A stretch of 64,000 nucleotides of DNA from Antitrichia curtipendula (taxonomy: Eukaryota > Streptophyta > Bryopsida > Hypnales > Leucodontaceae), in the NCBI GenBank assembly GCA_951230915.1, contig OX579641.1, positions 22,422,254 through 22,486,253 on the forward strand. Direction: 5' to 3'. Each line of letters starts with the position of its first letter. Position 1 is the first letter of the stretch. Both the position numbers and the translations under genes were made by a program. Positions 1 through 64,000 of the stretch are shown one piece after another. The notes under the pieces were generated by a model, which saw nothing but the letters and a program-made list of their open reading frames with translations, was not told the DNA's origin and ran no database searches.

Positions 1-310
1 CGAATGTTATTTTTCAAAAAAATTTAATAGGTTATGTTTCCCTTGAAGTCTAGTTGTTGTAGTAAGATTTTCATGTCAATCCAAAATGTTTTGAATGTTT
101 GGGAGCAATTCGAAGTTTAAAATCCCGACATTTTTGGATTACAATGAACTTTGGCGGCTTGTTTCTTCTTCATACAATGTCCGTTTTTAATTAAAAAATT
201 TGGGAAAGTTGCGCATACTAGTCTAGTTTGTGTGGTTAAAATTTCACATCAATCCAAGAAGTTATGAGTGACTGAGAAGCATTTTAATAGAAGGAGGTTC
301 AGCCTCAGAT
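1..310. repeat. Fragment of a dispersed repeat, related in inverse orientation to the nested element at 37653-38480
   Basis: The reverse complement of this stretch reads closely along about 38030-38230. Shared landmarks in the same order are a 'taacttcttggattgat' block, a block resembling 'gcaacttttccaa', and a block ending in 'acaagcc'. No coding potential is visible. It is cut by the window start, so its outer end is unknown. Confidence 0.6.
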
Positions 311-730
311 GTGTTTTTGCAATTTTTCTTACTATTTTTTGACATTTCAAAGTCATTTTGCAGAACTCACCAAATTCAGGTCTTTATTATGAGTAAAATC
401 ACACATGATGATGAACCATGTCACCTGTTCAATAGCCTAAAATCACACACATGGGTTTGCAGTTTCTCACCACATGAAGTAATTTCTATTTCTACATCCC
501 ATGTGCACTGTTTTGGACACTCCTACAGGGGCGGTTCTTAATGCCCGAACTGTTTTCGAGCCTTCTCCTATATCAATGTTTGAATGGAGCACATCTGTCT
601 GTGTTCATTTCTGTGTCTGTTCTTGGTCAGTTTCTTTCTTTGCTTGCAATGGGAGAAGTTATTTAATCTGCTTACAGTCAATTCCGGTGTGAGTTTGACT
701 ACTGGTAAGTTACCATTGAGTCCATAAGAT
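311..730. other. Intergenic DNA, no gene recognised
   Basis: Short open frames occur but have no recognisable domain, splice pattern or codon bias. It lies between a repeat fragment and a TTAA-bounded element. Confidence 0.5.
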
Positions 731-734
731 TTAA

Positions 735-1681
735 CCCCTAAAGGACCAAACACCGTTTTTTGACAACATAGCATTTGGGGGCAGCTCACCACAAATGGAA
801 TTTTTTTTTTTTTTTCTTTGAAATTTTCACACAAGATGTGCCCAAGGAGTATCTTTAGGGCCCAACAATTTTCATAACTTTTGACCACATGGTTAAAAAG
901 TTATGGTATGATATGTAATTTTCATTGTTCGGCGGGCAGCCCGGGCAGCAAAAAAAACTTCTTTAAAAATCATTTTCTAGAGAAATAAAAATTTGAAATT
1001 GGTTCTCTAGATTTATGTGCACAAGGAAAGCTTTGAATCATTCCACTTTGATTTATGAGATGAAAGTTATGAGGAATTTTAGTTGTGGGTAGTTTGTGGA
1101 TAGTTATGGAATCTCTACTCTAAAATAAACTTTGAAGTCCTTTATTTAACTCAATTTTCAATATTTTTGGAAAAAAATATAAACACAAGGTGTATATTGT
1201 TTATTACAACATTACAATCGTTTGGATTGGCATTTTTCAATTCCATAATTAAATCCTTAACAATTTAGTGTTTTGAATCATTTTCTACTTCTTTCTACTT
1301 ACTAATTTTTTCCTATATGTTGTACAATTCCAAATGATCTGAAATTTTTCAAGCATGTAGCTAACTTGCTTTGAAGAATGAATCCAAAGAGTTACCACCA
1401 TTTTGGACATTTTTTCATACAAATGTGACCATGTGAAGTGCAGCTGCCCGGTTTTTCGAGGGGACAAAAAAAGGGTTTTTATCACTTCAAATGCTAATAT
1501 CTTGCAATCTATACGGTGAAAATTTCTGAAATTTTTTCCACATCTTCTCAAACTATTTTACTACAAGATCCTACGGTTACATGTGTCCAAAAATGTTTTT
1601 TTTTCCAAAATTTGGTGCTTGTACTAGAAATGACAGTTTGGAAGCGTTTTTTGTGAAAACATAGTCAAAAACCTTTAGGGG
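735..1681. mobile_element. TTAA-flanked non-autonomous element, copy A
   Basis: The left end reads TTAA then CCCCTAAAGGACC, and the right end reads CCTTTAGGGG then TTAA (TTAA at 731-734 and 1682-1685). The ends are inverted repeats and TTAA is the presumed target duplication, as in piggyBac-type transposition. The 947-bp interior encodes no transposase. It shares internal blocks (for example 'gtgaagtgcagctgccc' and 'atatcttgcaatctat') with the elements at 13560-14474 and 33365-34224. Confidence 0.85.
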
Positions 1682-1685
1682 TTAA

Positions 1686-2034
1686 ACCCTTTTTAGGATG
1701 TTAGAGCAGCCCCACACCAACATGCTAAAGGTTTTGCACCATTGATCTTCTAATAATAATGAGGAATGCCCTCCATTGATTTGCTTCAATGTGTGGCTTC
1801 AGCGTGCTGCTGTGGGGCTGTTTAGTAGCCCTTAGTGGCCAGAATTGGTCTGTAGTTTATAATACAAAAAAAATCTACATAGTCTGTTGCCTGGGCGTTG
1901 GAAGCTTAAGGGCATTGGCACGCAGATGGGCCCATAAGGGATCCAAAATGCTGGTTTGGCGTGTGGTTTTGAAGATTAGGGCCTCATTGATCCACCTGTG
2001 CCACACAACAGACAAGTTAACAAGGGGCCCCAAG
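1686..2034. other. Intergenic DNA, no gene recognised
   Basis: An 89-codon open frame (1789-2058, +) crosses this stretch and runs into the adjacent inverted-repeat element. It has no recognisable domain and I do not call it a gene. Confidence 0.4.
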
Positions 2035-2349
2035 AGCAGTAAGGTAGGAGGCTCTTAAAGCAACCGTTTAAGAGTTGATTGCATTTTCAGGGAAGGTAAA
2101 CTCCTTGAAACAATTTTCAGTAAATTTTACTAGGAAGAAAAATGGAATTGGCATCTAATCCAAGTTGTTTCATATTTATTGGACCTTCGTGGAATTAGTT
2201 ACAAATTTTTGAAGCTGAAACGGAATGGTTTCTAAAAGCGACCCCCTCCTTACATGTAAAATGTTGGTACATTGAAGAAAGTAAAATGTACCTCTGTGTT
2301 AAAGGTCGCTTTTAGAGCTAGGTCACATTTAGAGCCTCCTACTTTATGC
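2035..2349. mobile_element. Inverted-repeat element (MITE-like)
   Basis: The left end near 2038-2060 (…GTAGGAGGCTCTTAAA) is matched in inverse orientation by the right end near 2328-2349 (TTTAGAGCCTCCTACTTTA). The roughly 300-bp interior is non-coding. The exact termini and the target duplication could not be fixed, so the superfamily is unknown. Confidence 0.55.
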
Positions 2350-3178
2350 AATGTGAAGTAGTTTATTTGCTTAAAATCAAATTATATAAATTTAACTTTT
2401 AATTCATTGATAACAATTAATCGAACAACCACTTCACATGATTTCAAAGGCATCTCAAACTTGAATCCAATTTCAATTGACTAGAGAAGCTCTTTATATA
2501 CATATGGGGTGGTAGGAGGTAGAACAACCTTAGGGAGTTCACTTAGAGTATCCATTAGAAACCACGTGTGAACAAAACTTTGGACCCCCTATATACTTTT
2601 TGAATTTTCAATAAAAATAAATAAATAAAATATGAAAAGATTTTCCTACTTTGAAAGTTTATGTTTTGAATTATTGATATTTTTATTTGTTAATAATAAT
2701 TAGTTACAAATTTTTGAAGTAAAAAGATACACTGTAGAACTGAAAAATAACTTTTACATCCCTATATTATTTAAGAAAAATTAGTCTAAAAGATGAAAAA
2801 TAAATTCCTAAAAATAAATCTCTATTGAAAGTTCATTTTGAGATGAATATTGATTCAATGGTCATCTAAATGTGTTCTCTATAAATATTTGAATTGAAAA
2901 ACATGCCATTTTAGTTCATTTTCAATCTCTTCTAGAAATCATTTCATATTTTATTTGAGTTGGAAATTTTGGCAATAGAAACCTATAGTCATTATTAAAC
3001 AATGCTCAAAATTTTAGGTTGAAATTATAGTTTAATAGAAACCACTTGTTTGCATGTGGTTTGTTGTAGTAGAACTAAGTGCACCCCCCCCCCCCCCCCC
3101 AAGTTTCTAATTTAATGTATTCATCACTTGATTGCATTATAATAATGAAAGGACTATGTATTTAAGGTTTTCTATTCA
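2350..3178. other. AT-rich intergenic DNA with a poly-C run
   Basis: No gene is seen. A homopolymer of about 17 C lies near 3085-3101. The rest is low-complexity AT-rich sequence. Confidence 0.5.
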
Positions 3179-3179
3179 A

Positions 3180-4133
3180 CCCCTAAAGGACCAAGTGTCC
3201 GTTCAACGTATGCAAGAAATCTCGGGTAGGTTCTTACAAAGTCATCTTTGGTTGAATGTTCATGAAATTTGGACACAATATGTACACATCTACCTCCTTG
3301 ATGAAAAACTAATTTTTTTCCAAATCGGGTGCCCGGATCAAAAGTTATGTTGCCCTGAACTTTTAGGGCAGCTTGGGCAATTTGAGAATCTTTGGGTAAT
3401 CTTTTGCAAAAAAGCTCATCAACTTTTGAAATTTGACATGTACAAAACTAATAAAATATGGCAAACAATTGTCAAAACAAAAACAAATTTAACTCTTCAA
3501 ATCAAATTCTAAGAAGTGGTAAACTTTATTACCTATATTGGGGCAGTTTCAAGAAAAAACACTGTCTTCTAACTTCAAGCCCTATTATCTTGCAATCTAT
3601 GAAGTCAAAACTCTTGAAATTTTTTCCACATACTCCAAATGTTCATCTCTAAATTTTCACCGTTCGGATTTCAAATAAATTTTTTCTTCATTGCACAAGA
3701 AATCATCAAAAAATGATTAGTGTAATGCCTACTCACTTGACCTCTTTGCATTGCAGGGTGATTTATTATAAGCTAGACATCTCCGTTTCTTCTAAAAATT
3801 TTCATGAGTGTAATCAACATCATATACTTATCAATGGTCAAAATTTTCATTTTTGTGTAGTGCAAAAATTTTACTCTAAGAGGGCCCAAAGTCTGCTGAC
3901 CCTGTTTCGCAGCAATGAAAAACTGTTATTTTTCTCACTTCAAATGTTATAATCTTTCAATCCGCGTGGGCAAATGGGCTGAAATTTTTTCCACACCCTT
4001 GTATAATATTTAACTTCAGTTTAATATGGTCAAAGCTTCAAAGAAAAGTTCTAATTTTCATTTTTGAATAACATACCAAAAGTCCAACTTTTTGACAATG
4101 TCACCTTGAAAACCCCCCTCGGTCCTTTAGGGG
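3180..4133. mobile_element. TTAA-type non-autonomous element, copy B (different interior)
   Basis: The left terminus is CCCCTAAAGGACC after TCAA, apparently a mutated TTAA. The right terminus is GGTCCTTTAGGGG followed by TTAA at 4134-4137. The ends match copy A, but much of the interior differs and resembles the nested element at 35862-36455 ('aaatttggacacaa', 'acctccttg'). This is a second subfamily using the same ends. Open frames inside are short and unrelated to any transposase. Confidence 0.8.
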
Positions 4134-4137
4134 TTAA

Positions 4138-5990
4138 ACAACTAGGCATGCACCTTATTAAAATTGTATTTAATTATGTCATATGATTTTAGGAGGAAGA
4201 TGTTATGAAATTGCAGTCTTTTAAATTGTGTAAAAATTTGTGATTTTTGAAAGTTCTCATAAATAAGAAAATTTAGTAATACATCTAATAAAGAGTTAAA
4301 ATTAAATATGGATATCACTCAAACATTGTTTTAGCTAATTATCATGTTTATGAACGATTTCTCTATAAATTGGTATTTCAAATTGTTTTTTTTGCCTCAA
4401 ATCCGGAATGGAGACAATTCCAGATTTGACAACAAAGGAATGAAAAGGAATATTAAAATTGTTCAATTTTTCTAGCTCAATAGTATTTTGGATGGAGTAT
4501 TACAACTTTTTCATAAATTTGTCATCAAATTCATATAAATAAAAAATGTGAAATTTCTAGCACACATTGAATGAGTCAAAAATGACAATGTTTTAGCGAG
4601 ACATTCCTTTTTGGAACCCGTATCGTGCCATTGCCAAGCAATTTGATCCCTACAAATGGAATCAAAACGCAACCTCTAACCAACTAAAGGCAAAGAATTC
4701 AACTCACAACTATACATAAACTACTACTAACAAATCTCTTATTGAGAATTTCCCGGGCTTGAACCACATGACATTGTTGGAATTGAATTGAATCAAAGAA
4801 CTTCAATGGGCATCACTGCACCAACGTTGCTTGAAGAATGATCTAAATTAATATCATTAGAGCAGTTTCAAAAAGGGCAAAAATTTGTCAATTTCACCGC
4901 TTGTTATCTACATGTGCCCCTTCACTATTGACTTCCATTCTTTCATGGAATTCATGCTTAGTGGTATTTAGTAGGAGCTATAGTAACTACACAATCCTTT
5001 GAAAATAAGAGTTACTCACGCACTAATCTAACCCATTTCAAGAAAATCCAAGATATATTTTGGGACAAAGATAGTATATTATTAGAAATAATGTTAGTTA
5101 ATGAATTTTTTAGCTAGAAAATTTTGGATTCTATATTATTTGTCATAGTTTTTTGTTGATTCATGGTCACAAGTTCATGTTGCAAATTAGAAAGGATCAT
5201 TATGAATACTACAAAATTTTAAGAATAGCATGTTTTTTTGTTTTAGTAAACCTAAAAGGCAAGTAACATTTTTTTCTTACTTATGTATTTGTTGATTTAT
5301 AAACCATTTATTGATCAATTTACATTTTTATTTGATTTTTATTTGATTTTATATATAATTTAAATTTTTACCATTGCAATATTTTCAAGTATTATTCTTG
5401 TGATTATACAAGTATGAAAAAATTAATTGCACCTTAGGGAATAGCTTCTACCTTGGATTATTTCATAACTTAAATGCACTATTACATAATTATAGTTTTT
5501 TTGAACCATCAAACAAAACATAAATTCTCAAATTGTTATAATTTAATGAAAAATATTCACAATGTCACGTACTTATCAGTGACCTTCAAATTGAACTATA
5601 TTTTTTTTAATTTCATCTTTTAAAATGAAAATTATAAAACATAACTTGAATTCTTCTTTTCAAAGTCAATAAAAAAAAAGATTAAGTGCTTTACTTCAAT
5701 CTAAATAGGTAGAGCTATCAATTAAAATCTACAAATGTGAACATCAAAGGAAACTTTTGACAAAAAAGGTATGCAAAGATTTTTATAAGCTTGGTCATGT
5801 ATGTCACTTCTAAAAATCAAGTTCAACATTTGTTTTAGTTAGTCCCATAGTTAACCCTTAATCCCTAAATATTCTTTGCATTTGAGTCCAAAAAACAAAA
5901 AAAATTGTCACTTTTGGATCAAAATTTGGAGATGGGAAAATCTGCAAGAAATGACAATTGTAACCAAATTCACCTTCATATTGAACGCAT
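4138..5990. other. AT-rich intergenic DNA, no gene recognised
   Basis: The sequence is low-complexity and AT-rich, without long open frames, splice-like exon structure or clear inverted repeats. Confidence 0.5.
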
Positions 5991-6828
5991 GGGTAGTTGC
6001 AAGAAACATTTCACGGTTCTTGGCCAGAAAAGCATTTTTGGGACATAGAACTGGCAATACTATCAATACTACAAGTACTGCGCCGACGCCTTGCAATAGC
6101 AATCTCCACTGTTGGTTTTGAATTTTTCTTGGGCTGTGATTTTGACAGGTGGCGGGTACAATAGTAAGCTCATTAAAGCGGGTGGCGTATGAGAATGAAG
6201 TCCTGTTGCGGAGCACTTACGAGTAATCAATAGTACTACGGACTATTGTAGGGTACTACCAAAGGCATTGTCGTCCGAAAATGCCAAAAAATAGCAAAAA
6301 AAGGGTATGTGTCCCTTTTCATTTTTAGAAAGTGGGAAAAAAATTCAAAAAATTCCCTCCAAAAAAGCCATTTTTATTGACAATGAAAGCCTCTCATTGC
6401 ACCAAAAATTTCCTTAGAACATTGTTTTCCCTCTCTAGGACTTCTATGCAAAGGATGGTCACATTGAGCCCCTATGATTCTATGAGCAACTCTAGTATTC
6501 TTTTTTTCACAAAATCTCCTCGTCAATCTTTGTGAGGACCCTAAACCTCCCTCATGTTCAATTTGTGGCTTCCAATTTGCATTTTTGGGTCGAAATAGGA
6601 CTAAAACCCCTCAAAATGCCCAAGGTAGACACCCAATCGGGGGTAGATTAAAAATAGTAAAATAATTTTCTTAAACTAAAAAGATTATAGAATGTTTGAA
6701 ACTTTTGTAACTACCTTCACTCCAAATTTCATGCCAACCGGACAAAGTATGCAAAAGTTATGAGCCAAAAAGTACTTGTCCAAGGGCAAGGGGACAAAGA
6801 ATAGGACAAGTGTTTCTTGCAACTACCC
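5991..6828. mobile_element. MITE with GGGTAGTTGCAAGAAACA termini, copy 1
   Basis: The left end GGGTAGTTGCAAGAAACA is mirrored by the right end TGTTTCTTGCAACTACCC. Flanks are GCAT and ACAT, an imperfect 4-bp duplication. The 838-bp interior has no transposase. The right half ('acttgtccaagg', 'aataggacaagtgtttcttgcaa') is closely repeated at the right end of the element at 50057-50768, so the two form one family. Confidence 0.8.
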
Positions 6829-9800
6829 ACATGCAAAATGTTTCAGTTTGAAATTCTTATCATTTGTATAATCTATTTGAGTAAAGAATAAAGGATTTTA
6901 TTTTCGCTAAGCAGTTGGTGTATATCAAATTCAAAATTCAAAAAATATAAAGCACGTGGAATTTAGTTTGTACATTTTAGTGTGATATAGATGCTTAGGT
7001 TGAAGATTACTACACCACTTTATAAAAGACTTATATACCTTATATTTCCAGGATTCTTTTGTGACAAGCAAAACATTGAGAAATATTCATAAATTCACTA
7101 GTAAAAAATTTAAAATGGTAGATCTTGTTCCAAAATCCATATCACAGATTATTTTTATCAAAGTGATGTAAACTAGGAGGAAAAAAAATTATTAATAATT
7201 CATGGCCTAAAAGCTAGTTTTTCTTATCATTGCCCTCAAGGATCAATTGAAGTGCCATAGCCTCAGGTGCAATTTTTTTGCCAAATGGCACCTCTTCACT
7301 AGTCTTTCAATAGTTACAAAATAAATGGGGTCAAAGCACTCATTAATTCAAAGAGAGTGCATCCCAACTTGCTTGCATGGGCAAATTACATTTCTGTATT
7401 TACAACAAAAGTATGATTGTAAAAAATCAATTCACGTGCATAAGAAGTCAAAAGTCAAATTGTAGCACTTGACTAAAAACTCTAAATTCACAATTTGGTT
7501 CTAATTCCTTAAAGATTATGCATTCAAATTTTGAACAAAAGATGAATGCAAACACATTTCAAACACACAAGGATGCGTTTTTTCTTCCATTGATATTTTT
7601 TAAGACTTGATTTGCAAATATTCTATAATTCAAAGGGTATTAATAGTTTTTACCTCAAAATACTTGAATAAAAAAATGAAAGTAAAATCTTCAAAAATCA
7701 CCATGATTAGAAGTTACATTTTGAACTTTAACAAAATATTGTAAAATCACAAATGTTCAGTGATTCAATCTACTATCAATTCTAAAAGTAATTTTCAACT
7801 TTTGGCTTTAAAATTTAGGGGAAAAAATTGGTTTAGGTACTAGTTGATCTTATCATATGGCTATAATTTGTTGATCATACTTTGCATCTATTATTTGAGA
7901 GTCATTAGTAAATTATTCTTCTAAGTTGCATTTTGTAATACATCTTCACAATTTTAGAAAATTGGACTATCCCTAGTTCTTAGAGGGTTAATAATTTTTA
8001 GAAGTTAATGATTATTAAGGATTAAAGAACTATTGTTCTTTAAAAGGACAATTTGAAATTTTAGATAGAGTCATTTTTTAATGAATCTTTTGAAATATTT
8101 GGACACAAGATGTAGAAATGCACCTCCTTTACCAAAATAACATTTACTTTCAATTAGGTTAACTTTGGCCATCATGTGCTTAAACCCTCAGTCTACTTCT
8201 AAATTTTGGCTAGTATTAAATAACACAATATAGTAAGAATTGGAAAAAATACTATGAGTAATGAAATAAATTTACTACAAGAGGAGTCAAAGTCTACTGA
8301 TTATGTAGGACAAGGTCAAAACATTCAACTTCAAACACTATTACTTTACAAATTACAATCTACAAGGACAGTTTTTTTTTTAAATCACACATTCCCGTAG
8401 TCTAGTTTATTTTTTATAATTGAATTTTTTAAAATTAAAACTAAAACAATTCCTTTTATTTTATCAATACAATACAAAATGGCAATTTTTCCAGGGACAT
8501 AATCCATTCATTTACACATTGATGCAATCTTTCAAAAATTGAAGATTTCGTATTTCATAGTAAATCTAGTTTATGTCCAAAATCTTTTACATTTAGAGGT
8601 TAAGATATCTTTTAAAAAATTTCTTAGGTATGATTTTTAACTTTAAGTTATGAACAATATAATTGTGTGCCTCAACTCTTAATTCAAGTGTAAAAAACAC
8701 GTACATATGAAGATTTCTATGGACAAACTTCTCAAAATGAAGTTCAAAGCTATTATGAAGAGTCGCATTTTGTTAGAATTTTTTTTAGAAGCATAATTCA
8801 TGCATAATTAGCTTATTTTGACCTTGTAACAATACAATGGCCTAAAAGTGTCCTATAGATGACAAAGAATCCATTGGATAAAATAAAGATAGAAGTGCAT
8901 ATGCTATCCTTAGAATTTTGTGCAAAAAGGAAAGATCTTCCACACTAGTTTGACCTCCAATGAGTGCTCTTCATTTTTTTTAAATTAAATGATTCATATA
9001 GTATTAAAAAGGATGATTTCTAAAGTGACCAACTCAACGTTCTAGGGTTCACCCTATAAAGACGGGCTAATCACCTTGGAAATCACCTTTTTGGATACCA
9101 TACAAATCATTTGCTTAGAAAAAAACAAGAACATTCATCTAAGTTCAAACTAGTGTGCAAGACCTCCTTTTTTCACAAAAACTTTCAAGAATGAACATCT
9201 AAAATTCAGTCCTACATAGAAAGATTCTTTGTCATCCATCTCGAGCGTCCTTCTTAACCTTCTAGGGGTTAAGAGGTGCCAACTTTACAATGTCATGTTC
9301 ATCACTTCTTTCCACAAACACCTTCTCAACTTTTCAGCAATCCATTAGTCATGTCAACAGATTTGACCACAATCTGAAAAAAATTCAAAAAAATTCACAA
9401 TTCATATCGGTTTTGAGTCCATGGATTTAAGGTATTAGTATCACCTATTTCAAACAATGTTAAGCGTTTTAGTATATGTCTGATTGAGCGATGGTGGGGG
9501 GATAATTTTCTCTAGTTAGGGAATAGAAATAATTATGAAGATTTGCACTATTCTCCAAATAACACATAATTATGACAACTGCATTACTTTCCAAATTTTT
9601 TTTATGAAGATTGCATTATTTTTTTCTTCAAGTTTGGAATTAGTAAAAATTAAAGGAAGTATAGATTATAGTTCAGTCAATTCTTGATGTATAGCTAGGC
9701 AAACCCATTTCCAAGAAGTGAAAAACTAAAATGTATTATTAAAAGTTGTCAATGTTTTGTTTGTCACATGAAAGGTGTCAATGTCAATGTTATTCATCAC

Positions 9801-10425
9801 ACAATAATGAAGTTGCTAAACCACATCCAATTTCCTTCATTCACAAAAATAGATCACCCTCTCTTGTGCAAATGGGGCCATTGTCTAAAATAGGTGATAT
9901 ACCTTACCACGGCCGGCAAGGGTGCTATGTTAGTGTCATTGCAAAATTAGAAGATATTATAAGTTTTTCAAAGAACTAATATAATATTGTGGAACTACAA
10001 TACTTGAGAGGTTATCTAGATCTATCAAGCACTATTTTTTATTTTGTGGAAATTTGTGCAATATTAATAGTGACTATTTTAGTTTTTGCCAAATTATATA
10101 TTATATATTATATATCTTGTAGATTAATGTCACATGCACTAAAAGGATTAATTAAAATATGTTAACTTCACTTAATTCAAACAAATAGTACCTTAAATGA
10201 ACATTGTGACAATCTTTTACTATGGGTACATTATTGAATTTGTAAATGTCTAATATCAAAACTAATATCAAAATTTGTGCCAATATTAGTCATTTATCCA
10301 AAAAAATTTGAACCCTTTTACTCCTTTTACATATAGTAATTAAATAAGACATCATGTGGTTAGTAGCACTAGAATCTTCTTGTAATTGTTGACAAGAATG
10401 AAAATAAAAATTAGATAGTCAAATA
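6829..10425. other. AT-rich intergenic DNA with repeat remnants
   Basis: No gene can be supported. About 9040-9270 resembles the short TTAA element at 31944-32268 ('gacgggctaatcaccttggaaatcac') and ends near a CTAGGGG-TTAA. About 8870-8990 matches parts of the same family. The open frame at 9746-9979 (+) could be an exon of the unrecognised gene further right, but no splice chain links it convincingly. Confidence 0.45.
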
Positions 10426-10607
10426 CTCCTTCTATGCCCAAATGATCTTTTGGCCAACTGGACAAAATCTTTAACTTTAGGCTAAAAATAAAGATATCAT
10501 AACCATTTTCTAAGTATTTCAAGGAAGTTGTTATCCATTCACTAAATCTTCAAGAACAAAATTGATCATTTTTTAGCAACTGAAAGATCATTTGGGGACA
10601 GAGGGAG
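10426..10607. mobile_element. Stowaway-like MITE
   Basis: The 182-bp element is flanked by TA on both sides (10424-10425 and 10608-10609). The right end read inward is CTCCCTCTGTCCCCAAATGA. The left end is CTCCTTCTATGCCCAAATGA. This is the CTCCCTCYGTCCC-type terminus of plant Stowaway elements, which are non-autonomous members of the Tc1/mariner superfamily. It has no coding capacity. Confidence 0.85.
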
Positions 10608-12340
10608 TAATAGAAATTGCGTCCAATTCTTAAAATGTCCTAATTAGATAAAGTTATCTTATTAGATGAGATGAACACATTGGATTTGTTGGGCTTATTT
10701 AACTTCACTTTAATTGTTGTGTAGACAATTGCAGAAAACAAATACAACAATGCTAGGCCCAAATAATTCTAGCACTAATGAAATTGTTTTGGTTGAGAAC
10801 TCAAATGAGAATTCTATAACAAATTTGAATCCTATTTCAGCTTTATCGCCGTCCTTCCAGGAAGCTGAAGAAGAGGTCGGTATCACACCGATTCTCTAAT
10901 GTAACATTTTCATATTAATATTGACTTAAAATATGTCCTTTACATAACCCTCAAAGGTTTGAGAAGCCCAATTTGGATTGCAACATGGATTTTTTTTGTG
11001 TATTTGATATATATAAGGTATAAATTGACGTATACAACAATTGCAAAAGTTGTAGTGAGTTGGATGCAATGACACATAGCACCTTTAATTTAGATTCGTG
11101 ATTATTGGCTTATTGCACCTCATACATGTCTGAAGAAGTTACAAAAATGCTACATATTCAATGTGTATGGTGTTATATTTGAATATGATTAGATTTAGAT
11201 AATAAAGTGACCTTCAAATAAATGATGTTAGACAGTTGTTGAATTTTCAATCCAAGGGGGGGGGGGGGGCATATTATATTACATATTTCATATTCTAAAT
11301 GTAAGGACCATTTATATAGTGCCCATTAGACCTGTAAGGATTCAGTGAACTTGTATGATTGGACCACCTTCTCATATTAAGTTTTGAACATGTGATATAT
11401 TTAATAATTTTTAGTGTAGTTGCAATCCTTTATCTATAGATCCTCAAAAAGAAATACCTACTTGACCTTCTCTAATTGTAGAAACAAATCGGCCTTCAAT
11501 GTAATTGACATCAATTTATAACTTGAAATGAAACATACAAAATTCTAAGAGTATAAAGGGAATATCTAAAATTTAACTAACTATGGACAAATTTATAGTC
11601 CAAAATAATAGAATTAATATTGCATTAGCCAAAAAATGATGAAAATATGAAATATATAGTACAAATGTAGACTTTTGATTTAAAAAATTAATCAAAATCA
11701 TCATTTCGGGTCAAAAAAATTCTTAAAATAAAAGAATTGACATTGTTGTTTGTCAATTAATACATTTTCAATAATTCAAACCTCCATAATTCTATCAAAA
11801 GTCCAAAATTAGTTAAATATGGTTTGAATGTGCAATCAAAAAGTGTGTAATGAAAATTAAAGAGTGTTGAGAACATTACAACCAATGTTGGTTGAAGTTG
11901 AATCAATAAAAATGATAAGTGGACACAAACAAAAAAATTATACATAAAGATTTTTTTTTAGGTTTCCAACCCAAAATGATCTCTTTTGAACAAAAAGAGC
12001 CTTATGGCAGTTTAATTGTTAAATGACATAATCTGCAAGAGAACCACTCATGTTCGTTTAGGAAATTTGCATCATTCCATTGGAAAGATTTGACACATGG
12101 CTAAAAGTGGATTGAAAAATGATGTGGCCTTCAAGGCACTTGCTATATCAAAAAGTAAACCATATAGTCTAATTTTAATCAAACTTTATCCAATATTTTA
12201 CTAGTGATTGGTCAATTTACTATTTATAGGAATCATCTACTATGTGTATCATTGAGAAACTTTGCAACTTGAAGTTGGGCTCTTCAAATTAAAAAATTGG
12301 AAAATTTGAGTGTGTGAATGGATGTGTGATTGAACACATG
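10608..12340. other. AT-rich intergenic DNA, possible exon fragment, poly-G run
   Basis: A + strand open frame at 10714-10899 follows a 'caattgcag' acceptor-like site. It encodes a polar stretch with an acidic run (EAEEEV) and may be an exon of the coiled-coil gene to the right, but this is unproven. A run of about 14 G lies near 11256-11269. Nothing else is recognised. Confidence 0.35.
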
Positions 12341-12482
12341 GGTCTCATATTTAGTTCCCGGTGTCAAATTTCCCGGAGAATTTTACTTTTCTCGATGTTT
12401 TCTATGTGTTCATAGTGTACGACATACCAAGAAAAGTGGGATTCACCATAATTTTGACACTGGGAACTGAATATGAGCCCCC
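12341..12482. mobile_element. Small foldback MITE inside a TTAA-element relic
   Basis: The left arm from 12341 (GGTCTCATATTTAGTTCCCG, then GTGTCAAA) pairs with the right arm ending near 12482 (TTTGACACTGGGAACTGAAT, then ATGAGCCC). CATG lies on both sides and may be the target duplication. The surrounding sequence up to the TTAA at 12743 belongs to the family of the element at 31944-32268, so this is probably a nested insertion. Confidence 0.65.
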
Positions 12483-12742
12483 ATGTGGAATCCCATAATG
12501 GTAAGGTGCTGATGCTCTTAGTCTTCAAACATCGAGGCGGATGTTTTACGGCCGATGAATGACAAGAGAATCTCTTGTATAGGACATAATTGCAACTATT
12601 CATCCTCCAAATTTTGTGGAAAAAGAGGAGATCATCTACAGTAGTTTGATTTCCAATGAGTGTTTTAGCATTATTTTAATCCAACAATTCAAACGGTGTC
12701 AAAACACATGATTTCCACAGTTATGAGCCCGTCGTTTAAGGG
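12483..12742. mobile_element. TTAA-type short element, partial copy (inverse orientation)
   Basis: The right end reads GTCGTTTAAGGGTTAA, the inverse of TTAACCCTTAAACGACG at 31940. Reading inward on the - strand, 'ggaaatcat', 'gaattgttgg' and 'attcatcggc' recur in the same order as in the element at 31944-32268. The other end was not located because the foldback element at 12341-12482 interrupts it. Confidence 0.65.
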
Positions 12743-13375
12743 TTAAGCTAGACATACCCATTGTCATACTTGTTGGTCATTCATTTGCACATATTTGGAC
12801 TTATCGGATTCACAATTCTTTTTAGCAAAAGAACAGCAAATCAAGGATTGACTGATGGCGATGCCGTAAGTTCACTTCGTGCAATTAGGAGAGTGCCTGA
12901 TTTTCTTTGGGCGTCTTAAATACTGCAGGCGAGCAAGTTGTCAAAAGTGATCCGTAGAATGCACGCTGCAGACAAGGGCTTCAGGGAAGAAAGCGAGTTT
13001 TTGCTGCTCCAGAATGAAGTTGCATGGCTTCACACACTTTTCCAGGACAACAAATCGACGATCCCACAGTGCAAATTAGACCATTTCCAAGCTGGGGTAA
13101 CTCACAGACTCAATAATTAAAGTCAATTGATTTTTGTACAAGCCAAACTGGTTATCACATGCGATCTTCAATTTTATTTTAATTTAGATCAAAGTTGACA
13201 CCCTCAAATTAACACCAATTTTGTTAAATTGGTGATATTCCATTACTTTGGCTTAGTTGCGGACACCATGGTTTGAATCCAAAATCTGTTCTTGTCCCTA
13301 GTTTGTGGTTTGAACTTAGAGCTACCGTTGTGAAGATAGATGTCACAATTTTTGGCTGTGCGAATTGATTGCACA

Positions 13376-13530
13376 GGGAATTTCATTAAAATGGCATATT
13401 CCATATGTCATTTTTAGACCGTGCGGTCTAAACCATAAAAGTGTCATTTAGGACAGGTGTACATTTCAGACCACGCCAAATTGTAAAAGTGCCAAAGTTG
13501 CAGAATGGCACCATTTTAATGAAATTCTCC
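13376..13530. mobile_element. Small inverted-repeat MITE in a putative intron
   Basis: The left arm GGGAATTTCATTAAAATGGC is matched by the right arm near 13506-13530 (CCATTTTAATGAAATTCTCC). The interior holds a palindrome around 'gaccgtgcggtc'. The 155-bp element has no coding capacity. It lies 25 bp before the TTAA of the adjacent element. Confidence 0.7.
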
Positions 13531-13559
13531 ATTTGCCAATTTAACGAAATTGACGTTAA

Positions 13560-14474
13560 CCCCTGAAGGACCAGCCTGCAGAATTTGGCAACATAAAAAA
13601 ATTGGGCAGGTACATGTGGCCAGAGATTTACAAGTTTGAGGTTGAAAATTTTAATAGAAGTTGTAGACGAGGAGTACCTTTCATTTGAACTAAATTTTAT
13701 GACATTTGGAAATACGAGTCAAAAGTTATGGCCTAATATGTTACTTTTTTTCTCGGCTGGGCAGTTTGGGCAGATAAAAAAAAATCACTTTTTTCACAAA
13801 CAAAAATTTGAAACTGGTTTTCCAGAGTTATCTATACATGGAAAGCTTTTAATCATTCCATTTTGACCAATGAGTAAAAAGTTATGAGGAGTTTTAGTTT
13901 GCGGGCAGTTTTGAAATCTCTACTCTAAAATAAACTTTGAAGTCTTTTATCTTACTCAATTTCCAATATTTTTTGAAAAAAATAAAATCATAGGATGTAG
14001 ATTGTTTAATACAACATTTCAACCATTGGAATTGGCATTTTTCAATTTCATACCTAAATTCTTAACAATTTAGTATTCTCTACTTCATTCTTCTTACTAT
14101 TTTTTTCGTATATGTTGTGCAATTCCAAATGATGTGAAAATTTTCCAGCATGTAGCCAACTTGTTTAGGAAAAAGAATCCTAAGAAGCACCACCATTTTG
14201 GACATTTTTTCATAAAAAATTGAGCTTGTGAAGTGCAGCTGCCCTGTTTTTCGCAGGATCAAAAAAACAATTTCAGTGATTTTGAATGCTTATATCTTGC
14301 TATCCATGTGGTGGAAATTTCTGAAATTTTTACCACATATTCTCAAGTCAGCATACTACAAGATTCTATGGTTACATGAGTAAAAAAAAGTTTTTTTCAA
14401 AAATTTGGTACTTGTATTAAAAATGGCAGTTCTTGAATGTTTTCAGTGAAAACATAGTCACGGAACTTTAGGGG
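13560..14474. mobile_element. TTAA-flanked non-autonomous element, copy C
   Basis: It is flanked by TTAA at 13556-13559 and 14475-14478. The left end is CCCCTGAAGGACC; the right end AACTTTAGGGG is more diverged. The 915-bp interior is colinear with copy A ('gggcagtttgggcag', 'gtgaagtgcagctgccc', 'atatcttgc'). Its right end is 13 bp upstream of an apparent splice acceptor (GTTCCAG, exon from 14488). Confidence 0.85.
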
Positions 14475-15478
14475 TTAACTGTTCCAGCAAGATGCAGAAG
14501 CATGGGAAGCTGAGAGTCGTCCTTGTTTTCAAGAGAGCAAGGCTGATGAAGAAGAACGAAGAATCGCCATAGTCAACAGTGAGGTTGATCACAAGGCCTG
14601 ATCGCAAGGCTGCTGTTGAAAAATGGAGGGGAGCCATGAGTGATGGCTACAATCAAACGACTCCACAATCACTTGATGTTCAAATAATCGAAGATTGTAT
14701 AGACAAGGTACTTCTACGCAATTCACAATGTATGTATAAGATTGTTAATGGAAATATAGTCAGCAATTTCATTAACAAAATTGAGCCAAGTGATTCGGAA
14801 TGCCAATAGTTTGTGACATTTGTCTCCACAAAGTTCTAAAATTAGGACTTGTATAGATTCACAATTCAAGTGATTTATTTTGAAAAGTGCCCAAATTTTT
14901 TGGAATTATGCCAATTTTAACATTGAATTGTAGGAGAAAAATTGCAATATGAGACAATAAGTATGATTGGGCATTTCCTATAATTTAATTAAATTAAATA
15001 GAGAGGCAACATATTTGTATATATACTAATGCAAATTACACATTGATTTTCCAAAAATTTGTTGCCCTATGGATCTTGTGGAATTGGAAAATGGAATAAG
15101 GGAGAAGGTTCTAAAACCAACAAGGAATCGAAAATGGTTCAAAATGTGCTCACTAAGATCATTTTAGGATGTAAATAGCGTGCTCATTGTACAAGGTGCC
15201 TTAACTTTTTTTGAAATGTGACTTAAGACATGTATTATAGACGTGCATTTTGGTCTCAAATGACCACCATAGGCACATTTAAATCATTTTAGATTCCTTG
15301 TTGGTTTTAAAACATACCTTAAAAGAGGTCAATAGAGACATACTTAAAATCAATTGTGAATGTGTAGGCACGGTTAGATTTGAGCTTTTTGGAACAACAA
15401 ACAATGCAAATGGAAACTGAAATGAAGACACTACAAATGGAGCTTGCCAAGCTAAAGGATCAACTTTGCCAAACTTAG

Positions 15479-16522
15479 ATTCAATATGATGAATAACATC
15501 CTTTTGTAATAACAAACTTTAACTCTTAAATGTCTAAAAAGCCCAATTGTAGTTATAACATGGTGCCATTTGTATATTTTGACATACACAATCTTGTATG
15601 CAGTGCATGAATTGAGGTATGTTGTAATAACAAAAGTGTACCTTCACTTTGAGTTGGATTGAATGACATATGGCACTCCCAATTGGGATCATTGTTGCAC
15701 ATATTCTATAATAATGGTGTAGTATTTGGCATGATAAGGTTTAGATGCTAAAATGACATCCAAATGAACAATGTTAATTGGTGAATAATCTATCCTATAG
15801 TGTATGTCTTGGCATAATTTTGTACAAAGTCCATATTTTAGGAGTCCAAATTTTGCCCTTTCCATTGGCATTGGACACCAAAGGAAGGAGGGCTTGCATT
15901 TGATAAGAACACATGTGATTTTTTGTATTGTACAAAAGCTTTAACTCTTGAATGTCAAGGAGCTCTATTTCACCATTTTGATTGGCTATATATTGCATAT
16001 AAAATACTTTCTTGGAACAAAGCCTTTTATAACATAGCTTCTTTTAGTAATTGTAAATATATGTTGTTATTTTTAGTAGGTAAAGTTGCATCTTTACAAC
16101 AAATTACATATTTTTTTGGTGAACGATTTAGTGTAGAAACAATATTACTGTGATTTCAAAACCTAATAGATCATATGAGTAGCAAAGGAATTATTTTGAT
16201 CCACTTTAATTCTAAATTGTTGAACCTATAAAATTCCTATGAGATCAAATTTTCATCGTTTTAATATATTGTTGGAGATGGAAAATAAAATTTGAGTTTT
16301 TAAAATATTTGAATTATATTTTTCATTAATCTTCTTTGGGTTGAAAATCAAATTTTTCAAAAAATTCCACAAGCTTATAATACAAATCCATGTGAGAAAC
16401 TTAGTCGAAAACTTTTGAAAATAAGCTCAAGAACATTTATAGATTTCACTTATAGGATTCCAAAATTTCAACTTACCATAGTTGCTTCATTGAAGAAATA
16501 TGAGGTTTCATAGAGATACTAA
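15479..16522. other. AT-rich intergenic DNA, no gene recognised
   Basis: Several short overlapping frames exist on both strands, none with recognisable motifs. Confidence 0.45.
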
Positions 16523-16675
16523 CACTACAAGAAAATGGGTGTATAAATGACTTGTCCACAATGACTACACCGACAACAATGAATGCAAAATAGTCATTTT
16601 GCAATCATTTTGCATTCATTGTTGTCGGTGTAGTCATTGTGGACAAGTCATTTATACACCCGTTTTCTTGTAGTG
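16523..16675. mobile_element. CACTA-type foldback MITE
   Basis: A 153-bp near-perfect palindrome has arms of about 70 bp. It begins CACTACAAGAAAA and ends TTTTCTTGTAGTG, the terminus of plant CACTA (En/Spm) elements. TAA flanks both sides (16520-16522 and 16676-16678), the expected 3-bp target duplication. The only arm mismatch I see in the outer part is T/C near position 15. The transcript would form a long hairpin. Such high arm identity suggests recent insertion. Confidence 0.93.
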
Positions 16676-17061
16676 TAATTGGTGCAAGGCCACTAAGATA
16701 AATATTATAGTTGGAGCTCCAAAATAACTTCTTTCTTTCTACTAGTAGTATAAATAACCCTATTAGTGAAGGTACAAAAATTAGCACTATATATAAAATT
16801 AGTATCACTTCCAAAAATAAAATTGTAAAAATTTCTATTAGTAAGGGTGCAAAATCAACCACCTACAAAATTAGTGTCAATACATATGCTTATTTTTGCA
16901 AAAATTGGTACAATACATGCAATTTTAGCCTAAACTAATTCAATTATTTAAAAAATAATCTAACTATGGTAAACAAGCATCATTGAAAGGACAATCAATA
17001 TGACACAATAATCCTTTAGCAAGCACTAATGATATTGTGATTGATAAATTAGCATCTCACA

Positions 17062-17273
17062 TTACAAGTAGAACCTCTCCTAGTGCATTCTCTCTTAGTG
17101 CACAACTATCACTTATATAATTAATAGGTGTGCCCAATTTCAAGCACTTTTTCTGAAAAGTAGTGTAGTTAGAGCCGACAACTGCTAGGTGACCATTATT
17201 ACACCTCTTTAAATGCATAAACCTCTTAGTACATAAGCCCAGCACCATGCACTAAGAGAGGTTCTAACTGTAA
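17062..17273. mobile_element. Inverted-repeat MITE-like element
   Basis: The left terminus TTACAAGTAGAACCTCTCCT (continuing AGTGCA) is mirrored by the right terminus (TGCACTAAGAGAGGTTCTAA, continuing CTGTAA) with about four mismatches over 26 bp. The interior repeats variants of 'cctcttagt'. The target duplication was not clear, so the superfamily is unassigned. Confidence 0.65.
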
Positions 17274-18174
17274 TAGGATATAAAGCAATGCTATATAATG
17301 TGACTTGGATAAATTAGCGTCTTTATCACTAATAGGATAAATCAGTGCATTGGACTCGATTATTCAATTACTGTAACTTCCCGCCACATTAAATAGTGTA
17401 ACAGTCACCACCCTTGATCAATGATCATTCAACTGAGGCCAGAGCGAACGAGTTCATAAGCCACAGAGGGCACCAGCTTTGAGTTCAGAGTTCTCATTTA
17501 CACATGAATGAAACACAAAAGTAAAGTGGACTGCCTTCTCAAGCACCAGCCATTGTAATGAAGATCATGAGAGAATGACATCCCTCGGTGCTAGACATTT
17601 CAATACAGCCTAGAAAATACATAAACATCCAACTGGTGACAGAGCATGTCGACACAACGCGCACAACGGATGAGCCACCCATACAAGGTCTGAAAGTAGG
17701 TGGACACGAATCTTCTCAGAATTGTGTCATGTTGTTTCGTGGACGGATATTGACCTGTGAGATTGAGTAATAGATTTGCCAGAAAAAGAATCCCTGTAAA
17801 TTCTGACAAGCGATTGTCAAAGTCCAAGTAAAAACTGACAAAGTTAGGCTAATAGCTTCACTGGACTTGAACTGAAATAAGAAGAAAGCAAGTGGCGATG
17901 GAACATACCCGAGAATTGAATGGCATTGTAAGTACAAGACTGCTCAGCCATTATTAATGCAATCCAGGTAAAAGTCGTCATATTAGTACAAAGCTATTAG
18001 CGTAAGGGTATACTCCTGATGTATAATTACAATTCAATTGGAACATAGCAAATGCAACTCTGTGCACCTTAGGATAGAAAAGCTGGAAGTTAAGGCAGCA
18101 ATCGCTAATTTGGGTTCCTCTTCAAGTAAAAGGGAAAAAAGGATTTCCGTGGTAGGAGAGATACTCTTACTTCT
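17274..18174. other. Probable 3' flank/UTR of the acidic-protein gene
   Basis: This region of more balanced base composition lies downstream of the stop codon of the - strand gene ending at 18175. No poly(A) signal could be chosen with confidence. Short open frames here look incidental. Confidence 0.4.
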
Positions 18175-20700
18175 TTACAAGTCTGCATCAGTCTTCTTAG
18201 CTTGCACAACAGGTTGTGGAGTAAGAATCTCGGCAGGCGGTTTGGGGGGCGGCTTTAGTCTCATTCCAGATGGACGACTCTCAAAATCGGACTCTGACTC
18301 TGAACCGCCGCCACCTTCAGGTTCCGAGTCTAAATCTGTTTCGTCTTCAGAACTGTCTTCGCTTGAGTTGTACTGCGCAGCGTATTTCCGAGTGGATGAT
18401 GCCACAGGCCGTATAGATGGCCTTCCAAGCGCAGAGGCTAAGATTGCGGATTTACTAGGCGGTCCGTTTAACGGAACTTTCGTTGACGGCGGTGTGATTT
18501 GAAGCTGCGGAGCATCTGGTTGAAATTTTTTGGATGGACTATCCCCTATGAAACCTCTTAGCTTGTCTGAGACATGAGTTACTTGCTCATCCGTTGTCGT
18601 CCGCAGTATCGATACGTCTGCAGGACGTCTGTTCGACAACTCACCACAGTTTGAAGGGGAAGGCATAGAGTTGCACAGAAACTCGAGCTTGGAAACGAGT
18701 TTCTGCTTCGTAGATAACTCAGGTTCAGCAAACTCAGACTCGTCCCCACTCATGGAGGTGATGGAATTGTACCGTTCAGCTGCGAAAAATCGTCCCGCCA
18801 AACCCCGTCTCTCGTGATCAGGAGTGGTGGCATACCCGAGATCTGTATCAGGACTTCGAGGTCCCTGGTCAGCGGTCTTCGTTGGTATAATTAAGGGTTG
18901 GATCGGATTTGAGCCGGCTGGGAGTGAGATCGCATTACCCAAGGTACGAGTTTGGTTCACATGCTCTGGAAAGTCAGGAAGGGGTCTGTCCAATTCGGCG
19001 AGATCTTCATGAGCTGTAGCGGACTCTATACTTTCTGCAGTTGCAAGACTTCCCACAACTGGAAGAGACATCGACCTCTCAACAAAGTGATGCGGCTCCA
19101 AAAGAACATCCGCAGGAGCAGCGGAGGTTTCGGGGTCCTTGTGAGGTTCCTCATTGTCAGTAGTAGGATGATCTGTGGCAGCTTCCGGCGCATGAGGCTC
19201 CTCATGACTAGCAGGAACATCATCAAGCATGACGTCGGTGTGAAGGTCACCAGGTACAGCCCCGGAATCCTCTTCTACAACCCCGGAATCCTCTTCTACA
19301 GCCCTGGAATCCTCTTCTACAGCGGCAGGGGGTTCATGAATTTCATGCTCCACAGGGAGTACATCCTCCAACTCTGGTATATCGTGCAACTCAGTATCGT
19401 CGTTGGCCTGTGGCCTATCCTCGTGAGCTGGTGTTGCTGGAGGATGGCTTTCGTCATTAATAGCTTCTGCTGGAACAGAACGGTCTTCATGCGGGATCTC
19501 AACAGGAGGTGTGTACTCTTCAGGATCATCATCGGCATGTGGAGCAGTGTCTCCATGAGTTCCTACAGCATCTACTGCTTGCTGGTCATGCAAGTCGATG
19601 TCACGATCGTGAGCTTCATCATGCCTTGTTGGAAGAGGTGACTCCATCTCCCTGTTTCCTTGATGCAAATCTGCAAAGTAATGGCGTCCCTCGTCACTGC
19701 CACTGGAGGAAGGCAAATCTTCCTCTTGCACCGTAAAAGGTGGTGGTTGGCCATAAGTACCATTAGCCAACGATAACTCGTCCTGTGAGATAGACTCTGC
19801 ATCCAACGACCGCTCCCCAAACTCGAGATGCATATCTTCATCATGATCACTGTGATGGTGATCATATTCATCACTGTCAGAGGCATCTTCAATATATTTC
19901 GAAAGAGGAGCAGTGACCGAAGCAGGACCGGTTATTTGTGGTGGCATGTCATGTTCAATAGGGGGAGGTTCGACATCGTCGAACATAGAGGTATCAGAGT
20001 CGAGTCTTCTAGATAAACTCGGATGAGGTGAGAAAAAGTTATGGGGAAGATCTCGGGTGTTAGTTGCTGCGGTAAATGAAGGGGCCGTCTCAAAACTTCT
20101 GCCAGATGGAGCGTGAAAAGAATTCCAAGAACCGGAGTAAGATAATTCAGGTACGCCTTGCCTCTGGAGATTATGCTCCTCGGCAAAGCTCTCCTCCTCC
20201 GCAGGAATCCTCCGAGTTACTAACTTCATCATCAGCCGGGGCTTCTCCTCAGCTCTGTGAGCGAAAGCTTCCTGCAGAATGGAAACGTTCTCATCATTCA
20301 ATAACGCCCCCCTAAAATTCTCGTTTCGTAATTTCTGCTCCACCCACATGAACCCAGAATCTTTGCAAGATGATACCCAATCACTGAGAATAGAACGAAT
20401 ATCCTTGCTGGATTTCTTTCTCTTCACATCCCTCGTCACATCTTCTGCTCTAAAACCCGCTTCATCTTCGGAATTGAGTTCTGAAGAACTCTGAAGCTCA
20501 CGCTCCTGCTCAGAAGGATCTTCGAATTGAGGACCCATTGTCACTAACGCCACCAGAAACAAGGCTGTGGAGATCAATAGGGGCGAGAAGAACTTCAGAA
20601 TCGGCCAAAACGGAGGTGTGAGGAAAACCAATAAACTGCAGGAAACATACGGATGATCCCGTATGAGAGTAGTCATATCAGCAAGCACGCTCGAGCCCAT
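18175..20700 (-). CDS. Intronless acidic, membrane-anchored plant protein (uncharacterised family)
   Basis: A single uninterrupted frame of 841 codons runs from the ATG at 20698-20700; the frame stays open to an upstream ATG at 20838, adding 46 residues with no clear signal. I prefer the inner start because it places a hydrophobic region right at the N-terminus (about residues 18-54, two segments, DHPYVSCSLLVFL then PLLISTALFLVALV). This arrangement recalls plant proteins sometimes labelled 'cardiomyopathy-associated-like' (for example At5g17910), but the resemblance is only to the N-terminal layout. The rest is disordered: a basic/charged patch (KRKKSSKDIRSILSDWV), a long Asp/Glu/His/Pro-rich middle with a seven-residue EEDSxxV-type repeat, and a Ser/Asp-rich tail ending in a proline-rich basic segment. 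Likely anchored in the secretory/ER membrane with the acidic part cytosolic; function unknown. GC content is clearly higher than in its surroundings. Confidence 0.85.
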   Translation of the reverse strand: MGSSVLADMTTLIRDHPYVSCSLLVFLTPPFWPILKFFSPLLISTALFLVALVTMGPQFEDPSEQERELQSSSELNSEDEAGFRAEDVTRDVKRKKSSKDIRSILSDWVSSCKDSGFMWVEQKLRNENFRGALLNDENVSILQEAFAHRAEEKPRLMMKLVTRRIPAEEESFAEEHNLQRQGVPELSYSGSWNSFHAPSGRSFETAPSFTAATNTRDLPHNFFSPHPSLSRRLDSDTSMFDDVEPPPIEHDMPPQITGPASVTAPLSKYIEDASDSDEYDHHHSDHDEDMHLEFGERSLDAESISQDELSLANGTYGQPPPFTVQEEDLPSSSGSDEGRHYFADLHQGNREMESPLPTRHDEAHDRDIDLHDQQAVDAVGTHGDTAPHADDDPEEYTPPVEIPHEDRSVPAEAINDESHPPATPAHEDRPQANDDTELHDIPELEDVLPVEHEIHEPPAAVEEDSRAVEEDSGVVEEDSGAVPGDLHTDVMLDDVPASHEEPHAPEAATDHPTTDNEEPHKDPETSAAPADVLLEPHHFVERSMSLPVVGSLATAESIESATAHEDLAELDRPLPDFPEHVNQTRTLGNAISLPAGSNPIQPLIIPTKTADQGPRSPDTDLGYATTPDHERRGLAGRFFAAERYNSITSMSGDESEFAEPELSTKQKLVSKLEFLCNSMPSPSNCGELSNRRPADVSILRTTTDEQVTHVSDKLRGFIGDSPSKKFQPDAPQLQITPPSTKVPLNGPPSKSAILASALGRPSIRPVASSTRKYAAQYNSSEDSSEDETDLDSEPEGGGGSESESDFESRPSGMRLKPPPKPPAEILTPQPVVQAKKTDADL
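19256..19325. repeat. 21-bp in-frame tandem repeat in the acidic gene
   Basis: About three copies of a 21-bp unit ('cccggaatcctcttctaca') encode the repeated heptapeptide with EEDS at its core. The copies differ by only one or two bases. Length variation between individuals would be expected. Confidence 0.85.
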
Positions 20701-22989
20701 TTGGTCTAGGCACTTGATCAAAGATTTCGGTGTCGTGGTGCTGCCTCCCAAACTGGATGCTGGTCGAAATTGTGTTTTTTCTATTGTAAGCGTGACTGGT
20801 CGGAGTATCACAACATGCTTGACCAGGCAAGCAGACAAGTGCCACCTTCAATCCAGCCTGCACCACGTTTCAGCTCCAATAGATGCATAACTTCAATAAC
20901 CAACCCCAGACGAGAAGGTTATGAGACTTCCATTGAGAGGGCGCTTTATTCAAAAAGGTCGTCGAGCATTAGTTGAAAGAGTCATGTCTTCGAAAAAGAA
21001 GTGGAAATGCGTGTGGTCTTCCTCCCTGTGTTCACTCAAGATACGAAAATGTCAGCCAAGTTTTTTCATTTTTAAATGATATAAACTTCCTCAGTATTCA
21101 GTAAATAGTCACTGGACTCCAATATATCCAACATAATGTTAGAATTGTGCAATCACATACTATCTTACAACCATTTCGTCTAATAATCAGGGACTGCTCT
21201 TTGGTTTTCGTAACGCAGAGAAAGTCGGAGGATGTTGCCAAAACGTTAATAGATTCCGGCGTGCAACCAAGAATTATAAACTTAAAATGACGACAAGCTC
21301 GTCAGAAATTCAGCCGTAGACATCTAAAACGATCATAGCAGGCAAGGATTACAATAATGAGCTCCGCCTATAGCAGCTAATTTATGATTCACATGCTGAG
21401 AAGAGTTTCGTGAGCATTTGCTGTTGTCACCTCCTCACACTAAGTGATGCCAGAACAAAAACTATGAGCACAATTGTACTGTGCTGCACAGGTGATTGAT
21501 CCCCCTAAGGCCCTTAATGCTCTCGGAGAGTAAAGCCATCAACCAACGACAAATAGCAAGAGTGTCGTACAGAGATAATCATAAAAAACACTTCATTGGT
21601 AAATCACAGTCACTCTATGGTAAATCAGAATTACAAGCTACCGTAAAATTGCAGTAAGTGTCAGGGCAAATTCGGAGCACAATCGAGATACCAGTTCTGA
21701 TAGTTCAATTTATCGTTTTCTGAGGTAAGTCGGCAAGTTCCAAAGCCCTCCCCCTTCGATGAAAACATTTTTACTGCAAAAGCACAGCGTAAGAACTGAC
21801 TGGCTAACAACGAGAAACTTTAACCACATGACATAATTTCACGATCGGACTCCAAACAGAAACTCCGACTAGCCAAGCTCTTATTGAAATTACAATTGGC
21901 AACCCTCTCAAGCCAGAACACAGTGAGAAGTCTACGTCCCTGAAGATGTCGCGATAAGATAAGGGAGCAACCAAGCGCTGCAGAAGCCAGATGGAAGACC
22001 TAATCATCTAATAGTTACGAATGCAAGGAACACCCTGAATAAAATTTCCACCACACTCGATGAATATCAATATTGCAATTCCTATAAAAATTTAAAACAT
22101 CATTAAGATTCTTCCCTACTAAACCACTTCAGCATTCATCTAATTGGATAGGAAAGGTGAAGGATACAGGATTCAGAGTGAGCTTTGCTAAGCTAACACC
22201 ACCGCACCTGAGTTCCACATCCGCTTCATCAATTGCCAGATCGTTTCAAACTCTTCTGGAGTAACATGCGATATAGGTAATTTCACAGAATGACCGTACA
22301 ACGCAAGTACAAGGAAGCGCGTAAGCAAGCTGACAAAGAAGTACGCAACGATAATACAATGCCGATCTATTGAATAAAAAGTCTTGCGAATATTGCAATT
22401 ACTCTAAGAATGGTGAACAATCGCATCCACCACATCACTATCTTCGACCAATCTCAAGCATAATGAATACACTCCAACTTACAGCTCCGGTTTTTCACAA
22501 ACCTTAAATTCAAAACAAAAAAAGCGCGTAACAAAAAAGCTTCTACACGGTTCCCTCCAGCTTCATACGACACCTCGTTCAAACCAAAAACACTTCAACA
22601 AAATCGGCCAAGAAAACGAAAAACGAAATTGAAAAGAGAGAAAAAGTGTGAATTAATTAAGCGTCATGAACAATCCGAAATCCAAACGAAAATTGGAACA
22701 CTCTTCACCTAAAGACACAAAAACTGAAAACAGAGCCAACGCAAACCAAAACTGCAAGAAATTTCACATCCCAGGCCAAAGAGACACATTCAAAAACCGT
22801 CACCATAACAGGAAACGAAAGACCACGATACAATCATTCAAGTACGTACCTCCAACCTACGCCTTCCGCCTTCCACTATCCCTCTCTCCTCCAACCACGC
22901 TGAATTACACGGAAACCAAAGCGATTCCAGAAAAGCCTCGCTGGAAGCGGGAACACACTCACTCACTCACTCATCAGCCACTCATCACT

Positions 22990-23023
<34 letters not shown>

Positions 23024-23250
23024 CCGAACTCCGACAGAAGGAAAAGCACACACACATCATAATAAGTGCACACACAGCTTGTAAGTAGGGTTCGCTTGTG
23101 GGGAGAGACGAAGTTCCCACGTGTTGTTCCCCATTATGGGAACAAATGTTCGCTAGAAAAGGACCACCAATAGTAAGGATCATGCTACGGCCAGGGAGGG
23201 CTAGCTAGAGCTCACATGGTCTTCCCTCAGGTCTTTTCTGGAGGGTGAAA
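20701..23250 (-). promoter_or_regulatory. 5' leader and promoter region of the acidic-protein gene
   Basis: No separate gene can be supported. Base composition is gene-like rather than repeat-like, suggesting a long leader, perhaps with an intron, and a promoter for the - strand gene. Microsatellites cluster near 22955-23022. The precise transcription start cannot be seen. Confidence 0.4.
22955..23022. repeat. Microsatellites (CACT)n and (AGC)n
   Basis: About 4-5 units of CACT at 22955-22973 are followed by about 10.7 units of AGC at 22991-23022. On the + strand this would read as poly-Gln in a 140-codon frame, but that frame has no other protein-like features and lies in the presumed leader/promoter of the - strand gene. 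Confidence 0.9.
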
Positions 23251-24635
23251 GGGGGATGAGTTCGGCTTAAATGTAAAAAACCTGTTCTCTGTTTCAGGTC
23301 ATTTTAGGTCATTAAATTTTGTATTTTTGTGACTAAATTTTCAATTTCGCAACGACGTGTTAGTAATTGGGGGTCTTTGATTCCGAATATGAAATCAAAA
23401 TTTCCCAAATTCGATCATCTCGTGGTAAATAATAAGTTCGTGCGTGAGCCTTGCCTTCAAGACTCTGGGCTCTGGCTTCTGGCTCCATACTAACTTACCT
23501 TACCTTACTCCCAGAGTCCCAGAGTCCCAGAGCAAGAGAACAAGAGCTGCGTTCTTCCCAAGACACCAGTGGTCCAGGGTCTTGTACGTACGAGAGCCAT
23601 GAGGTGCCCTGCATTTACTGCAGGCTTTGGAATCTGGGTCTTTCATGCAGTTGACATGGTGTCCTTGTTTCCTCTAGCTTCTTTTTCCAATCTTTTTAAG
23701 TTTGTTCCCTCTGCCAGTCTGGAGAATTCTTCGGAGCCTATGTATGTTAAGCTTAGCTAGGACATGAACCATGGACGGCACTGTGACAGATTCTCACTGC
23801 ACTGGGGATGAAATGTGGACTGGGTTCGATCGATCGATCGATCGGTAATTCGGTACCGGTAACTGGAAGATCAAGTTGCATTGATTTGAGGAGAGAAATT
23901 TTCCGGTTGATGAGTTGATGAGCGGCTGCGGTATCAGCAGTGATCGCCGAGTGGCGGGGATCATCATCCATCCAAATATATGCTGGTGACGGACGTCGCC
24001 ACTCGATCGCTCAGTGTTTTCGGGGTGAAAAGGTACAACTTACTGAGTAGATCTGGAGGAGAATTTTTTGTCTTCGGAGGTACAGTAGGAATTGAACCAG
24101 GAAGCATTCATTCTGGCTGGGTGGGGCGCGAATCACGTAACATGTGTTTGTACAGTGCCTGTGTGCTTTGTACACTGACGGACGGCAAGAAATCGGAAGG
24201 TAAGGTTTTGTTTGTTAATTTGTTTTGAAACCAATGAAACGGAATTTCATGGCGAGCGGCGAAGTACAAAAGACCGCCAGACACAGGTGGCCTGACGAGG
24301 GAACCGACACGACGACACTCACAACGAACCAGACACTGACGAAGCGGACGGAAGCCGGAAAGAACAGGGATCGTAAGGTAAACAAATAAGCAATTCAGCA
24401 TGGTTCCCATGGATTTATATATTGGGAACCTTTTTTGTGGGGTCCTCTTGGCAGTCAAGAGGGGATTCTACATTATCTTACAATGTATTTTTTGGATACC
24501 GTAGGAATTTTCAAAGTGCTGAAAAAAGATGTTTTTAAAAGCAATCATAGACTCTCATCAATAATGGGAGTACATTGTAGGCAAGAATCTATGATATGTA
24601 ATTTTAGATGGCGTGCACTTTTAGGTGTAGTTAAC
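23251..24635. other. Intergenic DNA of balanced composition, no gene recognised
   Basis: A short (GATC)n run lies at about 23829-23845. Small direct repeats of 'cagagtccc' lie near 23513-23531. Short open frames on both strands have no recognisable domain. It may hold a promoter or non-coding transcript, which cannot be decided from sequence alone. Confidence 0.35.
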
Positions 24636-24639
24636 TTAA

Positions 24640-25534
24640 CCCCTAAAGTCCCAGTGTCCCCTCAAGGGACAAAATGGATTTTAGACAAGTTCCTACTGTC
24701 TCAATATTTGTTGAATTTTTTTTAATGGAGATAGAAAAATACACTAGCTTTCTGAAAATATAATTTTTATTTCACTGAGTGCCTGGGAGCAAAAGTTATG
24801 ACACAAAAAGCCCATTTTTTTAGTTTGGTGGGCAAAAAAACAAACTCCAAAAAACTTTAAATACATTTTTATAATATTTGTTTTGTATAGATTGTATTTT
24901 TATCTACAAGGGAAGCTTTAATTGTTTTCATTTTGTTTTGTTATGCAAAAGTTATGGACAATCTTATTTTTTGGGCAATTAGAGCATCTATTTGAAAGAA
25001 AAAAATCCTTATAGGATTCATTTCTAAACTCAATTCTCACATTAAAAAAAAAAGGTCCACAAGGTTAAGATTTATAGCTAGGACAATCTCACCGTTGATA
25101 TTAGTGTGTTTCAATTCCATCTTAGAGTTTTGAACAATTTAGATTTTCCTTCTAACTTAACAGTTTTTTAATGAGTGAAAACTAAGTGTGTGTTTTTAGA
25201 ATTTTTTTTCCTAGACTCTCAACTCAATTCTTCATCATATAAAATTAAAAATTAAAAATCAATAGAGTAAAAATTTGAAGTTAAGAAGGTTCAAAGCTGA
25301 AAGAAGTAGATGCAGAGCATGCCAAAAAAATTGTTTTTTTTTACTTTACATGCTATTATCTTGCAATCTATACGGTCAAAGTTTTTGGATTTTCTTCTAC
25401 ACATTTTTACACTAGTCTAATACAAGATCCTACGGTTAATCATGCAAAAAAAATTCAAATGTTTTGCTCTTTGCTATAGAAATGGCATTTTTGAGTGTTT
25501 TCTAATGGAAAAAAAGGCCTTGGGACTTTAGGGG
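24640..25534. mobile_element. TTAA-flanked non-autonomous element, copy D
   Basis: TTAA lies at 24636-24639 and 25535-25538. The ends are CCCCTAAAGTCCC and GGGACTTTAGGGG. Its interior defines a third subfamily shared with 27293-28201, 34666-36649 and 36950-38673 ('caatctcaccgttg', 'ttaagaaggttcaaag'). The TTAA at 25281-25284 is the unoccupied counterpart of the site that carries an insertion in the 34666-36649 copy. Confidence 0.9.
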
Positions 25535-25538
25535 TTAA

Positions 25539-26440
25539 GTTAAGTGCACCCACAAGAGCATAGTTATTGTTCTTAAGCTAATTTATTATTTTTATTGGAT
25601 TTTATTGGCAAGGGAGAGGAGGGACTAACATACTTTAGCATATAAGGTGGAAACATCTAAAACCATCAAAACAAGCAATTCAATAGAGTTGGAGGCACCT
25701 TTTTCTAAGAAAAATAAATCTTTTTGTAGTATTAGCAATTATTTTCATGAATTTTATTTTAAAAATTAAATCTTTGGATAAGGCATTTGATTTCTATGAA
25801 TTTTTAAAGTGGAACTCCCTAAGATACCTTGAACCGCACTAATTCTTGAAAAAAATGCTTTGGTTCTAAAATAAAAATCTAAAAAATAAAAATAAAAATA
25901 GTAGTCAACCAACAGCAGTTAAATATAGGGACAATTTATTGACACTTTGGAGGGGGACGTCTTTAAGGAAAGTCTATTGTGCAAGAGTGGACCGTACAAG
26001 AACAATGTTGGGTGTTTCCAGACCTTATTATTTGGACATTGCACAAAGAAGTTATGAATTTCTTAAATATTATCTCCATGTGTACATATATTTGTGGCCT
26101 TTGAATTTTGGACTTAAAAGATTCACACAACAAAGTCTTAAAAATCTTTATTGTACATACACAAGAAAACTAACAAAATAATTTATAAAAAATTAGATGA
26201 CTGAATAAAAGAATCAAAATTCTATGTGCTCTGGACATGTTTAGGTTCATACAATGTTGAAAATCTGAATTCATTTGGTTTGTATGGATTGGTAGAATTA
26301 ATGTTGAGAGGTCATTCAAACGGATTTGGTACTATAGTGATTTCAAATTGACCATCCAATGACCACGTAATAGTCACACTGGCAAAAAAGCTACAGAGGA
26401 TAAAAAGTGTACAATAAGACTTTTAAGGTTTTATACAAAC
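25539..26440. other. AT-rich intergenic DNA, no gene recognised
   Basis: The open frame at 25939-26181 has no recognisable features. No inverted repeat was found. Confidence 0.45.
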
Positions 26441-26444
26441 ATTA

Positions 26445-26665
26445 GGTGACAATCTGTAACATCCTATAAGAGCATAATTATATAGTTGACTATCTTGACA
26501 ATGAATGGCCCAACTTGTGACAATATGTAATATTCTAGAACATCATGTAAGAGCATAACTTTATAGTTGACTACCTTGATGATAGGCCCAACCTGTCACA
26601 ACATATAACATTGTGTACATCTTGTAAGAGCATAATTTTATAGTTGACTACTTTGATGATATGCA
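26445..26665. repeat. Three-copy tandem repeat, period about 80 bp
   Basis: 'aagagcataa' followed by 'tatagttgact' recurs near 26469, 26549 and 26628, each followed by similar 'ttga'-'cccaac'-'tgt(c/g)aca' sequence. It is a diverged tandem array, non-coding. Confidence 0.85.
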
Positions 26666-27288
26666 CACGGCAAGGTTTCTAAACAAGAAGATTAGTTTGA
26701 ATTACAAAATCAAGTATTTAGAAGGATAAGAAAACAAAGGTCCAAAAATACATTATATGCAGGTTCAATTTTTTTTTAACACTATGCTATAGAAAATTAG
26801 AATATAATTAATATGACTTGAATTTTAGTCAATGATGTGTATACACTTTGACTATGAACCAAGTTGTATACAAAAAAATGGAAGGAAAAACATTGATTAC
26901 TATCTGCTTTAAATATGTAGGCTTGTCAAAAGAATCAAATAATCCTTGTCATCCTCAACCAAAACAATGGGTCAATAATTAAGTTGAAAGGTCTTAATGT
27001 TTTCAAATTCTAAATCTCATTTGTCCATTGTAACTAAATGAAAATTTTACTTATTTTGTTTTTCATAAATAAAATCAGATATCTTCTATACTACAAATTG
27101 AATGCATTATCTTTCTAAATTAACACAAGATTTGTGTTTGTTTTAGGTGATCTACGAACATGTTGAGCGTTTAAAACTCTTGCATAAGTAAGAATTTCTT
27201 AAGTGCACCAAAAATCTCCGTACAAATTGCTTGTAAGAAATTTAAAAATCAAATTAGCTAAATTAGGAGTAGAAAATATAATCATTGC
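26666..27288. other. AT-rich intergenic DNA, no gene recognised
   Basis: No open frame, repeat or RNA gene is apparent. Confidence 0.45.
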
Positions 27289-27292
27289 TTAA

Positions 27293-28201
27293 TTCCTAAA
27301 GTTTCATTGTCCCCTTGTGGGATAAATAAAAGTTCATGCAATTTTTGACTTGTGATCTCAATTTTTGGAGCAATTTCTTAAAACTTTTTGTTAAGATAGA
27401 AAAATACATTAGCTTTCTAAAAATACAATTTTTATTTCAATTGAGGCCAAAAAAAAAAATTTATGTCATTCAAAACACAAATTTCAACTTGCTAGGTAGC
27501 AAAAGAAATTTCCAAAAACTTGAAATGAATTTTTTTTTTTTCCATAGATTATATTTCTAAAATAATTTTTTTAATTAATTTTGTGGATTTGAATTAGTAA
27601 TGTAAAACTAATTTAGTGTCTTATTTTGTTGGTGTTCTTTTCATCCTTTTGAAAAAATATTGTGTTTGTTGTTTAATTTAATTTTCAAAATTTTCCAAAC
27701 AAAAAAATCCCACAAGATTTAGTATGCTTTCTAGAACAATTTTGTTGATGAGATTAATGTGTTTTGATTCCATTTTAGAGCTATTAATGATTTAGTTTCT
27801 CCTTCTATAATATATCTCTTTTTACTTAACAATTTTTTAAAGAATGAAAATCAAGATTTTTATTTTAAAATTTCTTCCTCTAGACTTTCAATTCAATTCT
27901 CCAACATTGAAACATTAAATTCAAAATTTATAATGCAGAAAAAGTGCTAAAATGATTCAAAGTCTTATAATCTTGTCAAATAAGATCAAACAAAATGTTT
28001 TCTTTCCTTTCAAATGCAAATATCTTACATTCTATGGGGTCAAAGTGTTTGAAATTTCTTCTTCACATTTTCAAAGTAGTCTAGTGCAAAATCCTACAGG
28101 TAATTATACAAAATATAAATTCTAAATTTTTTTTGCTCTTTGAAATATATATGGTTGTATTGAGTGTTTTTTGATGAAAAAAGGCCTTGGGACTTTAGGG
28201 A
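27293..28201. mobile_element. TTAA-type non-autonomous element, copy E (eroded)
   Basis: The left end is TTAA then TTCCTAAAG. The right end is GGGACTTTAGGG followed by ATTA, so the right duplication has decayed. The interior is colinear with copy D, including 'aaggccttgggactttaggg'. It is more AT-rich and diverged than copy D, hence probably older. Confidence 0.8.
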
Positions 28202-28205
28202 TTAC

Positions 28206-31200
28206 AGTCTTCAAATTGGGTGTAACCAATCCCTAAGCACATAGGCATAAATTTAGTGATTAAGCCTTTGTAACTAAGGGGTACTCTCATGATGAGGTTG
28301 TTTATTATCACCCCATAACTAATTATTACAAACTATAATTCTAAAGACTTTTATTTTATTTTTGTCATAATTATCAATTTGTGTGGGCATATTTTGCTTG
28401 AGTGAAAAGAAAATCCAACAATGGAATTGTGATAAGAAAAATTGCAACAAGATTTGCTCTCTTTTATTGAATTAGAATGGATAGTTCATGAATTTCTTCC
28501 ATGCAAACATGTTTTGGAATGTGGATCTATGTTTAAAATAAGTTTTATGACCCCTTGTCTCACAAATTTTTTTCCAAAGTTTTCACATACTCACAAATAC
28601 AAGGCTATAAATAAATTAAGTATTCATATAAAGCAAAAAGGGACATGAAAGATTTTTTTTTTAAATAGTCATTTGAATGTTGATGTCATTTGTGTAGGAA
28701 AAAAATTCTCTGTAAAGGAAGTACAAAGCATATACAATATCTCACAATAGATATCTTTTTTTCATTATATCTTATTCTTTTCTTAATGGAGATAAATAAC
28801 CTCCAAGCATACATATAAATGTACAATTGCATAGTGCATTTTTAATGAAAATAATTGTTTGTTGAAATTATGTGTGGTACATTTGTAGCTTGTGTAAATG
28901 CAAGAGTTGTTCCATATTAAAAAAATAGTGATTGAACTTTAAATTTTATTTTAAAATGGTATGTGAAGTTTGAATTTTAGATGTAGCCAAGGTTTGGATG
29001 CATAATGTGCACTTATCAACTCATGCCTTGGATTTATAAATGTCTCAAAATATACATAAGGTGAAAACACCCATTCCCGTCCCTGTACCTTGCCATGGAC
29101 CCTAGACTCAACCCAATTATGTCCCTAGACTTTAGTTAATCCGTCAGCCAAATGCTTGGCTTTAATTGGCTGACATATTTGAAGGACACTTACCAATATC
29201 TGACTGGCTTAAGAGCTGATTTCCGCAGGGTTCAGTTTTGGGTGCACCTACATGACGGTTCCAGTGATCTAGAGACCCACAACTTTGAAAAATCATAGAA
29301 ATTACATATGACATCCGAAAAATCTAATTTTTTTTTGGAAAATTCATGATTTTCTCTCGCTAACATCAGAAATTTTTTATTTTTTTGAAATGATGCCTCC
29401 AAGTATGCTGAATTCCTTAAAGTGACGGTTTTGGGTGCTTCCACCTTAGGTACATTTGGATACATGGGTATGACAAATGGTTACACATGATTACAATATA
29501 TGATATATATGAATACAATACATGGTCACATATCTCCTGTCAATTGTTATTACATATGTATTTTGGAAAGATATATGGTGTAGGGATAATGAAAAATAAA
29601 TGAAAATGTTTTTTTTTGTTATTTTTTGGGGTCTAGGTTTTGGTGTCTGTTTTGAGTGACTATCCATTCAAAAGACATCCCTTCTACATTAATCTCTTTA
29701 GGATGTTCGATACAACTAAGGAGGCTTCTATGTGGTTGCTCTTGCCAAAGTTTCTACGCATAGAATATTGTTTGATTTCTTTCCTCATGGTTTTTTGAGA
29801 TGATATTTTTACTACATAATATGGCAGCAATTGAATAGCATTACAATTTTTTAATCATTTTTTTGAGTGATTTTTCAAATTCTTGGAAAATTCTTGGTAT
29901 ACTATGTACTTTGTGAAAGTATTGTATTTGGACATATTTCAACATTCAACAAAACTTGCAAGTCACATTTTTTAATTTTTAATTTTTCTTTCTCCACTGC
30001 CTCAAAAAGGACTTAGCATAGTTCAATATGACTCAAGCTAATTCATGAAGTATTGGCTATAATTTTTGAAGACTAGAAATACATTGCCTTCTCAAAAAAA
30101 TACAAGTTTAAACATTGGAAATATAGTGACTGTGTATCAAACTGACATGGCAGAACTTTTTTATCATCCTAAAAAGTTAGAATTTCTTGGTAAGTGTATA
30201 ATAAAACTAAATCCTATATGCTAATTGAAATGTAATATTGTAGTTCAATTTTTTTTCTAGAATAGCATGGTTGATTCCATTTCTAGTGGAAACACCAATA
30301 TCTTTTTTTTAAATTGCAAAGCCCAACATTCAAGGAAATCCAATTGTGAAATGTAGGAAGGAAAGATTGTTTCTATAATCAAACCCATTTTTTGTCATGA
30401 ATTCTCAAAAGGTATGGGACAATTTAAAGATGAGAGTTTGACAAAGGAATTGTGTTGAATGTACAACTTCAGACTTCATTTTGGCATAGTGAAAAACTTT
30501 TTCTAGGAAACTTTGAACCAAAAAAAGTTGTCAAATCAAACTAACTTTCATCTTCATAATCAATTTGTGATCTTAAGCCTCCAATCAAAAGTTATGGATA
30601 AAATTCAGAGAAGTTATTTGAAAATGTCCAAAAAAATGTCCCTTCCAACCTCTCTCTGAATTTTGTCCATAAGTTCTGATTAGAGGCTATACATCTCAAA
30701 TGAGTTTTTGGTGATAAAATTTAGCTTGATTTTCCAACTTTTCATGGTACATAGTTTTTGAAAAATGTTATTCTACTATGCCAAAGGGACGTCTAAAGTT
30801 CTACATTGAACATAATTCATGTTTTTTGACTTAACTAGATATGAGTAGTTTAATTCTAGCTAATCCTAATTTATACATTCTACATGGGCTAATTACCTCC
30901 TATCACCCCAATTGTATAAGAACCTGTCTTCTAATTTAGAGGCACTCACAATAAATGGCTTCAAATGTACATGAAGTAATTATCAAATATGTTTAAATTT
31001 TTATAGTTTTAATGCTAAATTTTTTGAAAAATGATATTTAAAGTGTCAAAGTTTTGGACTTAAATAAAATATTAGGCTCAAAAGTGACCAATGTGCTCTC
31101 CGAATATTCTAATTCACATTTGATGTTGTAGTTTGAATTTTTTTTGTATGCCCCTATAGACTATAGTACAAAAGACTTTGTTTTTTCCTAATTGCATTTT

Positions 31201-31939
31201 CTTGATTTTCACTCTAAACTCCTAAAGTTTCTATTACTATCTAATTGAAAAAATCCTAATTGGTTGTTATCGTTAAATCCAGGATACTAATACTTCTAAA
31301 ATTGTAAATTTATGCACATTATTTATAATTTCCATTTTCTGAAAGGTGAACCAATATATTGGTTCACAACGTCCTCGAAAAGTATTCTTGGGTTTCAATT
31401 GAATGAATTAGGCTTGTGAATTAAAAGTGGATATGTGGCTAGATATGAGATTATGAAATCTCTTCCCTGTTGAGTTCCATTATCTTATAAAACAAGTCAC
31501 TTTATGTGGAAATAAACCATCAAAATTTACAAAGAGACGAATTGGAGGGGGGGGGGACATTTTTGGCTTTTAGAGCTCATTTCAATAGAGTTCCAATAAT
31601 TGATATGAAAGGGCCCTTCTAAACCCTAACTGCTCATGTACGCATTCATAGAGAAACACCATCACTGTTGTGCAAGCCTAGTGTAATGCCGTGACAACTC
31701 AGTCGAAATCTAAACCAATTGGGCCGGTAAATATACCAGCCACTACGCATACATAACTCCTTTGTTACAACACATACACAAGCCATGCCTTGGCGAGAAT
31801 ACATAAAATGCACATTTCTTGTAGGCACAATTTAAACCTCTTTGCTCAGTTAATTTTTTTCTTTCCCTAGTAATTTAGTTCCCGCCTTTGCAAACATAGT
31901 TGTAGAATCAAGAGTTTGCAAATACGTAGTCCAGTTACC
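28206..31939. other. AT-rich intergenic DNA, no gene recognised
   Basis: A long stretch without supported genes. About 30520-30760 holds an internal inverted similarity ('gttatggataaaattcagag' against 'ctctgaattttgtccataag'), probably an old element. A G run lies near 31549-31557. Short frames near 29232-29465 and 31646-31828 (-) show no recognisable domain. Confidence 0.4.
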
Positions 31940-31943
31940 TTAA

Positions 31944-32268
31944 CCCTTAAACGACGAGCCGGTCACCATGGAAATCATACGTTTGGGTCCGGTGTGAATT
32001 GTTGGCTTTTAAAAAAAACGAAAAAGCACTCATTAGAAGACAAAATTAATGTAGAAGATCTTCCCTTTCCACACAAAACTTGGAGGATGAATAGTTACAC
32101 TTCTATCCTGCGTGGAGAGATTCATCGGCTGAAAGACGTCCTCAGTCTGCGACATTTATGGGTTAATAATCGACCTGCATTCCAAACCGTATGCCATTTT
32201 GGCCTGGACAATCCTAAAGCCAGGGGGTAAGTTACTTCCTGCAACAATACCCTGGGAGCCCAAAAGGG
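31944..32268. mobile_element. Short TTAA-flanked element (CCCTTAAACGACG type)
   Basis: TTAA lies at 31940-31943 and 32269-32272. The left terminus is CCCTTAAACGACGAGCC. The right terminus read inward is CCCTTTTGGGCTCCC, so the inverted repeat is short. The 325-bp interior recurs, diverged, at 12483-12742 and about 9040-9270. The 104-codon frame across it is not conserved and is not called a gene. Confidence 0.75.
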
Positions 32269-32272
32269 TTAA

Positions 32273-32994
32273 GGTAGTACCTATTTTGAAGCTGCCATTA
32301 AATTTTAATTTTTTTTAAAGTATCGGGGGCGGCTGCTTCTGCTTGCTACAAAAAAAAAATGCACCATTTGGTTCATGTCATGTGCTGTCTAGTGCATAGC
32401 GATCCTAGCAACAAACTTGAGCTTTCGTAGGGCCGGTTTCGGATAACCATTCTCCTGCACTTTCGCAACAAGAAATGCCGACCATGACCGGGTCCGTCTT
32501 GGGGGGCTGCTTCAAATACATAGGGCCACATATTTAAGTTACGCTCAAGCTCGTGGGGGGACCGGATGGTGGAGTGGATTTGGTCTGTCCGTTGGACCCA
32601 GCCAGCCATGGATGGCATCAATTTGGCAGATGCATACTCGGCCAATGGCGACCTCCCACGTACCCCATATGTGGCTGGCTGTCTTCAGATTCTGAAGCCT
32701 AAACCTTTGCGACACCACCCTATATGTTGGTTCGTTGGTGTAGGTCGTCCATTGGTCGAACGTCTCCTCGGTCCCAAGCTCTGAAGCTACAGTACTTTTT
32801 AACCTGCAGATTCTTCCCAAACCTTCATCCGGGAAAAGGCCTTGTACAGAAAAAAAAATTAAAAAATTAAAAAAATTAAAAAGAAATATTATGGTTATGT
32901 ATTTTACTCTTAGAATACGAAGCAAGGCTGTTAGCATGTGAGTCTGGGAGCCTAGGCACTTGTGTTGTAGGTACCTATTATTTATCAATACTTT
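32273..32994. other. GC-richer patch with overlapping open frames, nature unknown
   Basis: About 32330-32830 is clearly richer in GC than its flanks. It has overlapping open frames on both strands (for example 32373-32645 and 32545-32988 on -), but no motif I recognise. It may be a decayed gene or retroelement fragment. Confidence 0.3.
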
Positions 32995-33215
32995 TCATAG
33001 TTATAAGATGCCTATATTATAGGGATATCTTCTATGGTCATAAATATCTTCCATAGTTATAGATACCTTTCATGGTTATAAAATACCTATGTTATAGATG
33101 TCTACGTTATCAACACCTTCGTTAGTTTTAGGGTGCCTATATTACAGGATATCTTCAATGGTTATAGGTACCTTCCATATTTATAAAGTATGTATGTTAT
33201 AGGTGCCAAAGTATT
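32995..33215. repeat. Degenerate short tandem repeats
   Basis: Diverged units built from 'gttata(a/g)atgcctatattatag' and 'atcttc(c/t)atggttata' alternate six or more times. Non-coding. Confidence 0.75.
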
Positions 33216-33364
33216 ATTTGATGGGAGATTTCAAAACTCTAAATCTTGAAGACAATTTACACCGCTAAACCCAAATTATAACCTTTAGTGTACATGTGTA
33301 CAAATCTAATACTTGTCTTTTTTTTTTAATTATGTAATAATTATAACTCATGGTGTTTCTTTAA

Positions 33365-34224
33365 ACCCTAAAAGATTATAAAGTGCATCTTTTGGCAACA
33401 TTGTGATTGTGGGTAGCTCATTAAGAATGAAATTTTTATTTATTTTTCTTTGAAATTTTTGCACAACATGTACCTGAGGAGTAGCTTTAAGGCTCGACAC
33501 TTTTCATTACTTTTGATTACTAACATGGTTAAAAAGTTATTGTATGATATGTAATTTTCAGCATCTGGTGGGTTGCCTAGGTAGCTCAAATTTTTAATTT
33601 AAAAAATCACTTTTTTAAGAAGTAAAACTTTGAAATTGGTTTTTTATATTTATATATATACGGAAGTTTTTTAATCAAATCCCTTATTTTACTCAATTTT
33701 CAATATTTCTGAAAAAAATAAATAAACCCATAGGATGTAGAATGCTTATTACAACACTTCAACCATTGGGATTGGCATTTTTCAATTCCATAACTAAATT
33801 CTTAACAATTTCATACTTTGAATCATTCTCTATTTCTTTCTATTTACTATTTTTTCCTTTATATTGTACAATTCCAAATGATCTAAAATTTCTCAAGAAT
33901 GTAGTCAACTTGCCTTGAAGAATGAATCCAAAGAAGTACCATCATTTTAGACATTTTTTCATACAAATGTGAGCTTGTGAAGTGCAACTGCCCGTTTTTT
34001 CACAAAGCCAAGAAAAGGAATTTTGTCACTTCAAACACTAATATCTTGCAATCAAAACAATATAAATTTTTGAAATTTTTTCTACATTTTTTCAAACGAG
34101 GGTACTACAAGATCCTATTGTTACATGTGTCCAAATTTTATTTTTTTCTAAAATTTGGTGCTTGTACTAGAAATGGTAGTTTGGGAGCAATTTGGATGAA
34201 AATATAGTCATGGTCCTTTAGGGA
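33365..34224. mobile_element. TTAA-type non-autonomous element, copy F (eroded)
   Basis: The left end is TTAA then ACCCTAAAAGATT. The right end is GGTCCTTTAGGG followed by ATTTA. The interior is colinear with copies A and C ('gtgaagtgcaactgcccg', 'actacaagatcctattg'). The right duplication is lost. Confidence 0.8.
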
Positions 34225-34228
34225 TTTA

Positions 34229-34661
34229 TGACATTTGACCAATTTGCACAAAATTCTAGATGTGAACTAATTCCATGATATTCAAAATTACATGCTTCAA
34301 GTGAATAACGGGTTAAAAGGCATAGAAAAAATCACACCACTAACTATTTTTGAATTATAAGTAAAGAATCTTAGACAAATTCTTGAGAATTTTTTGCCTT
34401 GACAACTCATGGATAGATGTGAAAAAATTTAGAAGGTATAAGATGTTTTAAATGATTGATTCTTACCAATAAAACTCTTAATTATTTTATTTTTATATTT
34501 TAAATGCATGCAAACTTGAGTAAATAATCAAAATCAACTGTCTCAATTGACTTTGTAAGATGCCTGAAATATGATCCCCAAACCAGAATTGAAATGGTCT
34601 ATGCATTTGAATTTGGACTTGGGAAGGTGCATGATAGGGCTTTGTAAGCTAAGATGCTCTT
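34229..34661. other. AT-rich intergenic DNA, no gene recognised
   Basis: Nothing recognisable between two TTAA-type elements. Confidence 0.5.
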
Positions 34662-35270
34662 TTAACTTCTAAAGGACCATATGACCCCATGAGGAACAAA
34701 TGAAAGTTTGGATAGGTTCCTATGATTTCAATTTTTGGCTTAGCTATTTGAACCTTTTTTAGAGAGATAAATAAACTAGCTTTATGGGAATACAATTTTT
34801 ATTTCAATCAGTACCTAAGAGCAAAAGTTATACGGGTTATTCTACAATAAGTGTTTTTTTTGGTTCTTTGGACAACATCAAAACCACAAAAAATTGATGT
34901 ATTGTTTTAATTTGGATAAGTGATGAGAAAATTATGGTGCTTTTTGTTTGGAGGGCAATTTATAGCATTTTCTTGAAAAAATAACATATAGGATTAATTT
35001 TTTTATCTTAATTTTAACATGTAGAGAAAGAACTCCACAAGTGTTATATTTGGTTGTCACAACAATTTTACTATTGGGATTCATGTGTTTCAATTCCGTC
35101 TCAAAGCTATTAATAATCTAGTTATTCCTTCTATTTTGACCTACTTCTACTTAGTAAATTTTCAAAGAATAGAAATCACCTTAAATATTTTTTTTCTAGA
35201 CTCTCAATTCAATTCTTCATGATAATTTTCTTATAAATTCAAACTCCGTAGTGCAAAAATGTGAATTTAA

Positions 35271-35792
35271 CCCTTAAAAGACATTCCATATTCTCCTTTG
35301 ATCAAACTTCATTAATTTTTTGTATAGAGAATGCACATTTCAAAAATATAATTTTTGTATATATTAATATACATCTAAAATTTAATATAATTTTTATCAT
35401 AGCTAAAAATATTAAAATAAAATTTATATGATTTTAAAAATGAATTCCTTTGTAAAAATCACAATAATTTGAAAAATGCTTAAAATATAGTAAAATCTTT
35501 AGCAAAAATACATTTGATAGTGATTAACATCATAGTGTAATTGGTATACACTTTAAGCTTACACTAAGAGACTTTTGATAGAAAAGTTCAAAAGTGGTGT
35601 ACTTTTAGTTTTCAAGATGCTACCTATAAAGTGTCACAAAATTATAGTTTTAATAATTTTAGAAAAAAATTAAAATAGATTATTATAGTTACATTTTTCT
35701 AGTCAAGCTCAAAACATTTAGAATCAAAAGTTACTTGAACTTCAAGTTTGACTTTTTACTATGCTTCTTTGGTCTAATTTGTCCTTTAAGAA
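35271..35792. mobile_element. Nested TTAA element inside copy G
   Basis: It lies between TTAA at 35267-35270 and TTAA at 35793-35796. The left end CCCTTAAAAGAC mirrors the right end GTCCTTTAAGAA. Copies D and H read 'TTAAgaaggttcaaag' at the same place with a single TTAA (25281-25284 and 37585-37588), so the empty site is visible. Confidence 0.88.
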
Positions 35793-35861
35793 TTAAGAAG
35801 ATTCAAAGTCTTCTAATCTAGTCACACAAGGTGCTAAAGAACCTATTTTCTTTACTTTCAT

Positions 35862-36455
35862 CCCTTAAAGACATTTGTTTATTGAATAAAGAATTGAAAA
35901 TCTAGGTAGGTTTTTACCTAGTCAATTGTCAATGGATATTTCTAAAATTTGGACACAAGGTGTGAACATACAATTTGGGGTATGTTCACCTCCTTGGTGG
36001 AAATATAGTTTTTTCTTTCAATTGTGTACTTGAATAAAAAATTATGCTGACTTTAACTTTTGGGGTAGCCTGGGTAACTTCGGACAACCATGTATAGAAC
36101 TCTTCATCTAATTTTGAAATTTGGTAGGTATGTAATTTACATGATACAAGATGCAAATGTAAAAAAAATCCCAATGTAGTGTAAAAATCTCAATCTAGGA
36201 GGAGTTAAAGTTTGTTGGCCATGTCGGGCAAGGTTGAAAAAAAACTTTTTCTTCTAACTTCAAACATTATAATCTTTCAATCCACATGGTCAAAGATTCA
36301 TAAATTGTTTCCACACATTTCCATAGCAATCTAGTACAAATTTGTATGGTTGAACTCTAAAATCCCCCATCTTTTTTCCTTTTTTCCTATTGTCCTAAAA
36401 AGTGGCAAATTTTCACAATTTTTGCCCCAAATGTGCCTAGCTTGGGCTTGAGGGA
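35862..36455. mobile_element. Second nested element inside copy G (copy-B type interior)
   Basis: It starts CCCTTAAAGACATTTG after TCAT and ends GAGGGA before TTAA at 36456-36459. The interior matches copy B ('aaatttggacacaa', 'cacctccttg'). The flanks join to give the sequence seen in copies D/E just before 'tatcttgcaatctat'. The left duplication has decayed. Confidence 0.65.
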
Positions 36456-36949
36456 TTAAATGCTAATATTTTGCAATCTATTTGGCAAAAGTTTATAAAT
36501 TTCTTCCACACATATTTAAACTAGTCTAATGCAAGATCTTGGGGTTAGAAGCAAATATAAAAATAAATTTCAAATTTTTTGGCTCTTTTTAATTAAAATG
36601 GCATTTTGAATGTTTTTGGATGAAAAAAAATGACTCAATTTTCTAGGAGTTAATGGAACATATTAGGAATACAAGATGGAATAAGCTCCATTCACAATAC
36701 TATTTTTTTATGCACAATTTTTTGCCACTTGGCCATTGCCAAAAGATGTTGGCTATTTTTTGCAAGAAAAAATTTCATTTTGGGGGGTCAAAATTGTTAG
36801 ATTATTGCTTTATATTGAGACTAGTAGCCAAATTCTACCTAAATATCACCAAGTATCACATAAGTATTGAAGAAACAACTAGCTACTTCTCTAAAATAAA
36901 ATAAGAAAACTCATCTCCTCCGTGCTCAATCCTATTATTTTCTATTTAA

Positions 36950-38673
36950 CCCCTACATGACCATTGTTCCTTTGGGGGCCTAATGGGATTTTGGGCTAGT
37001 ACCTACGGGCTGAATTTTTGTCATGATTTTTTGAATTTGTTTTTAAGATAAAAAAATTGATTAGCTTCATGGGAATATTATTATTTTTTCAATTGGTGCC
37101 CAGAAAAAAAAGTTATGCTCAAATAAGCTCAAAACAAGGGAGAAGGGGCATCAAAAGAAATTCAAAAGTTGAATTTTTTTTCTCTTTGATTATATGTTTT
37201 TCTACATGGAAAGATTTAATTCATTCCATTTGGATTTGTTATAAAAAAGTTATAGACAATCTTGTTTTGGGGGCAATTAGAGCATTTCCTTGAAAAAATA
37301 ACTTGTAGGATTAATTTCTGAATACAACTTTTACAAATTCTTAGAAAAAAGTTTCACATGGTTAAGTTTGCTTCCTAGAACAATCTCACCATTGGAATTA
37401 ATGCATTTTAATTCCATTTAAGAGATATTAATAATTTAGATTTTCCGTCTATTTCATATTTACTTTGACTTAATAATTTTTAAAGAATAGAAATTAAGCT
37501 TTTTTGAATTTTTTAAAGAATCTCAACTCAATTCCCTACAATAAAGATTTAAAGCTCAAAACTATGTAGTGCAAAACATTTAATTTAAGAAGGTTCAAAG
37601 TCAAATAATCTAACCCCACAATGTGCTAAAAAACTTGTTTATTTCACTTCAACCCTTTATTGCCTAAGGCTTATTTGAATTCAAAAACAACATTCCTTTT
37701 GAAGTGTTATAGATCTAAATGTTACTCAATTTTAGAGATCTCAACCCTACAATCTTGCAATGTATGTATTGTAGATGACGTGAATCAAATTTGGAGTCAT
37801 TTGGCCACGTAGATTGCAAGATTATAATGCTTTATTGTTTGAAAAGGATGCTAAAATTTTCCTAGCAACACATTTAGAGGTGAAATTCAATTTCTAAACC
37901 TACTCAAATGAAAAAACTTTAAACTATAAGTGATTCAAAACCAACATACAAACACATTGGTGAAAAAAATATCATTGAATTGACTTATTGTATTTACAAA
38001 ATGACTTTCAAATGTCAAAAAAATAGCAAGAAAAGTTGCAAAAAACACCTCTGAGGTTAAAACCCTTCTACTAAAATGTTTTTTAGTCATTCATAACTTC
38101 TTGGATTGATATGAAATTTTATCCAAATAAACTAAAATAGTCGATATGCACAACTTTTCCAATTTTTTTTTATTGGGGAGCATAACCCAACAAATTTTAT
38201 TGAAAACAAACATTGGATGAAGGAGATACAAGCCCTTGAAGTTGTAGCCATCAAATGCAGTTTGGTGAATTCAAATTGAGTTTGTGCACTTCGATTGGCT
38301 TCCAAGAAATCATTACATCTTGGATAGATTTGAATATTTTATCACACAAACTAGAAAAGAGAGCGCAACTTTTCCAACACGTTTTATTGAATTTTGACAT
38401 TAGATGCAAAAAGTTACAACACTTTGAATTGGACTTGAAACTATGTGAAGACACTTTTGGTCCCTTTAGGCAATGAAGGGCTAAACACAGATATCTTGCA
38501 ATCTGTTTGGTCAAAATTTCTGAGATTTTCCCACACATTTTCACACTAGTTAGGTGTAAGATTCTACGGTTACATGTGAAGAAAAACAATTTTCAAAATT
38601 TTAAATTCTTAGCTACAGAAAAGGCAGTTTTGAGTGTTTTTTGGCAAAAAAAAAGGCCTTGGTCCTGTAGGGG
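36950..38673. mobile_element. TTAA-flanked element, copy H, carrying a nested insertion
   Basis: TTAA lies at 36946-36949 and 38674-38677. The ends are CCCCTACATGACC and GGTCCTGTAGGGG. The interior matches copies D and E apart from an inserted 828-bp element at 37653-38480. It lies directly upstream of the BAGP1-like gene's leader. Confidence 0.88.
37653..38480. mobile_element. Nested element with CCCTTYATTGCCTAARGG termini
   Basis: The left end CCCTTTATTGCCTAAGG mirrors the right end CCTTTAGGCAATGAAGGG. Flanks are TCAA and CTAA, probably decayed TTAA. A relative of its interior lies inverted at 1-310. The 112-codon frame on the - strand (38251-38589) runs through the element end and is not a gene. 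Confidence 0.8.
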
Positions 38674-38899
38674 TTAACCTGAAAGTGCCCTTGACTGTCG
38701 GGAAATTCGAACCTTCCAATTGCTTTCAAGCAGTCCATCATAGGCAGCACGATACCGATAGTGGGTAACCAACAAAAAACCACTTTAGCAAATCTACAAA
38801 AGAACCCGTTAATGTGGACAGGGTTCTAGTTGGAAAATATTCCGACCCCGTGTGAACGCGAGTAAGGTGAGGGCAAACCTAGAGCCAAACTAGTATGCA

Positions 38900-40692
38900 T
38901 ACAGTCTGACACACTTGCGCGATCGCTGCTGTGACGGACTGAGGACTTTGCTCCGTTTAACTTACACCTCAGAGTGTCTGTGTGTGTGAGCGTGATTTCG
39001 CCAAATCGTCGGTGCGGTCTGAGCTTCGTGGAATTACAGTTTGATGATTACTGAACATTCTGACTAATTTCGGATTTGACCCTCACTGTAAGTACTATGC
39101 AATTGGTGAAATACCTTGTGAGTTTTGGTAGCTATAGAAGATTTTTTAGAGCTATTCGGTACTGTAGTGGTGTAGAGAGGAACGACGACGAGTCACGAGA
39201 TTGTTTATAATACTGTGCAAGATTTGGAGTGATTTGAGGAGGAGGTGGCGGTGGAATTAATTGTGATGGACGATTTGGAGAACGTGATGCTCATGTGACG
39301 ATTATTATGTATCTGGGAGTGGTGTTAGTTCGTAATTGAGCTCTTAGATGATGATTTGTTACTGAAATGGCGTGAGATTTTTGTGTGCCGAAACAGAGGA
39401 TTTCTATTGGAGGTGCTTCTTGGTATGCTCCCTGGAAGCTTCCTTTCGAAGTGCTGTGGCGGGGGTTGAAAGAGTGTGGAAGTGGTGTGCATTAATTTTG
39501 GACTACTTAGACTTTTTGTGAAATTTCCAGAGACTATTTCACTCGTTCCTGCTCCAACTGTTTCCACGTCTGTTCTCTGGTTTGGACTGCGTAACTATGT
39601 TGGAAACTTCCGATCGAGATTGACCTCTTCGTCGATGCTGTCGTGAGGTCTGCGCAGTGCACGCATCATCACTCTATGACTGCCGTTTTTGAACTCCAGA
39701 CTCAATGCCTCGGGTCCGACGAGTCCTTGTAATTCCAGCTCCCGTTTTGTCGTGGTCTTTCGCTCTACGAAGGCGCTGTTGCGATTGGAGTGAGCGGTGC
39801 ATTTTCTTACTCTTAATTATCTTATTGTCGCCATTGTCTCCCGTTTTACTTACTTGATCATAGTCCGTGAATCTGGACAGAGTATTTTTCAGTGGGAGGA
39901 ATCTCACTATGACTTCTCCAAGACGTTCTATGTCAATAATCGCCTCTAGGTTTAGGGTTTAACTATTTGAACGATGCCATTATATTGTGGCGGGTCCCGT
40001 ATGTGACGAAGGATTTGGATACTGATGTTTACCGCCATGATGCTTTGAGTAGGAACGTCTTTGCGTGATGAAGGATCATATTACGAAGTAATGCTCCGGA
40101 GGTTCATGTTTGTTAGAATTTGAATGCCACAGAACTCGCTTATAATGGTAGAGCAGACAATTTGAGTCGAGTTCTATCGCCGGAATTGATGTTGAACAAG
40201 TTGCTTTGTTTCTTTGCAGACATTTCCTGGAATTTTGATAGGCACTTGTCCGACTCAAATTGTCCACGGATTTTGAAGAACATGTGAATAACCAATCGCT
40301 CAGGGAATATTCTCACTGCTGGGACTCGTACTTCTTTTGTATCCACTTATCCGTTGATGGAGGGCGAAGAAATGTTGCCTTAAATAAGCATGATTGTAGG
40401 TCAAAATAGCCTCTATCTGTACCTCGAACGCTAATGGGAGGGTCACTGTAAGTCGTGCCAGTCGTGCTGTCAACAAGTGCGGTCAGTCGTTTGTTACCCT
40501 GGCGTAAGCGAAAACGCGACAATTCCTGAATTACATATAGCTGGAGATGCCAGCAATCGCTGTCAGCTTTGTAGAATCTGCCATGTAGACCTTGGGGACT
40601 CAAAATTGTGCGTAGAAATCATGAAGAACTTGATATGAGTATGAAACTAATTTTTAGTCAATGATCTAGAATTCAATATAGAAATCATACAA
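38900..40692 (+). promoter_or_regulatory. Promoter and 5' leader of the BAGP1-like gene
   Basis: The sequence changes from AT-rich repeat to balanced composition near 38700. A candidate leader exon ends near 39088 at 'cactGTAAGT'. An acceptor-like 'caatatag' stands just before the start codon at 40693. Transcription start is not visible. The - strand frames here are incidental. Confidence 0.45.
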
Positions 40693-43600
40693 ATGACCAA
40701 TCTGCAAAAAATGGCGATGGATGTGTTTATCCCTTCCTGGGGAGAAATAAATATTACATTTGCCGCTGCCGTAGTATTTATACTCCTCGTGAGCTACTTC
40801 CAGCATTTCTTTTCAGGAAACGATACATCTAAGATTGTTGAAGAAGAGAAGGTGGCACACCTTCCAGCAATCTCAGAACTTGAGAGCGTGGTTGTTAACA
40901 ACCCAAGTATTCAAGGAGTTGGTAAGGTAAATCCTTACAGCGTTTAGATACATATACTCGTTATTCAACCTTAGGTTTGAAAACTGATGCATGTTTTTAA
41001 TGGTTTCAACAATTCAAGAGTATTGTAGCATGTTTGATTTTATAAAAGCTGTCTGTTTAGGGTATGAGCTATAAGTATTGATGTTACTGACTACACTTGG
41101 GCTGCTCATTATGCAGGGGCCGACAAAAGCTTGGGGGAGTGGCTTTGTGTACTTGATTCGGGTGAGGAACACCAGTGAGATTTACTAGACGAAAATGATG
41201 AAATACTTGAATGTGTATCTCTTCATAGTCGCTTCAGGACTTAAATAGTTTATCGTGTCGTAAACTTCATTTTAGATGGTACTGTGAGCAGTGTTAAGCA
41301 CATGTTACCCTGGGAGGCTAATGGCACGCTGAAATTTTCTTGATGTAACAGCAGTAGTTCAGTGCACCTTTTTAACTGAGTAACACTGAACTCTTCCTCA
41401 TGATTGGTTTTTATTGGACAGCTGGAGCTTTTAGCAGCCAGGAACCTGATTTCAGCAAATTTAAATGGCTCATCAGATCCTTATGCTATCATTGAATGTG
41501 GCACACAAAAGCGTTTCAGGTGACTCAGTCTCTTCAGATTGAATGATCAAACTTAGTCTATCAATTGATTGATGTATTGAATTAGCATGGTGGTACTTGA
41601 GTTCCTCTTGCTGTAATGCTTTCAATCGAAACTTCAGATGAATTTCACGAACTTAGAAAGTTACAGAGCTTGAATGAACTGGCACAGTTGCTGACTACTC
41701 TTCGTTTGCCTTACAGCTCTATGGTTCCGAGCTCCAGGAATCCAGTATGGGGTGAAGAGTTTGACTTTTATGCAGAAGAACTGCCTGTTCAGGTGCATAT
41801 GTGCACAGTAATTTTTTTTTCACACGTTAAAGAAAATTAGGTAGTCAAAGGGTTTGGCATCGGAGAGTTTTTTTGCAACGAAATGAGAATTGTAATGCTG
41901 CATTGTTTTGTACAATTCGTGTCATTCTTGAAGCTTTTGTGGGCTTTTAAACTGTCAATTACAGGCAACTTGAATGGCAGACTGAATTCGCAGTCCAATG
42001 TGAAACGGTTACTCTTCTTGACACTTTTGAACAAGGGACTGCATTTTGCAGATCAAAATTGCTATCTACGATTGGGACATAGTTTGGAAGAGCACTGCTC
42101 TTGGATCATCCATCCTTGAGATTGTGGAGGAGGGCCAAACCGAGGCTGTGTGGCATTCACTGGACAGTGCTTCTGGTCAGGTGAGCACTGAGCTTCACTA
42201 GCATGGTCCTTACAGCAAGGGAGAGTTAAAATGTAATATTCTCGGTTTAAAATATCCTTACGATCAGCCTGGTGGTGATTGACGAGTCAATTTCATGCGT
42301 TGTACAACATCTTATACATGTATGTGCTGTTTTGCAAGTAGTTGTGTATACAAATGGCGACAAAGCGTTATCCTGTGAGTCAATCCGGGTAAGACCACAG
42401 TTTTGAGAACGCTACGACCTTCCATTTCTTGGGAAGAACAGTCCTTTGCAAGTTTATCATCGACAAATGTGTATATAAATACATATTTACATTCTGGACT
42501 TTGTGCCACATCAATGTGATTATTGCCTTAAACATTATAACGTGAGGGGTCAAGACGTCAGCAGTTCGAAGAGGAACCGATTCAGGAACTGCATTGAATT
42601 TATTTCAACAAAGACAGCTAATATTGAAAGGATCTAAAGTGGAAACTTATTTGATTTGGTTTGTACCACCTACTTCGTTTGCGTTTTTGTTGCTAGTCTT
42701 GTTTTGATAATATTGATAAAATGAGCAATAAACTAGAGGAAGATATTATAGTGAAATTTAATATATAAGTCTGAGATGTTTGTCGGCTCTAGCTCTCTGA
42801 AGGACTACAGACGATTTTAAGTGTCCCTTGACAATTGCTTTATGTCAATGGCTTAAGAAAAAACGTCCTAATTATTATTTTGGCTATTTTGTTCCAGTTT
42901 CTTTTAAAAAAATTTAAATTACATCTACAACTCCTGTAAACAGTAGCTAAGCAGCCTGGAACTGACCACTGTTCTCTGAATGTAGGACTTGGAGTTGAAA
43001 ATATCTTGTCATGCTTTTGGAAGTAGCATACCTTTGGAGGAAGTCTCATAGTGAAGAAAACTGATCATTCAATTGTTGCATAACCTGTCTACAGAACTTT
43101 GAGTGGTTATCTTGGGGTAATAGCCCGCCGAAGGCTGTCCCTTGAGGCACCTGTTGGTACAGAGGTGCGGCAGAAGCCTGGGCCACTTCAGCTCATTTTT
43201 GAACTGCCTCCAGATGAGGTACACTTGGGATGCGTTTTTTTATTTATCTATGAAGAAGATTCTTTCTTGTCATTCATGTTTGGATTGGCAAAAGATGGAA
43301 ATATTACCTATTGTCATTTGAAGCTCTATGGATAATTGTGCGTTTGGCTGCTGCAGGTGGTTGACCATAGTTACTCATGTGCTCTAGAGAGATCTTTCTT
43401 GTACCATGGGCGAATGTATCTGTCACCATGGCATGTTTGTTTTCACTCTAATGTCTTTGCCAAGCAGATGAAGGTTTTTCCTCGTGCACAACTTTTTGTC
43501 GTTTATCTGTGTGTAATATGGTAATGTCAAGGTATGATGACAGTGTAGTATGGACTTGTGAGTATTTTACTATGGCTGTTGTCATTAAGAAGTGCGTTTT

Positions 43601-46600
43601 ATATCAATTATTGGGCGTTTCATTGCTTACATCAAATTTTGTTGATGTGCAGATCGTTCTGCCCTATGATGACATTGAAGAGGTGAGTGATTGTGAAAGT
43701 TTTAATTCTTGCCAGTCATTCAATGGGTTGATTTCGTCATTTGACTGGAAATAATGTCTGGTCAAATCATTCCGAAGTCAACTGGCAAGAATATCTTCCA
43801 GAACGCAAGATGAATATTGGAATAGATACGGATGTATTCGTCCTAGAGCCTAGAGTGATGTCATTAAAAGTTTGACGTGTCACTTGAAATTCTCTGCAAC
43901 TTCCACTGTATCATTTTCGCCTAACCTTGATAGTATACAGAATTGAACAATACTACTTAAATTAGCTAAGCGAGTAAGTTTTCCAAATGGTCTAATTTTA
44001 CACCCCTTGGATACACACCCATTCTGATGCAATGGTCATCATTGGTGGAGCTCAGATCAAGAAAAGTCACCATTCTTTTATAAATCCAGCCATAACAATT
44101 ACGCTGCGATCAGGCTCTGGAGGTCAAGGTGTTCCTCCCTTAGTTAGTGTTGATGGTACGTGACCTCGTTCTGGCTATATTTTCTGGGATACTTTAAGTT
44201 GACTATTTCTTTTATCTTGGTTCTTTGTATGTCAATTGACGTATCGGAAAGAGGCCATCTTTAAGGAGTTTGCGAAATTGAGATATTATTTGGAGACCCT
44301 GTTGCAGAGTAGAACTCTGCTCAGAGAACTCAAGCTTTTGTTGTGAATCTTTGCTCGTATGTCTGAAGCAACGATAGTACTAAAAATCTCTCATTTACCG
44401 ACCGCGTGTTTGTTGTGATAAAGCTTTGCGGGATACCAGACTTTTGTCAAGCTTGATTTGTGGTTGGTGCAGGCAGATCGAAGTACAAGTTCGCATCTTT
44501 CTGGAATCGAAATCAAGCCCTGCGTGCTCTTGAAAAGGCTTTGAAGGAGTTCACTGCCATGCAGGAGGCTGCGAAAAAGGTATTCGCAATTACCCTCCCT
44601 TCTATACTACATAAATATTATGTAATATTCAAAATTTGAAGTATCAGTTAAAGCGTAGAGAATCCAGGAAAAGCTGTTGTCCCTTTTTTGTGACGGCATT
44701 TCTTAATATAGGTGATGTAATTTTTGGTCATTACAATTATGGCATTGGAGAGACTACTCAACAGAGTATTTTAGGACTCTCAGAGATTTTTGTATTCAAA
44801 TTTTCAGGAGCATTATGTTTCGATGATGAGAACTAGAAGTGGGTCGTTTCGAGTACATGAGGAGATTTCTGATGAAGACTCTATTTCATCCCTACCTGAA
44901 GCTGCGATTGTGATACAGCCGTTTCTCAAGGATGATGTTCTATCTGAAGTTATAAATGTGAGCCCCCACTAGTTCTTTTTCAAAGTTAATTATTTTTCTC
45001 GTTTTCTTGGAGATACACATGTCATCGTCTCGTGTTGTCCCAGCTTATTAAAAAAGCAGCTGACATGATCAGGACGGTTGTCAGATTGAGTTGCCGTGTA
45101 CAGCTGAAGAATTTTTTGCAGTTTGCTTGAGGGACGACTCTCTATTCATGCAAATGGTAGGCGACCATCGAAAGGACAAAGAATTGAAGGTGCTGTGATG
45201 CCTTAGACTCAAATTTGTTCTTACCTTAACTATAGGTATCACGGCCCTGTGGTTGAGTCATGTATGAAATATAATGTAATTCCTTGAAAACGAGTAGTTG
45301 ATGAGTTCATTTTCTGTTCAGCTTGTCAATGTAGTTAATAGTTACTTTTGTTCGATGGGTCAAGATTGCATTCTTCGCTTTCATCAATTTTGGAATTTCT
45401 ACGAGGGTGCGTTTTTTCCTCCTATGGAGTGCTATATTGAAGTGAATACTTATGAAGTTCGGTATAATGTATTATGACTCTGCAGGTAGAAAAATGGGAG
45501 GACTCTGAACAATATGGTGGTTTGACTCGGAAAGTTACCTATCGTTCGATTTGTCAGAGTCCCATGTGTCCTCCCGACACTGCTGTTACTGTGTATCAAC
45601 ATACCGCATTTTCTAACAACAAGAAAGTCCTGGTTTGCTTCAGTTATACCCTTCTTATCAGTGCCTAGTTCTGCGAAAGCATCTCAATTTCTCTTCTGTA
45701 ATTTCAGTTCTGAGGCTTATAAAAATTTCCAGACAGTCGATGTTCATTTCTGAATATTCCTTCTAACAACTTAGTAACTTGGTAACTTGTTAAATCTGAC
45801 TGTCTTTTGATCTTCGACACGAATATTTCCTATCGTCTTTGATCTTAAGTTTCACTCGGGTCTGAATGAGGTGAAAATTTGTTGGAAATTCTGTGCTGAA
45901 TTCTACCGCTGACTCATTGGATTATCTTTCGTAGGTTTATGAAGCCGTGTCTCAAATTCATGATGTGCCGTTTGGATCATACTTTGAGGTACTATTTGTG
46001 CATGTCTCCACTTGATCCTATGTGTCAAGTTCTGTGGTTAGGCACCAGCCTCAGATGAACTTGTCAACACGCAGTGTTTTCCTGCTTGTAAATATGATAA
46101 CATACAAGATTAATAATAATAATAATAACCCTGGTCCTAAGACCATCGTGAATGGAGAGTCTTGTTGGGGGTGGTTCGACCGCTCATATCTTGGGGTATG
46201 GGCAACTGGGACTACCCTCGTTGCGATTAACAGTTATCATCAGATCAATGACCGTAAATGGATTGACCTTGTTGCGAGTCATCACCCTCCCACTTGTTCC
46301 ACTTATTCGTTCAATATTGTCAATCTAAACTGCATAAACCTGTCATACTCTTTGGTTCAAACGTGACATTTCTGCATTAAAAAAATGGACGAGGAGTTTA
46401 TTTACTAAGTTATGTCTTTCCATGTCAATTTTTTAGAGTATCATGGATATAATTGCAGATTTTTCAATCCACGATATACTGTCATTATCATTACTTCTGT
46501 CTCGATTTCCATGACTTGCTAAGCAACGAATGCGAGTGCACACCACTGTTTTTCAGATTGTGAATAGCCTCTTGTTTTACGTTTTGTGATACATCAATCG

Positions 46601-47489
46601 AGCATGCACAGTGGATGTGATCCTTGCAAAACCTGTGCTCAAGTGTGTTCTATGGGGCAGGTGCATGCAAAGTGGACATTTGTGACGAAGTCAAAATCGA
46701 TGTGTAATCTGATCTTCAAAGTTGGTAAGAGACTTGAATTATGTTCAAGAGTTCCTTCTTCTTCTTCGTTGTTTGATATATTTTATACTCCATTTGTGTA
46801 GTTCCCGTTTTAGTTTCATTTTTCAGCCGTTGGTAAAGCGACAGAATATTGTGAGAATGGTGATCCAATCATTCTGTGTCAATTTTTTGAGACCATCGAC
46901 AGGTCTCTAGTGGCGAGTACAGTTTTGTTAAGGAGTAGCTTCTACGGATGGAAGCAAATGGCTCTGCAATCAACTTCAATGGAATATATCTACGCTGACT
47001 CGTTAGAAGATGACGCTCTTTGGTTTCTTAGAAGGTCACGCTGATGGCCCCCGTTTGTGTGAACTTGACAGGTGCCCATTTCCAAAAGTGGTGTCTCATG
47101 CAATCAAAGATTAAATCTGGAACTGTGTTAGAGGTATCTTGATCTGCGCACCTTGAGCTCGTGATATTTCATAGTATCTTAGACGCCGGAGCAGCATAGT
47201 CTGTTTCTATCTCGCCTGATAATCATGAAATGGATTCGAACTAGTTTTTCTCGTGCAGTGATGACCCAAATCGATATATTGGTTGGTGTAAGGATGAGTA
47301 GTCGTCTACTTTAATTATGTTAGAATAGGTTGCTACAGATCATCCTTCCTGAGATATTTACAATTTGACTTTTGTACGCAGATGAAGCAAGACGCCGAGA
47401 TTTTCATAGAGTTGGCTCGCAAGGAGCTTGCAAGAGCGAAGGAGGAAAGGACACACAACGGTGTCAGCGTGGATAGAGGTGACTCATAA
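40693..47489 (+). CDS. BAGP1: C2-GRAM-VASt domain protein, BAGP1-like
   Basis: My exon model: 40693-40926, 41117-41161, 41422-41519, 41717-41792, 42052-42180, 43095-43218, 43357-43473, 43653-43682, 44056-44155, 44473-44579, 44808-44957, 45085-45189, 45486-45632, 45935-45988, 46661-46724, 47072-47133, 47382-47489. All borders are GT-AG with consistent phases except between 42180 and 43095, where a short exon seems missing. The product is about 590 residues, close to Arabidopsis BAGP1. Order: N-terminal hydrophobic segment (about residues 20-36), C2 domain ([31 protein letters not shown]), GRAM domain ([26 protein letters not shown]), then VASt domain ([37 protein letters not shown]). BAGP1 works with BAG6 and an aspartyl protease in cleavage-triggered autophagy and fungal resistance. 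C2/GRAM domains bind lipid, and VASt resembles START-like sterol-binding folds, so membrane-contact-site function is plausible. Identification rests on strong motif conservation. Confidence 0.92.
46111..46128. repeat. (TAA)n microsatellite in an intron
   Basis: Six TAA units lie within the intron between the exons ending 45988 and starting 46661. Confidence 0.9.
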
Positions 47490-48145
47490 TTGGGAGGATG
47501 TGGGCTTTTTAGCTCTCTTGTGATTATTAAGGTTTGCTTTTCGCCGGGAGTCGGGACGGGGTGGGTTTGGTAGTTGGTAGTTGTATGTTGACATATCTAG
47601 CAGTGAAATGAGCCAGTGAAGGTTGCACAGATGCAGAGGTTGAAGAATCTTCACGAATGATAGATATAGGGTAATTAGCTATTGATCTTCAAATGACAGT
47701 TTCCACGAGAGCATCTTTCAAGCAGTACTCCCACGGCCGTTGCTCGAGGTCGAGTAGTGTTCCTTCTGCGACGGCGCAGGGTTTCCCATCACATGCACGA
47801 GGTGGAAATGTCGAAGCAGCTTATGTAAAAATTATTAATGCTATTAGAAACAGAGTTGTTTCTCTTCGAGCTTTGAGAGTTGAGACCGTCCAGACATGCA
47901 TTTAAGGGTACTGTTTGAGTTTGCTCAAGGGCTTAGAATGGATCATATATCTGCTGTCCAGTAAATTTGACGACTATGAATCCTGGTGAATTGTTGCCGT
48001 TTACACCAGAATTTGGTTTCACCTGAGGTAAGGTAAGGAGCCTTTTCTCATACTGACCTTCTGCCATTATTAAGCCATGAACATAAGTGAATGAAATGGT
48101 TTTGTTAGTGACGAGCATATTTAGAATCTAGTATACATGACAATG
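47490..48145 (+). other. 3' UTR and downstream flank of the BAGP1-like gene
   Basis: This balanced-composition sequence follows the TAA at 47487-47489. It ends where the Tc1-type relic begins. No further gene is recognised. Confidence 0.5.
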
Positions 48146-49520
48146 TACAGTACCCGGAAGAAATGTTACGTAGTTTTCATTTCTGTGCTCAAACAGACCA
48201 TGCAGAAGCCATTTCGGCTAACTTCCAAAGGCTAAAAAATTCATCAAATCTTAAATAAGAAATTGCATTATGAAGCTCATGCACTCTATTCTGAAACTGT
48301 TACACATTTATTTATATGATTAAAATTTCAAATCAATCAACAATTTTGTTTCTTGTTACATGTTGTCTAAAATCTCGTACTACCACCTTTTGCACCAATT
48401 ACTTCCCACATCTGAATAGGTATGCTGGCAATAAGAGTTTGTGAGGTCCCTATAGACACTTCTTCCCATACTCTATGAAGAGATTCAACCAATTCTTCTT
48501 TGTTATGTGGCATGGACTTATTCTAAACTTCATCTTTCACTATCTTCCACAAGTTTCTATTGGGCTTAGGTTTGGAAAGTTTGTTGTCTAGTTCAACTTC
48601 TTTATGCCATGAACTTCTCTCCACAATTTTGGCAATAGACTACAATGAATTGGAACACCATCTTCTACAAGTGAGGTCTTGTAGATGATTTAGTGGAGAA
48701 AATAAAACCCACTCAAAGTCCCTTTGTAGACAATATCAACAAAATCACTTGCCATCATTCTTTGTAGAGGTATGATTACTAAAAGAGACTTATCAAAGTT
48801 ACTAAAGGCACCTCAAACCATCACTAAAGTATAGCTTGACTTAAAAATAGGTGTCAAACATTTCCATCTATATTTTTCACATGATTTCTGCCACACTCTA
48901 GTTTGTCAAAAAAAATTGTGAATTTCAAAATATAATTCATCAATGCAAATGACCTTTGTCCAATTCTCTGCAACCCAATCTCTACATTGTTGGGCAAATG
49001 CTAACCTTTGTGCTCTGTGCTTCTTGCTAAAAAGACTTATTTATAGCAATATGATTTCAATATCTAAGGTCATTGATTTCAAAGCATTTTTTACAATATG
49101 ACAGCTAATTTTTGCAACATCCACCATCTTGTTATAATCTCTATGAGTAGCAACAATCATAATCTAGCATGTGTACCAAGTACCTTGTACTACATTTTGT
49201 AAGTTTTCAAGATCTATTAGATGATTTTGGTGAAACTACACTTCCTTGAAACTTATTGTTTTGTAGAACAGTATACTGATTGGTTGAAGGCAACATCTTC
49301 AATTCTATTGCAATGTGTGTGCTTTTCATCCTAGCTTTGTGCCTCTCAATTGTTGACATTCCTTTCTCACCATCTATTAAGGCTTCATGGACTTCATCTT
49401 TGAGCTTTATTCTCTCAACTAATAATGCCACTCATTCTACCTTGTACAACTTACAACTTAATGCACATTACTTCCTCTCCAAGACATATTCAACTTCAAC
49501 CATATCAACAAGTTTTGATT
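48146..49520 (-). pseudogene. Decayed Tc1/mariner-type transposase (DD34E-like)
   Basis: Reading the - strand across frame breaks gives Tc1-type landmarks in order: QRLAFAQQCRDWVAENWTKV then the first catalytic Asp in CIDELYF (about 48930-48965), the second in EDGVPIH (about 48640-48672), NLSPIE and NLWKIVKDEV in overlapping frames (about 48515-48570), and VIGAKGGSTRF near the C-terminus (48369-48402). Spacing between the second Asp and the Glu fits 34 residues. About 93 codons separate the first two Asp. Many stops and shifts show it is dead. The left end may be TACAGTACCCGGAAGAAATG at 48146, a Tc1-like terminus; no matching right end was found, so the element may be truncated. The N-terminal DNA-binding part (about 49200-49500) is poorly preserved. 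Confidence 0.85.
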
Positions 49521-50056
49521 CACAACTTCTAGTGCCATAATAGAGCACTTAAGAATGTTTATAATGTAGCAAACTAGTGAATTGAAGCAATGTTACGGCG
49601 CAATGGCAATGAATGCAAGTCGATTCAATGTGAGGTTGTTGACATTCTTCAAGGTGATCAACGAAGATTATGACTTTTCAAGAATTATTTTGTTAAGAAT
49701 CTACATGTCTAGAGTTCTTCTAGCCAACAACACAACTCCTATTTCAATTGGGAAGTGACAATTGAATGTTGAATGGTCACTAAATGAATTTAATCTAAAC
49801 AACCAAAGTTGCATATGCAAGAACAAGAACATGGAAAATCTATGTAAGCTACATAACATTTCTTTTGAGTATTGTACAATAGGTGGAGTCAAAACTTTGA
49901 AGATTCGTAAATTTCTTATACAATATCCAAATAATAAATATTTGTGTGTATTGGAATCTTTTTAAGCATGGGCCAAATTTATATTTTTTAAATCCACTCT
50001 ACTAATAGTAATCATTTAAATTGATTGAAAGCTACATGACATTACATTATAATAAG
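49521..50056. other. AT-rich intergenic DNA, no gene recognised
   Basis: Overlapping frames at 49701-49892 (-) and 49762-49965 (+) have no recognisable domains. Confidence 0.45.
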
Positions 50057-50768
50057 GGGTCACTGCAAGAAACACCTGCCATTTTGGACTCAAAATAGGC
50101 CTAATACTGTAGTACTATAATCTTTTAGAATATATTTTCTTAAATGAAAAAAAATATGGATAATTTTTAAAGCATTAAAGATAGTATGCTTCTCAAAATT
50201 CAGACTTAGAAAAATTTATCTTTAAAAGTTATGCACAAAAAAAGAATGATGGAAATACCAAGAAAATAGATAAATAATAATAAATAGTAAAAAAATAGCA
50301 AAAAAATTCAAAAATTCATTTTTTCTAACTTGAAGGTGCTCCTTCTCGACAATTTTCATCTTTAGAAAACAAAAATTGTATTCTCTACACTTGTGCAAAA
50401 GTAGTGCACTTTGAGCACATGTGGGAGGTTGACACTTTACTATTTTTAGAAAATCTCTTTATAAGCTTGTGTAACTTTAGTAGAAGTCTTTGTATCCCAA
50501 TTTTCACCTTCAAATTCAAATTTTGGCTCAAAAATAGTACTAAAATCTTCCAAAATACCTAAGGTAGACATCCAATCAGGGGCTATTTAAAAATAGTGAA
50601 TTCATTTTAAAACATTTTAAGAAATTATTCAATGTCTAAAACTACTACATGTACTTTCATTCCGAATTTCATAGAGAACGAACATATTATACAAAAGTTA
50701 TGAGCAAAAAACCACTTGTCCAAGGCTAAGGGGATAAAAAATAGGACAAGTGTTTCTTGCAATCACCC
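50057..50768. mobile_element. MITE with GGGTRATTGCAAGAAACAC termini, copy 2
   Basis: Left end GGGTCACTGCAAGAAACACC; right end GTGTTTCTTGCAATCACCC. TAAG flanks both sides (50053-50056 and 50769-50772), a plausible 4-bp target duplication. The right part is closely similar to the element at 5991-6828 ('acttgtccaagg', 'aataggacaagtg'). The 712-bp interior has no transposase, so the mobilising superfamily is unknown. Confidence 0.85.
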
Positions 50769-50999
50769 TAAGGCAAAATGCCTTGACTGCCATGCTCGTT
50801 GAATTTCGAGCTCATGGCAATGAAGAGACTCTAAGGTATTGACATAACAACAAACTATCTTCATTTGTGTTTGAAGAAATGTCCATAGGAAGAAATGAGT
50901 AGATAACTAAGAATCTTTCATAGCACCTATGTGAAATTCAATATAAAGCACGACCAAACTTGAGTAGATCAAATGGAACTTAACCCTTTAATCCTTTAA

Positions 51000-52230
51000 G
51001 GATTGAGGCACAAAAGATATGAGGTCAGTACAAAAGCCCATCTGATGTACAATGAGACAAAATTGGATGGACTTGTGGATTATGAGGGCCATAATTTTTG
51101 GGAATATAGGGTAGGTTATGTATTAGATAACCGATGAGCCGTGCTAGCGGCGAATAGGTTATCATACATAACTTGGTTGTACATTTTCCAATCACAACCT
51201 TTGATCTTCATGATCCAAGGTGTAGGAAGCAAGTTGAAAGGAAAGAAGGTTATGAGTTGCAACTTGTAATGGCAATGATGACGGGTTGCCAATGGGAAGG
51301 TGCCACGTTAGCATTGAAAAGTCAACAACCGGTTATGAGGATTTGGCCTTGAAAATTTTGTGATAAATTGCAATGATGAACTAGGTCTAAGAAATTGAAG
51401 TACAAAATTTGTATTAAAGTAAGGCAAAACGTAGAGAAAGGGAGCTTGCATACCTTGAATGCCAGCTATGTACACTAGGATGTTGATGTTTATATCATTG
51501 ACCGTACTCCATATGCCTTGAAATTGCGATGGGAGCCGGTTTACACATCATAAATTGACTTACTTGGTCGATTTCAAGCCAATAATCCACCTGCGCAAGG
51601 TGGTGTCGCATTGTATTTACATATACTATATAAAAACAATTAATTGTTGTCAAACTAGAGGATTTTTTGGAGAGTTTAAAGGTCCACATAGAGAAGATTC
51701 TACCTTTTTTACCTCTATTAGACAACCATTAGACATTAGTTCTTTTATTTCTTTAGTTGAAAGCATTTTAAACTTTATTTGTAAATTTGAAATTGTTAAA
51801 TGAAAAGGCGAAGTTTGTTTTATCTTTTCTTTTGAATTTTAAAAAGGATAAAGGCCATGTAGTTGCTATGTAAGAGATAAGGATAGAGTTATGGGAAGAA
51901 AAAGGTGGCCAATGGATGAATTGTGGTCCATGTGACATTTTAGAGGCCAAATCCATTTGCTTAGGTGGAAGGGATGGAGGATGAGGTGGAAGATAAGATG
52001 GAGGGTCTTCTTCTTCCTCCTCATAGTTTGCTTAAGGGTAACCGAGACTTTGGAGAAAGACAACAGATTGTATAGGAGAGTTTTTGCAATGAAATTACGG
52101 GAGTTTATTCATCTTGTTTTGAGGTTTTTGTAAACCTATCACTCACTCAATTTAGAGTTTTTTTGTGGAAGTTATGCTTGATGGAATGAGAGAGGGATAA
52201 TTGTCATGGAGTGAGAGGGCAGAATTTTCA
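51000..52230. other. Left arm of the 8-kb element, no gene recognised
   Basis: Short open frames on both strands (for example 51495-51725 - and 51555-51803 +) lack recognisable motifs. It may hold decayed coding or cis-acting sequence. Confidence 0.35.
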
Positions 52231-52234
52231 AAGG

Positions 52235-52700
52235 CTTATAACTTTTGGGTGAAAAGTTTTTTTGTCTTTGAGATTTTAGAAGAGTATGTGCTGTTTAGAT
52301 GTTAGCTTTCTAAATATCTTTCATTTTCTTAGTTTGGAGTTAGGATACAAAAGTTATAGGCTTAGAGGCGAAGTAGTGAGAGACTGCCTTTGATGTGAAG
52401 AAAGAGAACTTTGACCAACTGTAAAAGTCAGACAATACTTTATTTTGTGTTGAAATTTAGAAGGTGTGTAGATTATTGTGTTAGCTTTCTATAGAGATAT
52501 CCTACAATTAGTTTGGAGTTTGTATGTTAGAGTTATGGGCTTGAAAGAAGAGTAGTGATGAGCTGCCTTTGAATTGGAGAAAGTGAACTTTGACCAACTA
52601 TAAAAGTCAGATAGTATGATATTTTGAGTTGAATTTTTGAGGTTTTGTAAATACTGTTGTTAACTTTCTAGAGAGATTTTTATTCTCAATTTGAAATCTT
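52235..52700. repeat. Tandem repeat, period about 176 bp, inside the 8-kb element
   Basis: 'ctgcctttga' followed by 'gaactttgaccaact' and 'aaaagtcaga' recurs near 52384 and 52560. 'gttagctttcta' and 'agtttggagtt' recur at the same spacing. Two to three diverged units, non-coding. Confidence 0.85.
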
Positions 52701-53769
52701 GGAGCGGTTGTGGCACTAATATTAGTGGCGGGACCTTCCTAGAAGAGAATTTATAAGGTTTAGGAGCAACATCAACTACTTTATATTACATGTGATATTT
52801 TATTGGGACTTTATGGTGGAATATGGAGATTTTATGGAGGTTTTATGAACATGTACATATATTTTACTAAATCACGGGGCCCTTTATTTTCCGGCCAAGT
52901 TTAATTGCAGCCAGAAGCCCGGCATTTTCCCAAGGCAAGGCCTCTCTACTCAACAACGGCCTCAAACAATGAGGAGTGATTGTTAGATTCTAAATGCAGA
53001 AACCATGCACGCCTACAATGTCTACTGAAGCCATCCTTCAGAAGCAGTTATCTCCAAACTCAATTTCAATTTTCTGTGAGCAACGATTTCATGCCAAACT
53101 GCACCTGGGCACTGGGTTACTAGTTGTGATTTTCCATTACATAAGGAGAATTCAAATCACAAAAGGACAATTCAAATGAACTCAAATCACGAAAAGACAA
53201 TTCAAATGAATAGAGGTTTGTACACTTTAGAATTCACATCAACGGGACCATCCACATAATGCGATCTTACATCACAAAAAATTTAAAATTTGTAAAGTCC
53301 TTCATCAACAAATTTAGAAAATTGCCCCTTCAACCTACACTCCAAATGTAGGATGAAAACTACATAATTGGAGAGAAACCTACTTCCCCTAATCCTAGCA
53401 TTTTTATCTCCACCCAACATCAACATCACCATGAAGCAAAGAGTTACCGAAATTGAAGTTCATCATTAAATATGCTATGTGGGCATGAAAATACTACTTG
53501 TATGCCTATTCAAAACAAGTAGCTACACACTAGTCTAAGGCACTAAAACAAAAATAGGTTTGCCACTTCAAAGACCTTTCATTGCTGGCAAATGTATAAC
53601 AACTTTGTAAACTGCCAAATCAAAAAGACTTGCGTTGACGTGGTGTTGTATGGTCTCGATTTCTTCCCAATCCATCGTCTTCATCGGCCAAGTTTAGTTT
53701 CAACTTCCACCACCTCTACACCTGTGCTATGCCATGCACCTATACAAATTCAAGTTACAACACTCTCAA

Positions 53770-55740
53770 CTAAAGTCTGCGGTTGAGCTTCTCGTGGTGA
53801 AACAAATAGTAATTCTCCTGGCAGATCCATTTTGCCCCACATGCATCACAATACCACCGTTGTACATGACTGCATACCACACAAGCACGCTTGAGCTTGG
53901 AATGCGAAGGAACATAAATGCGAGCTAGCCTAATTCTGTGTAATGCCGGACTTGGATTTGGCATTTTCTTGAATGCCCTAGCATTCAAAGATTCTTAAAT
54001 CAAGTGTTTCCCCACTGCAATTTTTAATTTAAGGTGTGGCAACACTTTCAATCCCAACTCCTCGATCTCATCAATCCATATGACATAGGAGTTGACAAGG
54101 CTTTGGTCAACAAGAAAATGAACAATCTTCAACCACCACTTGTGACACCTCAATTGACACAAATAATTTTCGCGTAGCTGATTGGTGACATCGACTCCGC
54201 GCATGTACTCCACATACTGCCAGTGTATTGGCAATGAAGGCACGATGAATTGGCCCTATAGTCCTACAATATGATGGAGGACCTTTGTATTCAGTTCCCA
54301 CGATGCTACAGCTGTGCTTAGCAGCGTGGCAAGTTTTTTGTCTTACCACAAAATGACACCCATCTGCCCGTGCATATGTATACATATCAACATTGACTCG
54401 TGGACTTCAAGGTTAGGGTCCCTAGATAGACCCATAGGAAGGTTTTTGCTCGTTCGTCTCACGGTTCCAGTTGCCCATATGCCTTGCATCATGAAATGAT
54501 GGAAGAAATTTACACTAGCAAATAAATTATCCACTACTAGACAATGGCCATGGTACTCAAGCCCTCGAATCATCCTATCAACTACATGGTATCCTAATCC
54601 ATGCTCCCTACTACTTGAACCTTCTCTAAAATAGACCTCTATTTGCCAAACAAATAAGCTCTTAGAACTAGCCAGAAGCCAAATCTTGATTCCAAAATAG
54701 ACTGGTTTATCGGACATAAATTGCCGGATAAAGCAATAACGACCTTTATAAGGGATCACGCATTCATCGACTGTAATTTCATGTTACAAGTTGTAGATTG
54801 ACTTGGAGACTTAAAGAAACCTGTCAACCAACCACCTGGTCTTAGCGATTCGATCAAATGCAGGGTCTTTAAGATAGATCTCTCACCACAGTTTGGTTGT
54901 CCACTAAGTGGAGACAACACAAGATTTGAAACCAACAATCATGAGACATGACTTCCAAAATCAATTCACAATGAAGAAATGTGACTCAGATTGCATCCAA
55001 TATTGACAAAGAGATGCTAATCTTTTGCATCCTATAAAGATGTAAATCCCCAACCAACCGTGAATGTCGCCAATAGTGACATCCTCCCAATTGCGACCAC
55101 CCTTCATACGCGGCTCTTCATTGGGCTTGTGCAGCAAGACAATTCAAATATACCAATTCGTTTCAAGAACAATTCGTGCTAAGGTTCCTTCATCCCAATA
55201 CATATTGAATATGCGCTCTGGTTTAGGAAGCCTAGCACTAGTAGGGCATTTTAGGCCAAGCTTTGGACCCGTGAAGTTGTCTCTACTTCACACAAATTAT
55301 ATGCTAGAAGAGCTCTAGGAATCTGAACGGTAGTGACTTGCTAGTTGTGCCGTGTCTAAGTACACGGGGTTAAAAGACTCGGACGTCATGCACCAATCAG
55401 CAAACCTGACAGCGACATCTTGTGATTTATTAATGTAGTCTACTTTGAAGTCGTCGTCATCACTTGACAAAGTGTCACAAAATTCTAGCAACCAATTGCA
55501 ATCACTAGAGTCTGCGTCATCTACGCTTTGAGGTAGGGCATCTTCCTCTTCATCGTCATCGGAGTCTATGCGAATATGTGAGAGATAGTCCGGTAAGGTA
55601 TATCTTACCTTTGGAAACGTCTTTTTGGCAGTCAAATTTTGGATGCTATCAATGCTTTCTATGTCAGAGGAAATATTGTACTCCTCGATAGGCTCTCCCG
55701 GTGGTTGTACTTCCTTGGAACTCTTCACCTTACTGCCAAC
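53770..55740 (-). pseudogene. piggyBac-type transposase, decayed
   Basis: In - strand order: an acidic N-terminal segment (IDSDDDEEEDALP; open 55315-55728), a TLARIVLETNWYI motif matching the piggyBac 'EETNRY' region, a segment like 'T.EI..FLGI', then the catalytic core. Three Asp fit the DDD triad: first in ITVDECVIPYKGR (codon 54766-54768), second in CLVVDNLFAS (54529-54531), third in YMRGVDVTNQLR (54190-54192). First-to-second spacing is about 79 residues, as in the insect enzyme (D268 to D346). The C-terminus has a Cys-rich finger (RACVVCS…WYCDACGAKWIC…LFHH). Stops lie near 54772-54840 and at 53995, and a frameshift lies near 54240, so the copy is inactive. Family membership is clear; precise subfamily is not. 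Confidence 0.9.
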
Positions 55741-55799
55741 AACGCTTGAGGCATGTGTTTGGTTGCTCTAAGTCTCCGAAACCAAGTGTGTCCCTAGAG

Positions 55800-57154
55800 T
55801 AAACATGGAAGGGTTGGTCATGGGATTGAGGTGACTGGGGCGGCACTTCCACAATCTGCTTTGGGTTGAAGCAACCTGCCCATATATTCTAGGGACGACC
55901 ATGCCCCTCTTCACTTCTTTGATCTCCTATGTTAGGTCCTAAAGCAACCCGCACGTCCCCCTCCTCCATCAAACGCTCTGTGTCTTCCCCCCCAAATTGC
56001 ACAAAATCACTCGCTTTCCAATTTTTACATCAATTCCCTCGCCAATGATATGACCTTGGGTCCACATTGGAGTGTTGCCATGTTTGAATGACACTAGAGA
56101 AAGTAAACAATTTGGCACTAGCACGGTCTAATGCCCCAATCTCGACGTACTGAATTCCAATTAAGGTATAGTGCTCATAGATGAGAAGGAATATCTCTAA
56201 CTACTACAACCGTCACTTTATACAACGCCCCACCTGGACGATTTGCTCCATACCTTGGAGCCTTCCAAATAGGCTCCACAAAGCGCCACAAATCGTCTCG
56301 AAATACGTTGTCCTACAAGTTAATGGGAACGGTCTCCATATTGCCAATTAAATGGTGACACTCAGGCGGTGGTATGTCGGAGAACAATGCGTCAACATTG
56401 GCTCCTTCATCTTCAGCCCCGAACATATCGTGAGCTGGCTGCTCGACATCCACCGTAAACTATGCTTTGTCCTCTTCTAAGCCTCCTAAAGTTGCAGACA
56501 TTGGAACTCCACTGGTAGTGATGGCCCCGGTGAAAACTTTCGGGGTCAAATTTGACATTGGTAATTATGGAGCCTAGTTCCGGGGTCTTCAAACCTTTGC
56601 AATTGGCCCCTTACCCTTCTCTTCCCTCTTGAACCTTCCATTCTTTGTACAACTTGGGATCACTCACAAATAGAGCAATTGTGTTAGTTACAGGCCAAAT
56701 GCAATCAATGTACCTTAGCAATTGACGTCTTCTGCCCAATTTTAAGCCCCTAAAGCAGTGACCTCAAGCAAGACGAAACTGGGATCTATTAAGAAGGAAT
56801 GGCTAAAGTAGTGTATGAAGGTGGTACATTATTTGGCGCAAACTTAGTGCATAAAGTAGGAGGTGGTGGACCAATGTCTTCTTCCCCTATTCTGTGGACA
56901 CGCATTAGTATCTATATAGCAACTGGAATCAAAGCATCGATTGTTGTAGGTTGTTTCTTTGCCCGCGACCTCTTGACTTTCTTTGCATTGGCCTCCATCA
57001 TAGCAAGTGCCTTTTTTTGCATCCTACTCTTCATGGTTTGGACACTTGGCTCCTCCTCTACAATGGCGTCCAATATGGGGACGTCACCTAGCTGATGCGG
57101 GATTGATTTCTTCAGTGGCGGCTTCCTCATTCTCTTCGAGGGTGCTAAGGTCAT
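55800..57154 (-). pseudogene. Decayed coding sequence upstream of the transposase, function unknown
   Basis: The open part 56912-57154 (-) encodes a basic stretch (KSRMQKKALAMMEANAKKVK, then RSRAKKQ) that looks like a nuclear-localisation region. Below it, piecing frames together gives protein-like text such as AEDEGANVDALFSDIPPP, WKAPRYGANRPGGALYKVTV and QFGGEDTERLMEEGDVRVAL, broken by stops. It could be a long N-terminal extension of the transposase or a separate element protein. I recognise no family. Confidence 0.5.
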
Positions 57155-57789
57155 AGCGATCTGAACCTGCTGCAGAGAAAGAGAATCGGATTAAATTTGA
57201 ACAAAACAATGATTGTCCACAATTTGAAACACACCCTCAAGCGACAACATTACATAGGTAGAGAAACAAAGATTGCATTCAAGTACTAATTTATATTAAT
57301 TTTACTAGAACATGAATGGTCTTTTTAATGACTATGGTGAATTTCAGGCCGTAGAAGAAGTGAGATTCAGGTGCTACACCACAAATTTCCACTTTCAAGG
57401 AAATTCGGTTTTGTAGAAAAGGAGTGACTATTGGATTTTGAATCGTCATTGTAAATCCTCCAATCCCAGTTGAAAAGTGGAAAGTGTTTTATTGTCGGGT
57501 GCCAATTGAAAGTCACGAATTGCATCCATATAACTAATCATGCTCCACCGAATTGAGCCCTTATTAATATAAATTACTATTGTGTAAATTTTCAACTAAC
57601 TAAAAAAGCTAGTAGCTTTCAACATGAAGCGTGCATTTGGAACTTGGATTCAAGAGCCCCAAGTCCTTTGTAAAAATTGAAAAAGCATATGCTAGTGGAG
57701 TTTGAGGAAAGGGAGTTGTGAAAAGCTTGTTTACGCTAATTCAAGAGATGGAGGGAGAACGAAACATTCAAAAACATCATAAGTTGGGT

Positions 57790-58510
57790 CTATCCTACAC
57801 CCCTTTGCACTGTAAATCCTAAACCTTGCCTGACAAATGCATCGAAACTTGCAGGTACCCTAAACCCAAAACCCACCCAAAGTATGAGTTCAGTAATCCC
57901 CTCACTTGGATCTACAAATTCTCTTGCATTGGATGGGGAGGTAATTGTTGGGCTCCATTCAATTAGAGCTTTTGAGTTTACGCGGCCTTCTTCATCTTCT
58001 ATCCTTATCGGAAACACAAAAATGTGACGCAACGTATCATGCACAAATTGTAAAAATTCATAGTGATCACACCAACCTAAGAGGTGGGCAGCGTAGCGAT
58101 ACCAAAGGTAACGCAATTGGTCTTCAACGTCAAATTGCCCTCTAAGATTCCACTTTGTTGGCCTAGGCTCCGCTTGTAGCTAAATTCTATCAAACAAACG
58201 CACAACCATAGAAGCTGCACGCTCAAATGCACCTTGCAATCAAAACCAATGTTGTAGCTTTTCTACAGAATCGACGTCCACCCTAGCAATGTAGCCACCA
58301 TGGTTGGGTCCCATGAATTCGCTACTTGAATTGGAAAGAAGAGATTGCACTCAGACCTGCAACACTTGAAAAGTCGAGTACAACCTTATTGCATTCATAA
58401 ATTGCCCGCGGCCTCTTGTAGCTGTTTTCCCCCCACCGAGACGCTATCTTGCAATCCAAGTGCGTACAGCCCACCTGGAATGTTCCAATCCTCCAAGACA
58501 CCAAAATCAC
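57790..58510 (-). pseudogene. Second decayed open region in the 8-kb element, function unknown
   Basis: Two open stretches (58322-58510 and 57790-58116, -), joined through a few stops, read like one protein: WRIGTFQVGCTHLDCKIASR, then FMGPNHGGYIARVDVDSVEK, AASMVVRLFDRI, LRYLWYRYAAHLLGWCDHYE, and a C-terminal part ending FRVPASFDAFVRQGLGF. Its composition (aromatic, few low-complexity stretches) suggests a folded globular protein. No family is recognised. It may be an accessory gene of the element or a captured host gene. Confidence 0.5.
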
Positions 58511-58995
58511 ACTCCACTACTTGTTTGGAGAGCAAATTCTACAATAACCAGCTTCAATGGTGAATCCCACTACTTGTCTCGAGTTCCTGGTCACATAAGA
58601 AACTAATAAAAAAAAATGCCACCACACCTCCTCCAACAAGGAATCCAAGGCACCCAGCTTGCACGACTTCAGTTGTTCTAAATTGTCACAAACCGGGAGT
58701 GTAGGTCATCTGCTGCAGTACTTACAAGAAATTTGACACATATAAATCTTAACCAGAATACAAGCTCACACCTTTGTATTGTATTCTCTAGACTGTACGC
58801 AAGCTTTTGAACTCTACAGAATCTTGGAAATAATGATCTCTTTTTTTTATATAAAAAATTGCTAAATTTACGTGAGCTGCTTGCCTTTCAATTCGTGGTT
58901 CTGTACATTTTCCAATTTGTCAAACTTCAACACTAAAACACAACAATAATGTGAACTATAGTCCACTTTTAGCCACTCAGGCCTTAAAGGGTTAA

Positions 58996-59817
58996 GAAGG
59001 TAGGACGTGCAAGGTTGCAAGGGCCCGTATTGAAGGCGGGGTCTTTTGTTTGAGATTGGATCTAAATTTTATTTGTGAATATGCCAATAAACTTTACATA
59101 TTGTCTATCGGGCCAAATGAAGAAGAAGAAGAAGAAGAGGAGAAGGAGAAATAAGCGCCTTGCACAAAAAAATAACAAACACTACAAAGAAAAATGGGCC
59201 TCAAAAAAGCCGCAAAACAAAAATAGTAGTGAAGTCACTTGTTGAATTTTTGTTTTAATTAAAAATAAATAAAAATAAATAATTTTTAATAGTTTAATTA
59301 ATAATTGCAATTCCTACTAGCGATAATCCTACTAGATTAGCTAGGATTGTCCTTTCTTGGTTTTTTCTTTGGTTTTTTGGTGCAACATTGACACCACTTC
59401 TAGTTTTGAGTTTGGGGGCCTTTTTCATGCCCCATTTTTCTTGTAATGAGAATAAGTAGCTTGTGTACTAGCTTGTGCAAAGTAGTTGGTCAACAAGGTT
59501 TTTCACTAATGTTCTAATAGTAAGAAATAACAAATCAAACAATTTGGATCAAATTTAGTGAGTGTGTTTAGAAAGTGTGTTAAAAAAAGTCACTATTTTT
59601 TAAGGAAAAGTAGACAAATTGAACACCTTAACCAGCTATAAGTTCTCTTAATTTCATATTTGAATGATGAATATAGTGTTTTAGGGTATTTATCACTCAA
59701 ATAACTTCTCATTCTTCCCAAATGATGTTTGAATCTTCAAAAATGAATCTTTCTTTATAACGAGTTTGAAGAAATTTAGACACTTGATATATTTGATAAA
59801 AGATGTAAATGAACAAA
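58996..59817. other. AT-rich intergenic DNA with a (GAA)n run
   Basis: A GAA/GAG-rich run lies at about 59119-59150. No gene is recognised. Confidence 0.5.
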
Positions 59818-59819
59818 TG

Positions 59820-59895
59820 AAAAATTCCAAATAATTTAATGCAATGGTACTTTCCATTTGTTCAAAAAAAAAAAAAAAAAAAAAATTCCAAATAA
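59820..59895. mobile_element. Tiny poly(A)-tailed insertion with 15-bp target duplication
   Basis: The direct repeat AAAAATTCCAAATAA occurs at 59820-59834 and 59881-59895. Between them are about 29 bp of unrelated sequence followed by a run of about 17-22 A. A 3' A-tail plus long direct repeats is the signature of target-primed reverse transcription (LINE machinery), here with an extremely short cargo. Confidence 0.6.
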
Positions 59896-59999
59896 GGATT
59901 TTTGCCAAACTATTAATGTACTTGTTAGTCAAGAAAGGAAATCAATTATCGATACCCAATATTTTTGAGGATCATGATTTTAAAGAGTAGTTATTTTAC

Positions 60000-61615
60000 T
60001 AGTGTTGATTACAACGAAGCTTGGACGGTATCCGACTGAGATATTCCTTGTAGATTGATACCCGTCACCTGTTCATACCCGGTGAACCTGATGAGAAATC
60101 TCTCCGAATTTTGAAGAACAGAGGAGAACAATCGCGGCAAATATTTGGTGTAGACAGCAATCCGAAGAGCTTTGGTTCGATTGAAATTCTGCAGTTCTTC
60201 AGCTCTTTCTGGTTTGTACTTCACACTCAGAAGCAACAGAGAGCTTTGACTGCATATCTAGTTTGTGGGCTCATTTTGATCCATTGCGTTGCATTGACGG
60301 TTCTGGTTTCAGTTTAGGGTTTGTGGAGCTTCTGGATCAACTGGATTTTCCTTTGATTATTGTCATTGTGGTTTATTGTGAATGGTGGTATCATTCTTTT
60401 CTTCAAAATCTTATTGTATTTTATGTCTTGGTTTTGGGGTTTATGTATAATTGGAAGCTAGTTTGAGGTTTCAGTTGTAGTGGAGGTCAGTTGGGGCATT
60501 TCTTGTTTGAGAGAATTTGGTGTGGTTCCTTGGATTAGCAAGTTTGAAAGCATTAGGGTATTTGTTTTGTAGACTTTGGTAATCTCCGTCTCTTAAGTGA
60601 CATCTTATCACGGAGATCCTTTGCCATAACTCAAATCGGTGGTTTGGTAGCTGTATTGTTGTACAATAGAGATTCTGGTTTAAGAGATTGTTGTATCTTG
60701 TCTAGGGAATTTGGAAATTTTAGGATTGAACTTTACGAGTATTTCTTCCATTTGCATAGTCATTCTATTTAAATTGAAGATAGACTGTGTGAGGGATTTC
60801 TTTTGTAGTATCTCAATGTCACAAGTTGTGGTGACTTGTAAGAAACATCCGAACTATTTGTGGTGACTGGATTTTGTATGTCTACTTGAGTTATGGCAAA
60901 GGAATAGTAGCATTCTAAGATTGGTGAATAGGTTTTTTTGAGTGTATTAATTAGTGAGGATTATACTGAAAAATATATGAAAAATGTATGAAAAAAATGT
61001 GTGGAGTATGATGAGAAATATTCTAAGAATTATATTTAGGGCAAAGACCCTCGCATTCAACCGCTTGTTGTCGAACCAATGGTTTGAAAATGTAGACATT
61101 TCTAGTTCACAATTTAAGTAAGGCATGTGTTAAAAGCCATTGGGGCATGCTGGGGTTCACCATTTTAAAGAATGAATTTCTGATTTCTCATAGAGTTTCG
61201 ACCTGCTGGCATAAGCATACTGGCAGTCTTTAAAACTTTCAAATAGGGTTTTTGAATAGAGAGGATTATACCAATGAATATGTTGAATAATATCCTAACG
61301 ATAACTGAAAGTCACATATAAAAATTACACATTCTGTTTAGGGTAAGGTAGAGGTTCCATTGACCATACATGTGATGTTTGATTTTTTGCAATTGGTTTT
61401 TATTTTAACACAAAATAAAATTGCAAAATTTAAGATGGTGCAAGTTTCTAGATTGTTGTAGGAAAAGGTTCAAAGTTCACCTGTATGGTGAATGGAACCT
61501 GTCCCTTTCAGTGTATGGTGAATGGAGAGTTTACATCAGAGACACTTGCTGGTTCATGACTTAATCTTATGCTGGTCTATTATTTGCAGACTGACTGGAA
61601 CAGAGTCTCTCCACC
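60000..61615 (+). promoter_or_regulatory. Promoter and 5' leader with intron of the SLC44-type gene
   Basis: Composition becomes gene-like from about 60000. The acceptor TATTTGCAG at 61581-61589 sits 26 bp before the start codon, so a leader intron is likely, with a first non-coding exon perhaps around 60050-60320. The donor was not fixed. Confidence 0.5.
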
Positions 61616-64000
61616 ATGGGACTTGAAGGTGGGACATCCCAGTACGAGGACATCGAAAGTGACAAAATCGAGGAGCCTCTTTTGGACAAATCTGAGCTTA
61701 TTGGAAGGGGTTACCAAATCCAACCAGACACCGTGGTGTCGCTCCCTTCCTCTCAAGAAGGCTCCACTATATTTGGCTACAATGTTGGTATCAGGCCATA
61801 CCAGGACCTGATTTTCACCATCATCTTCGTTCTCCTGATCCTTGTCTCAACCTCTTTTGGCATCTACGGAGTGGTCCACTCCAACCCTGACTACCAACGC
61901 CTTGATTTTGCACATTATGACCCTAGTCACGGTTGCTCCATTCCAGAAAGTATTCAATTGGAGCCTAGATGGGAGATTTTACACATCTTGACGCCTTGTC
62001 TATTGAAAAATGCAGTGTTGAAATCCACAGCACCTTCTACTACATCCATATGGATCACACTGGGATTGACACTAGCCCTTAGTGGCCCATTTGCTTGGGG
62101 ACTGTTGTACCTCCTTCGAGTATACACAAAGGAGCTTGTGTATGCGACCTTACCTTTTATTATCCTTCTCCCAATAGTGTTGGATCTGACGGAGCTCATC
62201 CTGTGTCTACGCACCATAGAGTGCCGAACCGAGTTTGACTCCACAGGACAGTTTGCTGTGTTTTCTGTTATCTTACTCATGTGTGGGGTCATGGTTTATG
62301 TGATATACGCCAACTGGGATCGTATTGAGATGACCATACGAGTAGTGAAAACTTCCGCTGAGGCTTTGCACCACAACTTGGCGCTTCTGTTTGTGCTTCC
62401 TAGTTTATCAGTTCTGCTAGTTTTGTTCTGTGCCCCGTTTGTTGTTTTTATGGGATATGCGTATACGAATGGGAAGCTGGTGACGAACCCGGAGCTCGTA
62501 GATCACCCGACGAGACAGTGTGCGCGGGGCACTGATACACCATGTTGTATTTGGGAGCCTGCTGCGTGGGTGCCGCCTTACGAGTATCTCTCGGGGTTTG
62601 CCATTCTCTGGGCTGCGATGATTATGGCACAAATTCAGGTTTTCACCATCAGTGGGACCATCTCGCAGTGGTACTTTGCGCAAGCTGGTTCGTCCGCTGT
62701 GAATGCAACGAGACGTGCGTTGAGGTATGCAAACTTTTTACAAGCAATATGTAGTTTTTGTTTTGGGGGGATTTCAGTGTGATTGTGGTAGCTTTGGATT
62801 TTTTGTCATCATCATGCTGTAAGTAAGGTAACGCAGACCATTCCAGGCCCAAGTTTGGCAAGCCTGTTGCAAGCAAAACTCTTCTTGTGATGTACTTGTG
62901 TGGTGTGAAATGTACATCAGAAGGAAAAAATTGCCTGCAATGGGCTTATGCAAACTTGTGCCAGAATGGCTGAGTTACCTTAAATGGAGTGTTATTGGGC
63001 TGTGTGTATGAAACTGCCACTGCTGCCGTTGTCAAGGGCCTCAAGCTAAATTGAGCTTTTAGAAAATCTGACTAGTTTGTTAAGCTCTGAAGCTTTTTGT
63101 CGTGAAGAATGAGATATTCGATATGACAAGTATCCTGTGTTGGTTTTCTAGTGCTTAGCAGCTGTTGGTTTTTAATGATTGCGATTGGGTTCTAGAGCTA
63201 AATCTGTTGAGATGAAATCATATCACTATAAATTCCTTATGCAATTCAAAGTAGGAGGTTGTAGTCCAGTGTAAGTGAGTGTAAACAACTCCATGTCCAT
63301 CCAAAGATGAGTGGCCGTAGCATTTAGCCAAGTCATGCTTACACCCTTCTTGCTAATTGAATTTTAATAAGTATGAATGTATGAGTTGCTGCTGGTAACA
63401 GGGGTTAGTATTGGAAAAGGGATGAGGTCCCTTATTCACATCCTAGTCAATCTTCTAAGCCTCCTAACTTTTCGTTTGTGTTGCAGTGTTGCGTTTGGGC
63501 CGTCATTTGGAACAGCCTGCCTAGCTGGGCTTGTTGTTGCAATTGTGCGAGTGATTCGAGGAGCACTGAATAAAGCAGACAACGAAAGAGGTCAAGAAGG
63601 CGCACTAGCGGTGTTTGTGCGTGCTTGTCTGCAGTGGATCCTTGAAGCCGTGGAGTTCTTCACGAGATTCACTTCGAACTTTGCAGCCATTACTGGAGAG
63701 AGCTTCTATGCATCAGCCGTCATGACGTACAATCTTTTGAAGAGGAACCTTTTGTCCATGGTGCTTGTGGAGGTTATTTCAGATCGACTTCTGGCTATGG
63801 TGACATTCGTCCTCTCTGTTGCATATGCCCTGCTGGTAAGCTGCATCACCCTAATGGTTACTGTATCCTCGACTATCGTGTCTTTGCTTTCAAGATACGA
63901 GTTCTTTTTTTTCTGACATTTTTTCGCTTTTTTTGGCAGGTATATGGAGTATTGTCTCTGTCAACCGGCTTGACGAGGGATCAGAGACTGATCACAGCGG
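61616..64000 (+). CDS. Choline transporter-like protein (SLC44 family), 5' part
   Basis: Exons 61616-62724, 63487-63835 and 63940 to beyond the window end, with GT-AG borders in consistent phase, encode about 506 residues of a family usually near 700. The ATG lies in a favourable CCACCATGGG context. The N-terminus is cytosolic and acidic with a EEPLLDKS motif; the first membrane span is about residues 65-90 (DLIFTIIFVLLILVSTSFGI). A loop follows, then several spans in residues 140-260, then TISQWYFAQ and FGPSFGTACLAGLVVAIVRV, which are strong SLC44/CTL signatures, and the VYGVLSLSTGLTRDQ stretch. Plant CTL1/CHER1 proteins of this family act in choline transport and vesicle trafficking affecting sieve plates and auxin. 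This gene's orthology within the family is not settled. The 3' end lies outside the window. Confidence 0.9.

Follow-up and report, generated by a model that had tools for sequence, protein, structure and literature searches.

Element extent and borders

According to the available part of PMC12732532, piggyBac was taken from insects to become a standard tool for gene transfer, and plants receive it as a foreign import. For the window, that is the whole 64,000-nucleotide stretch of DNA analysed here, the first-pass annotation had described a piggyBac-type element in a plant genome, and this description is borne out: a decayed piggyBac-superfamily element of 8,008 bp is present (Table 1), and the host is a moss to judge by its LEAFY exon (97/100 identical to PDB 4bhk). 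With a probability of roughly 95%, the element would be a cut-and-paste DNA transposon that inserted at a TTAA site of a moss chromosome and has decayed since.

The 4-bp TTAA target site is present at both borders of the element, together with CCY-type inverted ends (CCCTTTAAGG on the right; TCC at 50988 or CCC at 50980 on the left). More specifically, TTAACCCTTTAA occurs without mismatch exactly twice in the window, at 50980-50991 on the plus strand and at 58984-58995 on the minus strand, in agreement with the CCCTTTAAGG-type inverted ends proposed previously; at up to one mismatch, 7 window matches were found compared to 1.02 expected from shuffles. The 13-nt perfect inverted repeat at the ends (I24) takes in one flanking base per side. 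Across the genome, TTAACCCTTTAAGGCCTGA with one mismatch allowed has 21 matches versus 0 for the reversed control; the shorter CCCTTTAAGG by itself shows no more than a modest enrichment (966 versus 615).

The borders had been placed at the TTAA sites at 50980 and 58995. The right one stands, with all 4 of the other scored copies losing similarity at 58995/58996. The left one shifts, as the border common to other copies is the TTAA at 50988, where C10 reads TTAACCCTTTAAGGCCTGAGGCAC and C4 reads TTAATCCTTTAAGGCTTGAGGCAC. This position is defined by two copies clear enough to judge (C10 and C4): the left-end search gave 4 matches besides the window itself, one coming from the interior of the C4 copy and another, the C7 copy, having a degenerate, multi-unit end. 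Similarity running past these TTAA sites, right or left, was not seen in the same copies. At 50988 the window element has TCC instead of CCC; the left ends of the C10, L074 and L075 copies are CCC.

Because of the 8 bp ahead of 50988, the outermost left border can be read in two ways. Possibly, at somewhat less than even chances, the outer border is 50980 and the terminal unit TTAACCCT has been tandemly duplicated: 50980-50995 reads TTAACCCT-TTAATCCT, that is two 8-bp units, the end of the C7 copy carries several TTAAYCC-like units, and TGGAAC ahead of TTAACCC is common to the window and the C10 copy. However, the alignment of the C10 and C4 copies with the window begins only at 50988, and the C4 copy has different bases at the place of TTAACCCT. 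The border at 50988 is the one used for the element in Table 1.

Table 1. Coordinates of features in the window.
Feature	Position	Strand	Basis or remark
E1, short element, facing TTAACCCC ends	731..1685	+	
E2, short element, facing TTAACCCC ends	13556..14478	+	
E3, short element, facing TTAACCCC ends	24636..25538	+	
E4, short element, facing TTAACCCC ends	36946..38677	+	
Extra 8-bp TTAACCCT unit outside homologous left border	50980..50987	+	Tandem duplicate of terminal unit, or flank
Whole piggyBac-type element, both TTAA sites included	50988..58995	transposase strand -	Borders, homologous copies
Left end, TTAATCCTTTAAGGATTGAGGCAC	50988..51011	+	Alignment with other copies
Nested dispersed repeat	51114..51337	+	217 bp and second GGTTATG copy; missing from C10, C4
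Stretch missing from C10 copy	51551..52655	+	Falls within 51022-52814, missing from L074
Transposase relic, catalytic and Cys-rich part	53770..55767	-	666 positions; stops: 12 internal, 1 terminal
Third catalytic Asp codon, D526 of P0001	54190..54192	-	Alignment
Second catalytic Asp codon, D413 of P0001	54529..54531	-	Alignment
First catalytic Asp codon, D334 of P0001	54766..54768	-	Alignment
N-terminal extension of transposase	55768..57190	-	Spread over several broken frames
Stretch with 494 bp missing from L074	57266..57810	+	57266-57394 and 57446-57810
Open stretch P0039, upstream of transposase	57790..58395	-	Aligned in L074/L075; no clear codon-position bias
Right end, reverse complement TTAACCCTTTAAGGCCTGA	58977..58995	-	Inverted repeat and copies

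Transposase relic

With stops read as X, the frame 55767-53770 on the minus strand matches PF13843 (DDE_Tnp_1_7) over profile positions 2-349 of 349 (E 6.2e-44) and includes a frameshifted stretch near 54.9 kb. Among PDB sequences, the only matches up to E 1 are piggyBat 9c0f (1.3e-16) and piggyBac 6x67 (2.2e-12). D334, D413 and D526 of P0001 sit in the catalytic Asp columns, which, together with the profile match, confirms the DDD transposase relic reported in the first-pass annotation. These columns hold D in 67, 65 and 56 of 68 alignment rows, the others being gaps (1, 2 and 11) and one N each in columns 2 and 3. The triad is complete in 25 of 30 genome rows, with gaps in the remaining 5, one of which also has N. 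C629, C632, C640, C643 and H658 of the C-terminal Cys-rich domain are invariant in a 4-row alignment. In the tree, the window groups with L075 (0.985) and next with P0002 (0.97).

By codon position, substitutions between L075 and the window number 48/34/79 (of 287) and 44/37/81 (of 290) in the catalytic part, and 56/51/83 (of about 257) in one N-terminal part, an excess at the third position that the first N-terminal stretch does not share (46/42/40 of 122). Judged from codon positions, the catalytic coding sequence was under purifying selection in the past. Such selection would also suit a domesticated, PGBD-like host gene residing outside any transposon, a reading to which we give almost no credence: several copies are present in the genome, relatives sit between TTAA-CCC ends, and for the window copy the reading is refuted because of the 12 internal stops and the position between transposon ends.

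For P0002, AlphaFold2 (29 sequences) gave a predicted model with mean pLDDT 43, too poor for use. A Foldseek search with this model ranked piggyBat and piggyBac chains first, as the sole 3 matches at E <= 0.001. The model contains a small predicted beta-barrel at about residues 171-270, in blocks up to pLDDT 84, whose weak resemblance to chromo/Tudor/SH3 folds (E about 1) is a hint at most.

Related copies and native length

The search for other genome copies proposed with the first-pass annotation was productive. L074 (5,622 bp) and L075 (5,628 bp) are 97.4% identical (5,471/5,617 columns), have TTAA at each end and lie on different contigs in different surroundings; before their flanks part they still have 6 bases, GTTATG, in common past the right TTAA, and AC ahead of the left. 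The C10 copy (1,742 bp) has kept both ends and its transposase is gone. All three are bounded by the same kind of ends as the window element. The window relic is the counterpart of the gene inside the longer relatives with such ends, which speaks against its belonging to a smaller element with ends of its own.

A single large element is present, as described, while 8 kb does not hold as the native length: with relatives of 5,622 and 5,628 bp, the window copy exceeds the roughly 5.6 kb of the family by some 2.3 kb of added sequence. The native length of the family is estimated from these relatives at about 5.6 kb, and a nested repeat accounts for part of the extra sequence, judging from the copies that lack it.

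Two candidates within the element were rejected. P0039 is not called a gene because none of 92 candidates is a relative at E <= 0.001, Pfam gives no match, and substitutions show no clear bias towards third positions (53/49/60 of about 218). The 217-bp nested repeat contains GATGAG...CGAA, a motif that suggested a hammerhead ribozyme; no third helix is visible, and Rfam gave no ribozyme for the window piece (E <= 10) or for five other copies (E <= 1), with 0 matches over the whole window at gathering scores.

The plan of the family would comprise CCC-type ends flanked by TTAA and a single minus-strand transposase gene, its product having a DDD catalytic domain preceded by a long N-terminal extension and followed by a Cys-rich domain at the C-terminus. 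On the model of insect piggyBac, this transposase would cut the TTAA-CCC junction and paste the element into another TTAA.

The piggyBac population of the host genome

The window copy is not an isolated oddity: the genome has a large piggyBac population, and this relic is one of its members. Among 116 scored PF13843 matches (907 candidates), the domain is stop-free in 72, and 26 have an open frame of 900 aa or more. Nine of the 10 pairs listed are 98.2-99.8% identical. In the L014/L022 and L017/L020 pairs a TTAA border is reached on one side only; for the other pairs duplication is a possible origin because similarity runs to the ends of the fetched loci. From these sequences, the host population is large and apparently recently mobile, and we infer that relatives with open frames may still be able to move.

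According to the available part of PMC12732532, piggyBac is known mostly from animals, so that these loci could in principle have entered the plant assembly as contaminants, from an animal or a protist for instance. We regard this as exceedingly improbable: PF13843 loci are scattered over contigs of up to 56 Mb, and contig C6 bears both a PF13843 locus and the LEAFY gene.

Comparison with known systems

Like piggyBac (6x67, which we take to be that of Trichoplusia ni) and piggyBat (9c0f), the window element combines a TTAA target, a PF13843-type DDD domain and a C-terminal Cys-rich domain; the ends of both known transposons are likewise CC-type. Unlike them, it has a moss host. Its relatives measure about 5.6 kb compared to about 2.5 kb for insect piggyBac (the figure of the first-pass annotation), and many moss relatives have open frames of about 1,000 aa compared to 594 aa for the 6x67 chain. 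Metagenome proteins P0002-P0038 (n = 37) contain PF13843, and where they align with P0001 their identity to it is 32-66%, P0002 being the nearest outside the host genome. The long ones inspected (P0002, P0009 and P0030) have a long N-terminal extension like the family of the window element and, in contrast to the window relic, many of the 37 are stop-free over their whole length.

The superfamily is known; the host lineage is little described. In the parts of the sources available, PiggyBac repeats are annotated in the fern Ceratopteris (1,230 fragments, 0.00% of sequence; PMC6890710) and a survey table names piggyBac among land plants (PMC4438587); these entries are annotation counts or a table name, without structure, borders or intact genes. 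PpTc1 and PpTc2 of Physcomitrium are likewise young DNA transposons in a moss, of a kind earlier known mostly from animals and fungi, but belong to the Tc1/mariner superfamily (PMC4054914, PMC7466625, in the parts available); the word piggyBac has 0 occurrences in the main texts of both papers. PMC10619864 was discarded as a piggyBac source, its two matches both being the word 'piggybacking'. Among the open-access matches listed, represented mostly by title and start of abstract, no title concerned piggyBac elements in moss.

Diverse plant-native families with open frames, if real, would offer a plant-adapted source of transposases and would speak for the superfamily as a long-standing resident of land plants, beyond animals. 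A large TTAA-targeting population would also be a test case for tolerance and silencing in mosses.

Short elements with TTAA-CCC ends

The window additionally contains four 0.9-1.7-kb elements with TTAACCCC ends (E1-E4, Table 1). In 400 Mb, the motif of these ends has 13,737 occurrences versus one for the reversed control. In the window, enrichment is limited to the TTAACCCY end pattern, the looser TTAA[CT]CC[CTA] not being enriched (28 versus a mean of 21.4 and a maximum of 31 in 30 random sequences).

Conceivably, E1-E4 are not piggyBac derivatives and come from a different superfamily that inserts at TTAA, such as Kolobok, which likewise uses this site. No transposase is seen in any E-type element, and no PF13843-coding parent with E1-E4 ends was found among 30 fetched loci; a candidate sharing of ends with transposase loci L021, L033 and L040 was rejected, as those ends face away from the transposase. 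We nevertheless consider another superfamily unlikely, as the E1-E4 ends follow the TTAA-CCC(C/T) plan of the ends bounding piggyBac genes (L014/L022, L017/L020). Under the piggyBac reading of E1-E4, a broader proposition would be that native, still-mobile moss piggyBac, in many lineages that parted deeply and have intact transposases (about 1,000 aa), drives thousands of short TTAACCCC-ended elements and is a main shaper of the genome; we hold this at even odds.

At E3, other scored copies begin within 4 bp of its left TTAA in 39 of 39 cases.

Transposase relic

Taken by itself, the window element is unremarkable, a decayed copy from a known superfamily. Its interest comes from its setting, a moss whose genome holds a large, varied and apparently recently mobile piggyBac population. 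At E ≤ 1, the sole Pfam family found in its transposase relic was PF13843 (DDE_Tnp_1_7; E 6.2e-44), and piggyBat and piggyBac were the sole PDB matches. The relic contains a frameshifted stretch near 54.9 kb, and broken remains of an N-terminal extension are kept to about 57190. In the protein collection we found 37 relatives at E ≤ 0.001, the best of which, the metagenome protein P0002, matches 99% of the query at 62% identity; the PF13843 stretch begins at residue 500 in P0002, 466 in P0009 and 587 in P0030. At the three catalytic Asp columns, D is kept in 67, 65 and 56 of 68 rows.

Within the catalytic part, substitutions are in excess at third codon positions (48/34/79 of 287 and 44/37/81 of 290, by codon position). 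This pattern shows that selection for protein function acted on the transposase lineage. No such excess was seen in the first N-terminal stretch (46/42/40 of 122).

Borders and length of the element

At the right end, all four other genome matches stop at window 58995 or 58996, that is, at the last TTAA base or one beyond. The left end is less common; its non-self matches start at 50988 (copy on contig C10), 50979 (C4, a weak extension) and 51004 (C7), and the search also returned one internal C4 piece. Once aligned, the C10 copy starts with TTAACCCTTTAAGGCCTGAGGCAC and the C4 copy with TTAATCCTTTAAGGCTTGAGGCAC, both at window 50988. Outside this position the C4 bases are unlike the window, and TGGAAC is common to the window and the C10 copy, where it directly precedes a single TTAACCC. 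The C7 end is degenerate, with several TTAAYCC-like units. The sequence TTAACCCTTTAAGGCCTGA occurs 21 times in the genome at ≤1 mismatch (reversed control, 0).

The first-pass annotation had proposed to check whether the similarity of other copies stops at TTAA, and on both sides it does, on the left in the C10 and C4 copies. Its left border at 50980 takes in TTAACCCT as well, which repeats the terminal 8-bp unit; by homology the border is more probably at 50988.

Two complete relatives, L074 (contig C6; 5,622 bp) and L075 (C1; 5,628 bp), have TTAA at each end and are 97.4% identical, their similarity ending 2 bases beyond the left TTAA and 6 bases (GTTATG) beyond the right. L074 matches the window at 71.3% of aligned columns (3,977/5,577); the window carries 2,323 bp extra, divided among four stretches each ≥20 bp long (Table), and 8 kb is therefore not the size of the relatives. 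The C10 copy, of 1,742 bp, lacks the transposase. The extra stretches other than a 217-bp repeat may be insertions in the window element or deletions in its relatives.

That repeat is dispersed: among 929 candidates, 38 other copies were scored, at 93–98% identity. The C4 copy of the element runs uninterrupted through the repeat's site, with an overlap of 7 bp. As single-stranded DNA the repeat folds better than 200 shuffles (z −4.9), and TTATG stands at its left end in 10 and at its right end in 14 of 15 copies examined.

In two separate insertions, L074 (8685–8690) and the corresponding side of L075, GTTATG directly follows the right TTAA; this may reflect either chance or target preference. 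On L074 a further outward-facing TTAACCC end is also only one base away from the relative (3050–3070), so that TTAA elements sit back to back.

Features located in the window
Feature	Position	Strand	Remarks
Transposase relic	55767–53770	minus	666 positions; 12 internal stops plus one at the end
Extra vs L074	51022–52814		≥20 bp
Extra vs L074	56723–56758		≥20 bp
Extra vs L074	57266–57394		≥20 bp
Extra vs L074	57446–57810		≥20 bp
Extra vs C10 copy	51114–51330		217 bp
Extra vs C10 copy	51551–52655		1,105 bp
217-bp repeat	51114–51337
E1	731–1685		facing TTAACCCC ends
E2	13556–14478		facing TTAACCCC ends
E3	24636–25538		facing TTAACCCC ends
E4	36946–38677		facing TTAACCCC ends
TTAACCCTTAAACGACG end	12735–12746	minus	resembles right end of piggyBac pair L014/L022
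TTAACCCTTAAACGACG end	31940–31951	plus	resembles right end of piggyBac pair L014/L022
Palindrome	16522–16676		near-perfect; 70-nt arms, 99% complementary, 15 nt apart
890-aa open frame	18175–20847	minus	in GC-richer stretch
Two open frames	61595–63916	plus	match choline-transporter family (PF04515)

The piggyBac population of the host genome

The host genome comprises 400.19 Mb in 303 contigs, and the window corresponds to C9:22422254–22486253. A PF13843 profile search of this genome gave 907 candidates, of which the best 116 were scored, a biased sample; all 116 exceeded the cut-off, 72 had no stop within the domain, and 26 combined this with an open frame ≥900 aa long. A DNA search with the coding part of the window element gave 38 matches including itself (63–88% identity), the 13 next after self being at 73–88%. 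In the nearest copy (C4:32684209–32704708; 86–88% over the coding part), the left end is in two pieces separated by about 17.5 kb of other sequence.

Ten pairs among 30 fetched loci share a megablast match of >800 bp; nine are 98.2–99.8% identical, and the remaining one, L019/L028, matches in two pieces (94.5% and 75.4%). Since the L034/L036 match (99.83% over 4,140 bp) spans the entire fetched locus, duplication is possible there, and likewise for other pairs. The similarity of L014/L022 (98.4%) ends at TTAACCCTTAAACG and that of L017/L020 (98.6%) begins at TTAACCCCTCAACG; these borders, each on one side of the pair, are of the kind expected of insertions. In a second search with the L014 border, the C2 copy ended at the same base (97%), and the sequence further out was part of a different repeat. 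In the 68-row tree (P0036, P0037 and L031 left out for short overlap), this one genome contributes several deep lineages, and the window element groups with L075, P0002 and P0027 (support 0.915).

The first-pass annotation called piggyBac rarely described in land plants, which is fair for the portions of the literature consulted; "unknown" would not be. A 2015 survey names PiggyBac among superfamilies in all groups studied, land plants included (PMC4438587), and the Ceratopteris draft has 1,230 PiggyBac entries, at 0.00% (PMC6890710). In the available text of the Physcomitrium transposon papers, and in that of the Pleurozium and Fontinalis drafts, the word piggyBac has no occurrence.

Short elements with TTAACCCY ends

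The window has 19 occurrences of TTAACCCY, where 30 first-order random sequences average 4.5 and hold at most 8; a less strict end pattern was not enriched there (28 against a mean of 21.4, maximum 31). Four short elements, E1–E4, are mutually alike in portions at 66–80% and, judged by their ends, look like putative non-autonomous piggyBac derivatives. In a search with the left end of E3, all 39 other copies that were scored, out of 4,511 candidates, begin ≤4 bp from its TTAA. When E1–E4 with flanks were compared with the fetched loci, none of 58 right-side matches reached >5 bp past the border (35 end at it, 23 short of it); of 17 on the left, 9 begin ≤3 bp from the border, 5 further inside and 3 lie entirely in the flank. 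The genome contains 13,737 occurrences of the E1–E4 end motif TTAACCCCTAAAGGACC at ≤1 mismatch (reversed control, 1), a count of ends and not of entire elements. Three further facing pairs (589–952 bp) were found in 297 kb of fetched loci. Both TTAACCCTTAAACGACG ends lie within inverted repeat I3 of the window.

Host genes

The SAM_LFY family (PF01698) has five matches in the host genome, the best (E 1.8e-27) on C6. The LEAFY DNA-binding exon of this locus is identical at 97 of 100 positions (228 bits) to PDB 4bhk, "FLORICAULA/LEAFY HOMOLOG 1", which we take to be the Physcomitrella protein, and is less similar to 2vy1, "PROTEIN LEAFY" (164 bits; presumably from Arabidopsis), and three further chains. 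On this evidence we place the host among the mosses. In the window, the 890-aa open frame had no Pfam match at E ≤ 0.001 and is probably a host gene; the PF04515 frames are probably exons of a host gene.
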